From Bradyrhizobium sp. AZCC 2176 (GTDB taxonomy: Bacteria > Pseudomonadota > Alphaproteobacteria > Rhizobiales > Xanthobacteraceae), in the NCBI RefSeq assembly GCF_036924645.1, contig NZ_JAZHRX010000001.1, forward strand, positions 2,232,001 through 2,296,000: a stretch of DNA of 64,000 nucleotides, in the 5' to 3' direction. The stretch's first letter is position 1. Each line of letters opens with the position of its first letter. The position numbers were made by a program, and so were the translations under genes. Shown piece by piece: positions 1-64,000 of this stretch. The notes below the pieces were generated by a model. The model saw nothing but the letters and a program-made list of their open reading frames with translations, was not told where the DNA came from and ran no database searches.

Positions 1-503
1 TCAACAGCCGCAGACCGATGACTACGAGAAGCGCCATCCCGATCAAGAGGATCTGGTAGTTGAGATAGACGACCCCGCCGATGCTCGACGTGCCGAGCAA
101 TCGCATAGGCGCATCCTCGTAAAAGGAATTCACGCCGAAGATCACGCGCTGCAGGTCCTCCAGGATGAGGAACAGCCCGAACGTGATCAGGATCTGGACG
201 GCTTCCGACTTGCCGTAAGTCCAACGGACCAGACCGCGCTCGATCAGCGGACCGAATATCGCCGCAACGAGGACGGCGCTGAACAGCAACGCCACGAACG
301 ACAGATATGGGTTGAGTTGGCGGCTCGCAATGAACAGGCAGATCGATGCCGCGACATAGCCGCCGATCGAATAGAGGCTGCCATGGGCCACGTTGAGGAC
401 GCGCAGCACGCTGAAGACCAGCGTCAGGCCAACCGCCGCAAAGAATATCAATGCTGCGCTGGCCAGACTGTCCAGCAGCAAGGGGATGATTGCATTTGAC
501 ATC
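1..503 (-). CDS. livH: Branched-chain amino acid ABC transporter permease (LivH family), partial
   Basis: This is the N-terminal part of an inner-membrane permease subunit of a LivH-type ABC importer, cut by the window edge after about 167 codons. The ATG at 503 opens a very hydrophobic protein with the LivH-like stretch GLTLVFSVLRVLNVAHGSLY and later GPLIERGLVR, both typical of the family. Several membrane segments are visible. It lies 46 bases after the end of a periplasmic binding-protein gene on the same strand, so the two probably form one importer. The substrate could be an amino acid or, given the downstream oxygenase genes, an aromatic compound. That last point is inference from context. 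Confidence 0.85.
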
Positions 504-549
504 GGCCTATGCCTTGCGTGATTGGAGACAAATCGCGGCTACCGGCCGC

Positions 550-1845
550 CTATTTGTAGCTTCCCGGCTTCGGCAGGCTCTTCGCGAACTCCGGCTTCAG
601 CGTCGAAATCCAGGCCAGCGGGTCCTGCCCGGCCTGTGGCATCAGGCTGTCGCCCTTGTAGCGGACCATGTCACCGATCACGGGGAACTGCTGCGCCGCT
701 GTCTTCACGGTGACGCCGACGACCTGGTCGACGAGGCCGTCATTGTCGGCGCGCGTCTGCGCGGTGCCGGTCAGGGTCGCGACCTTGCTGCCCTTCATGG
801 CGTCCGCCAGTTCGGCGCGCGTCGGCCACTTGCCACCATTCTTCTGCATCGCAGCCTTGTAGGCAGCTTTTACGTAGATCAGCGCGTTGGCCATCTTGAT
901 GGACGGGAACACCGGATATTCGCCGAAACGGGCCTTGTATGCCTCGGCAAACTTCGCCGTCTCGGGATTGGCTTTGGCGTCCGGCGACATCCACCAGCCG
1001 TCGCCCAGAACCCCGACTATCACGCCGTCGGGTAACGGCACACGCTGCAGCACGGTCTCGCCGAGCGCAAGGACCACTTGACTGGACGTGAATAGCCCAC
1101 GCGGCGCGGCCTGACGAACGAAATTTTCGAGGTCGGCGCCCCAGAGGTTTGAGAAGACCACATCTGGACGCGCGGTGGTGAGGCGCGAAATCTCGGTCTG
1201 GTAGTTTGGCGAGCCGAGCTTCGGATAGAGCTCGGCGACGATGTCGACGTCTGGCTTCAACGCCTTCAGCGCTGCGGTGAAGATCTTGGCTGCATCATGA
1301 CCGAACGCGTAGTCGGGATTGATGATCGCGACGGTCTTCACGTTCGGCTTACGCTCCAGAAGATAGATCGCGTAGGCGATGAATTCAGGCACGGTGTTGC
1401 CGTTGGGGCGGAATACGTATTTGCTTTTGCCGTCGATCAGAAGCTGATGGGTGTCGCAATTCCACCCTACCGTCGGGACCTCAATCTGCTCCGCGATCGG
1501 TGCCAGCGCGAGGCAGTTGGCGCTCGACAAGGCCGCGACCATCACCTGGTTCTTGGCGTCACTTGCGAGGCGGCGATACTCCGCGATGACGCCCTGCGCG
1601 CCTTGTGCTTCATCGACATAGGTCGCACTAACAGGCACACCCTCGATGCCACCCTTGGCGTTGATCTCGTCAATCATCAGGTCAGCCGCGTTCTTGCCGG
1701 GCATCCCGTAGGCTGCCGCAGGACCCGAGGTAAACGTGAAGATTCCGAGCCCCAATGAGGCAGGCTTTTGCTCCGCGGCGGCTGACGCCGCCGACGCAAG
1801 ACCAATGACAAGCGAAACCGCAGACAAGCCGCTTCTCAGCTTCAT
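550..1845 (-). CDS. ABC transporter substrate-binding protein (branched-chain amino acid type)
   Basis: This is a periplasmic ligand-binding protein of 431 residues, the usual length for the Peripla_BP_6/LivK-like family. Residues 1-24 form a signal peptide ending in Ala-rich ASAAAEQ. The mature part begins with LGLGIFTFTSGPAAAYG and contains NAADLMIDEINAKGG, the ligand-pocket region of this family. It is followed by the LivH permease gene and preceded by the cupin and monooxygenase genes on the same strand, consistent with a catabolic operon that imports its own substrate. Members of this group in soil alphaproteobacteria often bind aromatic acids rather than amino acids. The ligand here cannot be read from sequence. 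Confidence 0.88.
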   Translation of the reverse strand: MKLRSGLSAVSLVIGLASAASAAAEQKPASLGLGIFTFTSGPAAAYGMPGKNAADLMIDEINAKGGIEGVPVSATYVDEAQGAQGVIAEYRRLASDAKNQVMVAALSSANCLALAPIAEQIEVPTVGWNCDTHQLLIDGKSKYVFRPNGNTVPEFIAYAIYLLERKPNVKTVAIINPDYAFGHDAAKIFTAALKALKPDVDIVAELYPKLGSPNYQTEISRLTTARPDVVFSNLWGADLENFVRQAAPRGLFTSSQVVLALGETVLQRVPLPDGVIVGVLGDGWWMSPDAKANPETAKFAEAYKARFGEYPVFPSIKMANALIYVKAAYKAAMQKNGGKWPTRAELADAMKGSKVATLTGTAQTRADNDGLVDQVVGVTVKTAAQQFPVIGDMVRYKGDSLMPQAGQDPLAWISTLKPEFAKSLPKPGSYK

Positions 1846-1913
1846 GATTCTCCCCTCTCGTCAGATTGTTTTGGTGTTTTTGATCGAATGCGATGGTGAC
1901 GCCGCTGTTGGCG

Positions 1914-2294
1914 TCACACCGGATCGAAGTAGTGCATTTCCAGCAGCAGGCAGCCGTTGACGGATTTGAACGGCCCATGCGGTGCATGCGGCGGCCGGCA
2001 GGCGTAGGTGTTTGGCGGGAAACTCTTGCCGCCCTCGCCTTTTTCGTCATTGCCGACGACCAGGTCGCCCGAGACCAGATAGACCTCTTCCCAGTACTCG
2101 TGCGAAAACGGCGCGGTCGTATAGACGCCTGGCGCGAAGCGAAGCAACCGGGTGCGCGTGCCGCGCCGATTCGTCTCGTCGAGACCGCCCGCAATGATCT
2201 TCTGCTGGATGCCCGGCGGATACCCCACCGGGACTTCCCAGCCGGTATTCATGTCGAGCGTGTAGAATTCGTCGTGCTTCTTGTTGACAGGCAT
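1914..2294 (-). CDS. Small cupin-domain protein
   Basis: This single-domain cupin of 126 residues starts at the ATG at 2294, which has a good ribosome-binding site (AAGGAG) eight bases upstream; longer in-frame starts would run into the oxygenase gene. The cupin signature is visible as FAPGVYTTAPFSHEYWEEVY, followed by SGDLVV and a second conserved stretch with PPHAPHGPF. The His and Glu residues are suitable as metal ligands. It sits between an oxygenase and an importer, so it may act on a ring-cleavage or oxygenation product, or as a small dioxygenase. That role is inferred from context only. Confidence 0.8.
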   Translation of the reverse strand: MPVNKKHDEFYTLDMNTGWEVPVGYPPGIQQKIIAGGLDETNRRGTRTRLLRFAPGVYTTAPFSHEYWEEVYLVSGDLVVGNDEKGEGGKSFPPNTYACRPPHAPHGPFKSVNGCLLLEMHYFDPV

Positions 2295-2310
2295 GGGTTG
2301 TCTCCTTGGT

Positions 2311-3780
2311 TCAGGCGGCCTTGCTGGAAGAAGAGACGCCGTTGAGGTCGTAGGAATCGAGCATGCTCTGGACCAGCCGATCGGCGCCGGCCCAATCATA
2401 GGTGCGATAGGAGTGCCCCTTGGTGACGAAAGTCGCGCCGGCGTAGAACATCTCGTACTGCTGATGGCGCGAGCCGAACTCGGAGCCGACGGCATCCCAA
2501 GCGAGCTTGTAGAACTTCACGCGATCATGCGAGTTCGCCTTCGGGGACTGCTGGGTCTTGCCGATCAACGCCGCGATCTCGGGATTGGCGAAGTCGGCGA
2601 CTGACGAAGGCAGCATGATCATGCCGCCGCCGGCGAGTTCGCGCAGCGAGCTGAGGATGTGCGAATAAAGCTGCTGCGTCAGCACCTGCGCGGAATAGAG
2701 CGTGTGACGGTCCGGGACGAAATAGGGACCGATCTGCTTGCCCTTCACCTCCATGGCCGCAACCAGCGCGTCGACCATACCGGTCTCGGCTGCAAGCTGG
2801 CCGAGCATCTCACGCACCTGCGGAAACTGGGTGACTCCATTCATCTCGGCGATCCGATGAGCAAGACCCGTCAGGAACTTGAGCTTCACGCTCAATCGGA
2901 CCATCGCCTGGTAGTTCTGGTACACATGACAGGGTGTGGCGTGAAACTGCTTCTGGCACATCTCGACATTGCTTTCGACGAACACTCGGTCCCACGGCAC
3001 CTTGACGTCGTCGAAATAGAGAACGGAGTCGTTCTCGTCGAACCGGCTGGACAGAGGATTGTCGAACACGGCGCCCGCCGCGTTCTCATAGGATTTGCGC
3101 GACAGCAGCTTCAGGCCCTTCGTACTCATCGGAATCGCAAAGGACATCGCATAGCGCTCCTCACCCGGGCGCATCGGCTGGATCGTCGTGACAAAGACCT
3201 CGTCGGCCACGACGCCGCCGGTGGCCAGCATCTTGGCGCCACGGATCGTAATGCCCTCAGCATCGCGATCGACGACGCTGGCGGTGAGAAACGGATCCGC
3301 CTGGTCGGCCGCACCCTTCGAACGGTCCGCCTGCGGATTGATGATGACGTAAGTGAGGTAGAGATCCTTGTCGCGCGCGTAACGGTAGTAGCTCTCGAGC
3401 GCCCCGGCGCGGGCCGGATCATGCTCCTTGAAGACGTCGAGCCCCATGTAGAGGCCGGAAATGCAGGACGCCACGTGGTCCGGGGCGCGGCCCATGAACC
3501 CCGCATGCAACGCGGCCCAGGCCTCAAGCGCCTTCCGCCGCTTCACGAGCTCGGCATAGGAGGCCGGAAGCTGCCAGATACGGTTGGCGCGGCCTGCGCC
3601 TGTGTCGAACGTCATCAGATCCGCATTCTCGGGCGCGCTCGCAAAGCCGAACAACCCCGCCATCGAGCCAGCGAGATTGCGGAAGGCATGGTGCGCCGTT
3701 ACATCGCCGACTGAGGCGCCGTCGATGTAGATGGTCCGGCCATCCTTCAAGCCTGACAAATATTCCTTTGCGCTACGCAT
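2311..3780 (-). CDS. 4-hydroxyphenylacetate 3-monooxygenase (HpaB) family FADH2-dependent oxygenase
   Basis: This is the large component of a two-component flavin monooxygenase, 489 residues as expected for the HpaB/PvcC family. It starts SAKEYLSGLKDGRTIYIDG, the characteristic N-terminus, and shows SGLYMGLDVFKEHD, ITIRGAKMLATGG and VPWDRVFVE, which are family landmarks of the acyl-CoA-dehydrogenase-like fold. It hydroxylates an aromatic substrate using reduced flavin supplied by a separate reductase, and the next upstream gene encodes such a reductase. The exact substrate (hydroxyphenylacetate, a pyrrole or indole carboxylate, or another phenol) is not determined. It is 16 bases upstream of the cupin gene in the same operon. 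Confidence 0.9.
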   Translation of the reverse strand: MRSAKEYLSGLKDGRTIYIDGASVGDVTAHHAFRNLAGSMAGLFGFASAPENADLMTFDTGAGRANRIWQLPASYAELVKRRKALEAWAALHAGFMGRAPDHVASCISGLYMGLDVFKEHDPARAGALESYYRYARDKDLYLTYVIINPQADRSKGAADQADPFLTASVVDRDAEGITIRGAKMLATGGVVADEVFVTTIQPMRPGEERYAMSFAIPMSTKGLKLLSRKSYENAAGAVFDNPLSSRFDENDSVLYFDDVKVPWDRVFVESNVEMCQKQFHATPCHVYQNYQAMVRLSVKLKFLTGLAHRIAEMNGVTQFPQVREMLGQLAAETGMVDALVAAMEVKGKQIGPYFVPDRHTLYSAQVLTQQLYSHILSSLRELAGGGMIMLPSSVADFANPEIAALIGKTQQSPKANSHDRVKFYKLAWDAVGSEFGSRHQQYEMFYAGATFVTKGHSYRTYDWAGADRLVQSMLDSYDLNGVSSSSKAA

Positions 3781-3801
3781 CGCGGTTTCTCCAGTTCGAA
3801 G

Positions 3802-4320
3802 CTAGTAGTGAATGGGAAGCGGCCAGGTCGGCTCGCGTTCGGCTTCGTCCACGAGATCTCGGTAACGACCGCGAAAGAAGACCAATGGTGCGGCCGCCTC
3901 AGAGCGGGTCGTGTGACGGACGACGCGCACGACAAAGATGACGTGGTCCCCGCCGTCATAGTTCGCGTAGGGCGCGCATTCGAAATGCGCCATCGCGCCC
4001 GAGATCAGCGGGGCCTCGGCATGGCCGACCGAGGTCTTGACCTGGTCCCATTTGTTGGAGAGGGCTCGCGCAAATTGATTGGAGATGTGCTCCTGGTCGC
4101 GCGCAAGGATATTCACGGCGAAGCCGTTCGCTTCGAGCATCGCAGATAGGCTGCGCGCCTTGCGGTCGACGCTGAAAAGAACGAGCGGCGGATCAAGTGA
4201 GACGGAGTTGAATGAACTCATGGTCACACCGATGAGCTCTTCGCCCTTGCCGCGCGCGGTCACTACCGCAACACCGGTCGCGAACTCCCCGAGAGCACGC
4301 CTGAATGCACGGTCTTCCAT
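3802..4320 (-). CDS. Flavin reductase (HpaC-like), reductase component of the monooxygenase
   Basis: This 172-residue protein has the flavin reductase-like split-barrel domain: FATGVAVVTARG near residues 13-24, GVTMSSFNSVSLDPPLVLFS around residue 31-50, and FAVNILARDQEHIS. The family reduces free FAD or FMN with NAD(P)H and hands the reduced flavin to a partner oxygenase. It is the first gene of the minus-strand catabolic operon, 21 bases ahead of the HpaB-like gene, so the pairing is clear. The divergent MarR gene and the palindrome between them suggest it is repressed until an aromatic ligand is present. Confidence 0.88.
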   Translation of the reverse strand: MEDRAFRRALGEFATGVAVVTARGKGEELIGVTMSSFNSVSLDPPLVLFSVDRKARSLSAMLEANGFAVNILARDQEHISNQFARALSNKWDQVKTSVGHAEAPLISGAMAHFECAPYANYDGGDHVIFVVRVVRHTTRSEAAAPLVFFRGRYRDLVDEAEREPTWPLPIHY

Positions 4321-4366
4321 TGGTACACGCGCCTCGATTTCCTATCCCTGAAATATAATTCCTAGA

Positions 4367-4385
4367 TAGCTTTCTGACAAAGCTA
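4367..4385. promoter_or_regulatory. Candidate MarR operator (inverted repeat)
   Basis: A perfect inverted repeat, TAGCTTT-ctgac-AAAGCTA, lies in the gap between the divergent reductase and marR genes. Its 7-base arms and 5-base spacer fit the size of operators bound by dimeric MarR regulators. Position supports control of the minus-strand operon and autoregulation, but binding is inferred. Confidence 0.5.
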
Positions 4386-4468
4386 TTTCGAGATGTCAAG
4401 CCCTCTTGCTGAGCAGGCCCACGCATGGTTTCTAGGCAAGACCCATGGAATCGCCGGGAGAATGACCT

Positions 4469-5074
4469 TTGATCGATGCGCTTTTGACAGCGTCCAAGCC
4501 CGAGCTGCTCGATAAAGATGGAGACCGCACACTTCGCGGCCTCCTCTACGACTATTTCGCTTTCGGGCGCAGCCTGGAAGCCGCCCGTGAGACGTTCGCG
4601 AGCTTTGTCGGTCTATCGCCTACCCAGTATCTGATATTGATCGCGATCAAGAATTCGACGGCGGAAGAGCCCATGGGGGTCAACCAGGTCGCCGAACGCT
4701 TGTATCTAAGCGGCGCCTTCGTCACCAACGAGATCAACAAGCTGGTGTCTGACGGGCTGATCGAGAAGACCCCCCATCCCTGCGACGGACGCCGGGTGCA
4801 ACTTACCCTCACCCAGCACGGAGTGAGCCGACTGATCCGCCTTGCGGCCTTGCAACGCCCGGTCAATGACGCATTGTTCGGAATGCTGACGCGCGAGGAT
4901 TTCAAAGTGTTGTCCCAGCTGCTGTCTCGTCTTGCTTCGAACGCCGATAGCGCGTTGAAGCTCGCCGAACATGTTCAAGCGACGCTCAAGTTTCAGGAGA
5001 ATCAGCGGGCTTCAGCGGCCAATTTGCCGGAGTCCCGCAAGAAGCGGCGTGCGAGGCCCCGCGACGGTCGGTAA
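4469..5074 (+). CDS. MarR-family transcriptional regulator
   Basis: This is a 201-residue winged-helix regulator. The DNA-binding domain is visible as VNQVAERLYLSGAFVTNEINKL (recognition region), followed by the wing HPCDGRRVQLTLTQHG, which carries the conserved D-x-R-R of the family. It is transcribed away from the oxygenase/reductase operon and is its likely ligand-responsive repressor. The C-terminal 30 residues are Arg/Lys-rich and extend beyond the core domain. The effector is probably the aromatic substrate, which is inference. Confidence 0.88.
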   Translation: MIDALLTASKPELLDKDGDRTLRGLLYDYFAFGRSLEAARETFASFVGLSPTQYLILIAIKNSTAEEPMGVNQVAERLYLSGAFVTNEINKLVSDGLIEKTPHPCDGRRVQLTLTQHGVSRLIRLAALQRPVNDALFGMLTREDFKVLSQLLSRLASNADSALKLAEHVQATLKFQENQRASAANLPESRKKRRARPRDGR

Positions 5075-5304
5075 CGCCAATAGGGCAGCTATCGTTTGCC
5101 ACATCGCTCATGTCACCTCTGAGCGGACCGTCGCCTGTCTCAATTCAAAGACGGAAGTCACGACGCGCAGAAGGTGAGAGCTCAGACTTGCCGAGGCCGT
5201 CCAAAATCTGCGGTGCCCCAATTCGCCGATGGCCAGCAATTGGACCTACGACATTTAGCAGGCGATGAGACGTTCAAAGTACAAGATCGTGTGCATTTGC
5301 CAAA

Positions 5305-5497
5305 TCGACTCACGAATTTTGGCTTTGGGCGAAAATCGACTCACGAATCTTTGGTTTTTCGACTCGCGAATTTTTGGCGACGAACGAGAAATCAATAACT
5401 TAGTCGACTCGCATTTGATTGGTCCCGACACGCTTTGTGCGGACACTTTGAGAGCGACTCGATTCCCGCTTCGATTTCGTTTTGAGAACGACTCGAT
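5305..5497. repeat. AT-richer non-coding stretch with iteron-like direct repeats and clustered GANTC sites
   Basis: The 568 bases between marR and qatD hold no convincing gene. Three near-identical direct repeats of the form CGACTCRCGAATYTTTGG start at about 5306, 5337 and 5360, and weaker CGACTC-containing copies follow near 5405, 5455 and 5490. Each carries GACTC, a GANTC site. Counting GATTC at 5461 and GACTC at 5617, there are eight GANTC sites in about 315 bases. The region is visibly AT-richer than both flanks. It may be an island boundary, a regulatory site or a remnant replication/partition site; none of these is proven. Confidence 0.6.
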
Positions 5498-5560
5498 TTT
5501 CCATCCCACTGACACCGCTAACGAATTTCGCCTCGATTTTTTCGCCGATTTTTAAGTGCG

Positions 5561-5584
5561 AAAAAACCGAGGGGGGTCTTTCGG
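5561..5584 (-). terminator. Weak rho-independent terminator candidate for the qat operon
   Basis: Read on the minus strand downstream of qatD, CCGA and TCGG can pair around a 10-base loop and are followed directly by a run of six T. The stem is short, so this is a weak candidate supported mainly by its position and T-tract. Confidence 0.35.
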
Positions 5585-5642
5585 CAACCGTGTCGGTGTG
5601 CGGACTACGAAAGTGTGACTCGAATACCGTATATTCCGGTGG

Positions 5643-6407
5643 CTACGGCTTCGATGTGGACCGGTCATTTTCTGGAGCGATCTGTGTCGTCAGCCGCTTG
5701 AGGTTCGACATCAGTTGGTCACGAACCTCGTCCTCCCTGATGCTCCACAGGTCGGCGAGCACCGGTTCGGTTCTCGCCACGTCCCAAGGAAAGAGGGGGC
5801 GCCCCTCTAACTGCGCGAAAGGCCCATCCGATTCGGTCAACATTCGCTCGCGCGGCATCAGTGCGGCCAACCCGCGGCCTCGTTCGCCGTTGAGCATCGC
5901 CGGACCGACGCTGAACCAGCAGCCTTGGTCGATCGCGCGTTGCAGTTCGCGGCGCGAACCCGAAAACCAATGGAGCACGGGGATGCCGGCATCGGGCCGC
6001 GAGGCGAGCGCATCGAGGACGGGTCCTGCTGCGCGGCGGCTGTGTATCGTCATGATGCGACCGCCGGCCGATCCGCACATCCGCAGGATATTGTCGAACA
6101 CCCGACGCTGCGTGTCCCAGGTTGCCTTCAGTTCAGGGCCGCCATCGAGGCCGATCTCGCCGACGTATCTCGTTCGCGGCAACAAATCTTCGAACAGCGC
6201 GAGTTCGCTCCGGCGTTCGTGAGCAAGCTGGGGATGCAGGCCGAGCGCGGTGCGGATTCGAGCGGCCCCTTCCGCGAGCGCGGCCGTCCCGGTCCAGGCC
6301 GACGGCGTGGTCGTCACGGACAGGACGAACAGATTGCGCTCGACGCATTCCTCCGTCGTCGCTTGAGGATCCGGATAGAGGTCGAGATGCGAATGTAGAT
6401 CGATCAC
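5643..6407 (-). CDS. qatD: QatD: TatD-like metal-dependent DNase of the Qat anti-phage system
   Basis: This is a 254-residue TatD-family hydrolase. I place the start at the GTG at 6407, which overlaps the qatC stop (GTGA) and begins immediately before DLHSHLD; longer starts lie inside qatC. The metal ligands of the TatD fold are all visible: H-x-H in DLHSHLD, Glu in YVGEIGLDG, His in MTIHSRRA, His in PVLHWFSG and Asp in TESDGPF. It is therefore probably an active nuclease. It is the last gene of a four-gene operon in the order known for QatABCD, where all four components are described as needed for phage defence. Confidence 0.9.
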   Translation of the reverse strand: MIDLHSHLDLYPDPQATTEECVERNLFVLSVTTTPSAWTGTAALAEGAARIRTALGLHPQLAHERRSELALFEDLLPRTRYVGEIGLDGGPELKATWDTQRRVFDNILRMCGSAGGRIMTIHSRRAAGPVLDALASRPDAGIPVLHWFSGSRRELQRAIDQGCWFSVGPAMLNGERGRGLAALMPRERMLTESDGPFAQLEGRPLFPWDVARTEPVLADLWSIREDEVRDQLMSNLKRLTTQIAPENDRSTSKP

Positions 6408-7678
6408 TTCACACCGTATTTCGCATGCAGGTGCCCGAGTTCGGCAAGCGCCCGGCGTAGCATATCCCGCAGTACCTTGCGATCGTCGATCCGCGGCCAT
6501 GACAGCGCGCTCCCGAGCCACTCGTCGAACCCTCCGTCATGGACGGCGGCCAAGGCCATGCCGACCGAACGGACGTCGTCGAAGCCCGCGTGCTGCGCGT
6601 CGTCACGACCGAGATGTTCGAACACGTAGTTGGTCGGATCCGGTTGTACCCAGGCGACGAAGGCGGCTCTCCGAACTTGGCAGGGGACGCATCGTCCGCA
6701 GTGGCGGTACTTGAATTTCTGGAATCGACCGCAACTCGCCGATCGCGCGGCCAAGGCGCGCAGCAGCGGCTGATCGGCGCATTCCTTCAGCATCTCGCCC
6801 TTCGTCTTGTGGGCGTAGGGTGTGCGGATCGTCACTCGAATTTCCGCGGCGTCAAGCAGGTCCTGAAACAACGCCAGGAACTGGGGATGCGCCGTGCGCG
6901 TGCTCAAGCTGCCGACCCGGCTCCCAGTCAGCGGCGGATTTATCGCGATGAATCCGTTCTCGCAGGCGTATAGAGGAACGGTCGCTCCGGCTTGATAGGG
7001 CGCGAGCGCCGACGCGACGAGAACTCCGAACGCGAGAAAGATGATCGACCGAGCGCGCTGCGAAGTGTCCTTCGGCTTCGGCACGACCCCGTTGTCGTTG
7101 AGCTGTACGTGCCTCAGGCCACCCGCGATCGCGCGCGCGAATTCCTCCTGCTTTTCCGAGTCCCCGCGGACGATCTTGCTGACGACGAGGGGGCGAGTGC
7201 CCGCAGCAGCGAGGTCGATCGTTCCGATGAGACTGTCGAGCCCCCCGGACAGCAGCGCTACGCAATCCTGCGGCGGCCGGACCACACGCGCTGGCTCAGG
7301 CGCTGCCGCTCCGCCCGGAATAAACCGCATCTGCCACCTGTCGGTCGTCAGAAACGCCAGCGCGTCGGCGATCAACGGCGCCACTCCGTTCCAGAAGGCC
7401 GGTTCGGTCACGGCGATCTCCAGATCGAATTCGCGAGTCCACCCATCCGGACTTTGGGTGCGCAGCCCCGCGGCATCCGCCACCATGACCGAGTTGGCGA
7501 TGGAAAGGAGATCCCATGCGCGCCTCTCCGGAACCAAGCGCTCCCTCCGGACATCGCTGCGTACCGCGGCGCCCGCGCTCGCCCGGCCGCGTGCGCCGGC
7601 CTGGCCGTACAGGACAACCCTGAGCGTACCGGCTTCGTCGAGCCGGCCTAATTCGGCAGGTGCGCACAGTAGCCTCAT
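6404..7678 (-). CDS. qatC: QatC: QueC-like PP-loop ATPase of the Qat anti-phage system
   Basis: This 424-residue protein resembles 7-cyano-7-deazaguanine synthase QueC. The PP-loop ATP-binding motif is ALLSGGLDSLIG, and a C-terminal Cys cluster (CGRFQKFKYRHCGRCVPC) matches the zinc site of QueC. About 130 N-terminal residues precede the QueC-like core, longer than housekeeping QueC and as in other Qat proteins. It overlaps qatB by four bases and qatD by four bases, so translation is coupled. In Qat it is proposed to modify a guanine-like group or another partner; the actual substrate is unknown. Confidence 0.9.
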   Translation of the reverse strand: MRLLCAPAELGRLDEAGTLRVVLYGQAGARGRASAGAAVRSDVRRERLVPERRAWDLLSIANSVMVADAAGLRTQSPDGWTREFDLEIAVTEPAFWNGVAPLIADALAFLTTDRWQMRFIPGGAAAPEPARVVRPPQDCVALLSGGLDSLIGTIDLAAAGTRPLVVSKIVRGDSEKQEEFARAIAGGLRHVQLNDNGVVPKPKDTSQRARSIIFLAFGVLVASALAPYQAGATVPLYACENGFIAINPPLTGSRVGSLSTRTAHPQFLALFQDLLDAAEIRVTIRTPYAHKTKGEMLKECADQPLLRALAARSASCGRFQKFKYRHCGRCVPCQVRRAAFVAWVQPDPTNYVFEHLGRDDAQHAGFDDVRSVGMALAAVHDGGFDEWLGSALSWPRIDDRKVLRDMLRRALAELGHLHAKYGVK

Positions 7679-8559
7679 TCCTCGAATCCTTCGAAGACTT
7701 CGAACGTATCGCGAAGCGCCGCTTGCACGACGCGGGCGACGCGTCCCGACGTGAGGATGCTGCCTTGGTCCCTCAACTTGCGGAAAGAGGCGGCGACGGT
7801 CTCGGCGATGTACGCACGCATCTGCTTCAATCGGGACATCGCCACCGTCGCGGTCGGGGCTCGCTCGAGCAGGTGCTTGCCGACGTCGAGTTCGAAGCGC
7901 CGGGCGACGTCGATGGCGGTGAACTTCTCGATGACGAATTCGCGCTCGACGTCCGACAGATTGAGCAGGTCCGCTTCCGGAAACTCCGTCAGCAGTTCCG
8001 ACATCGCGTCGTGCATCGAGGCACGCTCCACTTCGGCGTCCTGCGTGCCGTCGGCTTGCCTGACCGCCTCGATGATCGCGGTCGCGATCTCCTCCGTCGA
8101 CCGTCCGGCGAGTGCGGCGGCGTCGATCGGTGCGTCGGCGGCACCCGAAGCGGTCGAATACAGCGCGTATCCGAGCGAACCGGCGGTCTGGGCCGTGCCG
8201 CCGAACCGCTGGGTCGCGATGTTCGAACCGCCGTACCCGCTGCGAACGTAGTGACCGAGCCCGCGTCTCAGATCGCGGCCGTCACCCGATCGCGCGAAGT
8301 TTCCGAGACTGGTACGGGCGCCGCCGAACCGCTTCTCGGGAGCGATGGGCGAAGGCTGCAGCCCGGGCGGTGGCGCGGCCGGCGGCGCAGCGGGGACCAG
8401 AGGCCGTTCGTCGGCGGGCAAGCCGTCGGGCGGCATGGCGGGCGGTTCGTCCGGGGGCTCCGGGCGAGGTGGTACCGGATCCTGGGGCGCGGCTGGCGTC
8501 CATGGCGGCACCATCGGCACGCCCGGACCCGGACCATCGCTAGACTGCGACGTTCCCAT
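7675..8559 (-). CDS. qatB: QatB: accessory protein of the Qat anti-phage system
   Basis: This is a 294-residue protein of unknown biochemical role. Its first 80 residues are low-complexity and rich in Pro, Ala and Gly, followed by GGARTSLGNFARSGDGRDLRRGLGHYVR, split here only by description, and by an alpha-helical C-terminal half. The Ser/Gly/Arg-rich segment and the position between the KAP ATPase and the QueC-like gene are what identify it as QatB. It overlaps qatA by 20 bases and qatC by four. No catalytic motif is seen. Confidence 0.82.
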   Translation of the reverse strand: MGTSQSSDGPGPGVPMVPPWTPAAPQDPVPPRPEPPDEPPAMPPDGLPADERPLVPAAPPAAPPPGLQPSPIAPEKRFGGARTSLGNFARSGDGRDLRRGLGHYVRSGYGGSNIATQRFGGTAQTAGSLGYALYSTASGAADAPIDAAALAGRSTEEIATAIIEAVRQADGTQDAEVERASMHDAMSELLTEFPEADLLNLSDVEREFVIEKFTAIDVARRFELDVGKHLLERAPTATVAMSRLKQMRAYIAETVAASFRKLRDQGSILTSGRVARVVQAALRDTFEVFEGFEE

Positions 8560-10420
8560 TCGCCCTCGTCTTGTTGATCGCGTTCTTCACGGGCTTCGAG
8601 ACGTCGCCCGAGGAACTCCATGCATCGAGAAGCGATGCCGCCCACGGGCGGTCGCCAATCTTCGGCACGATGCTTGGCTGAATCTGCTGGTGAGGGCGCG
8701 CTTCAAGGAACGCCGCTAACCGCGGCCCCTGGACGGGGTCCGCATCGGCGAGCGCGATGCAGGCGGTGAGTATGTGCGGCGCGCCCCATTCCTGTTCCTT
8801 GCGGGCACGCTCCAGCAGCCGGTCCATGATCACCGTGGTTTCGATGCGCGGAATGCGGACTAGGCGATCCTTCAATCGGGCCGACATTTCCGGATGCTCG
8901 ACCATCGCCGCGAGAAGTTCGGCCCCGTCGGACGACAGGCGGTCTTCGGGAGTGATCAGCGGCGCGTGCTCGCGGCTGACGTAGAGGGCGCCGCGGAGAT
9001 CGACGTCGTGCAGCGGCGGCGACAGAGCCAGCCATTCGCGCACGAAGTCGCCGGTCCACGGATCCTTCATCTCCAGGTCTCGACCGGCGGCCGCCGCCTC
9101 CTCCCAGTCCTTCAGGAACGCGGGCTTTCCTTCCCCGTCCGTCGTCACGTTCTTGACGAGCTCGGCATACGCCTTGGCGTCGCCGATGCGCTCGAACAGA
9201 AGGAGCTTGGCGAGGACCGCCTCGTCGACGCCGACACCCTGCGCCTTGGAAATGGTCATGCGGATCGAGAGCGCGTTCAGGAAGCGCTTGATCAGCCGCG
9301 GATTGCCGACGATCCCGGACGCCGTCGTCATGAGCGAGGCCAGCCGCTCGGCTGTGTCGAGTTGTCCGACCAACATTCCCGGCAAGCCGATGCCGAGCGA
9401 GTTGACGAAGGCGCGGTCCACCTTCTTGCCCTGCCAGGTGCTCTTCAGTTGGCGGATCACGGCTGCTCGGATCTTCTCCTTGTCCGGCTCGGGTAGGTCG
9501 CTGTTCTCTACGAACAACAACATCATGTATGCGCGCACTTCCTGCGTGCCGAGTTGCGGCACGCGGATCGGGACCTGGATCAGCTTGTCGAAGTAGTTCG
9601 TGACCATCAGGTCGTTTTCGACGCCCGCGAAGTGCTTGCGCACCGCATGCTTGATCATGTCGTTGTCCGCGGCGATGACGAATGCGGTGTTTTTGAGGAA
9701 CAGGAAGAGGCGGATCGCCTCCAGCGTCGAGATCGTCGTCTCGGGCAGGCAGCGATCAAGGTCATCAATCAGCACGACGAGCGTGATGCCGAGTTCTTCG
9801 AGGGTCTGCTCGAGCGTATCGCGCAGCGCCTGGATTTCCTTCGGCGGAGACGTCTCCTCCTTGGGGTTCAGAAGCTCCCCGCCTTCCTTGGCGGCATCGC
9901 CGGCGGCCTTCTTGGCCGCATCGGCATCGCCCTTGCCGAAGCCCTCGTTCCACACCTTCTTGCCGAGCTCGAAGAACTCTCCGGCGGCCCCAACTGGCGG
10001 AATGCCGAAATAGATCGACGCCGCCGACGTCGTCGCGAGCTTCGCCACCCGCAGCCACTTCACCCGCTTGGCGAGGGAGGCGACCTTGTCGAGGGCCGTG
10101 GCGCGGCTTTCGGCCTCCTTCGCGAGCTTGTCGGTGATGACGTCCATCAGGGCGGCGCGCGCGTCGTCGTAGCCCTGGTAGAGCCACGCGTTGAATTCGA
10201 CGAAGACATACTTGTCGGGGCCCTTCTTCCCGCCGTTGTCCTCGCGGGCGGCCACGGCGGACCGGGTGAGCTTGATCATCGACGACTTGCCGATGCCCCA
10301 AGCACCGGACACGCCGATGGAGATCGGCCGGCCCTTCGCCTGAACGATGATCTCGGCCACGGTTTCTGCGACGCCGGAGAAGTTCAGGAAGTCGCGTTCG
10401 GTCTCGTTATCGGCCCACAT
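8540..10420 (-). CDS. qatA: QatA: KAP-family P-loop NTPase of the Qat anti-phage system
   Basis: This 626-residue ATPase belongs to the KAP family. The start chosen is the ATG at 10420 (MWADNETERDFLNF), which is where KAP homology begins; an upstream in-frame ATG adds 18 unlikely residues. Walker A is GVSGAWGIGKSSMIK near residue 40 and Walker B is LVVLIDDLDRCLP near residue 215, both with the KAP signature. An Ala-rich segment around residues 130-160 fits the membrane-associated insert typical of KAP proteins. It heads the qat operon and is divergent from a metallophosphoesterase gene across a 213-base gap. Confidence 0.9.
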   Translation of the reverse strand: MWADNETERDFLNFSGVAETVAEIIVQAKGRPISIGVSGAWGIGKSSMIKLTRSAVAAREDNGGKKGPDKYVFVEFNAWLYQGYDDARAALMDVITDKLAKEAESRATALDKVASLAKRVKWLRVAKLATTSAASIYFGIPPVGAAGEFFELGKKVWNEGFGKGDADAAKKAAGDAAKEGGELLNPKEETSPPKEIQALRDTLEQTLEELGITLVVLIDDLDRCLPETTISTLEAIRLFLFLKNTAFVIAADNDMIKHAVRKHFAGVENDLMVTNYFDKLIQVPIRVPQLGTQEVRAYMMLLFVENSDLPEPDKEKIRAAVIRQLKSTWQGKKVDRAFVNSLGIGLPGMLVGQLDTAERLASLMTTASGIVGNPRLIKRFLNALSIRMTISKAQGVGVDEAVLAKLLLFERIGDAKAYAELVKNVTTDGEGKPAFLKDWEEAAAAGRDLEMKDPWTGDFVREWLALSPPLHDVDLRGALYVSREHAPLITPEDRLSSDGAELLAAMVEHPEMSARLKDRLVRIPRIETTVIMDRLLERARKEQEWGAPHILTACIALADADPVQGPRLAAFLEARPHQQIQPSIVPKIGDRPWAASLLDAWSSSGDVSKPVKNAINKTRANGNVAV

Positions 10421-10633
10421 GGTTGCCCCGCACGCATCTTGCCGGTTGCAAATTGCCGGTTCCAGACGCCTCAAATTTTAGTCATCATCCACATGTAGTG
10501 GCATTGCGCGGCCGTTTCCAGCACATGTTGCGTTTTCTCGCTGCAACCATATGTAGAGGAATTGAGGCCCCGTGTGCTGGAAGCGGCTCGCCGGGAGGGA
10601 AACGCAGTGATTTCAATTTGCTAGGGCGTGCAA
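10421..10633. promoter_or_regulatory. Divergent promoter region qatA / metallophosphoesterase, with a direct repeat
   Basis: This gap must hold the promoters of two divergent genes. A 16-base imperfect direct repeat (ACATGTAGTGGCATTG at 10491 and ATATGTAGAGGAATTG at 10549) occurs 58 bases apart. It could be a shared binding site; no regulator is identified. Confidence 0.4.
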
Positions 10634-12397
10634 ATGGCTGACGAGCTGCTCAATGATACGAAAACCTATCCCCGCATGGCGCATTGGTTCGATCCGGTGC
10701 TGCTGTTCCAGCTGCTGAACAACGTGGTTGTGTCGTCGACGTTCGGGCAATACGCGGACAGGCGATTGATGATCGCGGCGCTCGACACCGTGCCGCCCGA
10801 GGAGCATGCAAGGCGGGCGGAGGAATTCCGATCTCGCCTCAAGACGGACGAACATGGCGGCGTTTGGATCGACTGGGTCGCCGATCTCGGCGACGGCTTC
10901 GACAGCACCTACGCGGTAGCGAGTCTGCTCGCACGGAAGGAACTGAAGGTCGGCGACGTTCATCTGCCGCGCGGCCAGGCGCTCATCATGGGCGGCGACG
11001 AAGTCTATCCCAAGGCTACCCGGCAGGCCTACGAGAACCAGCTGAGGCAGCCCTACGCATGGGCGGCTCCCGACCCCGACAAGAAGAATGACGAGGGTAG
11101 GCCGCTGCTCGCAATCCCGGGCAACCACGACTGGTACGACGGTCTCGTCCTCTTCCTCGCGCTCTTCTGCAAGGAGAAGCCGTGGCATGTCGGCGCGTGG
11201 CGGTCCTACCAGCGACGCAGCTACTTCGCCGTCCGCCTGACCGAGACCTGGTGGCTGTGGGCGACCGACGTCCAGCTCGCCGACGACATGGACGGGCCGC
11301 AGGCCGACTACTTCAAGCACATAGCCGCCAGCATGCCGGCGAATTCCAGGATCATCCTGTGCAGCGCCGAGCCCGGCTGGCTGTACACGGACAGCAACCG
11401 CAAGTCCTGGGAGATCATGGAATATGCCGCAGGCATCGCGATGAACGCCGGCCGCGGACACACGATTCCGGTGCTGCTGTCCGGCGACACGCACCACTAC
11501 AGTAGGTACGTCGGCAAGGACGGTCGTCAGTACGTCACGTCGGGCGGCGGAGGAGCCTTCCTCCATCCGACGCATCAGCTCGAACAGGAAGCCTCGGTGA
11601 ATTTCGTCCATCATCGCGAGGGCCTGAAGCTCGGCACCATACCGGATCCTAAGGATCCGAAGAAGACGACAGCAGCGGCGTACCCGTCGTTCTCGACGAG
11701 CAGGTCACTGGCGCTGCGGAACGTGCTGTTTGCGTTCACCAACTGGGACTTCTCGCTGCTGATGGGCGGGATCTACTTCCTGTTCGCGTCGCTGATCTCG
11801 CTGCGGGATCGCCCCGATGTCTACGCTCTGATTGCCGCTGTCTTCGGCGCGTCGCTGATCGGCTACACCATCAAGCAGGAAGTCTCCAGGAAATTTAAGA
11901 TCTGGAGTTCGGCCGCCGTGCACGCAGCCGCCCACGTCCTCGTTCTGATCTGCGCCGCACGCTATGCGATCGCGTTCAACAACGCGCATTTCGCATGGAG
12001 CGGCGAATGGTGGGAGGTCTGGAAATGGTTCGGCCTTCTGGCCATCGAGATGGTGCCCGTCGGCTTCCTCGCCGGGAGCACGCTGTTCGGGCTGAACATG
12101 CTGATCACGTGTCTGCTGTTCAGGATGAACCGCAATGACGCCTTCAGTTCGCTCCGGATCGGCGCCTACAACAACTTCCTGCGCTTCCGACTGACCGAGG
12201 ACGGCTTCGACATGTACGTGGTGGGGCTGGAGCGCGTTCCGCGCCGTGAAGACTGGATTGCCAACAAGAAGCACGACAAGAGCCGGCCGGATCCGGAGAT
12301 TCCGGTCTTCGTTCCGACGCACGATTTCGAGCCCCATCTCGTCGAGAAAGTTTCGATCAGATTCGCACCGAAGGAGGCGAATGCCGCCGCCGTTTGA
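10634..12397 (+). CDS. Metallophosphoesterase with C-terminal membrane domain
   Basis: This 587-residue protein has a calcineurin-like phosphoesterase core followed by a membrane region. Metal-binding motifs are visible as ADLGDGFDS, MGGDEVYP, PGNHDWYDG and SGDTHHYSRY, in order through residues 75-290, so the enzyme is probably active. From about residue 365 to 510 there are five or so hydrophobic segments, then a soluble tail. The ATG at 10634 has AGGG at a proper distance; a GTG two codons upstream is less likely. It lies between Qat and Wadjet, divergent from one and convergent with the other. No defence role is known to me for this architecture; its substrate is unknown. Confidence 0.8.
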   Translation: MADELLNDTKTYPRMAHWFDPVLLFQLLNNVVVSSTFGQYADRRLMIAALDTVPPEEHARRAEEFRSRLKTDEHGGVWIDWVADLGDGFDSTYAVASLLARKELKVGDVHLPRGQALIMGGDEVYPKATRQAYENQLRQPYAWAAPDPDKKNDEGRPLLAIPGNHDWYDGLVLFLALFCKEKPWHVGAWRSYQRRSYFAVRLTETWWLWATDVQLADDMDGPQADYFKHIAASMPANSRIILCSAEPGWLYTDSNRKSWEIMEYAAGIAMNAGRGHTIPVLLSGDTHHYSRYVGKDGRQYVTSGGGGAFLHPTHQLEQEASVNFVHHREGLKLGTIPDPKDPKKTTAAAYPSFSTSRSLALRNVLFAFTNWDFSLLMGGIYFLFASLISLRDRPDVYALIAAVFGASLIGYTIKQEVSRKFKIWSSAAVHAAAHVLVLICAARYAIAFNNAHFAWSGEWWEVWKWFGLLAIEMVPVGFLAGSTLFGLNMLITCLLFRMNRNDAFSSLRIGAYNNFLRFRLTEDGFDMYVVGLERVPRREDWIANKKHDKSRPDPEIPVFVPTHDFEPHLVEKVSIRFAPKEANAAAV

Positions 12398-12454
12398 GAA
12401 AAGGCCAGAACAGAGCCGCCTGAAGCCTTTTCGCAGCGACTGTATGCTCCTGAT

Positions 12455-12501
12455 GGACACGTTGGATTGACGCGCCGGATCGTCCCAGGACACGTTTGAT
12501 T
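12455..12501. repeat. Short imperfect direct repeat between convergent genes
   Basis: GGACACGTTGGATT at 12455 and GGACACGTTTGATT at 12488 differ at one base and lie between the ends of the phosphoesterase and jetD genes. Repeats of this kind occur at the ends of some insertion sequences, so this may be a degraded IS terminus, but no transposase remnant is visible. Confidence 0.35.
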
Positions 12502-12517
12502 CTTTGGCCACGCCGAG

Positions 12518-13723
12518 TCAGGACAGGCAACCGGCAAGAGAGAGCGGTGCCGGATCTAGCGCCTCCTGCTCCAGGTGGCGCACGTTCGATCCGAATGCCA
12601 ACCACTCCGCCAGCTCGCGAACCGCGCTATCGGATCTCGCGATCGAGGCCAAACCAGAATCCGCATCTGCCGGCTGGCCGTAATTCTCGGCCAATTCCTT
12701 TGTCATGAGGTGCGGTCGCGGACCGCGGGGTAGGCTTTCCTCGAGATACCGGAAAATGCGCACGCCGCCGGCATCCACGTCGCCCCAGTGAAGGAATGGC
12801 ACGTCGGCCGGCAAGGTCGTTAGAACTTTAGTTAGAAGCTCGATGACGCCCACCGCCGGAAATCCGCCGGTGTAAACGACCAGGCTGCCGTCCTCAATCT
12901 CGCGGACCTGTCGATTGAAGCTCGCGTAGTTCTCGATCGTCAGGACGGCCGTCGGCCGCACCAAGACCGATAGCTGCGAGAGCATCTCTGGATGAATTGA
13001 GGCGAACGGCTTGGCGCGACCATCGATCAGGCGGCCGCCGGAACCTTCCACGGTGACCGGCCCCCTGAGGTGGACCGGATGGCTAAAGCGCTCCAGCCCG
13101 ATGTGCGCCCAGACTACGTCCGCCGCTGCGCCGGGCTGCCCGATCTGGACGCCGAGAACGGCGGCGAGCCGCGAAGCATGCCGATCGAACGCCTTGGTAT
13201 CGTTCGCGGCCTTTTGGGAGAAGGTTCGCGCGTCCAGGCCCCTAGCCTCCTGCCGCGAGATGGACGCCAACAGCGTGAAAAACTCCTTGGCGGCATCGGT
13301 CTGGCCTGCTGTCAAGCGATAGGCGGCCTCGCCGCGCTCCCACCTGGCTGTCATCTCGTCTAATAGGATCGCGACCCACGGTTCTCCGGCCACTGCGACC
13401 GGAAGCAATTCCTGTCTGACGCGCTGCGCGGTCGCCGGTGCAGTCGGACGTCCGAGATGTCTGGCGAGCAGCTCAGCGTGGCGAACACGGACCCGCTCGA
13501 TCAGGTGGCTCCGGTCCCTCTTGCCCCATTGCACCTCGACGGCGCCGAACCGCTCCGCCGCGGCCATCTGATCGTGAAACCGGCTGACCTGCTGCGCGGT
13601 CGAAAGCCTCTCGTAATCCGGAGCCGCGGAAGCCGGCCGGGAGCGGTCGGGGTTGCGCTCGCTCCGCTCCAACATCCGCTCCAGGAACTCGATGCCGACA
13701 TCCGCTGTACGAACGTCGGTCAT
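12518..13723 (-). CDS. jetD: Wadjet JetD: Toprim-fold nuclease subunit
   Basis: This 401-residue protein is the DNA-cleaving subunit of Wadjet. The C-terminal Toprim domain shows the catalytic Glu in VLTIENYASF (about residue 264) and the acidic motif HWGDVDAGG (about residue 312), and it ends with the conserved FGSNVRHLEQEAL. The N-terminal half is the arm and winged-helix region (DUF3322-like). It overlaps jetC by four bases. JetD is known to nick or cut plasmid DNA once the SMC-like motor has sensed a small circle. All key residues appear present. Confidence 0.9.
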   Translation of the reverse strand: MTDVRTADVGIEFLERMLERSERNPDRSRPASAAPDYERLSTAQQVSRFHDQMAAAERFGAVEVQWGKRDRSHLIERVRVRHAELLARHLGRPTAPATAQRVRQELLPVAVAGEPWVAILLDEMTARWERGEAAYRLTAGQTDAAKEFFTLLASISRQEARGLDARTFSQKAANDTKAFDRHASRLAAVLGVQIGQPGAAADVVWAHIGLERFSHPVHLRGPVTVEGSGGRLIDGRAKPFASIHPEMLSQLSVLVRPTAVLTIENYASFNRQVREIEDGSLVVYTGGFPAVGVIELLTKVLTTLPADVPFLHWGDVDAGGVRIFRYLEESLPRGPRPHLMTKELAENYGQPADADSGLASIARSDSAVRELAEWLAFGSNVRHLEQEALDPAPLSLAGCLS

Positions 13724-16700
13724 TCCGCAGCCTGGTCCTGCGGCGCCGCCTCAGCCTTCTCGGCGGCGATTAGCTCCGATTTGAACACGTCGAAGCCCTT
13801 GCGGTACGGATCGATCGCAACGATCGCGTCGCGGGCCTTCTCCGTCAGGAACTCGGTGTCGATCATGACCTGATTGCCCAGCCGGTTCACGTTCACGACG
13901 GTGTCGACCACCTCCATGAACACGTGGCGCTTTTCGTCGGGGGTCGCCAACATGACCTGCAGCCCGAGATCCCGCATGAATTCCGAACACTGACCGATCG
14001 CCTTCGTGTCCAATCGATTGAAGGCCTCGTCGAAGATCGCGAGGGACAGCCCGCTCTCGCCGGTACGACGGTTCTGATACGTGGCGGCGAGCGAGGCTCC
14101 GATGGCGATGTAGAAGGGCAGCTGCCCTTCGCCGCCGGATCCCGTGCCCGCACGGCTCGTCAACGACGAGCGGATCTTGCCCTCGGCATCCTGGATGTAG
14201 AGCTCGAAGTTGAAATACTTGCGCGGATCCTCGATTTCCTCCGTCCGCGCCTCCGGATTCGACAGGATCTCCTCGATCTGGCGCACGGCGCGCATCATGG
14301 GGGAGTTCGTGTCCTCGCTGTGATCCCCGAAGAGCGGCAGATTGAATTCCGGTTTCCGGGATTCCTCGACTAGCTCGATCATGTCGACGTGGGTCGGGGC
14401 CTCCAGCGCCTTGAACGAGTAGTAGTCCCGCCCGTGGAACTGACGATCCTTCAGGTGGCGGTTGAGTTCGTTCAGGGTGGACTTGATGCCGGTGAAGGCA
14501 TCGTCAAGGCGATGAAGGAGATCGTCGCGAAACGCCGATGTCATCTCGGTCGCGGCATTCCGGCACTGCTCCTCGTACTGGACCAGCTCGTGCGCATCGA
14601 GGCGCTCCTTTTCGGCCGCCGCCCACTGCTCAACCGCAGCCGGCGTCGCTTCCTCGGCGGTGAACGGCGGCACGACATGGAAGTCCTGCCCGTGCTTGTT
14701 CATCGCGTTGGTCATTTCGCGCATGAGCGTGGAGCGGCGGGTCGTGGATCGGGTCTCCCTGTCCGCCGTAAGGCCCGCGATGCGGTCCGGTATCGATTCA
14801 GTGGCCAATCCCGCCACCTCCGGCCGGTAGTCGCGCAAGGCCGTCGATTGCGGGTAGCCTTCTCGCATCTGACGCGCACGGTCGCGTCGGGCCTCGCACG
14901 CGGCATCGCGGTTCTTTTGCATGTAGTCGTCGTACGCACCCTCGGCCCGGTCTCTGGCACTTTGGGCACGGGTCGACGCGTCCTGCTTTTCGGTCTTGAG
15001 CCGATTGGCCGTCTTGGCCTCCGCAGCGAGACGCTCAAGCTCGGCGATGAGCTTGGGATCGCGATTCCGCCTGGCGTCCTCGATGTTCTTCCCGATCTCG
15101 TCCAGTTTCCGATCGAAGACAACCAGGGCCGCCCCATTTTCGAGACAGGTCAGGTGGGCGTCCCGCATCGCCCGGAACTGCGCGAACATACCTTCGAACA
15201 AACGAGCTTCTTCTTCCGCGCGTCGGACGCCGCCCGCCGATTCAGCAAGCTGCTGCAGCAGTTGCTGTCGTTCGGCTTGGAGCTGTTGGCGCATCTGATC
15301 CTGCGTGGCGCGACCGAGCTTCAGATATCGCGGCTTCTGCAGCCGCCGGACCGTGCGCCCTCCCTGCATCATCAGGTCGGGAGTGATGGCGTTCTCCGCA
15401 GCGACCATCCTGTCCATGGTCTCGACCAACATGAGGCGACCGATGCGATAGTCGAGGAATGCCCTGGCGTGACGATTTTCGGTGCTGATGATCTGCGCCA
15501 GAGAGCCCTTGTCGGCCGGTCGGGTACTGTCCGTCTTCGTCGTATTGATGACCTCCGCGTCGCTGAAGGAATGCTCGCCACCATCGCGGAAGATTTCGAG
15601 GGCGCGCACCGCTCTCGATGGCTCGACGATCAGGGCTTCCCGGGAGCGACCCAGAACGGCCTCAGCCGCCATCCGCCATTTGTCGTCCCGAATCTCGACC
15701 ATTTCGCACAGCGGCGTCGCTTCGATGCCGTGCGAGGCGAGTTGCCTGATGAGATCCCGGGTGCCGCCCTCGATCGGGCTCAACCCCTGCTCCATCCGCT
15801 TGAGGTTGCTGTCGATCAGCTCAATGCGGTCCTGCAGGCCCTTGGTCGCAACTCGCGCATGGAAATGAGCGTCCGAAAACGTCTTTCGGGCCGCCTCAAG
15901 CCGCTCCTGATCGACAGCGACAAGCGCGGCATCCAGGTGCGAGGCGCTGTCCTTCCAGTCGTCAGGTAGCGGCTTGTCCCAGTCGGAGAGTGGTGCTCTG
16001 CTTCGAGCGATCACGACCGCGCTCAGTAGCGCATGCAGGAAGTCGTCGCGGCGGACCAGCAGATTCAGCTCGACGGCCTTCTTGATCGAAGTGATGAGGC
16101 CATCGATCTCCTTGACCGGCGCCATGGCGTTGGCGCGCTGCCCCAAGGTGAGGTTCCTGTCCGACTCGTACATCTGGGCAAGCTGCTCGCCGTCGCTGGT
16201 CTTGATCGAGAGTTCGACGGTCTTGTGCTCGGCATCGAGCGTGGCGTGTCTGGCCGCGGCCGCGGTCGCGTCGATCTCGGCGTTGCTCGCGGCTCTTCGG
16301 AGCTGGACGAGAGCTTCTTCCTGTCGCCTGGCCTCTCGCCGGAACTTCTCCCACTCGAGGCGGGCGATCTGCCAACCAGTGACCGCGATGACCCGCTCGT
16401 TTTCCACGGCGCGACCGACGATGCGAAGAATCCCGGCAAGGCTTGCGCTCTGCGCCTTCAATTCCTCGATCCGGCGGGTCAACGAACGCCAATGTTCGAT
16501 CCCGCGCCGAAGCCTGTCGACCTGCAGAGGCTGAACATCGAGAACGTAATTCCGGACGAAGTCCGTGGGATTGTCCACCGGCTTCAGCAGCAGCGCGTTC
16601 CGGAAGGCCTTCTGGAAACGCCTCGGGTCGAGCGGGAAGCCCGTCGGCGACAAGGCTCGGAGCGATTCCGCTACGAAGTCGGTCGCACTCGAGAACGCGT

Positions 16701-17220
16701 CGTCGACTTCGATGTTCCGGGCGCGCAGAGCGGTGCGCACGGCATGCCACTGCAACGTCTCGACCTCATCGTCGCCGACCGCAGCGAGGATGTCGTCCTT
16801 GGTCAGCGCGCCCCTGGCGATGAAGCGCGCCTCGCAGGACTCGTCACTTCTCGATGCCGACGCCGAAAAGGCCACACCCAGGCTCACCGCCGACCCGTCG
16901 TCCACATCCTCGAAGACCAGGATGATGTAGGTGTAGGCATGCTGCCGCGTCGGCTCCGACCGCTCGCCCTTCTCGTCGAGCGAGACCACGCCGAGGCAGT
17001 AGTCGCGCAGCGTCCGCTTGCTCCTGACGTTGCTTTGGGCGCTCGGGTTGAAACGGATGCTGGCCATGCTGGCGCCGGACAGGACGGTCTGCACGGCGTC
17101 GATGATCGCTGACTTGCCCGCGCCGTTCGGGCCGATGATGGCGGTCATGCCGCGCATGTCGACCTGCTGGGCCCGAAACAGGTACCAGTCGACCACGATG
17201 ATGCGTCGGAGTTCGATCAC
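13720..17220 (-). CDS. jetC: Wadjet JetC: SMC-like ATPase
   Basis: This is an SMC/MukB-like motor of 1166 residues. Walker A is IIGPNGAGKSAIIDAV near residue 30, the signature motif is GSGGEGQLPF near residue 1028, and Walker B is LAIFDEAFNRLD near residue 1060. Between them lies a long Glu/Arg/Ala-rich coiled coil (roughly residues 240-960) with a central hinge-like part. The family extrudes DNA loops to detect plasmid-sized circles and then activates JetD. It overlaps jetB and jetD by four bases each, a tightly coupled operon. Confidence 0.93.
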   Translation of the reverse strand: MIELRRIIVVDWYLFRAQQVDMRGMTAIIGPNGAGKSAIIDAVQTVLSGASMASIRFNPSAQSNVRSKRTLRDYCLGVVSLDEKGERSEPTRQHAYTYIILVFEDVDDGSAVSLGVAFSASASRSDESCEARFIARGALTKDDILAAVGDDEVETLQWHAVRTALRARNIEVDDAFSSATDFVAESLRALSPTGFPLDPRRFQKAFRNALLLKPVDNPTDFVRNYVLDVQPLQVDRLRRGIEHWRSLTRRIEELKAQSASLAGILRIVGRAVENERVIAVTGWQIARLEWEKFRREARRQEEALVQLRRAASNAEIDATAAAARHATLDAEHKTVELSIKTSDGEQLAQMYESDRNLTLGQRANAMAPVKEIDGLITSIKKAVELNLLVRRDDFLHALLSAVVIARSRAPLSDWDKPLPDDWKDSASHLDAALVAVDQERLEAARKTFSDAHFHARVATKGLQDRIELIDSNLKRMEQGLSPIEGGTRDLIRQLASHGIEATPLCEMVEIRDDKWRMAAEAVLGRSREALIVEPSRAVRALEIFRDGGEHSFSDAEVINTTKTDSTRPADKGSLAQIISTENRHARAFLDYRIGRLMLVETMDRMVAAENAITPDLMMQGGRTVRRLQKPRYLKLGRATQDQMRQQLQAERQQLLQQLAESAGGVRRAEEEARLFEGMFAQFRAMRDAHLTCLENGAALVVFDRKLDEIGKNIEDARRNRDPKLIAELERLAAEAKTANRLKTEKQDASTRAQSARDRAEGAYDDYMQKNRDAACEARRDRARQMREGYPQSTALRDYRPEVAGLATESIPDRIAGLTADRETRSTTRRSTLMREMTNAMNKHGQDFHVVPPFTAEEATPAAVEQWAAAEKERLDAHELVQYEEQCRNAATEMTSAFRDDLLHRLDDAFTGIKSTLNELNRHLKDRQFHGRDYYSFKALEAPTHVDMIELVEESRKPEFNLPLFGDHSEDTNSPMMRAVRQIEEILSNPEARTEEIEDPRKYFNFELYIQDAEGKIRSSLTSRAGTGSGGEGQLPFYIAIGASLAATYQNRRTGESGLSLAIFDEAFNRLDTKAIGQCSEFMRDLGLQVMLATPDEKRHVFMEVVDTVVNVNRLGNQVMIDTEFLTEKARDAIVAIDPYRKGFDVFKSELIAAEKAEAAPQDQAAE

Positions 17221-17858
17221 GCCTGCACCTCGCTCCCGGCGTCCGTCCTTGCCGTCGCCGCGGTGGAGCGTGAGACGAACTCTTCAAGGGATCCGAGCGT
17301 GTCCTTGGAGACCACGATCGGCAAGGCGGGCCGCAGGAACAAGGTGAAGTTCCGGTCGTCCCGATCCTCGATCCGCACGAGGCCGCGCTGCCTGAAGCCG
17401 GCCAGAATTTCTTTGAGCCGTCCAAAGTTCGGCCGCTCCCGATGGGTCCGATCTTCGTAGATCTGCAGGATCTGTTCGCTCTCGACCTCGACCTCGCCGA
17501 ATTCCTTGGCCTCGAACCGCGTGAACGCCTCCTCGTAGTAGAGCCGCAGCACCAGCAAGAGCAGGCTCTCGTCGAGTTTCATGCTCTGACGGGGAGGCAG
17601 TTCGTTCGCCACCAGACCGACGTATCCGTCGTTCGGCCTGCCCACGATCCGGTAGCCGAGCGCGTCGAACAGATTCTCGAAGTACCCCATATAACGGCGG
17701 AGCACCTCATAGGAGGTCTTCATGCCCCAGTCGTTCTCGTAGATGAACTGGGCGCGCCAGAGCGACTGCGCGGCCTGGCGTAGCTCCTTCTGCAGCCGGT
17801 CGCCGTCGCCGCCCTCGGAGTCCTCGTCATCGATCAGTTTGGAAAGATCACGCAGCAT
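17217..17858 (-). CDS. jetB: Wadjet JetB: kite-like winged-helix subunit (DUF4194)
   Basis: This 213-residue protein matches the small winged-helix partner of the Wadjet SMC complex, comparable to MukE. Visible landmarks are LRQAAQSLWRAQFIYEND at the N-terminus, YRIVGRPNDGYVGLVA, and LLLVLRLYYEEAF in the middle, as in DUF4194 proteins. It overlaps jetA by 11 bases and jetC by four. It should bridge the kleisin-like JetA and the JetC heads. No catalytic activity is expected. Confidence 0.88.
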   Translation of the reverse strand: MLRDLSKLIDDEDSEGGDGDRLQKELRQAAQSLWRAQFIYENDWGMKTSYEVLRRYMGYFENLFDALGYRIVGRPNDGYVGLVANELPPRQSMKLDESLLLLVLRLYYEEAFTRFEAKEFGEVEVESEQILQIYEDRTHRERPNFGRLKEILAGFRQRGLVRIEDRDDRNFTLFLRPALPIVVSKDTLGSLEEFVSRSTAATARTDAGSEVQA

Positions 17859-19263
17859 CGGCCGTGGTCCTCGCTCTCTCGATCCGGAAGGCGGTCACGT
17901 CGATCCAGTCGTTGGCGGTGCGCTCCTCCTCGAGCGTGATCGTGAATTCGCCCAGCCGCACGGAGCGACCGACCGCCGCCAGGTTCGGCAGGGCCCGGTA
18001 GGCGAATAGATCCGGAATGCTCTCGATCTCAATCTCCGCGGATGACACGGCATCGCGGCCTTGCATCTGGCGGCGAGCGAACTCGAGCAGCTTCTGGTCG
18101 GACACGCGCACCATCCGGTCGAACTCGGTCGTGGCCTGGACATAGGCACGCAGATAGGGATCCTGCTTCGGCACCTTGAAGCGGGTGCGCTCGGGCGGAG
18201 CCTTCGGCGGCGGCGGGGTGTACAGCGCCAGCGACGTGATCGGCAGACCGACATCCGGCGACCTCAAACGGATCTCGACCTCGTCGCTGCCGATCTTCGA
18301 GAGCTGCTCGATCAACTGGACGATCCGCTCGGCGGAGCCTTCTCCCATGACGTCCATGTAGTGGACGGTGGTGCGGATGCGGCGTTCGAGCCGATCCCGG
18401 AAGTCCTCGATCTTGTCCATGAACGGTCCGACGTCCTCGAACACGCTCTTGATCTTCTCGAGCTCGGCAATGACGCGTTCCTCGGCCGTGGCAATCGTGG
18501 CGCCCGCGGCCATGACACCCTGCTCGATGTAGGCGCGCGCGATCTTGCCGAGGCACTGGGCATCCGCGAGCATGTCGCCCGCGAGAGAAGCGATCGTACG
18601 GCGATGACGGTACGGGTTGTTGGACGTCTTGAGCTGCTTGTAGTCGGCGATCAGCAGCCCATCGACGAAGTCCTGGAAGAACGTGCGGAGGATGGCCGCC
18701 GCGTTCGGATTGCCCAGGATGCGATCCTCGATCTCGCGCATGCCGGCGAGGATGCGCCGCATGCTGCGAGCGAAGCGCAGCGCGGTGTCGTGCGCGTTAG
18801 CGAGGCCTTGGGCCATCGTCTCCGGCTCGCGGAATGCGGCCTCCAGATTATTCTTGACGTCGACCACGGCGCCGGCGACGCGCACGCGGCTGTTGCCAAA
18901 GTCGGCGATTGCGCCGAGGACCATGAACGCGTCCGGGTTCATGTCGACGTAGGTGCGCCATTTTTCGGTCTCTTCCGTGAGCCAGCCGGTATCGCGCAAG
19001 CGATAGTAGGCGAGGTAATGGGCCTGGCTCGTGGTCTGATCCTCATCGGGATCGCCCTCAGAAAGTTCACCCATCGATCCGATGCCGAACTCGGAGAGCC
19101 CGATCTCAATCTGCTTTACGACCTCTTCCCTGAGCGGCGTTTCCAAAATCCGGGCCGAATAGATCCTCTCATAGAGACGCATCATCAGGCGCGCGTAGAC
19201 GTGCTTCTTCGGCCCCGACAGAGGCTTGAAAAGGGTCTCCGGGAGATAGCCAAACAGCTTCAT
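17848..19263 (-). CDS. jetA: Wadjet JetA: kleisin-like subunit, probably type II
   Basis: This 471-residue protein heads the operon. Its start MKLFGYLPETLFKPLSGPKK resembles the JetA family formerly called DUF5716 rather than the DUF3375 JetA of type I, so I lean to a type II Wadjet; this subtype call is from memory of the families. It is helical through the centre (several heptad-like stretches near residues 260-340) and ends in a mixed alpha/beta domain, as expected for a MukF-like kleisin. A ribosome-binding site (AAGGA) precedes the ATG. The operon's promoter should lie in 19264-19480. Confidence 0.85.
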   Translation of the reverse strand: MKLFGYLPETLFKPLSGPKKHVYARLMMRLYERIYSARILETPLREEVVKQIEIGLSEFGIGSMGELSEGDPDEDQTTSQAHYLAYYRLRDTGWLTEETEKWRTYVDMNPDAFMVLGAIADFGNSRVRVAGAVVDVKNNLEAAFREPETMAQGLANAHDTALRFARSMRRILAGMREIEDRILGNPNAAAILRTFFQDFVDGLLIADYKQLKTSNNPYRHRRTIASLAGDMLADAQCLGKIARAYIEQGVMAAGATIATAEERVIAELEKIKSVFEDVGPFMDKIEDFRDRLERRIRTTVHYMDVMGEGSAERIVQLIEQLSKIGSDEVEIRLRSPDVGLPITSLALYTPPPPKAPPERTRFKVPKQDPYLRAYVQATTEFDRMVRVSDQKLLEFARRQMQGRDAVSSAEIEIESIPDLFAYRALPNLAAVGRSVRLGEFTITLEEERTANDWIDVTAFRIERARTTADAA

Positions 19264-19485
19264 CTATCGGTCCTTCAGCCGAGAGATTGAACCGTCACGC
19301 CCGCTCAACCGCAAGAATAAACGTAGGAGTTTCAGAGCGTTTTCCTTGGTTTCCTCCGGCTCAAAGTCCCTCTCGCGGCTTACTCATCACGTATCGCCAC
19401 CGCTTGAGGTTCGGGATGACGTTCGGATGCATGCAGGCCCTAATGCTCCAACGCGTAGAATTCGCGTCTTTTGACTCGCCTTTTT

Positions 19486-19500
19486 GTTCCTATTATGTTC
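19486..19500. promoter_or_regulatory. LexA box (SOS operator), cassette copy 1
   Basis: GTTCCTATTATGTTC is an exact GTTC-N7-GTTC, the alphaproteobacterial LexA operator. It ends ten bases before the ATG of the first cassette gene, so LexA bound here would block transcription or initiation of that gene. A near-identical box precedes the second cassette copy. Confidence 0.85.
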
Positions 19501-19510
19501 TAATTTGGTT

Positions 19511-19915
19511 ATGACCGACCGCCCCGCCAGTTGGCGCATGCCGACGACAAGCCAGATGCAGAAGCTGGCCGCCGCCCCTGCCGTCGGCCGAAACGGGCCT
19601 GTAACGCCTGCGCCCGGTCCGGCCGATGCGACGCCTCCCCAATATTGGGATTCCATTCTGAATGACCCTCGCGCCGACGCCCGTCCCGCCGCCAAACCGA
19701 TCCAGATGCGGAAGTTGACCGAGATCGCTCGGCACGCGCTTCGGGTCACCTGTCGGCGCTGCGGCCGCATCGTCGAGATCCAGAAGGCAGACGCTACGCG
19801 CCTCTACGGTTCGGACGCCGTGTGGAAGGACGTCGGGCAGCGCCTGCTCGACAACACCTGCCAGCAACGCACTGGTCGTCACGAGGAAGACGGTTGCTGG
19901 CCATCGTTCGAGTAG
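19511..19915 (+). CDS. SOS cassette protein 1 (copy 1), small Cys-rich protein of unknown function
   Basis: This is a 134-residue protein of no recognised family. The first half is low-complexity (Pro/Ala-rich) after MTDRPASWRMP; the second half is conserved with the second copy and holds CRRCGRIVEIQ, AVWKDVG and a C-terminal CQQRTGRHEEDGCWP, which could form one zinc site from four Cys and a His. It follows a LexA box and is followed after 34 bases by the next cassette gene. The paralogue at 26284 has the same N-terminal ASWRMP and C-terminal motifs but an in-frame stop. A DNA-damage role is inferred from its operator and neighbours. Confidence 0.75.
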   Translation: MTDRPASWRMPTTSQMQKLAAAPAVGRNGPVTPAPGPADATPPQYWDSILNDPRADARPAAKPIQMRKLTEIARHALRVTCRRCGRIVEIQKADATRLYGSDAVWKDVGQRLLDNTCQQRTGRHEEDGCWPSFE

Positions 19916-19949
19916 GCGCGCCGACGCTGCCTGAAACCAAGGTATCCGT

Positions 19950-20399
19950 GTGGCACCTCGCTATCACCCGACGCCCCTGTCTGGAGGGGACCGCAAGGCT
20001 TTGAGGAAGGAACTCGACCGGGCGCGCGCCATGACGAGCGTACTTGCACGCCAGGCGGACGAGCTCAGGGCGAAAGGCGATGCCTTGATCCGACAGGCTG
20101 ACAAGCTGCTTGCAGAAAGCTGGAACGAGAAGGTGTGGGCAGACGGCGGGCCAATCGACCCGTCACCGACGATCGACCAGGCCATCAACGGGGGTTATGC
20201 GTGGCTTCAGATCGAGTGCTCGCGTTGCAAGGCGGCGCGGGACGTCGATCTGGCGGCCCTGCCCCACCCAACGACGACAGCCGTGCATGACCTGGCCGGT
20301 CGGCTTCGCTGCAGCAAATGTGCTAAGGCCGGCCGCAGACCGACCGCCACGCTGTTGCAACTAGCACAGCGTCCAAGCCACGCGCCGCCTAAGAACTAA
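19950..20399 (+). CDS. SOS cassette protein 2 (copy 1), double-CxxC protein of unknown function
   Basis: This 149-residue protein starts at a GTG preceded by AAGG. Residues 10-60 are a charged helix (ALRKELDRARAMTSVLARQ), and the C-terminal half carries two CxxC pairs (CSRCKAARDVDL and [14 protein letters not shown]) with a His between, consistent with one structural zinc site. I do not recognise the family. The second cassette copy encodes a clear paralogue fused to the next gene. It sits directly upstream of an SRAP gene with only three bases between stop and ATG, so the two are very probably co-translated. Confidence 0.75.
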   Translation: MAPRYHPTPLSGGDRKALRKELDRARAMTSVLARQADELRAKGDALIRQADKLLAESWNEKVWADGGPIDPSPTIDQAINGGYAWLQIECSRCKAARDVDLAALPHPTTTAVHDLAGRLRCSKCAKAGRRPTATLLQLAQRPSHAPPKN

Positions 20400-20402
20400 A
20401 GC

Positions 20403-21221
20403 ATGTGCAATCTTTACTCGATGACGAAGAACGTCGACGCGATCCGCCGACTGTTCGCTGCCTTGAACAGCCGCGTCGGAAATCTGCCCATTATGCCCGG
20501 CGTCTTCCCTGACTATCCGGCGCCGATCGTTCGCAACGCGTCCGACGGACGCGAAATCGTCATGGCGCGTTGGGGCATGCCGTCCTCGTCAAAGGCGCTC
20601 ATGGACGCGACGAAGAAGCGAGCGGAGAAGTTGGAAGCGAAAGGCAAGCCCGTCAACTTCAAGAAGCTGCTGCGCATGGAGCCGGATTCCGGGACCACAG
20701 ACATCCGCAACGTCAACAGCGCGCACTGGAAGCGCTGGCTCAGCCCGGAGCATCGTTGCCTGGTGCCGTTCACATCGTTCTCCGAGTACGACACGGTCGA
20801 AGGCAAGAACATGCCGGTGTGGTTCGCTCCCGACGAGAGCCGGCCGTTGCTCGCTTTTGCCGGACTCTGGACTAATTGGACCAGCGTGCGCAAGGCGAAG
20901 GAAGGCGAAGTGACCGCCGACATCTTCGGCTTCCTAACCTGCGATGCCAACGCCGAGGTCAAGCGCGTGCATCCGAAGGCAATGCCAGTGATCCTGACAA
21001 CAACCGAAGAATTTGATGCTTGGCTCCGCGCCCCTTGGGACGAGGCTAAGGCGCTGCAGCGGCCCCTGCCCGACGGCGCGCAAGATCGTCGCCACTGGCG
21101 AGAAGGAAGATCCCTTCCCGGCTGCCTAGCCCTGTACACAGGTGCGCGGAACACGTGGAAAAGCGGCAGACCCTGCAATCGGGAATCCCTGCCCTGTGCT
21201 AACCGGCCGGAACAGATGTGA
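20403..21221 (+). CDS. SRAP (HMCES/YedK) abasic-site crosslinking protein, copy 1, with frameshifted C-terminus
   Basis: This SRAP-domain protein should crosslink covalently to abasic sites in single-stranded DNA. The catalytic Cys2 (MCNLYSM) is present, with the Asn in RNVNSAHW, the Glu in FTSFSEYD and the His in [10 protein letters not shown]. Compared with copy 2, two bases are missing after 21081, so the last 46 residues are read in another frame and the natural stop at 21127-21129 is skipped. The catalytic core ends before this point, so activity may survive. It is the third gene of a LexA-controlled cassette and lies upstream of dinB. Confidence 0.88.
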
Positions 21222-21255
21222 GCCGGGCGGATTCGTTCCGGCAGGAAAGATCTCG

Positions 21256-21528
21256 ATGCTGATGTCGAAGGAACGGCGGCCCGCAATCCGGACGCTGCGC
21301 GGCTGGGCCATCTCGGTGCTCAACGAAGCCGGCGCCATCCGTGAATGCGAGGAGCACGGTTGGATGCAGTATCGCGGCGACCCGCACGCCCGCGACCGCG
21401 CGTTCGATATCGCCCGCCGGGATCCGCCGGTGGGAGTTTCTCCACAGGCCGCCGCGGTCGCCATCGCCGAGGTGCTGGACTCGATAGGCGACATCTGCCC
21501 TGAATGCCCGCTGGCGGATTGCGGCTGA
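21256..21528 (+). CDS. Small conserved-looking protein of unknown function, upstream of dinB
   Basis: This 90-residue protein starts at the ATG at 21256, with AGGAAAG six bases upstream. It shows RTLRGWAISVLNEAGAIREC and ends in a Cys cluster CPECPLADCG, possibly metal-binding. The amphipathic pattern and steady codon use suggest a real gene. I do not recognise the family. It sits between SRAP and dinB in the same direction and may belong to the same SOS transcript. Confidence 0.65.
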   Translation: MLMSKERRPAIRTLRGWAISVLNEAGAIRECEEHGWMQYRGDPHARDRAFDIARRDPPVGVSPQAAAVAIAEVLDSIGDICPECPLADCG

Positions 21529-21570
21529 CTTCGCCGCGACTTGGCTTGCGGACCCCTGTACAATCCACGC

Positions 21571-22677
21571 ATGGTCACTCCCGATCCGGAACACGGCGTC
21601 TCAACGGCGCCTCACCGCAAGATCATCCATATCGACATGGACGCCTTCTACGCGTCGGTCGAGCAGCGCGATAATCCGGACCTACGCGGCAAGCCGGTAG
21701 CGGTGGGTGGTTCGGCAGAGCGCGGCGTCGTGGCCGCGGCGAGCTACGAAGCCCGCAAATTCGGCGTTCGCTCCGCGATGGCATCAGTTACGGCGAAGAG
21801 ACAGTGCCCCGAATTGATCTTCGTCAAGCCGCGATTCGAGGTCTACAAAGCGATCAGCGCGCAGATCCGCGAGATCTTCGCCGAGCATACGCCGGTTATC
21901 GAGCCCCTATCGCTCGACGAAGCATACCTCGACGTCACCGAGAACCTGCAAGGCATCCCTCTAGCCAGAGAAGTCGCCCTCCAAATCCGCGAAAAGATCA
22001 AAACGGAGACGAATTTGAATGCCTCGGCTGGCATCTCCTATAACAAGTTCCTGGCGAAGCTCGCCTCCGATTATCGCAAACCTAATGGTCAGTACGTCAT
22101 CTCACCCGAAATGGGAGCGGCATTTGTCGAGACGTTGCCGGTCGGGAAGTTTCATGGCATCGGGCCAGCGACCGAAGCCAAGTTCAATGCCTTCGGGATC
22201 CGAACCGGCCTCGATATCCGCAACCAGTCCCTCACTTTCCTGCAAGAGAACTTCGGCAAGTCAGGCACGTATTACTATTGGATATCGCGTGGCGTCGACG
22301 ATCGTCCCGTACGCGCCGACCGCATTCGCAAATCGGTCGGAGCCGAGAATACGTTCTCGATCGATCTTACAGACTTCAACACCATGACTTCCGAGCTCCA
22401 GCCGCTGATAGACAAGGTCTGGCGGCACTGCGAAACGTCGGGCACGCGTGGACGAACGGCGACGCTCAAAGTGAAGTTTGCTGACTTCGAGATGATAACG
22501 CGCAGCCGCTCCACTTCTTCGCCCGTTGCGAATCGCGATGAGCTTGCGCACCTGGCCATCGGACTTCTGGAGGACAACTTTCCTCTTCCAAAAGCGGTAC
22601 GCCTCCTTGGAATTTCGCTGTCCGCGCTGCAAGGCGGTGACGATGCGGAACCGCCACAACTGGATTTCGGGATTTGA
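21571..22677 (+). CDS. dinB: DNA polymerase IV (Y-family translesion polymerase)
   Basis: This error-prone polymerase of 368 residues has the catalytic DMDAFYASVEQ near residue 22 and SLDEAYLDV near residue 113, holding the three acidic metal ligands. The steric-gate and finger region VVAAASYEARKFGV is intact. The C-terminus ends PPQLDFGI, resembling a beta-clamp-binding motif. I chose the ATG at 21571 because the homology starts soon after; an upstream ATG at 21541 is possible. It follows SRAP and precedes an exonuclease gene, consistent with tolerance of replication-blocking lesions. It has no LexA box of its own that I can see. Confidence 0.93.
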   Translation: MVTPDPEHGVSTAPHRKIIHIDMDAFYASVEQRDNPDLRGKPVAVGGSAERGVVAAASYEARKFGVRSAMASVTAKRQCPELIFVKPRFEVYKAISAQIREIFAEHTPVIEPLSLDEAYLDVTENLQGIPLAREVALQIREKIKTETNLNASAGISYNKFLAKLASDYRKPNGQYVISPEMGAAFVETLPVGKFHGIGPATEAKFNAFGIRTGLDIRNQSLTFLQENFGKSGTYYYWISRGVDDRPVRADRIRKSVGAENTFSIDLTDFNTMTSELQPLIDKVWRHCETSGTRGRTATLKVKFADFEMITRSRSTSSPVANRDELAHLAIGLLEDNFPLPKAVRLLGISLSALQGGDDAEPPQLDFGI

Positions 22678-22747
22678 AGCAGATTAGAGTTTGTAGCTCA
22701 CCCAGTCTTAATGCGCCGCAGCCCTTCCGGAGGATCGTAACAATCCG

Positions 22748-23644
22748 ATGCTTGAAAGCGATCTAACTCTGGCCGCAATGGCTGAGGCCTTGGCCAAATC
22801 CGCCGATTACCGCGTTTTGCGGCGCCTGGTTCCCCGGACCGCTTTTACGCCCTCCGACGGTCAAAGCACCAAAACCGCCATCTTGCTCGACGTCGAAACG
22901 ACCGGTCTCGACCAACGGAAGGACGAGGTCATTGAGCTAGGCATGGTCAAGTTCGACTATCTACCTGATGGTCGAATAGCGCGCATAAGGGATGTTTTCT
23001 CCTCGTTTAACGAGCCAGCACAGCCGATCCCGCCCGAGGTAACTGCCCTCACCGGCATCACGAATGAGATGGTCTCAAGGCACCAAATCGACGAGGCGGT
23101 CGTGTCAGCGTTTGTGGACGAAGCCGTCATCGTCATTGCTCATAACGCTGGCTTTGATCGCAAATTTGCGGAACGCTACTGGCCGATATTTCAGCGGAAA
23201 GCTTGGGGATGCTCTGCGACCGAGATCGAGTGGCGTAAGCACGGCTTCGAAGGTTCGCGCTTGGGCTATCTCTTGAACGGTACCGGCTTTTTCCACCACG
23301 CCCACAGGGCGATTGATGATTGCCATGCTCTGCTCGAAATTCTGGCGTTCGAATTGCCGACCGCTGCTGGGTCGGCACTTGCCGTACTGCTCGAGCAGGC
23401 TCGTAAGAAGACAGTGCGAGTATGGGCTGAGCAATCGCCCTTCGATCTCAAGGACTTCCTCAAACGGCGCGGCTACCGTTGGAGTGACGGAAGCGACGGC
23501 CGGGCGCGGTCCTGGTACGTCGACATCGATGAAAGCAAACTGGACGACGAAATCTCTTTCCTCAAGACTCATATCTACCTCAGCGACGCAGAGCCCCGCT
23601 TGCAGGTCTTGACGGCGTTCGATCGCTTTTCGGTCCGAGCCTGA
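22748..23644 (+). CDS. DnaQ-like 3'-5' exonuclease (DEDDh family)
   Basis: This 298-residue protein carries the DEDDh exonuclease fold. ExoI is LLDVETTGLD (Asp and Glu ligands), ExoII is VIAHNAGFDRKF, and ExoIII is HRAIDDCHALLE, with the HxAxxD arrangement typical of epsilon-like nucleases. About 55 N-terminal residues and 100 C-terminal residues (with KKTVRVWAEQSPFDLKDFLK) lie outside the core. It is 70 bases after dinB in the same orientation, so it may proofread or resect in the same repair setting. Its exact substrate is not evident. Confidence 0.87.
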   Translation: MLESDLTLAAMAEALAKSADYRVLRRLVPRTAFTPSDGQSTKTAILLDVETTGLDQRKDEVIELGMVKFDYLPDGRIARIRDVFSSFNEPAQPIPPEVTALTGITNEMVSRHQIDEAVVSAFVDEAVIVIAHNAGFDRKFAERYWPIFQRKAWGCSATEIEWRKHGFEGSRLGYLLNGTGFFHHAHRAIDDCHALLEILAFELPTAAGSALAVLLEQARKKTVRVWAEQSPFDLKDFLKRRGYRWSDGSDGRARSWYVDIDESKLDDEISFLKTHIYLSDAEPRLQVLTAFDRFSVRA

Positions 23645-23772
23645 AGTCGCGGTCTTAATCGTGATCATCACGAAAATGACCTCGAATCGAAACACAAGCG
23701 CACCCGAAATGTCCGCCTGAGCCAAAATGCTTTTGCGGCCGCCACGACAAAATGGCCGGCCACTCGCTGTCC

Positions 23773-23958
23773 TCATTTGCGGCCGAGACGTTTCTCCACC
23801 CGCTTGCGCGGATTGCCCACTTTCTTGACGGCCTTTTTCACAGCCGAAGCTGATCGTCCCGTCTTCTTGGATTCGTACTGCACTTCGTGTTTCTGCCCAC
23901 CGGCCACGCGTGCCCGGTCCTGCTTGCGCCCGCGCGCTGTCTTCTTCGATGCCGCCAT
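23773..23958 (-). CDS. DUF3606-like small basic protein
   Basis: This 61-residue, Lys/Arg-rich protein starts at the ATG at 23958 with a GAGGAG ribosome-binding site. RARVAGGQKHEVQYESKKTG followed by SAVKKAVKKVGN matches the DUF3606 pattern, common as short proteins in Rhizobiales. Function is unknown. It is downstream of the NUDIX gene in the minus-strand Ku cluster. Confidence 0.7.
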   Translation of the reverse strand: MAASKKTARGRKQDRARVAGGQKHEVQYESKKTGRSASAVKKAVKKVGNPRKRVEKRLGRK

Positions 23959-24023
23959 CGGCTCCTCCTCTTTAAAATGGCAAAGCACAAAAATCGAAGG
24001 AATCGTGGGTTCCGCAAGTGTTC

Positions 24024-24506
24024 TCAACACTCACCGAGCACTTCCAGCAGACGACCGAGAAAAATTGCCTGACCCTTGAGAATCTTGGACCGGGCCACCG
24101 GAATGCCGAACCATTCCGCCCGATCAATTTCTCGAAACGTCTGATGTCTGCCGGAGCGCGGAGGCCATTCCATTTCGAATAGGTTGCTGCGAATGTTCTC
24201 CGCATCCAGGTCGTCTTCAACAGCCCACACGTGAACGACCTTGCCACCCGGTTGCTTTGCTTCGCCGAGCGGAATGAATTCGCCACGAGGATGATGTCCG
24301 GTTTCCTCGCCGAATTCACGTTTTGCGGCCGAAAGCAGAGCCTCGCCCGTAGATGCAAGGCCTTTCGGAATACTCCAGGCTCCTTCGTCCTTGCGCCGCC
24401 AGAACGGCCCCCCGGGATGACCGAGGAGAACCTGCAAATCGCCATCGCGACGGTGAAATAGCAGAAGGCCCGCGCTCTGCCGTTTAAGTGAGGGCCTTTC
24501 CGGCAT
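24024..24506 (-). CDS. NUDIX hydrolase
   Basis: This 160-residue protein contains a full Nudix box, G-x5-E-x7-REFGEETG, starting at GLASTGE. It begins with SAGLLLFHRRDGDLQVLLGH and continues WSIPKGLA, the pattern of NTP-PPase and diadenosine-polyphosphate hydrolases found near bacterial Ku or LigD genes. It probably hydrolyses a nucleoside diphosphate derivative. It lies 14 bases after a coiled-coil gene and in the same direction as ku. A role in nucleotide-pool cleaning during end joining is inferred from context. Confidence 0.85.
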   Translation of the reverse strand: MPERPSLKRQSAGLLLFHRRDGDLQVLLGHPGGPFWRRKDEGAWSIPKGLASTGEALLSAAKREFGEETGHHPRGEFIPLGEAKQPGGKVVHVWAVEDDLDAENIRSNLFEMEWPPRSGRHQTFREIDRAEWFGIPVARSKILKGQAIFLGRLLEVLGEC

Positions 24507-24520
24507 GGGCGCTTGCCAAA

Positions 24521-25141
24521 CTATCGTTCACGAACGCGGCGTAAGGCTGCCTCTAGCCTCCGTCTTTGCGTTTCCCAGCGCGCTTCTTCAGCTCGGACCT
24601 CTTCCTCGACTGCTTCTAACCGGGCTTTCAAAAGTACGGCCTTCTGTTCGTGCTTTCGGCGGGCTTCGTCGAACTCGCGCTGTGCCTTATCGATGACTTG
24701 CTGCCGACGTTCCTGCTCTCTTTGCCTGGCGGCCTCTTCCTTCGCGCGTTCGCGTTTTCGGCGTTCCTGCTCCTTCTGAAAGGCCAGTGCGGCCTTGCGG
24801 TCCGTCGCGCGGCCGTCACTATGCGATTGGTGCTTTTGCCGCGCCCGGCTTGCCGGCTTACGGCTCGCCTGTTTCGGTCCATCGCCGCCGCCAATGCTGG
24901 TAGGCAGGTCGGCATGGGTCTTGAAGGGTCCGTTGGAGCCTACTGGACGCTTCAGAACGACGCCAGGGGCAGCCATTGTGGCAGCGATGACGTCGCGATC
25001 GTCGCTTTCTCTCGCCGCGCCTTGATGGAAAAGATTGCTATCAGCACCCCACGCCTCCAAGGCCGCCTTCATCGAGGGCGCTGCTATGGCCAGATCGAAG
25101 AAGCCAAGCGAGGTTTCGTAGCTCTTTAACTTCCGGGCCAC
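24521..25141 (-). CDS. Coiled-coil protein of unknown function (TolA-like low complexity)
   Basis: This 206-residue protein has an N-terminal globular part (ARKLKSYETSLGFFDLAIAA, MKAALEAWGADSNLFHQGAA) and a C-terminal coiled coil very rich in Lys, Arg, Glu and Gln from about residue 115. Such proteins next to rhizobial ku genes are often named TolA-like only because of the coiled coil. No signal peptide or membrane segment is seen, so an envelope role is doubtful. It sits between ku and the NUDIX gene in one direction and is a plausible accessory factor of end joining; that is inference. Confidence 0.7.
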   Translation of the reverse strand: MARKLKSYETSLGFFDLAIAAPSMKAALEAWGADSNLFHQGAARESDDRDVIAATMAAPGVVLKRPVGSNGPFKTHADLPTSIGGGDGPKQASRKPASRARQKHQSHSDGRATDRKAALAFQKEQERRKRERAKEEAARQREQERRQQVIDKAQREFDEARRKHEQKAVLLKARLEAVEEEVRAEEARWETQRRRLEAALRRVRER

Positions 25142-25208
25142 CAGCGCCTCTCATCACGCTCGCTGTCGGTTGTTTTAACACGCCGCCAGCGGCGCGAACA
25201 TCATCGCG

Positions 25209-26141
25209 TCAGGCTGACTTGCGCTGCGACCTGGCCGCAGGCTTCTTCGCTGCGGCTTCTTTCTCCTGCTTCTTGCCGGCGATCGGCATCAGCATTTCTT
25301 TCTGGCCGGCTGTGGCCCTGCGTGGCTTCTTGACTTGCTTCTTCGGTGCCGCGTTCGCAGCCGTCGCGCCTCCTGCGAGGCTCTTGCGCAGCGCATCCAT
25401 CAGGTCGACCACGTTCTCGCCTCGAGGACGCTCCTTCGCAACAATGGGTTTGCCGGCGCGCTTCTGATTGATGAGCTCGATGAGGGCGGTTTCGTACTGA
25501 TCTTCGAACTTGTTCGGCTCGAAGTGCCCCGCCTTTTGATTGACGATGTGCCTGGCGAGATCGAGCATGTCCTTGGTGACTTTGACGTCTTGGATGTCGT
25601 CGAAATACTCCTTTTCGGAGCGAACTTCGTAGGGGTAGCGCAGCAGCGTTCCCATGAGGCCCTTGTCCAGCGGATCGAGCGCGATGATGTGCTCGCGATT
25701 TGTCAGCACCACACGTCCGATTGCGACCTTGTTCATCTCGCGGATGGTCTCGCGGATGACCGCGAATGCGTCGTGACCGACTTTCCCGTCCGGCACCAGA
25801 TAGTAGGGACGGATCAGATACCTCGGATCGATCTCGCTGCGGTCGACGAACTCGTCGATCTCAATGGTTCGCGTCGATTCCAGCGCGACGTTCTCGAGTT
25901 CCTCCTTCGTCACCTCGATGAAGGTGTCGGTGTCGACCTTGTAGCCCTTGACGATGTCCTCGTTGGCGACCTCCTCGCCGGTATCGGCGTCCACCTTGGC
26001 GTACTTAATGCGGTGGCCCGTCTTCCGGTTGAGCTGGTTGAACGAGACCTTTTCGGATTCCGACGTGGCCGGATAGAGCGCGACCGGACAGGTGACCAGG
26101 GAAAGACGCAAGAAGCCTTTCCAGTTGGCGCGAGGGGCCAT
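25209..26141 (-). CDS. ku: Non-homologous end-joining protein Ku
   Basis: This 310-residue bacterial Ku begins at the ATG at 26141 with APRANWKGFLRLSLVTCPV, the standard N-terminus. Ring-forming Ku core motifs follow (HRIKYAKVD, KGYKVDTDTF, FVDRSEIDPRYL), then a Lys/Ala-rich C-terminal tail of about 50 residues that may bind DNA or ligase D. No ligD gene is in the window. It is transcribed away from the second SOS cassette, and the LexA box lies in the shared 142-base gap, so ku could also be damage-regulated. Confidence 0.93.
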   Translation of the reverse strand: MAPRANWKGFLRLSLVTCPVALYPATSESEKVSFNQLNRKTGHRIKYAKVDADTGEEVANEDIVKGYKVDTDTFIEVTKEELENVALESTRTIEIDEFVDRSEIDPRYLIRPYYLVPDGKVGHDAFAVIRETIREMNKVAIGRVVLTNREHIIALDPLDKGLMGTLLRYPYEVRSEKEYFDDIQDVKVTKDMLDLARHIVNQKAGHFEPNKFEDQYETALIELINQKRAGKPIVAKERPRGENVVDLMDALRKSLAGGATAANAAPKKQVKKPRRATAGQKEMLMPIAGKKQEKEAAAKKPAARSQRKSA

Positions 26142-26258
26142 GGACGCGGTGCTCCGAAAACGTGGCAACTGAGTCTAAGACGAACTACAGGCCATGGTTC
26201 CGACAGGCTCGTCCTGCGGACGACGGCATTTTTTCAACGGGCCAGACTCGACGTTATG

Positions 26259-26273
26259 TTCTTATTATGTTCT
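26259..26273. promoter_or_regulatory. LexA box (SOS operator), cassette copy 2 / ku
   Basis: GTTCTTATTATGTTC is an exact GTTC-N7-GTTC and differs from the copy-1 box at a single base. It lies ten bases before the ATG of the cassette's first gene and 118 bases from the divergent ku start. Conservation of both box and spacing in the two copies argues that it is functional. Confidence 0.85.
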
Positions 26274-26283
26274 AATAGCCGGC

Positions 26284-26694
26284 ATGACCAATCATCCCGC
26301 GAGCTGGCGGATGCCACTCCAACAACATATTGAGAAGATTGAGAAAATAGTCACAGCGAATAAATCCAGCCACGCTGCAGCATCCGCAGTTGGGCCGGCA
26401 GACGACCTGCCTCCCGAATACTGGGACGCCGTCCTGAGGGACGCTCGGACTGACGTAGGGCAAGCCTAGCGTTCGGTCCGGAAGCAACTTTCCGAAATAC
26501 CGCAGCATATTCTGCGGGTCTCCTGCAGCCGCTGCGACCGCATCGTCGAGATCCAGAAGGTGGACGCAGTCCGGCTATACGGTGCGGACGCGGTCTGGAA
26601 GGATGTCGGTCGCAGAATGCTAGACAACACTTGCCAACAGCGCACGGGCCGCCACGAGGAGGACGGTTGCTGGCCGTCCTATGACGTACGCTAG
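26284..26694 (+). pseudogene. SOS cassette protein 1 (copy 2), interrupted by an in-frame TAG
   Basis: From the ATG at 26284 the frame encodes a paralogue of the protein at 19511: ASWRMP at the start, LPPEYWDAVL in the middle, then a TAG at 26467-26469. Past the stop, the same frame continues without shift with CSRCDRIVEIQ, GADAVWKDVG and CQQRTGRHEEDGCWP, all matching copy 1. The stop removes the whole Cys-rich half. A single base change explains it. Either this copy is dead, or a truncated 61-residue product or low readthrough is tolerated. Confidence 0.8.
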
Positions 26695-26717
26695 TCGCCA
26701 GTAACCGGGCTGCGCCG

Positions 26718-27899
26718 GTGGCACCCAAACATCACCCGACACTATTGTCCGGGGGCGATCGAAAGGCCCTTCAGAAGGAGCTTGGCAAAGCGCGCGCCAT
26801 GACGACGTTGCTTGCTACTCAGTCCCAAGAGGTTCGGGCCAAGGGCACAGCCCCGATCCGCCAGGCCGATCGGCTGCTGTGTGAAAGTTGGAACGAACGC
26901 ATGTGGGCGGATGGTGAGCCTATCGACCCATCGCCATGCGTAGATCAGGCGATCAACGGTGGCTACCCGTGGCTTGAGATCGAATGCTCGCGCTGCAAGA
27001 CGCGCCGGGACGTCGACTTGGTTGCGCTACACCACCCTCCGACGATGTTCGTCCACGACCTCGCCAGTCGGCTTCGCTGCAGCAAATGTGCTAAGGCCGG
27101 TCGACGCCCGTCCGCGACGCTATTGCAGCTAGCTAGCACAGCGCGCGCGTCACGCTCCGGAGACCTGATCGTGTGTAATCTCTATTCGATGACCAAAAAC
27201 GTCGATGCGATCCGTCGGCTGTTCGGAGCGCTCAACAGCCGCGTCGGCAACCTTCCATCCATGCCGGGAATCTACCCCGATTATCCGGCGCCGATCATCC
27301 GCAACGCGTCCGATGGGCGTGAGGTCGTCATGGCGCGATGGGGCATGCCGTCATCGCAGCGCGCGCTGATGGACGCCACCAAGAAGCGGGCGCAGAAGCT
27401 GGAAGCCAAGGGCAAGCCTGTCGATTTCAAGGAGTTGTTCCGGATGGAGCCTGACAGCGGCACCACTAACATTCGCAATGTGAATAGTGCGCATTGGAAG
27501 CGATGGTTGGGGCCGGAGCACCGCTGCTTGGTTCCGTTCACATCGTTTTCCGAGTACGACACGATCGACGGCAAGAAGGTTCCGGTCTGGTTTGCCAGCA
27601 ACGAGTCTCGGCCCCTTCTCGCTTTCGCCGGCCTCTGGACGAACTGGACATCTGTACGCAAGGCGAAGGAAGGCGAGATAACTGCTGACATCTTTGCGTT
27701 CCTCACGTGTGAGCCGAACCTCGAAGTGGGACGAGTCCATCCGAAAGCGATGCCAGTCATCCTCACGGCATCGGAAGAGTATGACGCATGGCTTCGCGGC
27801 CCATGGGATGAGGCTAAGGCACTGCAACGACCGCTGTCCGATGGCGCGCTGAAGGTCGTGGCCACTGGCGAGAAGGAAGATCCCGATGCGGCGACTTAG
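26718..27899 (+). CDS. SOS cassette protein 2 (copy 2) fused in frame to an SRAP protein
   Basis: This single 393-codon frame starts at a GTG like its paralogue. Residues 1-140 match the double-CxxC protein of copy 1 ([26 protein letters not shown]); the rest is an SRAP domain. In copy 1 a TAA and a separate ATG divide the two; here no stop exists between them. Full-length translation would bury the catalytic Cys of SRAP inside the chain, where its alpha-amine cannot react, so this product should be inactive as SRAP unless cleaved. An internal GTG start offers a free-Cys form (next entry). Confidence 0.75.
27171..27899 (+). CDS. SRAP (HMCES/YedK) protein copy 2, likely internal GTG start
   Basis: A GTG at 27171 sits exactly where copy 1 has its ATG, giving M-CNLYSM with catalytic Cys2, and is preceded by GGAG at good distance. 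The product would be 242 residues with the Asn (RNVNSAHW), Glu (FTSFSEYD) and His ([10 protein letters not shown]) of the SRAP active site and an intact C-terminus ending [16 protein letters not shown] proteins need Met removal to expose Cys2, so this start is the functional one if the gene is active. It is the more complete of the two SRAP copies. Confidence 0.72.
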
Positions 27900-28385
27900 G
27901 CTTCTGAAAACGCGCGGAATGTACGAAGAATCTACCCCGCTTGTGCGCACCGGGACAAGCGAAGTCACCTTTGGTGGTCCACTAGTTTGCGCTGCACCCA
28001 CCGGGGTGCCACATGCTCCTCCCGCAAAAATACGGGCACCAACCCTAGTCCCGATATGAGGCCGCTAGAGCAGGTCTAAATCATTGCCCTGTGGACAGAT
28101 TTAGCTGTGGGACTATGGTCTAACTCGTCACTACCAGCCGAATTCACGTATAGGCTGCGCAGGTTGAAACGGCCCCCAAAATTGGCTGTCTCGACCTGCG
28201 AACCAGGGGCGGCCTTAGTTGCGCTAATCGACTTGCAGTTGCAGCAGGAACTGCCAAGATTATCGTGCGGGGGGCGACGCGCGCTGTTGGTGGAGCAGTT
28301 AATCGGCTCCCGACGCACGTTTCTTTGCGTGCGACGACTGCATGTCCGAGCCAATAGACCCAGGACATAGCACAACAGGAACGCA
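27900..28385. other. Non-coding gap upstream of Zorya
   Basis: I see no gene in these 486 bases. A modest inverted repeat (CTAAATC at 28076 and GATTTAG at 28098, 15 bases apart) lies about 280 bases before zorA. Base composition drops here from the GC-rich repair region to the AT-richer Zorya genes, so a junction between separately acquired segments may fall in this gap. Confidence 0.5.
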
Positions 28386-30395
28386 ATGCCATTTTTCGAG
28401 CATTTCTCAAGCTTTCTGGAATTGGGCGCATGGACCTCTCAGCATGTCCGGCCGCTTTTCGATTTGTTTCGAGACGAAAACGTCGCGCCTGCCCTCGCAC
28501 TTTCCATCCTTGTGAGCGCAATGATTTTTTGCATTGCGTTCTTACTCGACTCCACCTTGATACGCATTCGAGTAGGACGCCGAATACGGTTTGTACGAGG
28601 GATCAAAGACCGAGTTTCGTTCGCAGAACGACTGCCCGAAGTCGAGAAACTGATGCTCGGTTATCGATATCTTCGCCATTCGTGGCAAGAATTTCGTGAA
28701 ACACTCATTGAACCGGATGCCGAAGAGGACACCCCGCAAGTAGTCCTTAACACGGACCGGCCACAGAACTACTTCAACACAGCGGAGGTAGGTCTACGAT
28801 TTCCACTCTACCGCACCATGCCGAATCTTTTCGTCGGCGTTGGTTTATTGCTGACATTCTTCGGATTGGTCACAGCCCTCTTCTTCACGACAGACGCCAT
28901 ACGAGGTGCCGCTGATCTTACCGCAAGCCAGAATGCCCTCCGCGATTTGCTCTATGCGGCGTCATTCAAATTTTACACGTCCATAGCTGGACTGGCCGGC
29001 TCGATTCTCCTGACACTTGTCATAAGATACGGCATATCTGCCATTGAAAGAAGCTTTGATCGTCTCGCCTCCGCTCTCGAGGCAAAACTCGTTTTCGTAA
29101 CCCCCGAATCCATCGCATTCAAACAATATCGGGAAACCTGCGAGCAAACGAAGACACTAAAACTTTTCAGTACCGAGGTCGCCATTAGCATCGGGAAGCG
29201 GATTGAAGAAGCTCTTGCAGCAACTTTGCCTGCCTATTTGGCCCAAGCCATGGCACCTATTGGGAAGAGCCTCGATGAGGTAGCAAGCAAGCTAACATCA
29301 ATGAATGAGGGCGCCATTGGTGAGATGGCAGGTAACTTTGCTAACAGGCTGCAAGGCGCGACTGGCGATCACCTACAAGGCCTGGCCGGCACGCTGTCGG
29401 ATCTGCGCGCTTCGCTCGAAGAGATGAACAGGAACATGAGGGAGAGCGGCGCTACGATGGTGGCTAGCGTTTCTCAGTCCTCACAGGAGATGCGGTCAAT
29501 TGTGGAGACGATGATTTCCAGTCTCGATAGCGCCGCAAGTCGAATGTCAGCTAGCTCTGAGACGGCCAACACCCGCTTCAGCTCCGAGTTGACCGCAGCC
29601 AGCACGATTTTTGAACGAGCATCAACCCGCTTAGCCGCACAAATCGAAGAGACGGTGAACTCGATCAGCCGCGAACTCACGAGCCGTACTGCGTCAATCG
29701 GCGAACACGTCGCCGACGTTGCAATTAAGGCTGGTGAGGCTTCACGAGAGAAGCTCTCTAAGGCAGGTGACGAATTAACTAGTGTTCTGTCAGATGCCGC
29801 CAGCCGTCTGGCCGACGCAGTCAATCGCATGGAGCGCTCCTTCACTGGCACGGTCGATGAGATGTCAAAGATCGAGAGTGCTATTGGTCGGCACGTCCAA
29901 TCTCTGAGCCAACTGACGACGGCCGCTCAAGCAACTGAGAGCGCAATGAGCAATAGCGCGAGGTCGATCGCCGAGGCCGGCGAGCCGCTTGCCGAAGGTT
30001 CGAGGCTAATTGCGGCCGCCTCCCAACAAATTCGTGACGCCACGGCCGGCTCTGAACGCAGCATATCTAGCGCCCAAGAAGAGATCCGAAAAATCAGCGA
30101 TCTCTTACAGGTAACCCTTCGTACGACCACTGAGCAATGGGAAGGCTACGAGCGGCGTTTTAAAGGCGTCGACGACAGCTTGGGACTAATACTCGATAGA
30201 ATAATCCGATCCGTACAAGAGAATCTAGAAGCGTTGCGGGGATTCGTCGAGAAGGTCGACGAAAAGTTGTCGGGAGCAGTCGATCGATTGGGAGGCGGAA
30301 TCGATGAACTTGGTGAGTTCGCGCAGTCGATGGAGCATCTAACGGCAAATCTAAATAGCGCTCGCAACGCCCAAGACGGCACAGTGAGGAACTAA
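28386..30395 (+). CDS. zorA: ZorA: MotA-like membrane motor subunit of Zorya
   Basis: This 669-residue protein has three membrane segments (about residues 34-54, 146-167 and 195-215) in the MotA/TolQ arrangement, followed by a cytoplasmic tail of about 450 residues. The tail is rich in Ala, Ser, Glu and Thr and helical throughout, the long tail that marks ZorA. AGGAA precedes the ATG. ZorA with ZorB forms a proton-driven, peptidoglycan-anchored motor that senses phage entry. It is five bases ahead of zorB. Confidence 0.93.
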   Translation: MPFFEHFSSFLELGAWTSQHVRPLFDLFRDENVAPALALSILVSAMIFCIAFLLDSTLIRIRVGRRIRFVRGIKDRVSFAERLPEVEKLMLGYRYLRHSWQEFRETLIEPDAEEDTPQVVLNTDRPQNYFNTAEVGLRFPLYRTMPNLFVGVGLLLTFFGLVTALFFTTDAIRGAADLTASQNALRDLLYAASFKFYTSIAGLAGSILLTLVIRYGISAIERSFDRLASALEAKLVFVTPESIAFKQYRETCEQTKTLKLFSTEVAISIGKRIEEALAATLPAYLAQAMAPIGKSLDEVASKLTSMNEGAIGEMAGNFANRLQGATGDHLQGLAGTLSDLRASLEEMNRNMRESGATMVASVSQSSQEMRSIVETMISSLDSAASRMSASSETANTRFSSELTAASTIFERASTRLAAQIEETVNSISRELTSRTASIGEHVADVAIKAGEASREKLSKAGDELTSVLSDAASRLADAVNRMERSFTGTVDEMSKIESAIGRHVQSLSQLTTAAQATESAMSNSARSIAEAGEPLAEGSRLIAAASQQIRDATAGSERSISSAQEEIRKISDLLQVTLRTTTEQWEGYERRFKGVDDSLGLILDRIIRSVQENLEALRGFVEKVDEKLSGAVDRLGGGIDELGEFAQSMEHLTANLNSARNAQDGTVRN

Positions 30396-30400
30396 GGAAA

Positions 30401-31390
30401 ATGGCAAACCGCCATTATGCCGATCACGCCGAGGAAGAGAGCTACTTTGCTTCAATGACCGACGTCTTCATCGGTCTTCTCTTCATTTTTATAATCATGC
30501 TCATGTTCTTCGCGATGAGATTTCAAGAGGCTACTCAGGAGCAGAAGGAGGTCAATCAAACCTTAGCCGATGCGACTGAGAAGCAGAAGGAAGTCACCAA
30601 GCAGCAAAAGGAGCTGATCGACGACCTGACCGCCTCGGAGGCTGCTCGAGATGAGCTTCTGCAGAATATCGGCAGCTTCCTTCAAAGCCGCGGTCTCAAC
30701 GTCACGATCATCAAGGACGAAGGCATTCTGCGATTGCCGGAGGAAATGCTGTTTGCGAAATCGAACTGGGAACTGAGCGCCAAAGGGGTCGACGCGTCGA
30801 GAGTCGTTCGGAGCCTAGCCGAAGCCCTGGATCAGGTTCTTCCCTGCTATACGTCCGGCACCCGCTCCCGTGATGAAAGCTGTCCGAAGACACGATCGAA
30901 GATTGAGGCCATTTACATTGAGGGCCACGCGGATGCTGATGCCTACAGCGCCCGACGCCGGCCGGTCAATCCTCCAGGCCCAGTAACCAATGGTTCTCCG
31001 CCGACGCCAGGCGTCTTTTCGATCTTTCGACGCGATGCCCCTCCGGCTCCCGTCCCCGCAGCGCCTGCGGAAAGTCGTCCCTCCGCTGCTCTGCTGTCTG
31101 CTCCTCCAAGGGACAATTTGGATTTGTCTACCCTTAGAGCGACGAGCACGTTCAGAGAACTGATGAGAGTAAAACGAGAGCTAGGCCTCTACTTAAATCC
31201 GACCGGAAAGCCAGTGCTTAGCGTTTCCGGTTACGGAGAATATCGTCCGGTTACAGCTGAACCTGGGGAGAGCGCCGAAACCTTCAAGCAGCGGAATCGC
31301 CGTATTGATCTTCGAATTCTAATGGCGAGCCCCAGATCAGAAGACGCAAAACAGATCGAGCAACACCTCAATCACATTGAAAATAAATGA
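30401..31390 (+). CDS. zorB: ZorB: MotB-like stator subunit of Zorya with OmpA domain
   Basis: This 329-residue protein has one membrane helix (residues 20-38, starting SMTDVFIGLLF) with the ion-carrying Asp at residue 21. A coiled segment follows, then an OmpA-like peptidoglycan-binding domain. OmpA landmarks are IYIEGHADAD (about residue 171) and QRNRRIDLRI (about residue 297). Unusually, a Pro/Ala-rich stretch (about residues 186-240) interrupts the OmpA domain. AAGGAA precedes the ATG, and the stop overlaps zorC by four bases. Confidence 0.93.
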   Translation: MANRHYADHAEEESYFASMTDVFIGLLFIFIIMLMFFAMRFQEATQEQKEVNQTLADATEKQKEVTKQQKELIDDLTASEAARDELLQNIGSFLQSRGLNVTIIKDEGILRLPEEMLFAKSNWELSAKGVDASRVVRSLAEALDQVLPCYTSGTRSRDESCPKTRSKIEAIYIEGHADADAYSARRRPVNPPGPVTNGSPPTPGVFSIFRRDAPPAPVPAAPAESRPSAALLSAPPRDNLDLSTLRATSTFRELMRVKRELGLYLNPTGKPVLSVSGYGEYRPVTAEPGESAETFKQRNRRIDLRILMASPRSEDAKQIEQHLNHIENK

Positions 31391-32787
31391 TGAGCTTAAG
31401 TCAGCGAGTGGAGGAGCTTAAGGGAAATCGAACCATCGTTCGAGCCCCCCGTCTACCGGCACGCGCCCGCATTGAGAAAATTTATGAGCAATTATGCGAT
31501 CGATACGCACAGGTGAGTCCACTCGATGGCGTCGATTATGTTGCTTTAATTGAAAGACTTCGATTAGCGGCGCACGCAAACGATCTATCGTCTCTCAGCT
31601 TACGGGACATGCGCCTTTCCGGCAGCTGCCTATTCGATGGCGACCCTAGGCTTGCAGATAATGCAAAATTCCTCGATCTGTATCTAGGTGCTCTACGGTC
31701 GATAAAGAGCCGGATCTCCATTAGGCGCCTAATCAATACTTATTGCGTACATTTCGATGAACGCCATCCGGGAATCCATCAGATTGGCGCCTTTCTGCGC
31801 GAGATGATTGCCACCATACCCGCAAGCGAAGGCTGGCCGTGGGTCGAACGGCATCGTCAGTACGGGCTCTTTAGTCCACTTCAGGCGTCTGCGCGTCTTT
31901 GCGAAGCAACAATGGACAGTCAGGATCCGCGCAAGGAATTGGAATTGGCGGGCCTTACTGGGCCATTGTCGTCCGGTGGCCTTGCCTCTTCCGCCTTTCT
32001 CCGTGCGCTCGCGATTACAGAGCGTCGACTTGCAAGCAATCCGTCATTACAGGAAGTCGCTCGTATTATTAGATGGGCAAAGGGCGACTCGAGCAGCTTA
32101 CACTATTCCGCGCATAGAGGCGCAATTGCGAACGCTCTTCTCACGCCTTGGGAAGGTGGCGACCCCGAACCGTCGATCAAAGAGGCAATTCAAAGCTTCT
32201 TGATCGAAGGCTTGAGCGATCCCAGGATCGACAGAGGGGCGTGGCTCGGGGTCAATCAAGCGGCGCGGGACATAATTATCAGATGGCTGGCGCAGGCCAC
32301 TTTGGAGCAATTCCTTAAGGTGGTTGATCGAGTTGCCGAGCGCCATCAGTGGGATTTCAGACGCTCCTTCTGGAGCGCCTACATCGAAAGAGGATACGTT
32401 GCCAATGCATGGGTTGCCTTCGGCAGCAACGGCGCACACGTCGCGCGGAAGATATCCGAGACAACAGCAGACCCGCTAATGAAGCGCTTTGCGACCCTAG
32501 CCGGCGCCGGACCCGACCAAGCAGTTCTGCTGCTGAGCATCGGAGAACTGATCGTAGCTGATTGGAGCCACAATGGTCGGCTCCGGATTTGGAAGCGCGG
32601 CAACGGCGCCGCTCCGCAGTTCAATGCACCGTCTTATATTGCAGTTGAGCTTCGGAAGGACTCTGACTTTGACATCGTTCACAATCCGCCGGACGGATGG
32701 CAGGGCAAGGCTGAGGGATATATCAGAAGGCACACTGGAATTAGGCTAGCTGAGCACGAATACCTACCACGCCGAAGGACGAGATGA
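31387..32787 (+). CDS. zorC: ZorC: EH-signature protein of type I Zorya
   Basis: This 466-residue, mostly helical protein lies exactly where type I Zorya has ZorC. Landmarks are ISIRRLINTYCVHFDERHPG in the first half and YVANAWVAFGSNG and ELIVADWSHNGRLRIWKRG in the last third, which fit the EH_Signature domain. No catalytic motif is visible. ZorC is thought to act with ZorD as the DNA-targeting effector. It overlaps zorB by four bases and is followed by zorD after three. Confidence 0.85.
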   Translation: MMSLSQRVEELKGNRTIVRAPRLPARARIEKIYEQLCDRYAQVSPLDGVDYVALIERLRLAAHANDLSSLSLRDMRLSGSCLFDGDPRLADNAKFLDLYLGALRSIKSRISIRRLINTYCVHFDERHPGIHQIGAFLREMIATIPASEGWPWVERHRQYGLFSPLQASARLCEATMDSQDPRKELELAGLTGPLSSGGLASSAFLRALAITERRLASNPSLQEVARIIRWAKGDSSSLHYSAHRGAIANALLTPWEGGDPEPSIKEAIQSFLIEGLSDPRIDRGAWLGVNQAARDIIIRWLAQATLEQFLKVVDRVAERHQWDFRRSFWSAYIERGYVANAWVAFGSNGAHVARKISETTADPLMKRFATLAGAGPDQAVLLLSIGELIVADWSHNGRLRIWKRGNGAAPQFNAPSYIAVELRKDSDFDIVHNPPDGWQGKAEGYIRRHTGIRLAEHEYLPRRRTR

Positions 32788-32790
32788 TTC

Positions 32791-35700
32791 ATGGGACGTT
32801 TAGCGTTCCTATACGAGATCACGCACGTAGGGGGCATCGAACTTCGTTTACAAGAGAAGCCCTGGATCGGTCGTGGCGAGTTTGTACCCGTTGATGCTTG
32901 GGCCGATCGAATGGCCCATGAGTCATTTTCGGGGTTGTCTCGCGTGCTTGCGCTGGCTGATGACGCTGAAAGCCCGGTTGAGCGTCGCGGAGAAGCTCTC
33001 TTTCTGGACGACGAAACGATCGCATCCCTATCAGAACCGCAGGCTCTTGGTTTGGGGTTGCCCCCGTCATCTCGTCACGTACTGCAAGTCAACACACGCA
33101 ATCTAATTACCGATATGGACTTCTCGGTCACTTACAGATGGGTCGATGAGACGAACAGACCTTGCCGAGCAGAGCGTCAGGGCGCATTCATTTCTGTCAG
33201 CAACGCACGCTATAGGTTGCCGCAACCTCTATTTTCTCTTCTCAAGTCCATCGACAACTTCGCAACAGCGGATACTCGCGATGATAGCATCCGCATGGAA
33301 CGTCTCGCCGAACTGCAATCCTTATTGCCGCACGAGGCCGCCGATCAGCTAACTATAGACAGATATTTTTCAAGCTTTCGTATTGCTCATGCCTCAGCAT
33401 TCTCGCTTAGCTTGAATGCCTCTAGGGGAGCGTTCAATTTTGATCCAATTCTATTCGGGCGACGAATACTTGATCGTACAGGACCCGAGGGGAGCCCGGC
33501 TTCGCCCGTAAGTGAGACGGAAAGTGTCCTTACCGAAAATCAGCAAGCGATTTTTGCCAAGGAACGCTTTCGATCAACCAGTGCTGTGAAGCCATCCTAC
33601 TTGATAGAGCGCGGCGTCTTTCTCTACCTGGATCCCATGCTGCAAAGTGCGATGACTGTCGTCAGACGAATGCAGCAAGGGGACGCCGAAACTCGAAAGC
33701 GCTTCGTTCAAGCTCCTCAGCTATATCTCAAGGAGGCTCTCGCGAGCACGCTCGCCGAAGACGAGATAGAGCGCATCTTCGTCGAGACGGAGCAATATTC
33801 AGCTCGTATTACGGGAATAGGAGTTTGGACGCCGCCTGTGATTCCATGGATCAAGCGCGAGCCTAACTCCTGGCTTCCGGAGCGTTTTGGCCTTCAGGTC
33901 GGCGGGGTGTACTTAGAGCTTAAGCCGGACGACGTAGCGCCCCTCCGGGACGCGATCACGACTGCGAAGCAAAAAGGCGAAGAGTACGTAGAATTCGGCG
34001 AGCAGAAGATCCGCGTCCCCACAAGCGAGGAGACTGAAAGATCACTGGCCGAACTCATGGGAGCCATCAGTCCCTCACCAGCACTCACGCCAATCGCTTC
34101 ACCCACTACGCCCGAACCAAACGAACCCCTCCGCGAGGATAGACATGTCCTTCTCGTCGAAGAGAACTTCGATAGTCTTGGATTTACCAAGAAGGCAACA
34201 CCGCGAGGCGGCCCTGCTCTAGGAACGCCGACCGCGCTGCGTCCAAGCTTGATGAAGCATCAGAGTATCGGCCTTCAGTGGATCCAGCAGAATTGGCTCA
34301 ACGGACGCGCAGGCGTACTACTTGCCGACGATATGGGCTTGGGGAAGACGCTCCAAGCTCTGTCTTTTCTTTCATGGTTGAAGGAGAGCCGGCAACGCTC
34401 GGGGCTAAAGCGCCCAGTCATCATTGTCGCACCCACTGGTCTCTTAGCAAACTGGGGAAAGGAGCACGATCAACACTTGCATGAACCCGGTCTCGGAGAA
34501 ATCTGCCGAGCTTACGGACGACATCTTCAAGTCTTGAAAATTCCGAGCGAACGCGAGGTGGACCGAGGAGGGCCGGCTCTTGACCATCGCCGCATGCAGC
34601 AAGCTGACTGGGTCTTGACAACTTATGAAACGTTGCGGGACCATCACCTCAGCTTTGCTTCAATTCCCTTTGCTTGTGCGGTCTTCGACGAGATGCAGAA
34701 GGTCAAATCACCTTCGTCTTTGTTGACACGAGCGGCGAAAACGCTGAATGCGGACTTTATCCTCGGCCTGACTGGAACGCCTATCGAGAACGAGCTCTCG
34801 GACCTCTGGTGCATTGTAGATATCATAACCCCGGGCTTTCTCGGCGACTTGAAGGAATTCAGTAAGAAATACTTGGCTGACGACGATGCTGCTATGGTGG
34901 CGCTCCACAACGCGCTCTTATCCGGCCAGCCTGGCGCGCCGTCCGCAATGTTGAGACGTCTAAAGTCCGAGGAATTGGACGGTCTTCCCACGAAGCAAAT
35001 TCATATTAGGCGGCGCAACATGCCTTCGGATCAGGCACGCATTTATGCGAACCTTGTGAGTCGCGCTAAGGATCCGGCTTCAGGACCAATGCTGGAGACA
35101 CTTCACATGCTTCGAGGCGTCTCTTTGCACCCCATCTGGCCGCCAGCGGGTGAGATCAAGGACCCACGAGCCTTCATTGAACAGTCTGCCAGATTGACCG
35201 AGACATTCGCGATCCTCGATGAGATCGCGTCGCGAAAGGAGAAAGCTCTTATTTTTTTAGAGAGTCTCGATCTTCAGGAGCATTTGGCTCTCATGATAAA
35301 GACCCGGTACGGTCTCCAAAAGCGACCAATGCAGATCAACGGCGAAGTCGCTGGTGACAAGCGACAAGCGCTGGTCGATCAATTCCAACAACATCGTGGC
35401 GCATTTGATGTGATGATCCTATCGCCTCGAGCTGGTGGTGTTGGATTAACCCTAACCTCGGCCAATCACGTAATTCACTTGTCGCGCTGGTGGAACCCAG
35501 CGGTTGAGGATCAGTGTACCGACCGGGTCTATCGGATCGGCCAAGATAGAACGGTGCACGTCTATTATCCCATGGCGATCCATCCCGCTTATGGCGAGAG
35601 CAGTTTTGATGCACTGCTAAACACGTTGCTTATAAGGAAGCGCGACCTGTCGGCGCGCATGTTTGTTCCACCCGTAAATGCCAAGCGTGATCAAGATTGG

Positions 35701-36132
35701 TTTGCGGAGAACCTTGGCCGGATGTCCCCCAATATCGATCTCAGTCCTATAGATATAGACGAAGTCGATTCCATGGAGCCCATCGCATTCGAACGGTGGG
35801 TGCTAGCTCGTTGCATCTCACTCGGGTGGGAGGCATCTCGCACACCGAAATCGTACGATGGAGGAGCAGACGGCGTTCTGGTGCATAGGGCCTCCGGTGC
35901 CCGTGCGATCGTTCAATGCAAGCACACACAGGTACAGAACGCCCCGAGCGGCTCAGAAGCGATTGACGATCTCTTGCGGTCACGCGCACACTATCCGGGA
36001 GACGCGCGGCTGTTCGTTGTGTCAAACGCCGCTCGCTTTTCACGCTCGACTATCGAACGTGCGGAGAGATTCAAAATTGAGCTGGTGGGGCGGACGGAAC
36101 TTCTCGAATGGCCACGACAACTGCTCTCCTAA
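32791..36132 (+). CDS. zorD: ZorD: SNF2-type helicase with C-terminal Mrr-like nuclease
   Basis: This 1113-residue effector has an N-terminal region of about 480 residues, then a SNF2 helicase core. Walker A is DDMGLGKTLQ near residue 515, the DExx box is VFDEMQK near 633, motif III is LTGTPIENE and motif VI is DRVYRIGQDR. The C-terminal 150 residues form an Mrr-type restriction endonuclease domain with GGADGVL and VQCKH giving the D and QxK catalytic residues, so nuclease activity is likely. The combination with zorABC defines a type I Zorya system, complete and without frameshift. Confidence 0.93.
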   Translation: MGRLAFLYEITHVGGIELRLQEKPWIGRGEFVPVDAWADRMAHESFSGLSRVLALADDAESPVERRGEALFLDDETIASLSEPQALGLGLPPSSRHVLQVNTRNLITDMDFSVTYRWVDETNRPCRAERQGAFISVSNARYRLPQPLFSLLKSIDNFATADTRDDSIRMERLAELQSLLPHEAADQLTIDRYFSSFRIAHASAFSLSLNASRGAFNFDPILFGRRILDRTGPEGSPASPVSETESVLTENQQAIFAKERFRSTSAVKPSYLIERGVFLYLDPMLQSAMTVVRRMQQGDAETRKRFVQAPQLYLKEALASTLAEDEIERIFVETEQYSARITGIGVWTPPVIPWIKREPNSWLPERFGLQVGGVYLELKPDDVAPLRDAITTAKQKGEEYVEFGEQKIRVPTSEETERSLAELMGAISPSPALTPIASPTTPEPNEPLREDRHVLLVEENFDSLGFTKKATPRGGPALGTPTALRPSLMKHQSIGLQWIQQNWLNGRAGVLLADDMGLGKTLQALSFLSWLKESRQRSGLKRPVIIVAPTGLLANWGKEHDQHLHEPGLGEICRAYGRHLQVLKIPSEREVDRGGPALDHRRMQQADWVLTTYETLRDHHLSFASIPFACAVFDEMQKVKSPSSLLTRAAKTLNADFILGLTGTPIENELSDLWCIVDIITPGFLGDLKEFSKKYLADDDAAMVALHNALLSGQPGAPSAMLRRLKSEELDGLPTKQIHIRRRNMPSDQARIYANLVSRAKDPASGPMLETLHMLRGVSLHPIWPPAGEIKDPRAFIEQSARLTETFAILDEIASRKEKALIFLESLDLQEHLALMIKTRYGLQKRPMQINGEVAGDKRQALVDQFQQHRGAFDVMILSPRAGGVGLTLTSANHVIHLSRWWNPAVEDQCTDRVYRIGQDRTVHVYYPMAIHPAYGESSFDALLNTLLIRKRDLSARMFVPPVNAKRDQDWFAENLGRMSPNIDLSPIDIDEVDSMEPIAFERWVLARCISLGWEASRTPKSYDGGADGVLVHRASGARAIVQCKHTQVQNAPSGSEAIDDLLRSRAHYPGDARLFVVSNAARFSRSTIERAERFKIELVGRTELLEWPRQLLS

Positions 36133-36192
36133 CGAGCTTGATGTGCATCGCCATGTTTTGCCCTGCGGGGAGACCGCCTTTCAGGGAATAAG

Positions 36193-37446
36193 CTATGTTA
36201 TCAGCTCCGAATATTCTTGAACGAGAGTACCCTGCGCATTTGCTGATGACTCCTCGAAGGCTCGCGTGACCTTTTGCATCTCATCGATCATAAAATCGAT
36301 GAGCTTGGCATCATGAATGCCCAGGTCACGCAGGCGAAACAGGATCTGTAGAGATTTCTGAACCCAGAGTAGCGCTAGCATGATGGTAGTTCGCTTGCGG
36401 CCGTCCTTGCTCGCGACCTTCGTCGGACCGAGTCCGACAACATACTTCATGCAAAGCACATATAGCCTCACCATCAAGTCTGCGTCAGAGTTTGCGGCTG
36501 CGCGACCGAACTTGAGCCGCTTCCTCGGATTGGAAAAGTACTTGAATTCACCCTCAGCATTCGAAATGAGCTGAGTTTGAAAGACTCGATTGAGGTGAGT
36601 GGGTTTGCTGAGGCGAGGAATATGTCTTAGTCGTCCGATTGTTCTCTGGTTCAAATATGTTTCCCAACGTCCATCAAAGAGGGAAGCTTCTCCAGGCCAG
36701 AACGCCGCTTGGGCTATTATCGTCGCGCCAGAAACATTGAATTCGCCCCAGTCCTGGCTGAGTTGGTAGTTTCCACCGCGGACATCGGCGAGCACTGTGT
36801 TGAAATCGCCCTCGGCAAAGTACAGTTCATCGGCATAGGGCATGCCTGCAAAGCGGGAGATAAACACATCGAACGACATCGAGATGATGCGGACGTTGTT
36901 CACTCGAAGATACATGCCGAACTGACTTGTCCGGAATACATTGTTGTCCAAACCGCCAAACCCGAAACCCTTAGTATTGTCTTTGGGGTCTACGCTAATG
37001 ATTGCAATGCGATCCTTGCTGCCAAGACGCTGATCAATTCGAAATTTGGGTTGGAAGAACTCCTTGTGGAGGGTGTTGAATGCGAGCCATAGCCCGATTC
37101 GGATTTTGTCGAGCCAGTCCAGCAGATGATAGCATTGCGATACTTGGAGCGATCTTCCGCCGAAGAGAGCGTCCATGGCAGTCTTGGCTCTAGCCTCCAG
37201 CTTCGTGCCATACGATTCGTTGCAGGGCCTGCACGCTGGGAAGTGAAAGGTAGATGCCGGGCGAATGATATCGATGCCGGAAGTCGGGTCAGTCTCGATC
37301 TTGATGAGCCTGTTTGGGTCGCCTGTCGCCCTGAGCATCCACATTGGCAGGACATGCTCTTTTGATCGATCCGCTTTTCCCGAGGGCTTGCCGCAGAACA
37401 CGCAATTCGACCAGCCCGGATCGCTTCCCCATGATTTTCGCGTCAT
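36193..37446 (-). CDS. HNH-like (treble-clef) protein paired with an XRE regulator
   Basis: This is a 417-residue protein. Its N-terminus holds a treble-clef/HNH-type motif: CVFCGKPSGKADRSKEHVLP, then FPACRPCNESYGTKLE, giving two Cys pairs and the E-H-V-L-P that places a His before the second Cys pair. The long remainder is alpha/beta with no motif I recognise. It follows the XRE gene by three bases on the same strand. An endonuclease effector controlled by its partner is a reasonable reading, but not shown. It is convergent with zorD. Confidence 0.7.
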   Translation of the reverse strand: MTRKSWGSDPGWSNCVFCGKPSGKADRSKEHVLPMWMLRATGDPNRLIKIETDPTSGIDIIRPASTFHFPACRPCNESYGTKLEARAKTAMDALFGGRSLQVSQCYHLLDWLDKIRIGLWLAFNTLHKEFFQPKFRIDQRLGSKDRIAIISVDPKDNTKGFGFGGLDNNVFRTSQFGMYLRVNNVRIISMSFDVFISRFAGMPYADELYFAEGDFNTVLADVRGGNYQLSQDWGEFNVSGATIIAQAAFWPGEASLFDGRWETYLNQRTIGRLRHIPRLSKPTHLNRVFQTQLISNAEGEFKYFSNPRKRLKFGRAAANSDADLMVRLYVLCMKYVVGLGPTKVASKDGRKRTTIMLALLWVQKSLQILFRLRDLGIHDAKLIDFMIDEMQKVTRAFEESSANAQGTLVQEYSELIT

Positions 37447-37449
37447 AGT

Positions 37450-37722
37450 CTAATCGGCTTTTCTTCTTCTCACGCCCTCCCCCGTTGCTTCGCCAGGGAA
37501 AATGAATTCGACACCTTCCGCTTCAAATGTCTCTTGAAGAGTGTCCAGAACCCGGAGGCGGCGAGGGTCGCGGGAAGAGCCAGCATCTTCTTCCACTTTC
37601 GACACCGTCCGCTGGTTCAGCTTCGCTTTCTCTGCGAGATCCGCCTGGCTGAGACCCAATAGACCTCGCGCGGCCCGGATCATGGCCGGCGAAATTAGGT
37701 CGCGCTCTGGCGTATCGGTCAA
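37450..37722 (-). CDS. XRE-family helix-turn-helix regulator
   Basis: This 90-residue protein contains a Cro/C1-type HTH: LLGLSQADLAEKAKLNQRTV with SKVEED, then a short beta tail (EGVEFIFPGE) common in small XRE regulators. It is the first gene of a two-gene unit with the HNH-like protein and is divergent from another HNH gene. It may repress one or both promoters in the gap upstream. Confidence 0.85.
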   Translation of the reverse strand: MTDTPERDLISPAMIRAARGLLGLSQADLAEKAKLNQRTVSKVEEDAGSSRDPRRLRVLDTLQETFEAEGVEFIFPGEATGEGVRRRKAD

Positions 37723-37848
37723 AGTGGCCCATGCCTTGGGATGATTCCACGTTAACCATACACCAACTTCGTTCCGATTTTAGCACAAAGCTGTGGAAAA
37801 CTTCGGCACTTCGTGCTATTTTATGATCGAAGTGTATCGGAGTGTTAA
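37723..37848. promoter_or_regulatory. Divergent promoter region, XRE unit / HNH operon
   Basis: This AT-richer gap holds several short inverted repeats: TAGCAC at 37781 facing GTGCTA at 37813, CACA-aagc-TGTG at 37784, and GCAC-ttc-GTGC at 37806. They are possible half-sites for the XRE protein. The GGAG at 37839 serves the TTG start of the plus-strand gene. Confidence 0.4.
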
Positions 37849-38163
37849 TTGAGTTACCGAGCTTACATTGCGAGTAATGCGTGGCGAAACAATCCCGCAC
37901 GCCTGAAGGTGCTCGCAGACGCTGACGGCCATTGCCGTCTTTGCCACGCGAAGTCCACGCTGGAAGTCCATCACTCGAACTACGAGCGCCTTGGCTGTGA
38001 GCGGGAAACCGACCTGATCGCCTTGTGCAGGCCATGCCATCGCGAAGTGACGAACTTCCTGCGAGCCCGGCGCTATGCCGCCACGACGCCGCGGCGCGCA
38101 GATGTCCAGCGATTGCGCGACCCTCGCACTCCTCAAACCGATCCGACGACGGGAGCATCGTGA
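37849..38163 (+). CDS. HNH endonuclease, TTG start
   Basis: This 104-residue protein carries a compact HNH domain: CRLCHAKSTLEVHHSNYERL followed by ETDLIALCRPCHRE, with both Cys pairs, the catalytic HH and the third His. TTG is chosen as start because GGAG lies six bases upstream and MSYRAYIASNAWRN then precedes the domain by the usual distance. It is a nuclease of the kind found in mobile elements and next to phage genes. Its stop overlaps the next gene's ATG (TGATG). Confidence 0.82.
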   Translation: MSYRAYIASNAWRNNPARLKVLADADGHCRLCHAKSTLEVHHSNYERLGCERETDLIALCRPCHREVTNFLRARRYAATTPRRADVQRLRDPRTPQTDPTTGAS

Positions 38164-38738
38164 TGAATCGCGAAAGCATGCGTCTCCGCATCACTGGCAC
38201 CAAAAGGTTGATCATGCACAGTGGGCGTTTGGCGGATCCGCTCGACCCGATCACGCAGGACCTGGCGCGATTGACCGCAAAGAGGCCCAAGACCATTGCG
38301 GACCACAAGCAGATTAGCAAAGTTGAATGGTTTGGTGGCCTTTGGTTGCACAACGGTGCGCCATGTATTCCAGCAGAAGCCCTTGCAGCAGCCTTCGTCG
38401 GCGGTGCCAAAGCTCTCAAACGCGGTCCGCAGGCTGCGGCCGGCATTGCCGTCGAGCACGATGGTGTTCTTTCCTATGACGGCCCCACCGACGTCGATCA
38501 GCTCTGGGAGACTGGCAGGTTCGTTTTCCGATGCGCCGTGAAGGTGGGGATCAATGCCAAAACGATGCGCACGCGCCCGTGCTTCAACGAGTGGCAAGCG
38601 GATCTCACGGTCAACTATTTCCCTTCAATCATTGACGGCGAGCACGTGATCCAAGCCCTCGCCATGGCCGGCATCCGTCGTGGACTCGGGGATTGGCGCC
38701 CTCAGAACGGCACCTTCGAAGTGAAGAAGCTCGAGTAA
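38163..38738 (+). CDS. Phage/mobile-element-type protein of unknown function
   Basis: This 191-residue protein begins RLRITGTKRLIMHSGRLADP and continues with KVEWFGGLWLHNGAPCIPAE and RGLGDWRPQNGTFEV. I associate this pattern with proteins of phages and integrative elements but know no function for it. It is co-translated with the HNH gene upstream through a one-base overlap. The protein looks globular, mainly beta, and has no membrane segment or catalytic motif that I can name. Confidence 0.7.
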   Translation: MNRESMRLRITGTKRLIMHSGRLADPLDPITQDLARLTAKRPKTIADHKQISKVEWFGGLWLHNGAPCIPAEALAAAFVGGAKALKRGPQAAAGIAVEHDGVLSYDGPTDVDQLWETGRFVFRCAVKVGINAKTMRTRPCFNEWQADLTVNYFPSIIDGEHVIQALAMAGIRRGLGDWRPQNGTFEVKKLE

Positions 38739-38748
38739 TATTACCGAT

Positions 38749-38797
38749 TGGGCGGGGCGTGGTCCGGCGAGGCATCGCGTGGCCCGGCGTGGCAAGG
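38749..38797. repeat. G-rich degenerate short repeats (GGCGTGG type)
   Basis: Within about 50 bases there are repeated units such as GGGGCGTGG, CCGGCGAGGC, CGCGTGGC and CCGGCGTGGC. Similar runs are common after early genes of temperate phages. No gene spans them. The stretch may form secondary structure in the transcript. Confidence 0.5.
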
Positions 38798-38936
38798 GTG
38801 AAACGACGGCGTGAGCCGCGTTTCCAGATTGTGGGGATGTCGGCGTAGCCGATGTCTCCACTCCAAATCAATCAGAGGAGCACAGCGTGCGGAGACGCTT
38901 CCACGCGAACGGTAGAACATTGCCGTAGGAGTACCA

Positions 38937-39386
38937 ATGGCGAGAAAGCCGAAGACCAAGATCAGGCATGGACGCCCAATGACGACGCCAATCCCTCTGC
39001 CGTCGCATCCCTTGGAATGGTGGCGCACCGAGCATGCCGAATTTTTCAACGGCGCAGCTGTGGTGGCTATGCGTAATGCCCTGGCAACGGTCGTCGTTCT
39101 TGGCGAATCGGGGTGGCGAGCGGCGGCTGCCGGAGACGCACCGGCCGCCATTGGTCTCGCCTTACGGTTGAACCCTCAGCGCTCGACCGGGAACGCATAC
39201 GATCTCATCATGACGGCGCTGGCCGCATGCGCGGCAGACGGAAGCGACGGAGCTGCGCTCGTGCTCTCGCATCTGATGCGCAAGATGCCGAACGCGAGCA
39301 ACACCCACGGGGCGATTGCAACGAGCTGGTTGCTGCGTTCCTTCGCGCAAGTTACCCGCCGTAGTGATCTGGGAGAACCTCTGTGA
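38937..39386 (+). CDS. Protein of unknown function
   Basis: This 149-residue, Ala-rich helical protein has AGGAG seven bases before its ATG, a strong start. The first 15 residues are basic (ARKPKTKIRHGRP). The body contains EWWRTEHAEFFNGAAVVAMR and ends in RSDLGEPL. I do not recognise it. Its stop overlaps the GTG of the metallophosphoesterase gene (GTGA), so the two are translationally coupled. Confidence 0.65.
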   Translation: MARKPKTKIRHGRPMTTPIPLPSHPLEWWRTEHAEFFNGAAVVAMRNALATVVVLGESGWRAAAAGDAPAAIGLALRLNPQRSTGNAYDLIMTALAACAADGSDGAALVLSHLMRKMPNASNTHGAIATSWLLRSFAQVTRRSDLGEPL

Positions 39387-40162
39387 GGCTCCAGATCATG
39401 TCGGACCTCCACACCGGCCGCCCAAGAAATCGGCCGCCGCCGCCTCTTGTGGATGGCGTCGATGTGGTCGTTGTAGCAGGCGACACCCGGGAGGGCCTGG
39501 TGGAGTCAGTCGAGTTGCTGCGCGAAGCCTATCCCAGCCCCGTCACACTCGTCGTAGTGGCGGGCAATCATGAATTTTACTCGCGTGTCTATCGCACCGA
39601 GCTTGCAGCAGGACGCAAGCGTGCGAACGAACTCGGCGTTCATCTGCTTGAGAACGATAGCGTTCAGATCGGCGCGGCCCGGTTCGTGGGCGCGACGCTG
39701 TGGACCGACTACGAGCTCTTTGGGCCGGGACTTCGCCAGCCTGCGATGCGCGCTGCCTATGACACCAAGCGCGATCACAAGAAAATTAAATGGAATCGCG
39801 ACCCATGGCAGAGGTTTCGCCCTCAGGAGGCGAGCCTGCTTCATCAACGTTCCCGACAGTTCATCAACCGTGAGCTATGTCAGCATCATGCAGGCGTCAC
39901 AGTCCTTGTCACGCATCATCCGACCATCATGGAGGCGATAGATCCTCGGGACGAGCGCAGTCTTCTCGCCGCGGCTTACGCATCGAACTTCTCGACGACT
40001 TGGCCGATCGATCTGGCTCCCGATGTTGCCATTTCAGGACACACACATCACGCGATCGATTTTCGCCGTGGCAAGACGCGCTTCATCAGCAATCCACGCG
40101 GATATCCGGGAGAAGCCGCGCATTTCAATCCCGCGTTCACTCTGGATTTGCCGAATGACTGA
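39383..40162 (+). CDS. Calcineurin-like metallophosphoesterase
   Basis: This 259-residue protein has a full set of metallophosphoesterase motifs: QIMSDLHTG, VVVAGDTREG, VVAGNHEFY, VTHHP and ISGHTHH. It starts at a GTG overlapping the previous stop. Such enzymes hydrolyse phosphodiesters, from cyclic nucleotides to nucleic-acid ends. No signal peptide or membrane segment is present. The gene sits in a tight run with an HNH nuclease and an AAA ATPase, which suggests nucleic-acid processing; that is inference. It is unrelated in architecture to the membrane phosphoesterase at 10634. Confidence 0.87.
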   Translation: MRLQIMSDLHTGRPRNRPPPPLVDGVDVVVVAGDTREGLVESVELLREAYPSPVTLVVVAGNHEFYSRVYRTELAAGRKRANELGVHLLENDSVQIGAARFVGATLWTDYELFGPGLRQPAMRAAYDTKRDHKKIKWNRDPWQRFRPQEASLLHQRSRQFINRELCQHHAGVTVLVTHHPTIMEAIDPRDERSLLAAAYASNFSTTWPIDLAPDVAISGHTHHAIDFRRGKTRFISNPRGYPGEAAHFNPAFTLDLPND

Positions 40163-40265
40163 CGAATACGATCCATCCCGCATGGCCGGGGGACCCAACG
40201 GCTACGAGCCTGAGCCAGCTTTCGCCCAGGCAGTATTCTTTTCTCATTCGGTGCATTCATGCTGA
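40155..40265 (+). CDS. Possible 36-residue peptide between two coupled genes
   Basis: An ATG at 40155 overlaps the end of the phosphoesterase gene by eight bases and encodes MTDEYDPSRMAGGPNGYEPE and a short remainder, stopping seven bases into the next gene. The overlaps on both sides suit a coupled small gene, but a peptide this short has little other support. Confidence 0.35.
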   Translation: MTDEYDPSRMAGGPNGYEPEPAFAQAVFFSHSVHSC

Positions 40266-40642
40266 CGCGTTCGTTTCCCTTTCTCGATCCAGCCGACATC
40301 TCGCTCGATCTCTCCCGCCGGTTTCACCTCCTCGCCGACGACTGCGAGCGGCTGCGGCTCAACCGGAACGTTTCGGCGAGACTTCTGGACAGGGCTCCGC
40401 TCCTGCGGGACTGGGTGCCCGTCGCAACGCCGGCAGGCTTGCACTTGGTCGGGCGCGTGGTGGGGCACCCGGTTCTCGGTGATCGCAGGGTGATGACGTC
40501 ACCGCTCTGGTGGGCGGATCCTGATGGCGAATGGGTTCGCACATTGTCGCGGTTTTACCGGCTGGGATCTCCGGCGGATGCGAACGACATTGGCCGCCTG
40601 TTCGATTCGTCTGAAGCCGCCGGTTCGGAGGACGAGGCATGA
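40259..40642 (+). CDS. Protein of unknown function (possibly DUF6634-like)
   Basis: This 127-residue protein has GRVVGHPVLGDRRVMTSPLW followed by WVRTLSRFYRLG, which reminds me of a family annotated DUF6634; that name is from memory and should be checked. No catalytic motif is visible. It overlaps the next gene, an AAA ATPase, by four bases, so it is likely its partner or adaptor. Confidence 0.65.
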   Translation: MLTRSFPFLDPADISLDLSRRFHLLADDCERLRLNRNVSARLLDRAPLLRDWVPVATPAGLHLVGRVVGHPVLGDRRVMTSPLWWADPDGEWVRTLSRFYRLGSPADANDIGRLFDSSEAAGSEDEA

Positions 40643-42207
40643 CCGCTACGGGTGACACCGATGATATCGACCTCCCCGCTGCCGAGGACGATGCGGCATC
40701 GACCGGTGCTGCCGCCGACTCGTCCGATCTGGACAAGCGCCTGCAGGCGCTGCCCCGCCTGCTGCGCTATGCGATGCTCGTTAATCGAGGCGCGCCGCAT
40801 ATCGAGGAGCGGCTGGTTGCCGAAATCAGCCAGCTCTGCCCCGGCCTGCCGCAGACAGTAGCTTGGGCGGTAACATGGAGCGCTGACAACGGGCTTCTAC
40901 TCGCGGCTGAGCTCGACCGGCGAGCCGTCAGCCAGGACGAGCCCGTCCTGCGCAGCCTCTCGGATTGCGTTCGACTGCTGTGCCTTCCTTTACCACATAG
41001 CGCGGACTTGTTTGACGACTATCGCCGGGTCGGGAAGGCGCTGGTCGAAGCGTTCCGAAATGTCTACCGCGAGACTGAGGAAGAGCTGCGCTGCGATCTC
41101 GAAGAATTCACCTATGGCTGGGCGGCCTTGCCCGCCTGCAGCGATCTCGTTTCAAAACATGTCGGCGCTGCTGAAAACGCAACGAGACTCGGTACCCTCA
41201 TGGCAGAGCTCCGGGTCGCTGCCGCCAAGGCGGCGATACGCCGCAAGCTGAAGGAAGAGGAGGCGGAGCGCCGGAAGCTGCAGGAAGCCGAGACCGCGGC
41301 CACAACCCAGCAGCAGGAGCTTCCTGCGGAGCCCGCTCCGGACCATGGCGTCGTCGTGGCGCGCCTCCCGGCGGAGGAGATGAAGAACAGCAAGCTCAAG
41401 GACATCCTCGGACCGTTGAAGTCCGTCATCAACGTCGCCTTGCCACTTATCGAGGCGCCGCCGCTGCACGAGGTGCGCAATGCGCTTCTGTTTGAATTCC
41501 CATACGCTCTTGACGTCACCGATTTCGCTCTCGCCGATCTCGTCGGCCGGACCACCGTTCATCTGCGGCCGCTGCTGCTCGTCGGCGATCCCGGCGGTGG
41601 GAAGAGTCGATTCGCTCGGCGCCTGGGCGAGCTGCTCCGCGTCAACGTCTGGCGCACCGATGCGAGCCGCTCTGATGGCGCGGTGTTCGGCGGCACCGAC
41701 CGCCGCTGGTACTCGGCCGAGCCTTGCCACGCGTTTCTGGCGGTGGCCCAAGGCAAGATCGCCAATCCGCTGATTTTGCTTGATGAACTGGAGAAGGCCC
41801 CGACCCGGTCCGACTACGGACGCCTCTGGGACTGTTTGCTCGGCTTCCTCGAGCCGGAGACCAACGCGCGCTATCCGGATCCGGCGCTGCAGACCAATCT
41901 GGACCTTTCCCATGTCAGTTACGTCGCGACCGCGAATAGTTTGGATCCCCTGCCCCTGCAGATCCGCGACAGGTTTCGCATCGTGAGGTTTCCGAAGCCG
42001 AAGCCGGACGATCTCGACGCTCTCTTGCCAGGCGTGATCGCCGACCTTACCCGCGAACGGAGCGTCAACGAACGATGGGTGCAGCCGCTCGACGGCGTCG
42101 AGCGCCGGATGATTGCCGAGCATTGGCAAGGCGGGTCTGTGCGTCAATTGCGACGCGTCGTTGAGGCTATCCTTAGGGAGAGAGAAATCCGTTCGATCAG
42201 GCACTGA
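40639..42207 (+). CDS. AAA ATPase, Lon-like ATPase domain without protease
   Basis: This is a 522-residue ATPase. The N-terminal 240 residues are helical and include a highly charged coiled coil (KLKEEEAERRKLQEAE) near residues 200-235. The AAA core shows Walker A LLVGDPGGGKSRFARRL near residue 315, Walker B LILLDELEKAP near residue 378, and YVATANSLDPLP followed by RDRFRIV, a sensor and arginine-finger arrangement as in Lon. The chain stops after the lid, with no Ser/Lys protease dyad, so it is a remodeller rather than a protease. It ends the run of coupled genes starting at the HNH gene. Confidence 0.82.
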   Translation: MTATGDTDDIDLPAAEDDAASTGAAADSSDLDKRLQALPRLLRYAMLVNRGAPHIEERLVAEISQLCPGLPQTVAWAVTWSADNGLLLAAELDRRAVSQDEPVLRSLSDCVRLLCLPLPHSADLFDDYRRVGKALVEAFRNVYRETEEELRCDLEEFTYGWAALPACSDLVSKHVGAAENATRLGTLMAELRVAAAKAAIRRKLKEEEAERRKLQEAETAATTQQQELPAEPAPDHGVVVARLPAEEMKNSKLKDILGPLKSVINVALPLIEAPPLHEVRNALLFEFPYALDVTDFALADLVGRTTVHLRPLLLVGDPGGGKSRFARRLGELLRVNVWRTDASRSDGAVFGGTDRRWYSAEPCHAFLAVAQGKIANPLILLDELEKAPTRSDYGRLWDCLLGFLEPETNARYPDPALQTNLDLSHVSYVATANSLDPLPLQIRDRFRIVRFPKPKPDDLDALLPGVIADLTRERSVNERWVQPLDGVERRMIAEHWQGGSVRQLRRVVEAILREREIRSIRH

Positions 42208-42290
42208 TGTGCCGAGGCCAATTAACCATCTTCGACGTGCAAAACTGAGTATGCCTCGATCGCTATTCTGACGGGTGCCGAGGAACTGCC

Positions 42291-42626
42291 ATGACGAGAA
42301 AAACGCCGGTGCAAAGCGCGCGCGTGGAAGCCCGTCCCACCCCCGAATCCTGGGACATGGACGAACTCATGACTCTCAAGGAGGCCGTGGATCTCCACTG
42401 GCCTCAGGGGCCGATCACTGTCGCGACGCTACGCACCGCCATCCGGGACGGTCAACTTGCGGTTTGCGCGATAGCCGGGAAGTTCTTCCTGACGCGCCGC
42501 CTACTGCTCGGCCTGTCCACCGGCCGCGTTTTACCTCGCTCGCGGGAGGCGAGAGCGTCAGATCGGCTTCAAGGCGGCATGACGGAGAACGAGGCCCGGG
42601 CCGTCGCTGGACTGCCACCGCGGTAA
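42291..42626 (+). CDS. Excisionase-like small DNA-binding protein
   Basis: This 111-residue protein contains LMTLKEAVDLHWPQGPITVA then LRTAIRDGQLAVCAIAGKFF, the winged-helix pattern of excisionase/MerR-like DNA-binding domains. GAGGAA precedes the ATG. Its size and its position next to recombinase genes suit a directionality factor, but it could equally be a small regulator. Confidence 0.6.
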   Translation: MTRKTPVQSARVEARPTPESWDMDELMTLKEAVDLHWPQGPITVATLRTAIRDGQLAVCAIAGKFFLTRRLLLGLSTGRVLPRSREARASDRLQGGMTENEARAVAGLPPR

Positions 42627-43324
42627 AGCTGCCGGCACAGCAGCGCTCCCATCCAAAGAGAAGAAACCCGCCGAGACGGTTCAACGACTCGTCCGGCCGG
42701 CGAACAACAGCCCTCCGCCTCGCAGTCTCCATCATCGAAACGGTCGCTCGCCTCTCCGGACGGTAATTACTGCCGTCGACACATTCTCGGGACCTGTTTG
42801 GTTGGACCATCACCGAAGAAGGCGGCCAGTCGCCTCAATCTACGAGACCGACGCGACGGCGCCTCGCGAACGCGAGGCGTATCCCTTGGCTCGACAGAGG
42901 TCGAACACTATCGGTCCATTTCTATGCGGACTCATTCGGCGCTGTGCGCGTGAATTAGTCGGCAATTGATCGGAAAGCCGTCGGCCAAAAAGCCAGCAAT
43001 ACATTGACACGACTGAAAAAAGGTCCAACCCAAATTTGCTCAAGCTCTCCTCGCTGAAATACGGTCCTATTGATTCCAATGCATTTTCATGCGGCCGTAT
43101 GTGGTCTCAGCAAGCCCTAAACCGGCAAATATCGCCCAAATTGTCGGAAATTGATTGGCTCGAAAAAAATTCGAGTAGTATCAGGATACTACCTGTAAGT
43201 CGTTTTCAGGATGTCCGACTAGCCTATTCCTCCATCCCTTCGCCGCGAGAGGCAACACCATATACGTCGGCTTAGGTCATCCGCACGCGCGATCACTTGG
43301 CCGTTGGTCGGCAAGGCCGCGGCC
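42627..43324. other. Non-coding stretch, AT-richer, with palindromes
   Basis: No gene is supported in these 698 bases; short frames on either strand lack starts with ribosome-binding sites and sensible composition. The right half (about 42900-43260) is clearly AT-richer than its flanks. Palindromes at 43159-43192 are listed separately. Confidence 0.5.
43159..43192. promoter_or_regulatory. Two abutting palindromes, possible operator or recombination site
   Basis: CTCGAA-aaaaa-TTCGAG (43159-43175) abuts the perfect 18-base palindrome GTAGTATCAGGATACTAC (43175-43192, two-base centre). Neither has a T-tract, so a terminator is unlikely. They lie about 130 bases beyond the end of the repeat-array gene, a position suitable for an operator or attachment-type site. 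Confidence 0.45.
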
Positions 43325-45865
43325 TCAGCGGGACGAGCCCGAGGACCGTTTGGGGCTTTGCGGCACGATGCCGCGGCTCTTCAAGAATGATCGCAACGTC
43401 TGCGCCGGCATCGCGATGCCGAGCTCGTTCTTTAACCATGCAAGCGTGTCGCCGAATGCGGCGTTGGGATTGGCCTCAATCCAGGTCAGCAGCGCCGGCC
43501 CGTAAGATGCCTTAGGCCCTCCCTTACTGCGTCGCAGTTTGATGCCGCGGCGCTGCAAGAACGTTCGCAGTGCCTCCGGATTCGGAGCGGCCGTCCCCAG
43601 TTCTCCCGCCAGCCACGCAATCACCTGGTCGAATTGAGCATCAGGATTCTCGCCTATCCACGCCAACAGCTTGGTCTCGTACGAAACCTTGGGCCCGGGC
43701 CTGCGAGCACGTAGCTTTAGGCCGTTTCTCCTCGCGAACGCCCACAGCGTATTGGGCTCCACCGACATGCCGAGTTTGTCCTTCAGCCACGTGAGAGCCT
43801 CGTCTATCTCGGCATCGGGATTCCGCTCGGCCCAAGCCAGCAATGCCGCCCCGTAGGGCGCCTTAATGTTACTCTTGCTGGAACGCAGCGTAATACCGTG
43901 CCTCTTCAGGAAGGAACGCAGCGTCATGGCGGGCATCGCGACGCCGAGCTCGTCCTTGAGCCAAGCGAGCCCGTCACCGAAACTGGCGTTGGGATTGACC
44001 TCAATCCAGGTCAGCAATGCCGGCCCGTACGAAGCCTTGGGCCCTCCCTTATCAGGACACAACCTAATACTGCGATTTCTCAGAAACGAACCCAGGGTCT
44101 TGCGATTCAGCGCGATGCCGAGTTCATCCTTCAACCACGCGAGCGCCTCTACATTCGTGGCGCCAGGATTCGCCTCGATCCAAGCCAGCAACTCCCGCTC
44201 ATATGGCGCCTTGGGCCCTTGTTTGCCCGGACGCAGCCTAATGCTGCGACTCCTCAGGAACGCCCGTAAAGTCTCTGGAGCCACCGACATGCCGGCATCG
44301 CCGTTCAACCAAGCGAGTGCCTCACCGAATTCTGCGTCGGGGTTCGCCTTGATCCAGGCGAGCACTTGCCGCTCGTATGGCGCCGGTTTTCCCTTTGGCC
44401 GGTTGCGAACCTTGAGGCTTCGTCTGCGCAGAAAGCCGCGCACCGCCTCGATGTCGACGGCCATCTTCAACTCACGCTCGATCCAGACGACCACCTCGGC
44501 GATGTCGGCATCGGGATTTGCGCGTATGTACGCCTCCAGGCGCTCGGCTTTTTCCCCCACGAGTTTGAAGAGCGTGGCGAAGCGCAATCCACGGCTCCTG
44601 GCGAAGCTATAGAGTACGCCCCTTGAAAGGTCGCGCCGGAGGGTGTTTTTCGCCCAGGACTGGGCGTCGACGATAGTCTGCTCCGGATGGTTGCGGATGT
44701 GGGCCTCGACCCGCTTCGGATCGCGACCGTTGCGCAGCGCGCCTATCGGATGCGCGAGCTTGACCCCTTTGCGGCGTGCAATGTCGGTCAGACGATTATT
44801 GTTCGTCCGGACGCCCAGGCGCGCAGCCATCCAAGATACGTGTTCGGAGGCGGTCTTGTGCGGATGGCGGCGCGCATGCGCGACAAAGGCAGCCTGATAC
44901 GTTCGCGGCCCCATCCCGAGGCGTTGGCTGCTGTAGCCAGCGCGACGCGCCTTCAACAGTCTGCCCACCGACGTGACGGGAATTCCGTAATGGGCGGCGA
45001 TCTCGAACTCGTGGCGTCCGGCCGCCGTCGCCGCGAAGACGGCTTCAGCTAGTTCCGGCGGGTAGCAACACTTGCCCCGCCCCCCTTTGGCCGCTTCAAT
45101 TTCGGCGAGGGTTTCCGGACGAAGCTTCCGGAATGCGCGATCCGGATAGGCGCGCTCAAGCGGCCGTACATGCTGAAGGATGTCCCGCGTGAGCCGTGCC
45201 AGTGGATGACCAGCGCGTTCGACCGCTTTGCGCATTTGCGCCAGGGTTGGCTCGCCCACGCCGCCGAGTGCACGGGCCCGCCGCATCTCGGCGAGGCGGC
45301 GCGCCAGAAAGGCCTCGGCCAGCGGGTCGCCGCATTTCGATGCGCAGTCCTCGAAGAAGAACAGTATCTGCGTGGTCAGCTGGCCGCTGCCCAAGCCGAC
45401 TCTACCGCTGAGGTTCTTGAACCTCGACAGCACATCCTTCCCGTTCATGGGCGTTCCATCCCTGCGCACGAACAGACGGTTGCACCCGGGGGCCGGCGCG
45501 ATGCGGCCCACGACGCGCGCGAGGACCATCCTGGCTACTTCCGGCACCCAGACACGTCGGCGGTAGTCGCCGCGGCCGAGCCAGATGCCGTTATCGGCCG
45601 GAAGGGCGGGATCGAGGTTAGCGCCCGGCGGCACATTCTTAACTGCGATGTCCGCGGTCTCGATGAGCGGTATCTCCTCGGGCCAAGCGCCGCAGCAGAC
45701 GATAAGGGCGGCGATGCCAGCGAACTGGAGCTCGTAGGGGTCGTCCGGCCAGCGCGTTCGATAAATCCGCTCGTCGAAGAGATCGAGCAGATCGCCTGCG
45801 CCGGGCCCACTGCCGTCCCGCAGGCCGGTCGCCGCCGGCCCGTAGAACGGGATCCGACGCGTCAT
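43325..45865 (-). CDS. Degenerate tyrosine-recombinase-like protein with nine-unit repeat array
   Basis: This 846-residue protein starts at the ATG at 45865, which overlaps the stop of the recombinase gene by four bases. Residues 25-190 resemble a tyrosine-recombinase catalytic domain, but the box I Arg appears replaced (GAWPEE instead of GxRxxE, Trp at residue 61) and no HxxR box is found (QLTTQILFFF in the expected region). Residues 265-310 look like an HTH (FEIAAHYGIPVTSVGRLLKA). From about residue 323 to the end are nine repeats of about 58 residues with consensus LLAWIxxNPDAxFxEALAWL then TLRxFLRxRxIKLR. I know no family with this layout. It probably binds DNA as a partner of the active recombinase. 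Confidence 0.72.
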   Translation of the reverse strand: MTRRIPFYGPAATGLRDGSGPGAGDLLDLFDERIYRTRWPDDPYELQFAGIAALIVCCGAWPEEIPLIETADIAVKNVPPGANLDPALPADNGIWLGRGDYRRRVWVPEVARMVLARVVGRIAPAPGCNRLFVRRDGTPMNGKDVLSRFKNLSGRVGLGSGQLTTQILFFFEDCASKCGDPLAEAFLARRLAEMRRARALGGVGEPTLAQMRKAVERAGHPLARLTRDILQHVRPLERAYPDRAFRKLRPETLAEIEAAKGGRGKCCYPPELAEAVFAATAAGRHEFEIAAHYGIPVTSVGRLLKARRAGYSSQRLGMGPRTYQAAFVAHARRHPHKTASEHVSWMAARLGVRTNNNRLTDIARRKGVKLAHPIGALRNGRDPKRVEAHIRNHPEQTIVDAQSWAKNTLRRDLSRGVLYSFARSRGLRFATLFKLVGEKAERLEAYIRANPDADIAEVVVWIERELKMAVDIEAVRGFLRRRSLKVRNRPKGKPAPYERQVLAWIKANPDAEFGEALAWLNGDAGMSVAPETLRAFLRSRSIRLRPGKQGPKAPYERELLAWIEANPGATNVEALAWLKDELGIALNRKTLGSFLRNRSIRLCPDKGGPKASYGPALLTWIEVNPNASFGDGLAWLKDELGVAMPAMTLRSFLKRHGITLRSSKSNIKAPYGAALLAWAERNPDAEIDEALTWLKDKLGMSVEPNTLWAFARRNGLKLRARRPGPKVSYETKLLAWIGENPDAQFDQVIAWLAGELGTAAPNPEALRTFLQRRGIKLRRSKGGPKASYGPALLTWIEANPNAAFGDTLAWLKNELGIAMPAQTLRSFLKSRGIVPQSPKRSSGSSR
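43328..44905 (-). repeat. Tandem ~174-bp coding repeats inside the repeat-array gene
   Basis: Seven well-conserved units and two diverged N-terminal ones, each about 58 codons, run head to tail. Approximate unit edges are 44905, 44731, 44557, 44383, 44209, 44035, 43861, 43687 and 43510. The units ending at 43862 and 43328 share ASYGPALLTWIE and LRSFLK and look like recent duplicates of each other, so copy number may change by recombination. Confidence 0.8.
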
Positions 45866-47562
45866 GGCGTCGCCGCGAACTTCGCGGCGACGTCGTCGAA
45901 CGGTGCCGACGCGTAAGCAATGCTGCCGGCGTCGGCAGCGGGTACCTCGGCGAGATCGTCCATCCGCAGACGGTGGGCCGCCAAGCCCCTGTTGGCCGCG
46001 CGCAACGCGGCGAGCGCCTCCTCGGCCTCGGCCATGGCGTCGGCCGGCGCCTCGGCACACTCTTCCTGCAGACGTTTGGCCTTCAGACGCGCGATCGCGC
46101 GGGCGTAGAACCGCACGCGGTCGCTGTCTTCTGGCATAGTGTATTCAACATCCCGGAGTGCCCGCGCTTTCTGCTTCGAGTTCGCCTCGCGCAACGCCTG
46201 CGCCTCGCTTCTGGCGGCGCGCTCGTTCCAGTCAGTGTAGGACTTCAACAGGATTTCGGCTGTCATGCCGATCATGTGCGTCGCCGTCGCCAACGACCAG
46301 CACTGGAGATGCGCCTCCTCTACCGCAGTCCGGCGCAGCGAATGCTCGGTGTAATTCGCCGGCAGCCCCGCGTCCTTGACCACGCTCGCGAGCGAGAGCG
46401 ACGAATAATGCTTGTCATTCTTCTTCCGGATGAGATAGCGCTGCTTCTTCCGCACGGTGCCGTTCTCCCGGTCGCGCTGGGTGACGCGCTTGGACTGGCC
46501 GTCCTCCTTCTTCCAGATGCGGAGCAGGCATCGCAGCCGGTCTGGAACGAGGCTAGACGGACGCGACTTGTTGGTCTCGACCTCCTCAGTGCCGCGCCGG
46601 TGGAACATGCCCGCGCCGTCGTCGTCGACCTCCACACACGTCGTGTGGGGAGCCAAGCCCCACACCACACCCAACAGATCCTGCTCGCGAGCACCGGTGC
46701 GCACGCCGAGCCGGATGAAGCGCGATTTGCCCTTGCGCGCGGCGATGATCCATGCCGGACGAACGACGCGCGTCGTCCGCGTGACGCCGTTCGCGTCGAC
46801 GTACGTCCGGGTCTTCCACTTGCCCGTCTTGCGGTCCTTGACCCAGCCGCGGCACGCCAGCAGCAGCGCGGCCTGCTCCGAACGCCGGAAGAACGGGCCC
46901 GGCGGGATCTGCTCGCCCTCTGGAATCTTGATGTCCGGATACCAGCCCATGTTCTCGTCGCGGGCGAAGTCCTGGGTGAAGCTCTTAAGCGCGCGCAGCA
47001 GCACGTTGGCGCCGTTCGCGGCCGATCCGCGACGATCGGGATTCCGAAGGTAGGCGGCCGACCGACAGCCGACGTACCAAGTCTGAAACTCGTCCGAGTC
47101 GCCGGGACGGTAATCGATCAGCTTCATTTTGCCGAAGTGCTGCAGCCACCAGACCGATTGCCTCTGCGCCGTGGCGAAGGCGGCCAGCTTCCGCGGCGTA
47201 TTCGCGTTACGCTTCAGGCGGGCCAAGCCGCTTGCGATTATCTCCGCAAACGTGATCTGCCCTGGAGCCTCCCGCGCCTTGCGGCCGAGCCGGACGTCGC
47301 GGCAGAACTCCTGATACTTGTCGTCCGCCTCCTCCTTTTGGTCCTGATTGCAGCCGGTCGAGTAGTCCTTTTTGTAATGGTAGATGTAGTACGTGCCGTA
47401 CGGCGCGTCCTTGGGCCAACCCTTCGGCGCCTTCGCCTTCTTGAGATACAGACGCGGCTTGCGGACTTTGGGGCCGCGCGGCTCGCGCACGAAGCCGTCG
47501 AGCAGCTTCGGCGCCTGCTTACCCCTCCTCCGTCCTCCCTTCCAATATTGATTATTCGACAT
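45862..47562 (-). CDS. Tyrosine recombinase (integrase), first of a coupled pair
   Basis: This is a 566-residue site-specific recombinase. The start is the ATG at 47562, preceded by GAGG. Catalytic residues are visible as Arg292 (RTGAREQD), His407 and Arg410 (EHSLRR), His429 (THMIGM) and the nucleophile Tyr442 (KSYTDWN), so it should be active. N-terminal to the core is a basic region (RRRGKQAPKL, KVRKPRLYLKKAK) and an SAM-like helical domain; C-terminal are 110 extra helical residues. Its stop overlaps the repeat-array gene (ATGA). Upstream lies a palindromic ATGCAT array shared with a divergent gene. Confidence 0.88.
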   Translation of the reverse strand: MSNNQYWKGGRRRGKQAPKLLDGFVREPRGPKVRKPRLYLKKAKAPKGWPKDAPYGTYYIYHYKKDYSTGCNQDQKEEADDKYQEFCRDVRLGRKAREAPGQITFAEIIASGLARLKRNANTPRKLAAFATAQRQSVWWLQHFGKMKLIDYRPGDSDEFQTWYVGCRSAAYLRNPDRRGSAANGANVLLRALKSFTQDFARDENMGWYPDIKIPEGEQIPPGPFFRRSEQAALLLACRGWVKDRKTGKWKTRTYVDANGVTRTTRVVRPAWIIAARKGKSRFIRLGVRTGAREQDLLGVVWGLAPHTTCVEVDDDGAGMFHRRGTEEVETNKSRPSSLVPDRLRCLLRIWKKEDGQSKRVTQRDRENGTVRKKQRYLIRKKNDKHYSSLSLASVVKDAGLPANYTEHSLRRTAVEEAHLQCWSLATATHMIGMTAEILLKSYTDWNERAARSEAQALREANSKQKARALRDVEYTMPEDSDRVRFYARAIARLKAKRLQEECAEAPADAMAEAEEALAALRAANRGLAAHRLRMDDLAEVPAADAGSIAYASAPFDDVAAKFAATP

Positions 47563-47674
47563 CGAACCTAACCTCGCCCGCGCCCATTGCTGCGATGGCT
47601 TGGCGATCGCCGCTGAACTCGAGGTCACAGCACTTAAAGGTTGACGCCCATTCACACGCGCGAATATGGTCTAT

Positions 47675-47712
47675 CTCATGCATCGAATGCATTTATGCAT
47701 CGCATGCATGAG
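47675..47712. promoter_or_regulatory. Near-palindromic array of four ATGCAT boxes
   Basis: ATGCAT occurs at 47678, 47687, 47695 and 47704, spaced 9, 8 and 9 bases, and the outer arms CTCATGCAT and ATGCATGAG are perfect inverted repeats. The site lies in the 172-base gap between the recombinase gene and the divergent 327-aa gene. It looks like a cooperative operator or a recombination core site for two dimers. Confidence 0.6.
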
Positions 47713-47734
47713 GTGACAAGCCCGGAAAGTGGCG

Positions 47735-48718
47735 ATGGCAAAAAAAGGGTTAACAGGTCGTTACACCGCGGATGGACTGCGCGACATGCTGCGAGGAATC
47801 CCGCGAGCGCCTTGGCATGTGACGGCCGGGCTCATGCGTCAGGCGCTGGCTCCAGGAAAGCTTGATTCCGAGACCGTCAGGCGAATTGCCAGCGAGGCCA
47901 CCGGGTTGAGCTGGGGTCTGCTCACGAGATACCTCAATGTACTTGGGAGAATCGAAACCGCAGCCTCATCTGCGGGCGTGCCCCCGGACGACCTGATTTC
48001 CCCCGGCTTCAACGGCGTGGAAATCGCCATACGCCTGTATGATCGCTCGTCCGAACTTGGGCTCGCCGCCCTGCGCGGATTGCACGACGGCACCACGTCC
48101 CTCGCTGAAGTTCGCAATCGGCTGGCGAGCGCTCCGGCTGGATCGGCGGACGCCGACGTCGTTTCCCGTAGCCGCCTTCTGCGCAGAAATGCCACCGAAA
48201 TCCAGGCAGTGGAGGACGCGGTGGAAGCGGCACGCGGAGCGTTATTTCCCAAGGATTCGATTATTAGAAGAAGGCGCGGCCTGCTCTACTTCCGGCGGGT
48301 CGGCATAGAAATCATCGCATCAAACGGCGCGCCGCTTTGCGGCTTGGACATCGTTACAGATTCAGCACAGGGCCGCGATTCCTTGGACGCCGGCTTGGCC
48401 CAGTCGGTGCTGCTCTCAACATATTTTCCGAGATTCCATCTCGTCTTTTCGCCAAGCGCGGATGCTTCGACGATCGACGAGGCCGTCTCGGCACTCGAGC
48501 TGCTCACCGTCCCCTGGATAGGAATAATACAAGTCTTAGAGACCGGACGTCTCGAAATCATACGCAAACCGTCCGTATCTCCATTGCCTGATCGCAGCGC
48601 ACAGTATTCGAAGCTTGTTTCCAAACTAGCCGTCGGCAGGACGACCGCACTGCCGGCAGATCGAAAGCGTGTCGATCAACAGACGTCCAATCAGAATCGG
48701 CGCCGCAAGGATGATTAA
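47735..48718 (+). CDS. Protein of unknown function divergent from the recombinase pair
   Basis: This 327-residue protein uses the ATG at 47735, with GGAAAG upstream; a GTG two codons earlier is possible. The N-terminal 100 residues are helical (LDSETVRRIASEATGLSWGL, TRYLNVLGRIETAA). The C-terminal half looks alpha/beta: RRGLLYFRRVGIEIIASNG, then PLCGLDIVTDS and FHLVFSP. The second half might be a degenerate nuclease-like fold, but I see no firm catalytic set. Its position across the ATGCAT array suggests that it regulates or assists the recombinase pair. Confidence 0.65.
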   Translation: MAKKGLTGRYTADGLRDMLRGIPRAPWHVTAGLMRQALAPGKLDSETVRRIASEATGLSWGLLTRYLNVLGRIETAASSAGVPPDDLISPGFNGVEIAIRLYDRSSELGLAALRGLHDGTTSLAEVRNRLASAPAGSADADVVSRSRLLRRNATEIQAVEDAVEAARGALFPKDSIIRRRRGLLYFRRVGIEIIASNGAPLCGLDIVTDSAQGRDSLDAGLAQSVLLSTYFPRFHLVFSPSADASTIDEAVSALELLTVPWIGIIQVLETGRLEIIRKPSVSPLPDRSAQYSKLVSKLAVGRTTALPADRKRVDQQTSNQNRRRKDD

Positions 48719-48756
48719 GGGATCTGACGCGCGCAAATGGCCAAGATCCGGACAGA

Positions 48757-50403
48757 CTACGCGGCTCTCGTTTGCGCTGACACGGATCGCTCGCGTTGCA
48801 GGAGCGCGACAGCTCTCGCCAGAACGTCATCGCCTGCGGCGCGATCCATCCTGAGGCAGCTTTCACTGACGTCATATCGCGGAAACAAGTTCATCCAGGC
48901 GGCCGTAACGTCGACAGGGAAGAAGCCATAGTTGCCGCCTTCTGTTGGAAACGCGTGCCCTTGGATGTAGAGCCTGACGTCCGGATCCATTGCAATTCGA
49001 CGGCACTCCGTCTTGAACCGGTGCCGCCAACCATGGTTCGGGGCCACCGACTTAGGAGCGATGCCGGCAACAGTACGCGCCCATTCTGCCAACCCTTCTG
49101 CACGTGTCTTGTGGATGGTAAGCTTTGGTTGCTTCAGCTTCTCGCCTTCAAAAAAAAGGGGCTGGCCAGACCGACGATCGACAAACTGTAGAAATCCTTG
49201 CTCGATTAGATCGCGGTGTATCGGCACAAGCCGCGGCCGCCCATTCTTGCTTTCCTGGATGTCGATTGCGAACACACCCGCTTCCTGAATGATGTGCTTC
49301 GATTCAAGGCGAGTTATCTCTGCAACCCTAGCGCCCGTATAGGCGAGAAGCCAAGGAACCCATCGTCGAGCATTGGCGACATCCTCGCTGACATCCTCTT
49401 GGGGTTCGAGGCTTGCTTTCAGTATCGAAAACACCTCTCCGTCCCTGAGATCCTTCTCACGGGTGCGTGCGAGCGGCCGCCCATCCACGGAAATCGCCTC
49501 GCATGGATTGACCTCGATAAGGCCGCGCTTACGGGCTGAATTGAAAATAGTCTTGAGCGCAGCGAGATATCCATCCCTTATCCGAACATCGCTCAGCTTT
49601 TCCCGTTCCTTCAGATGAGTGAGCCAGCTCAAGACATCGGAGCGGGTGAGCCGAGCCACTTCGTCGTGACCAACGAATGCGACGAACTTGTCGATACACG
49701 CCTTGAAACCAGCGTGGGTATCCGGCTTAGCTTCGGGTCTTGCACGCTTCCACGAAGCACAAAGCCCCGAAAGTGTTGTGGTTTCCGGGTTGGGCCACGC
49801 CGGATAACGATCCTCATCCTGGTCAGGTCGGAGGTCACCCTCCCACCGCCGTAAGGAAACGCGACAAGCGTGCTTGGCCGCACGTTGCGCTGCCAGAATG
49901 AGATGCCAGCGTTCCCACGCGGGAAGTATCAAACCTCGCGCGGCCAGCACGGCATCCACGTGGCGCCCTTGAAAGCTCTCGAGAGCTTCATAGTCGTCTT
50001 CCGGCTTCGTAATTTTCCGTGGCAGTTCCCCATCGATCTCCTGCATGAGACCGAGCATCCCCGCCGCACTCACTGGTGTGTGAAAATACTCTGGAGGATA
50101 GCCTCGCAGCCAACGGCGATAGACCTCGCCGGTCAAAGCCTCGCGCTGGACAATCGTCAATCCTTCGACGGCGCCTTTACGCAGTTGAGCCCATCGCGCT
50201 TCGACATCATGGTCGTACTTGGCCCAGGCGGCATGCGCTCTCGTCCGGTCCTTGCCGAGGCGCTTCTTTTCTTCGCGCTTGTGCTGTCGCGGACTTCCGG
50301 CAGTCGCAACGGCATCCAGATCGCGCAGAATTTGCCGCACGTCCTCCGGAATCCGCCGTCGGTAGTGATAAACTCCCGCCCGATCGCGGATCGGACCCTT
50401 CAT
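48757..50403 (-). CDS. Tyrosine recombinase (integrase), second
   Basis: This 548-residue recombinase starts at the ATG at 50403 with KGPIRDRAGVYHYRRRIPED, the N-terminal pattern of DUF6538-type integrases. Catalytic residues are Arg359 (AYTGARVAEI), His457 and Arg460 (NHGWRHRF), His483 (QGHA) and probably Tyr492 (GGNYGF). It shares ARRWVPW, AYTGARV and APNHGWRHRF with the recombinase at 62712, so the two are related, while the one at 45862 is more distant. It lies at the left edge of the DUF6361/PLD/helicase block and faces the unknown 327-aa gene tail to tail. Confidence 0.87.
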   Translation of the reverse strand: MKGPIRDRAGVYHYRRRIPEDVRQILRDLDAVATAGSPRQHKREEKKRLGKDRTRAHAAWAKYDHDVEARWAQLRKGAVEGLTIVQREALTGEVYRRWLRGYPPEYFHTPVSAAGMLGLMQEIDGELPRKITKPEDDYEALESFQGRHVDAVLAARGLILPAWERWHLILAAQRAAKHACRVSLRRWEGDLRPDQDEDRYPAWPNPETTTLSGLCASWKRARPEAKPDTHAGFKACIDKFVAFVGHDEVARLTRSDVLSWLTHLKEREKLSDVRIRDGYLAALKTIFNSARKRGLIEVNPCEAISVDGRPLARTREKDLRDGEVFSILKASLEPQEDVSEDVANARRWVPWLLAYTGARVAEITRLESKHIIQEAGVFAIDIQESKNGRPRLVPIHRDLIEQGFLQFVDRRSGQPLFFEGEKLKQPKLTIHKTRAEGLAEWARTVAGIAPKSVAPNHGWRHRFKTECRRIAMDPDVRLYIQGHAFPTEGGNYGFFPVDVTAAWMNLFPRYDVSESCLRMDRAAGDDVLARAVALLQRERSVSAQTRAA

Positions 50404-50439
50404 GCGACGCGCCCCATTTTGCGGGCACTGGAATAGCAA

Positions 50440-50449
50440 TTACCGGTAA
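50440..50449. promoter_or_regulatory. Palindrome TTACCGGTAA upstream of the second recombinase
   Basis: A perfect 10-base palindrome lies 37 bases before the integrase start, in the gap to the DnaQ-BRCT gene. It could be an autoregulatory or core site. The evidence is position and symmetry only. Confidence 0.3.
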
Positions 50450-50560
50450 CCAGTCCGGCTCAGCTTTCCGTCAAATACTGAGGGCGTCAGTAATACTTCC
50501 GAAATCAAGCGTTGACGTACGGGCCAACGACGAAAGCCAGCCGCCGATTGACCGCCGCTG

Positions 50561-51988
50561 TTATGGTTGACGGGCCATCCGCTCAAAGTCACTCTCGCCC
50601 AAGATCCTGATCGACTGCCCGGACGAGATCAGTGCCTCTGCTTTTCGCTGCTTGGAGCTCTTCTCGTAACCTTTGGTCGCGCGCAGATCTTGGTCGCCAA
50701 CGACCAGCAAGGTTGTCCTTTGGGTCACGCTTTCAGCAACATCGCAACCGGCTTCCGCGGCCAAGGCTGCGGCTGCTGATCGTGTGATGTTAAGGCGTCC
50801 CGTAAAGACCACAACTTCTCCTGCCAACGGGCCCGTCTTGTTCCCAGACTGCGCGACTGCAGCTTCGGCAATCGGTTGTTCGACCCGTCTCAGCCAGTCG
50901 ACTATCCCAAGGTCACTATCAATTTGGGCCCGCTGGAGAAGCAGACCAGCCGCCCGAGCGTCCTCGGCCGCATCGTGATGCCTGAACTCGATGCCAAATG
51001 TAGACGCCAATCGCTTCAAACCATACCCACCACCATCCTCGACGAACTCAGGCCATGCCCTCCGAGCTACACGAAGCGTGTCAAGCCAGATACACGGCAA
51101 CGGTTCTGTGCCGTACTTCTCCGCCGCTCGCGTAAGCGCCGTCTTATCAAAATGAGAGTGATGAACGACAACCACGTCTTGGAGTGCGGCCGCAATGACG
51201 GGAAACACCGTCCTCATGTCTGGTTTCCCTTGCACCATCTCCGGAGTGATTCCGTGGATCGATATATTCATCGGGTCGAATTCATCTCTTGGGTCCACTA
51301 GGATCGTAAGCGATTTGAATATCTCCCCACGACGAAAGTGAACTAATCCAATGGAGCAAATGCTCGCTGAGTCAGCGTTCGCGGTCTCTACATCCAAGGC
51401 GATAAAATCAGTAATGGCCTCCTGATTTGGATCCAGAATAATAGCTGGCGTCTTTCGCTTGCTTGCGGGCTTGTCGTCGAAGGCAGGTTTCGGCGCGTTC
51501 ACGCCAGCTTGCTTTAGCGCTTGCCAACGAGCCATCTCCAGGCGCTGAAGCAGCTTCGGAGGCTTGACGCCAGGCGCGTGCGGTTGAGCGGCGTATCGTT
51601 TCAGGACCGCGATCTCATCATCAAAGCGATCCAGCTTACGATAGATGATTGCAGCCTGTTCGTAGTACCATGGAGCAACGCCGCCAAGTCCGGCAGCGCA
51701 ATCTCGCTCCTGAAGATCCATTTCGTCGTTCAGTAAAGCGAGCGCGTCGGCATATCGCTGGTGACGCTTAAGTTCTTTCACTTGCTCGACAAGGTTCTCG
51801 ATTCTACCCGTCTCGCGCTCATAAGAGCGCCCCATCTTGGCGCTGCGATCAGCGAAAATGTCCGCCGGAGTAATATCCAATGCTCCGATTGAAGTTTCCG
51901 GGACCGTTACCGAAAGAGCACTATCGCAATGATCGTGTTTGTTTCGAAACCATCCGGCCGGCTTTCCGCAGACGACGCAATCCCCCAC
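50561..51988 (-). CDS. DnaQ-like exonuclease with C-terminal BRCT domain
   Basis: This 475-residue protein starts at a GTG at 51988, with GGGAGGG eight bases upstream; longer frames overlap the previous gene. The N-terminus has a Cys/His cluster (CVVCGKPAGWFRNKHDHC), possibly zinc-binding, then a tetratricopeptide-like helical part. The DEDDh exonuclease follows: FIALDVETANADSAS, VVVHHSHFDK and HHDAAEDARA. The last 75 residues form a BRCT domain (GEVVVFTGRLNITRSAA). Such exonuclease-BRCT proteins recur in defence and mobile loci. It is the last gene of the minus-strand block, 16 bases after the HEPN gene. Confidence 0.85.
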   Translation of the reverse strand: MGDCVVCGKPAGWFRNKHDHCDSALSVTVPETSIGALDITPADIFADRSAKMGRSYERETGRIENLVEQVKELKRHQRYADALALLNDEMDLQERDCAAGLGGVAPWYYEQAAIIYRKLDRFDDEIAVLKRYAAQPHAPGVKPPKLLQRLEMARWQALKQAGVNAPKPAFDDKPASKRKTPAIILDPNQEAITDFIALDVETANADSASICSIGLVHFRRGEIFKSLTILVDPRDEFDPMNISIHGITPEMVQGKPDMRTVFPVIAAALQDVVVVHHSHFDKTALTRAAEKYGTEPLPCIWLDTLRVARRAWPEFVEDGGGYGLKRLASTFGIEFRHHDAAEDARAAGLLLQRAQIDSDLGIVDWLRRVEQPIAEAAVAQSGNKTGPLAGEVVVFTGRLNITRSAAAALAAEAGCDVAESVTQRTTLLVVGDQDLRATKGYEKSSKQRKAEALISSGQSIRILGESDFERMARQP

Positions 51989-52004
51989 GACGTGAGCCCT
52001 CCCT

Positions 52005-52775
52005 CTAAGAAGCCGGTTTAGGTCTCCGCGCGTCCACAATGCGCAAGAGGTGCGAAGCCAAGAGGAGCCGATCCTTCGCGTCGTCCAGATCAATTGCCAG
52101 TTTCCGGTGGGAGACTGGATTTCGGTAGGCATTCATCGCGCCGATGAAGAGTGTTTGCAAACCCAAGCGCTCCTTCTGAGGCTTGGTCGTATCCCGATCG
52201 CCCAATGGGCCATTGTCGGGATCGAAGGCCTTCTTCATCAAGGCGTCTCCATAATCCTTCGCGTCATAGCCACCTGCCAGGCGCACGGCATCCTCCACGG
52301 TCACGAACGCATCCCGCACGGCATCGGCAAGGTCGCCTTGCGAGGTGGTGTTCGTGCTGCGCACGATTGCGTTCCATGCTTTCTCGCGGATGTCTGGATG
52401 CAGAAGGGATTTTGGGAACGCCGCCGCGTCCAGCAAACGCTGCATGTCTTGACCTTCGGCGACCCCTAACCCCTTTGGAGTGAAGTCGCGCCAACCGTGC
52501 ACGCCGTTTATGCCGGCGGAGCGCTCTATGAGGCCTTCTCGCTCCAGCCAATTCCAGGCGGAGTTGACGTGACGCTTGACCTGATCACTCGCCGGATACG
52601 GATAATCCTTCCCATTAATCACCTCCGACGCGTCCGGTTGGGTTACGCTCTCTGGGACAAAACCAGCCGCTTGCCGCTGATCGAGCGCCATCTTCAAGAG
52701 GACCGGCCCCAAAACCTCTGGAGCAAGTTTCAGCACATAATCGGGGTTTGGAAACTTTGAAAAGAGCGACGGCAT
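52005..52775 (-). CDS. HEPN-domain protein of the Ymh/TIGR02391 type
   Basis: This 256-residue protein ends with a Ymh-like C-terminal domain: RSTNTTSQGDLADAVRDAF is at its start and LFIGAMNAYRNPVSHR at its end. RNPVSH fits the R-x4-H motif of HEPN ribonucleases. The N-terminal 100 residues contain a winged-helix-like part (VNSAWNWLEREGLIERSAG). The family is associated with abortive infection. It lies 80 bases after the helicase gene and 16 before the exonuclease gene, so it could be the RNA-cleaving effector of this block. Confidence 0.75.
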   Translation of the reverse strand: MPSLFSKFPNPDYVLKLAPEVLGPVLLKMALDQRQAAGFVPESVTQPDASEVINGKDYPYPASDQVKRHVNSAWNWLEREGLIERSAGINGVHGWRDFTPKGLGVAEGQDMQRLLDAAAFPKSLLHPDIREKAWNAIVRSTNTTSQGDLADAVRDAFVTVEDAVRLAGGYDAKDYGDALMKKAFDPDNGPLGDRDTTKPQKERLGLQTLFIGAMNAYRNPVSHRKLAIDLDDAKDRLLLASHLLRIVDARRPKPAS

Positions 52776-52855
52776 TGGGTCAAAACCTCAAGAAAGAAAT
52801 CAAATCTCACCAGCAGCGGATGTCGCGGGTCAACTCTAAATTCGCAGATGAGAGG

Positions 52856-55800
52856 TTACTGAACCTCCCGCCTAACGCTGAGCGACTCTGTCATTGATGG
52901 AGAAAGGTTCAGCGCAAGCCCCCGGGCTATGTCCGGACTGGCATCGATATGTTTTAGGAAGTTTATGAACGCCTCCGGATCTGGCTGGCCGATGCCAAGA
53001 CGATAAAACATCAAATCATCTTGCAATCTCTTCAGGCGCCGCGCACGAACACTGAAATCCATATTGAAGGTAATACTGGTCGGCTTCTCTGAGGCGGGCG
53101 TCCACCACTTTTGTAGCCCTATCCCGTCATCGGGCGCCAAATGTGCCCTCTCAAATAGCTCGATGAACGGACTATTCCTAGAGGCAGCTTTGTAAACTGA
53201 TGGCGAGTGCTGCGCGACAAAGGCACGACGTACCGTCAAGCTTGAGTAGCGAGATACCCTCCCTTCCCGCTGCTCAAACTCGACCGGTCCGACTGGAAGA
53301 TCCCAATGAACAATCATGTCACACCAATAGTGGAAATCTAGTCCTTCCTGCCCAATAGACGTCGTTGAGAGTACATGCGGCCAAAATGGCGAGTTAAACG
53401 CTCGACGTAGCGTGTCCGATCGCAATTTCTCATCCTTGCGATCGTGCCCTCCACCCCTTCGTTCTCCTCCAGAGAACGGAGCGGCAGCGTGAACGCGCAC
53501 AGGAGAATCCGATCCGCGACGACGAAGCCGGACCAACCCTGGTCGATCCAACAAGCCATTGCCCAATTCAACAATGAGCTCGCTCCCCTTCTTGTCACCG
53601 AGAGTCCGCAGCAATGCGAGCTGCTCATCGAGAACCGCCTCGAAACCTCCCTTCGTAAGCGCCATCATAAGAGACTGCGGATAGCGCTTCCTTGACCTAC
53701 CCACCACCGCGCGCTCAAAATAGCGCTGTCCCAAGTAGGTCCTCAATTTCGTCCAGCAAAAATCAAACGCTTTCTGAACAATCTTTTCGTCGAGGTTCTC
53801 GCGTACTTTCAGTGCGACGCCATGTCGTGCTAACGAACGAGCCACGATGGGACCGGGCGCCGACAGCAAGAATTCTGCCAAACGTTCAATTTCAATTGTC
53901 GAAATTTGAGTGATCTGTGGTGTCTTAGACCACACGTCAAGTGTGCTTAGTAGCGCCGGAATGCGAAGCGACCTTGTCAATTCCCGCGCTATCTGGCTGT
54001 TCCCACCAATTTCCAAAGCCACCGCTACCTTCCACGTCGGACGGGAAGGACCATTCTTGATCTCGATCCCTCGTTGCTCGATCCACACTCTGAGTTGCTT
54101 TGCCGCGTCGCGGACAATAGAGGATATTCCGAGGGCCGGGTCCTTCTTCGGCTCTATAGCCGCCGATAGCGATGGCCAAGGTGCGAACATCGCCAGTAAC
54201 CCATGATTGAGTCCGACATTCGGACGCAGATACGACTGCGTCTTGACCTTAACACCTCGCAACTTGGAGCCGATGGATGCTTCGTCGATTGGCAGACTAA
54301 GAAGAGCGCTGACCGCTGTTGGCACCGCTCGAAATTTGCTGAACAAGAGCACCTTGCCGCAGTTTCTGCTTTGATTTTCTGCCCAGGCTCCTTCCAGCGT
54401 CCACCATGGCAACGAGGGTTTCAACCACGGCAACTGCAATAGTTTAGCGTCGACAACAGAGTTGCTCAGCTGCCGAAACTGCGGATGTGCCGGCCGGGCC
54501 CTACTGTTCTCAATTGTTATCCGAGGTCGCCGCCTTGCTCTTAGAAGAGCCTTCCACACTCCGTAACCATGCAAGGTTTGCGCTGGATAGGGTACGGAGG
54601 ACCACAATGGAGTAGTCCACGAGCGCAAGCGGTCATTCTTAACAGCAGCCACTGAGGTAGCGAGATGTCTGAAGACCTCGATATCCGCTGACTCGATGGA
54701 AGTTGGAAGCGCGCATCTGACAAATTGATCGTCCGTTAGTGCGAGAGCTCGCTCAGTCCGCGCGATCACAGGTTTGAATATGGCTTCCAGTTGCCGTTTA
54801 GCCAGAAGAATGCGTTGCTTGGCCTGGTCGACCTCCTCCCTGCTCGCGAGCGCTCTGTGATATGCGCTTATGGATTCTGTTACCCTTCTCGCAAGGCTGT
54901 CGCCTTCTGGTCCATAGAGAAACTTTACGAGCTCTATCAGAGACCCGTAGCGCTGCCCTGGATTAATTTGTGATCCGTCAAGGCGGCTGAGTTTGTAGGG
55001 AGTCGCCGAAAGCAGAAGGACAGCTGGAGAACGCCCGCCATTTCCATTTAACAAAGCGTCAATAAGAATCTTATGGACCCGCTGTCGATCCGCCAGGATT
55101 TTGCCAGCGCGCTGCTGCTCAATCGACGCCGACTTTTTAGACAAGTTACCGCGGCTCGGTACGATGAGATCGGCGTAGCGGTGAAATTCATCTAGGATCA
55201 ACAGATCGGGAGAGGTCCTCTTTCGGCTAAGCGCGGCAAGAACCAGCGCACTCCGGCATCGCGCCACGAACTCCAACGGATCCTTTGTCCACTCGAGCCA
55301 CGATCGCATTTCGGGCTCGAGATGCCCTCCGTCACAATTGAATATCGCTCGTAAAGCCTGATCAAAAGAAGAAGCAAGCGGAGAGACATCGTCGCTTGAT
55401 GCCTCAAACAGTGGCGTCTTAGCACCTCGGTTGCTCTCCAACATTCGAAGGTCGCGAACAAGGTCGGGATAGCCACGCCTGATCAGGTTCCAAATAAGCG
55501 ACCGTTCCTGCTTCCTTCCAGTTCTTGCGCCCGGCTTCCAGCAGGGCAAGCTTGTCTCTGGGGTCAACGAAAGGACACGAAACCCGTTTCCACTCGGTGG
55601 CGGACTCCAAAGAGAAAGCGAGAGCCGATCTGCTCCCGCGGACTGCTCTGTCCTGGTCAGGCCGGTAAGGGCCGCAAACTTGTCGCGATTCTGCGCGGCA
55701 ATTTCCAAACTCGGACAAAGATAGAAGATGTTTAGAGAATGACCCGATGGCTTGAGGCGTTCGGCGACCGCCCGAGCCACGATGGTTTTTCCCAAGCCAA

Positions 55801-55894
55801 CTTCGTCCGCAACGAGAAACCGGCGCGATCCCGTTGAGAGCGCGCTCACTGCGGCGTCGACGGTTGCCCGCTGGAATAACTGAAGCCTAGTCAT
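52856..55894 (-). CDS. Superfamily 2 helicase
   Basis: This is a 1012-residue SNF2/DEAD-like helicase. Walker A is ADEVGLGKTIVARAV near residue 30, the DExH box is LILDEFHRYADL near residue 230, motif III is LLLSATPYKL, and motifs V and VI are SIGQEGLDFH and QREGRVSRYS near residues 860-900. An unusually long insert of about 450 residues separates the two RecA lobes. It overlaps the PLD gene by four bases. With the PLD and DUF6361-like proteins it forms a three-gene unit that I suspect is an anti-phage system. Confidence 0.88.
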   Translation of the reverse strand: MTRLQLFQRATVDAAVSALSTGSRRFLVADEVGLGKTIVARAVAERLKPSGHSLNIFYLCPSLEIAAQNRDKFAALTGLTRTEQSAGADRLSLSLWSPPPSGNGFRVLSLTPETSLPCWKPGARTGRKQERSLIWNLIRRGYPDLVRDLRMLESNRGAKTPLFEASSDDVSPLASSFDQALRAIFNCDGGHLEPEMRSWLEWTKDPLEFVARCRSALVLAALSRKRTSPDLLILDEFHRYADLIVPSRGNLSKKSASIEQQRAGKILADRQRVHKILIDALLNGNGGRSPAVLLLSATPYKLSRLDGSQINPGQRYGSLIELVKFLYGPEGDSLARRVTESISAYHRALASREEVDQAKQRILLAKRQLEAIFKPVIARTERALALTDDQFVRCALPTSIESADIEVFRHLATSVAAVKNDRLRSWTTPLWSSVPYPAQTLHGYGVWKALLRARRRPRITIENSRARPAHPQFRQLSNSVVDAKLLQLPWLKPSLPWWTLEGAWAENQSRNCGKVLLFSKFRAVPTAVSALLSLPIDEASIGSKLRGVKVKTQSYLRPNVGLNHGLLAMFAPWPSLSAAIEPKKDPALGISSIVRDAAKQLRVWIEQRGIEIKNGPSRPTWKVAVALEIGGNSQIARELTRSLRIPALLSTLDVWSKTPQITQISTIEIERLAEFLLSAPGPIVARSLARHGVALKVRENLDEKIVQKAFDFCWTKLRTYLGQRYFERAVVGRSRKRYPQSLMMALTKGGFEAVLDEQLALLRTLGDKKGSELIVELGNGLLDRPGLVRLRRRGSDSPVRVHAAAPFSGGERRGGGHDRKDEKLRSDTLRRAFNSPFWPHVLSTTSIGQEGLDFHYWCDMIVHWDLPVGPVEFEQREGRVSRYSSLTVRRAFVAQHSPSVYKAASRNSPFIELFERAHLAPDDGIGLQKWWTPASEKPTSITFNMDFSVRARRLKRLQDDLMFYRLGIGQPDPEAFINFLKHIDASPDIARGLALNLSPSMTESLSVRREVQ

Positions 55895-57696
55895 AACGTC
55901 TCGGCTGATAGCGCTTCGGTTACGGCCGCCCAGAATTTCTCAATTTCCGCGAGCTCCCTGCTCGCTGTCTCCCGCTCTGCGCCTGGGGGACCCGACTCAA
56001 TTTCTTCTCTGAACGCCACAATCATCGAGCTTACATCTGGTACGCGACGTTCAAATTCCTGGGGATTTCGAGCCCAGCGCGTCAACACATGCTCGAGGGA
56101 AAAACCACTATCGAAAGCACTTGCGGGACGACTGCCAGTGTTTGGATTTGGCTCTCCAGTCCATCTCTCGGCCTCGGCAGGAACAACACCTTCTAGGGTT
56201 GCACGGAACCAATCCTTGAATCTGCCAACCCCGACGTATGCCGCGATGGCGGCTCTATCGCGGATCTCAGGCTCAAACCCTGAACACGCGACCAGTTGCG
56301 TCCAGAGTCGACTTACGCTGGGGTCCGACCTCGACGTCGCTTCGAATACCACAAATGACGTTCGACTCTTGATCGGTAACTCGCTCTGGCAAATCACCAG
56401 TGCGCGCGAATTGGACGGCCAGTGCACCTTGGTAGCAGGCAGCGAGAATAGCTCAACAGTAAGCAGGTTACGGGAAAGAAATTCATCGAGATCGCCATTA
56501 ACGTTTAGAACAGCGCTCGACTGGCCGATGTCCAATCGGAATTCCAAGTTGGCCAAATCACTAACATCCTCATCGAGGGCCCTCTGCGCAGGGTCGTGAC
56601 CCGGTTCTTCGGTATCTTGCAAGCTTGCCCGCGACTGGCATGCGAAGTAGTTGACAAGCGCTTCTTGGATTTTGGGGTCACTTAGTTCAAGTTCGGCTGT
56701 CACTTCCGCATTCGGTCCGTTCAAACCACGCCGAGTTAAATTTGCGCTCCCGATGAATAAAACCGCCTTCGTTCCTCGCGATTGTAGGATGAGCTTCGCA
56801 TGAAGGCCTCGTGCCGGCACGAAATCCTCAAATTCAGCCTGAGCCGTTTCTACCGGTGTTTCGCTGGAATCGAGCCCTAACGGCTCCGGAGGCGCCATGA
56901 CCCGAATGTCCATTTCATCGGGGTATGTAAGCTTACTAGCTGACTCCTCCGTCGTCAGAATCCCAATCGAGTCGCCTCCGGCGAACGCCAACGCTTGGGA
57001 AATTCCCTCTCTGTCTACGAAAGGACTTATGGCAATCGTCCTGCGTTTGCGAGACGCCTCGGAAAGAAACGGCCTTACTGTACCTGCCTGACGCCAATGG
57101 ATCCTGACAACCTTTACGCCCCTCGGCGCTTGCCACCGTACTTCTTTCAATTCCTCGATCACCGCGCCAGGCATGTCGTCCGGCGTCAGCAGTCCATCGA
57201 TCAAGTCTGCCATGCCTGCCATTTGGCCACCCCGGCCACCATCAAGCCTACCTATCAGCAGCAAGCCCGCTTCGAGATCCCGAGACCCCGTCAAGTTCCT
57301 ACTACCGATCCAAAATCGCCAAGTAACCTTGCCCTCCTTCAAGTATCTCACGAAAGCAAACTTTGGATGCCAAGATGCCATTCTTTGGTTTGTAGAAATT
57401 TGTCGTATCATTCCGTCGAGGACGATCAGGATTGCATGATGTCTCTTCGGAACGACAATCCGGCTCTTTTGACAAAGCACCTTGAGTCGACCCGACATCT
57501 TTCGAAAGGCATCGATCAATCCGACTGGTCCTGTTTCGAACTCTTCGTCGGCCTTTCCTCCAAGTGCTAGGACTAGTCCTAGGAGGGTTACTAAATCGAG
57601 CGAGTAGGTCGCCACAGCAGCATTCGTGACCACCGCGTCAACGTCAGGCTTTAGTACATCAAACAACGAATACGAACTCTCCTGATCAAAACTCAT
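55891..57696 (-). CDS. Phospholipase D-family nuclease-like protein
   Basis: This is a 601-residue protein with two PLD-type active-site halves. The first is SWHPKFAFVRYL followed by WIGSRNLTGSRD; the second is LHAKLILQS followed by FIGSANLTRRGL. Both keep His and Lys of HxK and the downstream GSxN, though the classical Asp of HKD is not obvious. The ATG at 57696 is preferred because it overlaps the previous stop (ATGA); a TTG at 57735 is also in frame. PLD-fold nucleases pair with helicases in several defence systems, such as DISARM. No methylase or DUF1998 gene is present here. Confidence 0.8.
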   Translation of the reverse strand: MSFDQESSYSLFDVLKPDVDAVVTNAAVATYSLDLVTLLGLVLALGGKADEEFETGPVGLIDAFRKMSGRLKVLCQKSRIVVPKRHHAILIVLDGMIRQISTNQRMASWHPKFAFVRYLKEGKVTWRFWIGSRNLTGSRDLEAGLLLIGRLDGGRGGQMAGMADLIDGLLTPDDMPGAVIEELKEVRWQAPRGVKVVRIHWRQAGTVRPFLSEASRKRRTIAISPFVDREGISQALAFAGGDSIGILTTEESASKLTYPDEMDIRVMAPPEPLGLDSSETPVETAQAEFEDFVPARGLHAKLILQSRGTKAVLFIGSANLTRRGLNGPNAEVTAELELSDPKIQEALVNYFACQSRASLQDTEEPGHDPAQRALDEDVSDLANLEFRLDIGQSSAVLNVNGDLDEFLSRNLLTVELFSLPATKVHWPSNSRALVICQSELPIKSRTSFVVFEATSRSDPSVSRLWTQLVACSGFEPEIRDRAAIAAYVGVGRFKDWFRATLEGVVPAEAERWTGEPNPNTGSRPASAFDSGFSLEHVLTRWARNPQEFERRVPDVSSMIVAFREEIESGPPGAERETASRELAEIEKFWAAVTEALSAETL

Positions 57697-58928
57697 GCCG
57701 ACAGGTCTTTCAGGAACGTACTTACAATTGGCCAACGATAATTGAGCGGTTGAGCAGGGTCGCTAACTGTCCAAAGCTCCCGCCTTTTTGCCGCCGCCGG
57801 TGCGAGCATTGCTCGCGAATTCTTCAGGCTGATCTCGCGTTGCAAAAATAGCGGCTTGAGCTGATCGAAGCCTCCCCCGACGTAGGACCATTCTTGGACT
57901 TCTCGGAGCAAGTCGATGAGCTGTTTGTCAATTTGCTGTAGTCGGTCCGCTTGACGTAGGTCAAATTCCAGCTCCTTAAGATCGAGGGATAGGGCATGCG
58001 TCCGGTGCTCGAGCCGCAGCTTTTCAAGGAAGTCCATGTGGATCTTGGAGCTTTGGCTTCCTCTTACATCCGCATTTTTTAGTTCTTCGATCATTGCAGC
58101 ATAGAGCGCTCGCCCAATGCAGACCAAAGAAGCTGCCTTTCGGGCCCGCTCCAACGCCTCCTTGTCGTCAGCCGAGGCCAAGCCGGACACTCTTGCACTC
58201 CACATGCTCTTTGGCACGATGCCAGCGCGGGCGATCTTCGACATCAGAGGTTCTGACGCCGCCGACACTTCGATCGCAGACCTCCATCTGTCCTTGATGA
58301 GCTTTGATTCTTGGGACGTGAGCTGGAACGACAACTGGGAGTTTCCCTTAGTCCACCCGTCGGGCTGCGGAGGCAGGTCAACGAAGATGGGCTCATGATC
58401 TTCATGGGCGAGCTCATCCTTTCGCTTTGCGCTTGACCAATCTATCCAGTGCGCATGCAGCTCTGCCTGACCAGGCGCCTGCGTCGTATTTTCCCGACGA
58501 CGAAGCAGACCCCAAAGCTTCAGGGCGCTCCAGTAAATGCCGCTCGGCATCAAGACAGGTTCAGCACCCACTTTGAACCGCGTCCATCCAATTATGCCGG
58601 AGCGGTAGGGATTGTTGAAATTGAGTAAAAGCTTCTTGCCAGTCCGAACTTCTATTTTGCGAAGTGCCTCAACAGGAAAGGCTTGCGACCGGTGAGACCG
58701 CAGAAGCTCATCGTAAGCCCAGCAAATAAACCAAATGTATCGGAGTCGAGTTTGCTGAACCGACGTTCCGGGGAAGAATCGATTCGCGTAGGCAAAGTGT
58801 ATTGGCCCAAACCCCAACTCATCACGCGTTCCTTCAGCGGCGCTGGCAGAGAGCCTCCGTTCGGCGACGGCACGATCAGCCTCCGAGAGAACGACCCATC
58901 CGAGATTCGGTACGACCAAACGAGCCAT
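57693..58928 (-). CDS. DUF6361-like protein, first gene of the PLD/helicase operon
   Basis: This 411-residue protein begins LGWVVLSEADRAVAERRLSA and continues with LGFGPIHFAYANRFFPGTS, LRYIWFICWAYDEL and GIIGWTRFKVG. I associate this with DUF6361, a family seen next to PLD and helicase genes; the assignment is from memory. The protein is mainly helical, without a catalytic motif I can name. It is translationally coupled to the PLD gene. It may be the sensor or scaffold of the three-gene unit. Confidence 0.68.
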   Translation of the reverse strand: MARLVVPNLGWVVLSEADRAVAERRLSASAAEGTRDELGFGPIHFAYANRFFPGTSVQQTRLRYIWFICWAYDELLRSHRSQAFPVEALRKIEVRTGKKLLLNFNNPYRSGIIGWTRFKVGAEPVLMPSGIYWSALKLWGLLRRRENTTQAPGQAELHAHWIDWSSAKRKDELAHEDHEPIFVDLPPQPDGWTKGNSQLSFQLTSQESKLIKDRWRSAIEVSAASEPLMSKIARAGIVPKSMWSARVSGLASADDKEALERARKAASLVCIGRALYAAMIEELKNADVRGSQSSKIHMDFLEKLRLEHRTHALSLDLKELEFDLRQADRLQQIDKQLIDLLREVQEWSYVGGGFDQLKPLFLQREISLKNSRAMLAPAAAKRRELWTVSDPAQPLNYRWPIVSTFLKDLSA

Positions 58929-59044
58929 GAAAACTGTTCCCCAACAATGAATTTCCTTTTACAGCCTTGCCTCAAGAAGCGTTAATTGCGCTGTTCGCTT
59001 TCAAGACAGATATCACGCTGACAATTTTGTTCGCATGGACCGCA

Positions 59045-62000
59045 CTAGAGCGGATCCGCCAATTCCAAATATCGGCAAAACGCGTTCGCCAGTTGCATTT
59101 GGCGCGGCGTTCGGCAGTCGACTTCAAATAGCCGCGGACAGGCAACCATGATGCAAAGGCATTTTGCGCGCGAAGTGGCCACGTTCAGACGGTTCGCGCT
59201 ATAGAGAAACTCCATCCCGCGCGGTGCGTCGTTATGACTCGATGTTGCCATCGAATAGATAGCGATTGGCGCCTCCTGTCCTTGAAACTTGTCGACGGTG
59301 CCGATGCGTGCGCCCGGCAATCGCTCTTGAAGTTCGAAGACCTGCGCGTTGTAGGGAGCGATGATTAGGATATCCTGCAGCCCAATGGCAGCCTCCTTCC
59401 CCGCGCCATCAACCCAGCTTGCCTTGCTGCTGAGGATTTCATCGACAAGCTCTTTGATCTCGTCCGCCTCTTCGGGAGAGGAATTCTGGTTACCCTCGTG
59501 CTGTACGGCAAGATAACGAAGGCCGGCGCCGTTTACGCGACTCGAAGACCTTATCTCCTGCCGCTCCAATCCAGCGCGCGAGCGAAGTCGAGCCTCATAG
59601 AAGAGTTCAGACGTGAAGGCGCAGATGTCGGGGTGCAAGCGCCAGGTCTCCTCAAGAAAGAGTCCGCGACTTGTGTCGATGGTTGCGTGCTCGCCTAGGA
59701 CGTGGTCAAGCGCCGACACTGCTACGCCATCCGGATGACTTCCCTGTATCGGCTGCTCAAGCTGCCTTGGATCCCCTAGAAGGGCGATACTTTCGGCCGC
59801 TTGCGACACGGCCAGTACATTCGCAAGTGACATTTGCGCCGCTTCGTCCACGAACAAAACATCCACGGTGCCTGCAGCGTCTGGACGTGCCCAAAACCAG
59901 CTGGTCGCGCCGCCCACTTGGCTGCCATTCCCGAGCCCGTCAATGAATTCCGAATTTTTAGTCGTCAGTTGAAGCCGCGGCAAAGAGGCGGGCTCGTCCG
60001 AGACCTTTTGTATGCACTGAATAGCCAATTGCTCTTCGGCGGCCGCTTCCAGGGATTTGTTGAGCAGATGGCGAATGACCTTGTGACTGTTAGCTGTGAT
60101 ACCAACCGTCCGCTTGTCGCGCACAAGCGCACAGATCATACGCGCACCTGCATGGGTTTTGCCAGCTCCCGGCGGCCCCTGTACCGGAAATGCGCTCTGA
60201 TCAAGTGAGAGCGCCGCGCGCATCGCAGTTGTCAGCGATGGCTCGCCAGCTTGCTGCAACGCCTGACCGCGAAGGCGTGGAGCGACTTTGAGCAGCAAGT
60301 CCCGAGCGGCACGATAGGCGCCCGGCCCAATGATCCCGTGATTCGCCACATGCTCGCCGATCCGGAACACGGATTCGGCAAGAACCTGATTGTTGACGAG
60401 CTTGTGCGCGAACACGGCCTCGGGATGAAGATTCGCGGTGTCCTGGCGCTTTTTCACGTCGACGGTTCTGTCGTCATTGGAAATCGCGACGACGCTGCCA
60501 AACTTGTCCCCCCCAACAGATTTCAAATCATCATCGGCACGAACATCGGTTTCTTGGATCGTGAATCTGTACCGGTGGATTGGGGCCTTCACCGTTCCAC
60601 CAACTCCGCCGAGAAAGGCCAGCCCTCCCAAGCCCGCGCGCTCATGCAATAGATCCTCGGCCGACAAGTCGCTCAGCCGGAAGTACTCCCACCAAACCGC
60701 CTTGTTCTCGCGGCCGAAGAAATCGAGCAAATGAGCCAGTAACCAGCGCGCTTGCTGCTCCGTGCTGCGTTCAGTCACGTCGTCGGGGACGTCGCTGGTC
60801 AACCGCGCCGCAAGTCCGGCAACCCTGCGTTTCCAAGCACTGAGATCTTCGCCAATTTCAGCCGCTTTCGGATGCGGCCGATCGATCATCTTGCCTTGAG
60901 CGATCAGCCCGTCCCGCAATCCCTCAAGCCAGTCCCGCAAGGCGCGCGTCGAGGCACAGTCGTCGCGGTTGTAGCCGGTAATGGCCGCCTGGTCGCCCGG
61001 GTCAATTCCATCGGCGTCGAGCAATTCGAGGCAGGCCTGCACCCGTGCCATGGCACCGCCGACATCGATCAGCGGGACCGTGCGATCAAATTGGTACAGC
61101 GGCTCCAGTTTCTTGATCGAATAACTCTCGACGCTCGCGCGGACGCTCTGCCGGACAATGGCGTACAAGTCCACGAACACGCCCGCCCGAAGCAGGTTAT
61201 CGACCTCGTCCTCTCGCGTGGCGTACCGCCCCATCAGACGCTTCAACGCGGCCGGCTCATAGGGCGCGAAGTGATAGATGTGCAAGCCGGGGTGCTTGGC
61301 CCGCCGCTCCGTGACGAAGTCGATGAAGCGCTCAAACGCGGCGCGTTCGTGTTGTCGTGTAGTAACCCAGTCGCCGACATAAGCGTCCGAGCCGTCGTCC
61401 TTGGCATAGAGATAGCCGAACAGGAACTCGAGCCCACCGCCGTCCACGAACGGATCGCCCTCGAAATCGAAAAAGATGTCGCCGGGCGACGGCTCAGGCA
61501 GCCGAAACAAGCCAAATTCCGCGACTAGCGGCAGCGCCTCGTGAAGCAGCTGGCCCGCGCTGCGCCCCTCGACCTGGAGTCTCGCCTGCTCGCGCACCCT
61601 CTCGTAGCTTGGCGCAGTCCCCCGATCAGGCCGCCATTGCAGTGGGATAGGCAGTCTGGCCAGGGCGGCCATTGTGCCCACACCTCGCCGGACCAGTTCC
61701 TCAATCTGGGTCTTGGCTATCCCTGCGACAAGCGACAGGTGATCGTCGGCGCGCCGCCTCGAAGCACAGGGCTCGCGCCATCGACAGACCTCGCAGTGCT
61801 CGATCGGGTCGGGATAGAGGCTGTCATGCGGGGGCACAGCCGCAAAGGTCTCCAAGCTTCGCCTGATGCGCCGGTAGAACGCCGCAAAATCGGCCACGCG
61901 ATAGGCCTCCGGCAGGTACTCCGTCCCGGGCGTCACGACATGGGCCGACTCCGGGACCTTCTGCTGCATGGTCGCCAATAGGTCCGAGTAGAGGCTGAGC

Positions 62001-62443
62001 TGCAGGACCGTGTTACCCTTGGTCTCGCGGGCCAACTTGGCGTCGGTAACCTCGTATGACCAGGCGCCCAAACCGCTTGGTGTCTCGATCCGCCGTAACA
62101 CGTCGGCGCGACCGCTCCAAAGCCCATCCCGTAACGCCGCCTGAACGATCACCGCGTCGCCGCGCACCATCGCCTGCCGCGTTTGGGCCACCGAGGCGTG
62201 ATCGATGCCAACGCCGGCAATGACGGTGACGGTCCCGCCCTGCTTGGTGAGATGGTCGACAAAACCCTGCTCATGGGTTTTGCCGCGCTCCACCAGGGCA
62301 TCGAGGGTCGGGTCATGGCGGAGCTTTGGCTTGGCCAGTTCGCCTTGGGCGACCTTGAGGTCGAGATGTGTGAGGTAACGACAATTCAGATGCCCAACCA
62401 GGTCGCCAGCGCTGAAGACGATTGCCGCGCCGTTCTCTTGCAT
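59045..62443 (-). CDS. TM0106-type RecB-like nuclease / DEDD exonuclease / SF1 helicase
   Basis: This 1132-residue protein combines three domains. The N-terminal 300 residues form a RecB-like PD-(D/E)XK nuclease (WSGRADVL, YEVTDAKLA, LQLSLYSDLL) with a Cys cluster (CEVCRWREPC). Residues about 330-520 are RNase H-like with IFFDFEGDPF and ITGYNRDDCASTRALRDWL. The C-terminal half is an SF1 (UPF1/DNA2-like) helicase with Walker A VQGPPGAGKTHAG, LFVDEAAQMS and GTVDKFQGQE. The ATG at 62443 is chosen because homology begins there. It lies 116 bases upstream of the DUF6361-like gene, same strand. Confidence 0.85.
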   Translation of the reverse strand: MQENGAAIVFSAGDLVGHLNCRYLTHLDLKVAQGELAKPKLRHDPTLDALVERGKTHEQGFVDHLTKQGGTVTVIAGVGIDHASVAQTRQAMVRGDAVIVQAALRDGLWSGRADVLRRIETPSGLGAWSYEVTDAKLARETKGNTVLQLSLYSDLLATMQQKVPESAHVVTPGTEYLPEAYRVADFAAFYRRIRRSLETFAAVPPHDSLYPDPIEHCEVCRWREPCASRRRADDHLSLVAGIAKTQIEELVRRGVGTMAALARLPIPLQWRPDRGTAPSYERVREQARLQVEGRSAGQLLHEALPLVAEFGLFRLPEPSPGDIFFDFEGDPFVDGGGLEFLFGYLYAKDDGSDAYVGDWVTTRQHERAAFERFIDFVTERRAKHPGLHIYHFAPYEPAALKRLMGRYATREDEVDNLLRAGVFVDLYAIVRQSVRASVESYSIKKLEPLYQFDRTVPLIDVGGAMARVQACLELLDADGIDPGDQAAITGYNRDDCASTRALRDWLEGLRDGLIAQGKMIDRPHPKAAEIGEDLSAWKRRVAGLAARLTSDVPDDVTERSTEQQARWLLAHLLDFFGRENKAVWWEYFRLSDLSAEDLLHERAGLGGLAFLGGVGGTVKAPIHRYRFTIQETDVRADDDLKSVGGDKFGSVVAISNDDRTVDVKKRQDTANLHPEAVFAHKLVNNQVLAESVFRIGEHVANHGIIGPGAYRAARDLLLKVAPRLRGQALQQAGEPSLTTAMRAALSLDQSAFPVQGPPGAGKTHAGARMICALVRDKRTVGITANSHKVIRHLLNKSLEAAAEEQLAIQCIQKVSDEPASLPRLQLTTKNSEFIDGLGNGSQVGGATSWFWARPDAAGTVDVLFVDEAAQMSLANVLAVSQAAESIALLGDPRQLEQPIQGSHPDGVAVSALDHVLGEHATIDTSRGLFLEETWRLHPDICAFTSELFYEARLRSRAGLERQEIRSSSRVNGAGLRYLAVQHEGNQNSSPEEADEIKELVDEILSSKASWVDGAGKEAAIGLQDILIIAPYNAQVFELQERLPGARIGTVDKFQGQEAPIAIYSMATSSHNDAPRGMEFLYSANRLNVATSRAKCLCIMVACPRLFEVDCRTPRQMQLANAFCRYLELADPL

Positions 62444-62711
62444 CCATCCCCCGAAGCTGCTGCCGGGCCCTCGGGACTCGGCTCCCGCAACAACGATACC
62501 GGCCTTCAAGCAAACGCGAAAGAGCAAAGCGAGACACGCAAGGCGCGAACGGACCGCATCCAGGCTCTATCCCTTCGAAGACAGAGCCGCTCCGACGAGA
62601 GTCGGCGCCGCATCCGCCGGGGCACCGTACCCAGACGTCACAATCGCGCGCCGCCTTGACACTTGGCCTTGCACCAAGGCGCGTCATTGGGCTCGGCCAA
62701 GCCATTGGCTA

Positions 62712-63956
62712 CTACACTACGTACCTTGGCAATTTCTCGATCTCGCGAAGGGCAACAAGGGGCCATGTTTCGCCGTAGCGATCGCTGACCTTTGCGCCCG
62801 CATGGCCCTGCAGAATATTTCGTACATCCTCGGGTATCGATAGAACACGAGCGAGCGATGAAAATCGATGCCGCCAGCCATGGTTCGGCGCCACACGCTC
62901 GTCGATCCCCAGTGAACGCACCCATTCAGCGAGCCGTTCGCCCACCTTCTTGTAGTGAGGGTTCGCATGGCTGCCGCCACGGCTGCGGCGCGGATCATAA
63001 AACAGAGGCCGCGCTCCCCTCGACTTCGCGAACTTAAGCAAGCCTTGATCAACCAAGTGGCTATATAGCGGCACTTCGCGGAACTTCCGCGTCTTGTTGG
63101 TTTCGGCTCGTATGCGCAGCATTGGGATGCCGTCCCGCTGCAGAAAATCACGTCCAGTGAGGGGCGTAATTTCGTTCACCCTCGCCCCCGTGTAGGCGCA
63201 GATCCACGGGACCCACCGACGCGCGGCAGCCATCTCGACGCTGATCTTATCGGAGGGCGGCCGCAGCGTCGCGGCCAGGATTATCCTTGCTTCTTCGCCA
63301 CTGAAGCCTTTGTCTCGTTCGTGCAGAGTGTCCTTGACGCGCACGCGAATGCCAGCGGCTGGATTTTCGCTCAGCATATCTTGGTCGACTGCGAATTGCA
63401 GGGTCGCCTTTATGGCCGCGAGATAGACATCTCGAATGGTAACGTTTGACATGTCTTCGACTAGAAGAGCGTTCTTCCATGCGACGATATCGGCTCGCGA
63501 GATGCTCGTCGCCTCATCGTGGCCGAGATGAGTAATCAAGCGTTCCACGACAGGCGTCCAGCGCTTCACGGTAGCGGGAGCAAGCTGAGCTTCGGCGGCG
63601 TAGGACTTGAATATTGAGCGGACCGACAATCCTGCCTTCGACGCGACCGGCTCTGCCGACGAGATCAAGGATGAAGATGTGATGTCGACGATTGGTTCAA
63701 CAGCGAGGGCTTGTACCGGGATGGGCGTGCACACCGTTGCTGTATCGATGAGTGGATTAGTAAGCCGGACCCAATCACGCTCGATCTGTAACGCAGCTTC
63801 GAGATACCGAATGCGTGCAATGCCAAGGTCTCGCGTCCTCAACGAGTGTTTGATCTCGCTCTTTCCAACCACTTCCCTCAACCGATCGGGAACACGTTTC
63901 CTGAACCAGAAAATTCCGCTTTCAGGGTGCCGTTTCGGGGTGCCTAATGAGGTCAT
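62712..63956 (-). CDS. Tyrosine recombinase (integrase), third
   Basis: This 414-residue integrase of the DUF6538 type starts SLGTPKRHPESGIFWFRKRV. Catalytic residues are the Arg in AYTGARVNEI, His and Arg in NHGWRHRF, His in LQGHAGAK and Tyr in VSDRYGE, all intact. It is the upstream-most minus-strand gene of the block and likely marks the right end of an integrated element, whose attachment site would lie at or just beyond the window edge. ATG at 63956 or 63965 could start it; neither has a clear ribosome-binding site. Confidence 0.88.
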   Translation of the reverse strand: MTSLGTPKRHPESGIFWFRKRVPDRLREVVGKSEIKHSLRTRDLGIARIRYLEAALQIERDWVRLTNPLIDTATVCTPIPVQALAVEPIVDITSSSLISSAEPVASKAGLSVRSIFKSYAAEAQLAPATVKRWTPVVERLITHLGHDEATSISRADIVAWKNALLVEDMSNVTIRDVYLAAIKATLQFAVDQDMLSENPAAGIRVRVKDTLHERDKGFSGEEARIILAATLRPPSDKISVEMAAARRWVPWICAYTGARVNEITPLTGRDFLQRDGIPMLRIRAETNKTRKFREVPLYSHLVDQGLLKFAKSRGARPLFYDPRRSRGGSHANPHYKKVGERLAEWVRSLGIDERVAPNHGWRHRFSSLARVLSIPEDVRNILQGHAGAKVSDRYGETWPLVALREIEKLPRYVV

Positions 63957-63980
63957 GTGTACCATCGTTGTGTACCAACG
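63957..63980. repeat. Direct repeat at the third integrase start
   Basis: GTGTACCATCG and GTGTACCAACG are repeated with a 13-base period, overlapping the possible start codons of the integrase. They may be an operator, recombinase arm sites, or part of an attachment site. Confidence 0.4.
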
Positions 63981-64000
63981 GTGGTCCGGAAAACCCTTTG

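Follow-up and report, generated by a model that had tools for sequence, protein, structure and literature searches.

The stretch of DNA that we analysed (64,000 nucleotides, referred to here as the window) contains a tyrosine recombinase (YR) gene, whose product we call P0002, and a gene for a partner protein, P0001 (Table 1). The YR open frame spans 45862-47655 on the minus strand and holds 597 codons. Because three YR homologues begin at residue 32 of this frame, we placed the start of the gene at 47562, which is probably correct. The partner's ATG at 45865 and the YR stop share 4 nt (ATGA). Both reading frames match those of the original prediction, which had described an intact recombinase whose stop overlaps the start of the next gene. 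The overlap is real, and the recombinase is intact in that the box I Arg, the HxxR motif and the Tyr are all present. Judged from sequence, the pair is a coupled, active-looking YR and a catalytically dead, YR-like partner.

Table 1. Features of the recombinase locus and its surroundings, in window coordinates
Feature	Coordinates	Strand	Remarks
Tyrosine recombinase (YR) gene, P0002	45862..47562	(-)	566 aa, counted from residue 32 of the 597-aa frame
Partner gene, P0001	43325..45865	(-)	846 aa
Degenerate YR catalytic domain, partner residues 47-224	45194..45727	(-)	hhalign to Xer alignment, E 3.7e-12
IS630-transposase-type DNA-binding region, partner residues 276-389 (first HTH + unit 1)	44699..45040	(-)	hhalign and NCBIfam
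Nine tandem helix-turn-helix units, partner residues 323-846	43328..44899	(-)	Unit profile
Small gene	42291..42626	(+)	Putatively excisionase/RDF-like, by position only
Region between RDF-like gene and partner	42627..43324	.	About 700 bp; candidate sites only
Two tandem near-palindromes, ATGCATCGAATGCAT and ATGCATCGCATGCAT	47675..47712	.	Between YR gene and divergent gene 47729-48718
HNH gene, common to L036	37849..38163	(+)	47% identity
Second gene shared with L036	38154..38738	(+)	42% identity
Third gene shared with L036	38937..39386	(+)	33% identity

The catalytic residues of P0002 are R323 in box I, K363, H438-x-x-R441 and Y473 (numbered in the 597-aa frame). R323, K363, H438 and Y473 are invariant across eight aligned YR rows. 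The position of R441 is occupied by Arg in the window YR, its near relatives and the YR of locus L037, and by Lys in those of loci L036 and L105. The box III His that is usual in YRs occurs in none of 20 aligned sequences of the family. P0002 matched a PHROG integrase (E 1.7e-5), and a profile of the YR family matched the PDB entries 3nkh (an integrase, E 1.4e-4) and 5hxy (XerA, E 8.2e-4). P0002 did not match PF00589 or any NCBIfam model at E 0.1. By its sequence, P0002 is an active-looking tyrosine recombinase.

The N-terminal region of the partner resembles a recombinase that has lost its active site. Columns 47-224 of the partner family align with positions 155-319 of five Xer-type proteins (hhalign, E 3.7e-12), whereas a reversed Xer alignment and 12 with shuffled columns gave E-values of 0.14-0.91. 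The same domain of the L105 partner matched a XerC model (E 2.6e-7), a PHROG integrase (E 6.3e-8) and PF00589 (E 1.8e-5, narrowly below Pfam's cut-off); P0001 did not match PF00589 at E 0.1. Against the PDB, the top match of the partner profile was XerA 5hxy, which was weak (E 0.017), and whole-genome searches with the N-terminal region pull out Xer proteins. The box I Arg is replaced in all six aligned partners (W, W, S, F, T and T in P0001, P0003, P0004, P0006, L036 and L105); P0005 was left out of this alignment, as its N-terminus differs. In P0001, Trp61 stands at the box I Arg position. By alignment, the box II His is lost in 6/6 partners and the box II Arg is kept in three of the six, P0006, L036 and L105. 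P0001 lacks both, and the site expected to hold its catalytic Tyr has no Tyr. Thus, the original prediction was right to read this N-terminus as a degenerate recombinase: on sequence grounds, residues 47-224 correspond to the catalytic domain of a YR from which the catalytic set has been lost. AlphaFold2 predicted three helices, with moderate confidence, for each unit of the C-terminal array. The pLDDT of the N-terminus was mostly below 50 in both models, which makes this part of them unusable, and they do not supply the proof from structure that the original prediction had called for.

The C-terminal part of the partner begins with a DNA-binding region of the kind found in IS630 transposases. 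Three IS630 transposases match columns 263-366 of the partner family with their N-terminal parts (hhalign, E 2.2e-10), and one reversed and 12 shuffled controls gave E-values of 0.37-0.96. An NCBIfam IS630 model matched the same place in P0001 (6.7e-15), P0003 (2.1e-13), P0006 (9.5e-18) and the L036 partner (5.2e-8); the repeats contribute to these whole-protein E-values, and a 156-aa fragment of P0001 with just this stretch gave E 8.1e-4. The score of P0001 is below the cut-off of the model (100 bits), and the partner covers only the first 130 of its 299 positions. No transposase (DDE) catalytic domain was present among the Pfam matches of the partner. These matches did include PF13592 (HTH_33, E 2.6e-9) and PF01498 (HTH_Tnp_Tc3_2, E 2.5e-10) for the whole protein. 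When the units were scanned singly, units 6 and 9 matched PF13592 weakly (E 7.3e-4 and 0.0076) and the other seven matched no HTH transposase family. A search of the PDB with the partner family gave a weak match to Sleeping Beauty 5unk (E 0.018).

The second HTH of the IS630-type region recurs nine times in the partner. The unit profile places the unit starts in P0001 at residues 323, 385, 441, 497, 555, 613, 671, 729 and 788, a spacing of 56-62 aa, and self-comparison of the protein peaks at lags of 58 and 116. The original prediction had described about nine units of ~58 aa with a helix-turn-helix-like pattern, held together by LAWI, NPDA and LRxFLR anchors. The number of units and the anchors stand, and the pattern can now be assigned to an HTH of the transposase DNA-binding type. 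Some positions do vary between units. In units 4-9, columns 16 and 35 vary most, followed by 3, 30, 32, 33 and 47; columns 33-35 fall where helix 3 begins in the model, but the variation is spread beyond them. Residues 319-846 of the partner have a pI of 10.67, and the array was basic in all five proteins tested. Conservation between units 4-9 at the three codon positions is 0.62, 0.75 and 0.53, with third positions lowest, a pattern as under purifying selection. Units 6 and 9 share 81% of their amino acids and 79% of their nucleotides, and other pairs among units 4-9 are 53-68% identical in DNA; to judge from these identities, units 6 and 9 are the product of recent copying.

Partners differ in the number of units. 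We counted nine in P0001, eight in P0006, five each in P0003 and P0005, four in P0004 and about four in the L105 partner, where three were scored (one in full) and one more was recognised by eye. The L036 array, in which one full and one partial unit were scored, is split by an IS21-type insertion. Because the first three units pair one-to-one among P0001 and P0003-P0005, the difference in unit number sits at the C-terminal end. By these sequence features, the C-terminal part is an array of transposase-type HTH modules that is predicted to bind DNA.

The YR gene lies directly upstream of the partner gene, on the same strand, in all three partner loci with surrounding DNA: the window, L036 (from the same genus) and L105 (from the same class but another order). 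This check of adjacency, which the original prediction had proposed, thus turned up no partner without a recombinase neighbour among these three loci. These three loci span two orders at 24-30% identity. By the listed starts, YR and partner overlap by 4 nt in the window and in L105 and are separated by 2 nt in L036. P0004, of the partner family, and P0009, of the YR family, are each encoded on one metagenome contig of 8801 nt and are likely to be a fourth pair. The partner frame is open in the window, in L105 and in the metagenome proteins P0003, P0004 and P0006, which have 26-54% identity to P0001 and the same domain order.

Among the 15 opened loci outside the window that carry YR-family genes, the partner is present in two and absent from 13. 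In a tree of 20 aligned YRs, drawn with a midpoint root, a branch with support 100/98 sets 13 YR relatives without a partner apart from the rest. The rest are the four YRs for which a partner was seen or, for P0009, inferred (P0002, P0009 and the YRs of L036 and L105) and three for which partner status was not established (P0008, P0010 and P0011). This tree fits a partner that was gained once and then inherited together with the YR over a long time. L037 and L117 form long branches in it.

Searches for further members returned few. Besides the window's own proteins, protein searches gave four partner and four YR relatives, and widening the partner alignment brought up no partner beyond these four; because these searches were word-based and scored only ~8000 candidates each, the absence of further relatives is weak evidence. 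Pattern scans of genome and viral contigs for both families confirmed no member. In a sample of 100 genomes, P0001 had matches in four at E 1e-3: G000 and G014 hold a partner, and the other two gave short, weak matches. With the first partner profile (A4), 41 of the order's 397 genomes gave a match at 1e-3. Eight of its matches were opened and rejected as partners: five were Xer-type recombinases, all named as such by NCBIfam, and three read as IS630 transposases, a name that NCBIfam gave to both of the two scanned. With the wider profile (A6), 12 of the phylum's 368 genomes gave a match at 1e-6, at full length only in the window's own genome; the other 11 were assessed from their length and the region that matched. 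For the YR profile, matches at 1e-8 came from 58 of the order's 397 genomes and from 4 of the class's 385, the window's own genome being counted in each, and wide surroundings were examined for 12 of the order matches and one of the class matches.

The island around the pair also encodes Qat, Wadjet, Zorya I, Zac and MkoA-like systems, which are cargo neighbours of the pair. In L037, a Methylobacterium plasmid, a YR without partner immediately adjoins relatives of the window's Qat genes. The YR-partner operon and the genes at 37849-39386 are opposed in the window and co-directional in L036. The small gene at 42291-42626 had no match in Pfam, PHROG or NCBIfam, and its relatives adjoin or overlap YR genes, a placement like that of an excisionase/RDF, at nine other loci: L036, L037, L106, L107, L108, L110, L111, L115 and L117 (E about 5e-4 or better). 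The near-palindromes ahead of the YR gene are likely to be an operator. Between the small gene and the partner gene are two near-identical 15-mers, TCGGMAATTGATYGG, at 42959 and 43144. The genome has two exact copies of this sequence, both beside the partner, and six one-mismatch copies elsewhere. These are candidate sites only: 5 of 100 shuffles reach the window's three matches (at two or fewer mismatches), and the pattern was drawn from these same sites.

Comparison of the flanks with relatives gave no att sites, empty site or clean flank junction. Left synteny with four relatives ends at 4981-5118, and on the right the DNA from window coordinate 84 kb onward matches all four; the empty site is unreadable because the right-flank matches lie far from the relatives' left-flank matches. 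The left flank of L036 is uninformative for the element end because it holds a multi-copy gene. Inverted repeats between the two sides of the pair did not rise above shuffled sequence. A repeat cluster at 5305-5500, at the left end, has good copies nowhere else in the genome; as it is 38 kb away and has no copy on the right, we do not put it forward as a binding site for the partner. The locus is thus a putative integrative mobile element.

Catalytically dead partners of recombinases have been described, and the statement of the original prediction that no system with such a layout was known was too strong in this respect; the IS630-type array is the part that we did not find described. In SE elements (strand-biased circularizing integrative elements), a dead YR-fold protein without RHRY, Tfp, is encoded in the recombinase operon at one end of the element, and the authors suggest that it may bind DNA without processing it (PMC10214605). 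As in the window, an active YR and a dead YR-fold protein share one operon. The SE operon, however, comprises intA, tfp and intB, in that order, plus srap, and so has two active YRs; its authors report it from Gammaproteobacteria alone (PMC10214605). The window operon has one YR, the gene upstream of it is divergent, and the layout sets it apart; the portion of the paper describing Tfp contains no HTH array (PMC10214605). In GInt elements, GinC is a degenerate YR that lacks the first Arg and is encoded in a YR operon, and neither excision nor integration proceeds unless all four gin genes are present (PMC5385486). GInt islands also carry cargo. Alphaproteobacteria are among their hosts in PMC5385486, and PMC10214605 found none there. 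The ginABCD operon differs in consisting of three YR-like genes and a small GinD, without an HTH array in the description available to us (PMC5385486), whereas the window operon has two genes. RdfS, from a rhizobial host, places wHTH modules in rows along attachment DNA beside a YR, at ~10 bp per module, and serves excision; indirect readout has been proposed (PMC11963761). RdfS is small and oligomerises, whereas the partner carries its modules in one chain with a dead YR domain. The likeness to IS630/Tc1-mariner transposases is confined to the two-HTH region, of which the partner has the second HTH repeated.

RIT elements consist of three adjacent YRs, all with a catalytic Tyr, and the window pair departs from both features. 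Gamma-Mobile-Trio islands, from a paper cited in PMC12715929, resemble the locus in that they reportedly combine recombinase genes with defence cargo. The NCBIfam models GmtY and GmtZ matched none of nine proteins scanned at E 0.1 (P0001, P0002, P0003, P0006, P0009, both L036 proteins and the YRs of L105 and L037), nor the L105 partner at E 0.01. A YR partner with an HTH array was not found described in the open PMC literature, a scope that leaves subscription papers mostly outside. Dead YR-fold partners are thus known, and an IS630-type array on such a partner is apparently undescribed.

Based on these results, we propose that the pair is a two-subunit integrase in which the partner, itself non-catalytic, would hold the DNA or select the site, a reading that we regard as somewhat probable. 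The pair would form a site-specific recombination module of an integrative element, in which the YR would cut and rejoin DNA. By analogy with Tfp and GinC, the dead YR domain of the partner may dock with the YR, with the core site or with both. The IS630-type HTH and the nine units would clasp DNA of the element end or attachment site over a considerable length, with a footprint of ~100 bp if the spacing were RdfS-like (one wHTH per 10 bp), and this grip would assemble, orient or direct recombination. The model thus includes a predicted contact between YR and partner, presumed binding of the partner to sites on DNA and a putative role in integration or excision. Several observations run against this reading: the flanks gave no att sites, empty site or clean junction, AlphaFold2 yielded no usable N-terminus, P0001 and P0002 lack a PF00589 match and P0002 an NCBIfam match (at E 0.1), seven of the nine units scanned singly match no HTH transposase family, the L036 partner is cut by an insertion, and partnerless YR relatives are common (13/15 loci). 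Homology to HTH domains is, moreover, no proof of DNA binding.

We also considered that the array might choose the target or attachment DNA, such that the number and sequence of its units would set the DNA delivered to the active YR. The array would then be the sequence-reading targeting subunit that the original prediction had suggested: it would read the chromosomal target, and gain, loss and divergence of units would shift the insertion site. The range of four to nine units among homologues, the recent copying of units 6 and 9 and the place of the helix-3 start among the most varied columns are what such a reader might produce. However, columns elsewhere are equally varied, the first three units correspond among P0001 and P0003-P0005, with the number differing at the C-terminal end, a target site was not found, and known wHTH filaments (RdfS and BldC) are thought to use indirect readout (PMC11963761). 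We find target reading by evolvable units unlikely. The partner may instead be mainly a regulator, acting on the YR operon or the island as an autorepressor or silencer and dispensable for recombination. An HTH array and palindromic, operator-like DNA ahead of the YR gene would suit this role, and wHTH directionality factors such as RdfS can also control transcription (PMC11963761). But the array is fused to a YR catalytic domain and coupled to one YR branch, and both features point to the recombination complex. We consider it improbable that the partner is chiefly a regulator.

It would be very surprising if the partner were a decaying composite, a functionless remnant of a recombinase that happened to become fused to an IS630 fragment. 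It is rare, and one copy is interrupted; however, the open frame and domain order are kept in the window, L105, P0003, P0004 and P0006 despite the low identities, and the codon-position pattern of the units also speaks against decay. We give equally little credence to a protein scaffold, in which the units would be helical repeats that bind protein rather than DNA. With the whole partner model, Foldseek placed a mixture of helical proteins at the top, among them UFL1, a mitoribosome chain and a Sel1-repeat protein, but no match was significant (E 0.018 or worse), and sigma-54 chains and Pax5 tie for the top of the VIA list. Yet the best family matches of the partner are transposase HTH models, the IS630 match is far above its controls, and the array is basic.

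The two-subunit integrase that we favour bears on a question that Tfp and GinC leave open, namely the role of a dead recombinase-fold subunit. Because the partner carries an expandable array of the DNA-binding type, related to a transposase family, this role can be tested by varying the number of units and exchanging them. Should the array determine the site, the pair would be a naturally modular integrase. If the array only wraps DNA, it would be a covalent version of the wHTH filaments formed by directionality factors. The pair also adds an unusually designed recombination module to an island rich in phage-defence genes.

Distant relatives of the pair occur at L036, a locus of the same genus, and at L105, from another order of the class. 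The regulators with XRE-type HTH matches at these two loci are related, with 42% of residues identical across an alignment of 286 aa (E 1.5e-60), and a counterpart of them was not found in the window. The position that corresponds to the FtsH-like protein of L036, whose AAA part is similar to IetA, is occupied in the window by an AAA protein for which the domain scan gave no peptidase match.

Alignment showed that lysine replaces the box II arginine in both distant paired recombinases. Upstream of the recombinase gene in L036, and in L037 (a Methylobacterium plasmid locus whose recombinase lacks a partner), short frames match the N-terminal part of the recombinase profile; these are possibly remnants of duplicated recombinase genes.

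Besides the pair, three more integrase-like genes lie nearby. DUF6538 was matched in the two that lie in the window, one match being below the cut-off. The gene in L060, DNA beyond the window, has what we take, judging by its start, to be a P4-type look, and a tRNA-Ser lies about 8.4 kb past it.

The direct-repeat cluster comprises three good TCGACTCACGAATTTTGG-like copies and weaker CGACTC copies, spaced 23-51 nt apart; a genome-wide search found no good copies of the TCGACTCACGAATTTTGG-like repeat outside this cluster. Within the island, the Hypoth_Ymh and exonuclease frames overlap, and together (window 50561-52775) they may form an uncharacterised defence pair.

Features of the island and of the related loci
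Feature	Locus	Position	Remark
Direct-repeat cluster	window	5305-5500	left border of island, adjoins qatD
Defence island	window	5643-62527	
Qat	window	5643-10474	
Wadjet/Jet I	window	12518-19263	
Zorya I	window	28386-36132	
AAA protein	window	40639-42207	
Integrase-like gene	window	48757-50439	
DEDDh exonuclease frame	window	50561-52132	BRCT domain
Hypoth_Ymh frame	window	52005-52775	PF09509
Zac	window	52856-58928	
MkoA-like helicase/nuclease	window	59045-62527	
Integrase-like gene	window	62712-63965	
Integrase-like gene	L060	211-1395	outside window
FtsH-like protein	L036	6058-8415	AAA + M41 peptidase; adjoins distant pair
Short frame	L036	8844-9373	
Paired recombinase	L036	9381-10919	
Regulator, XRE-type HTH match	L036	15850-17154	adjoins partner
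Short frame	L037	9748-10407	
Paired recombinase	L105	413-1876	
Regulator, XRE-type HTH match	L105	4441-5637	adjoins partner
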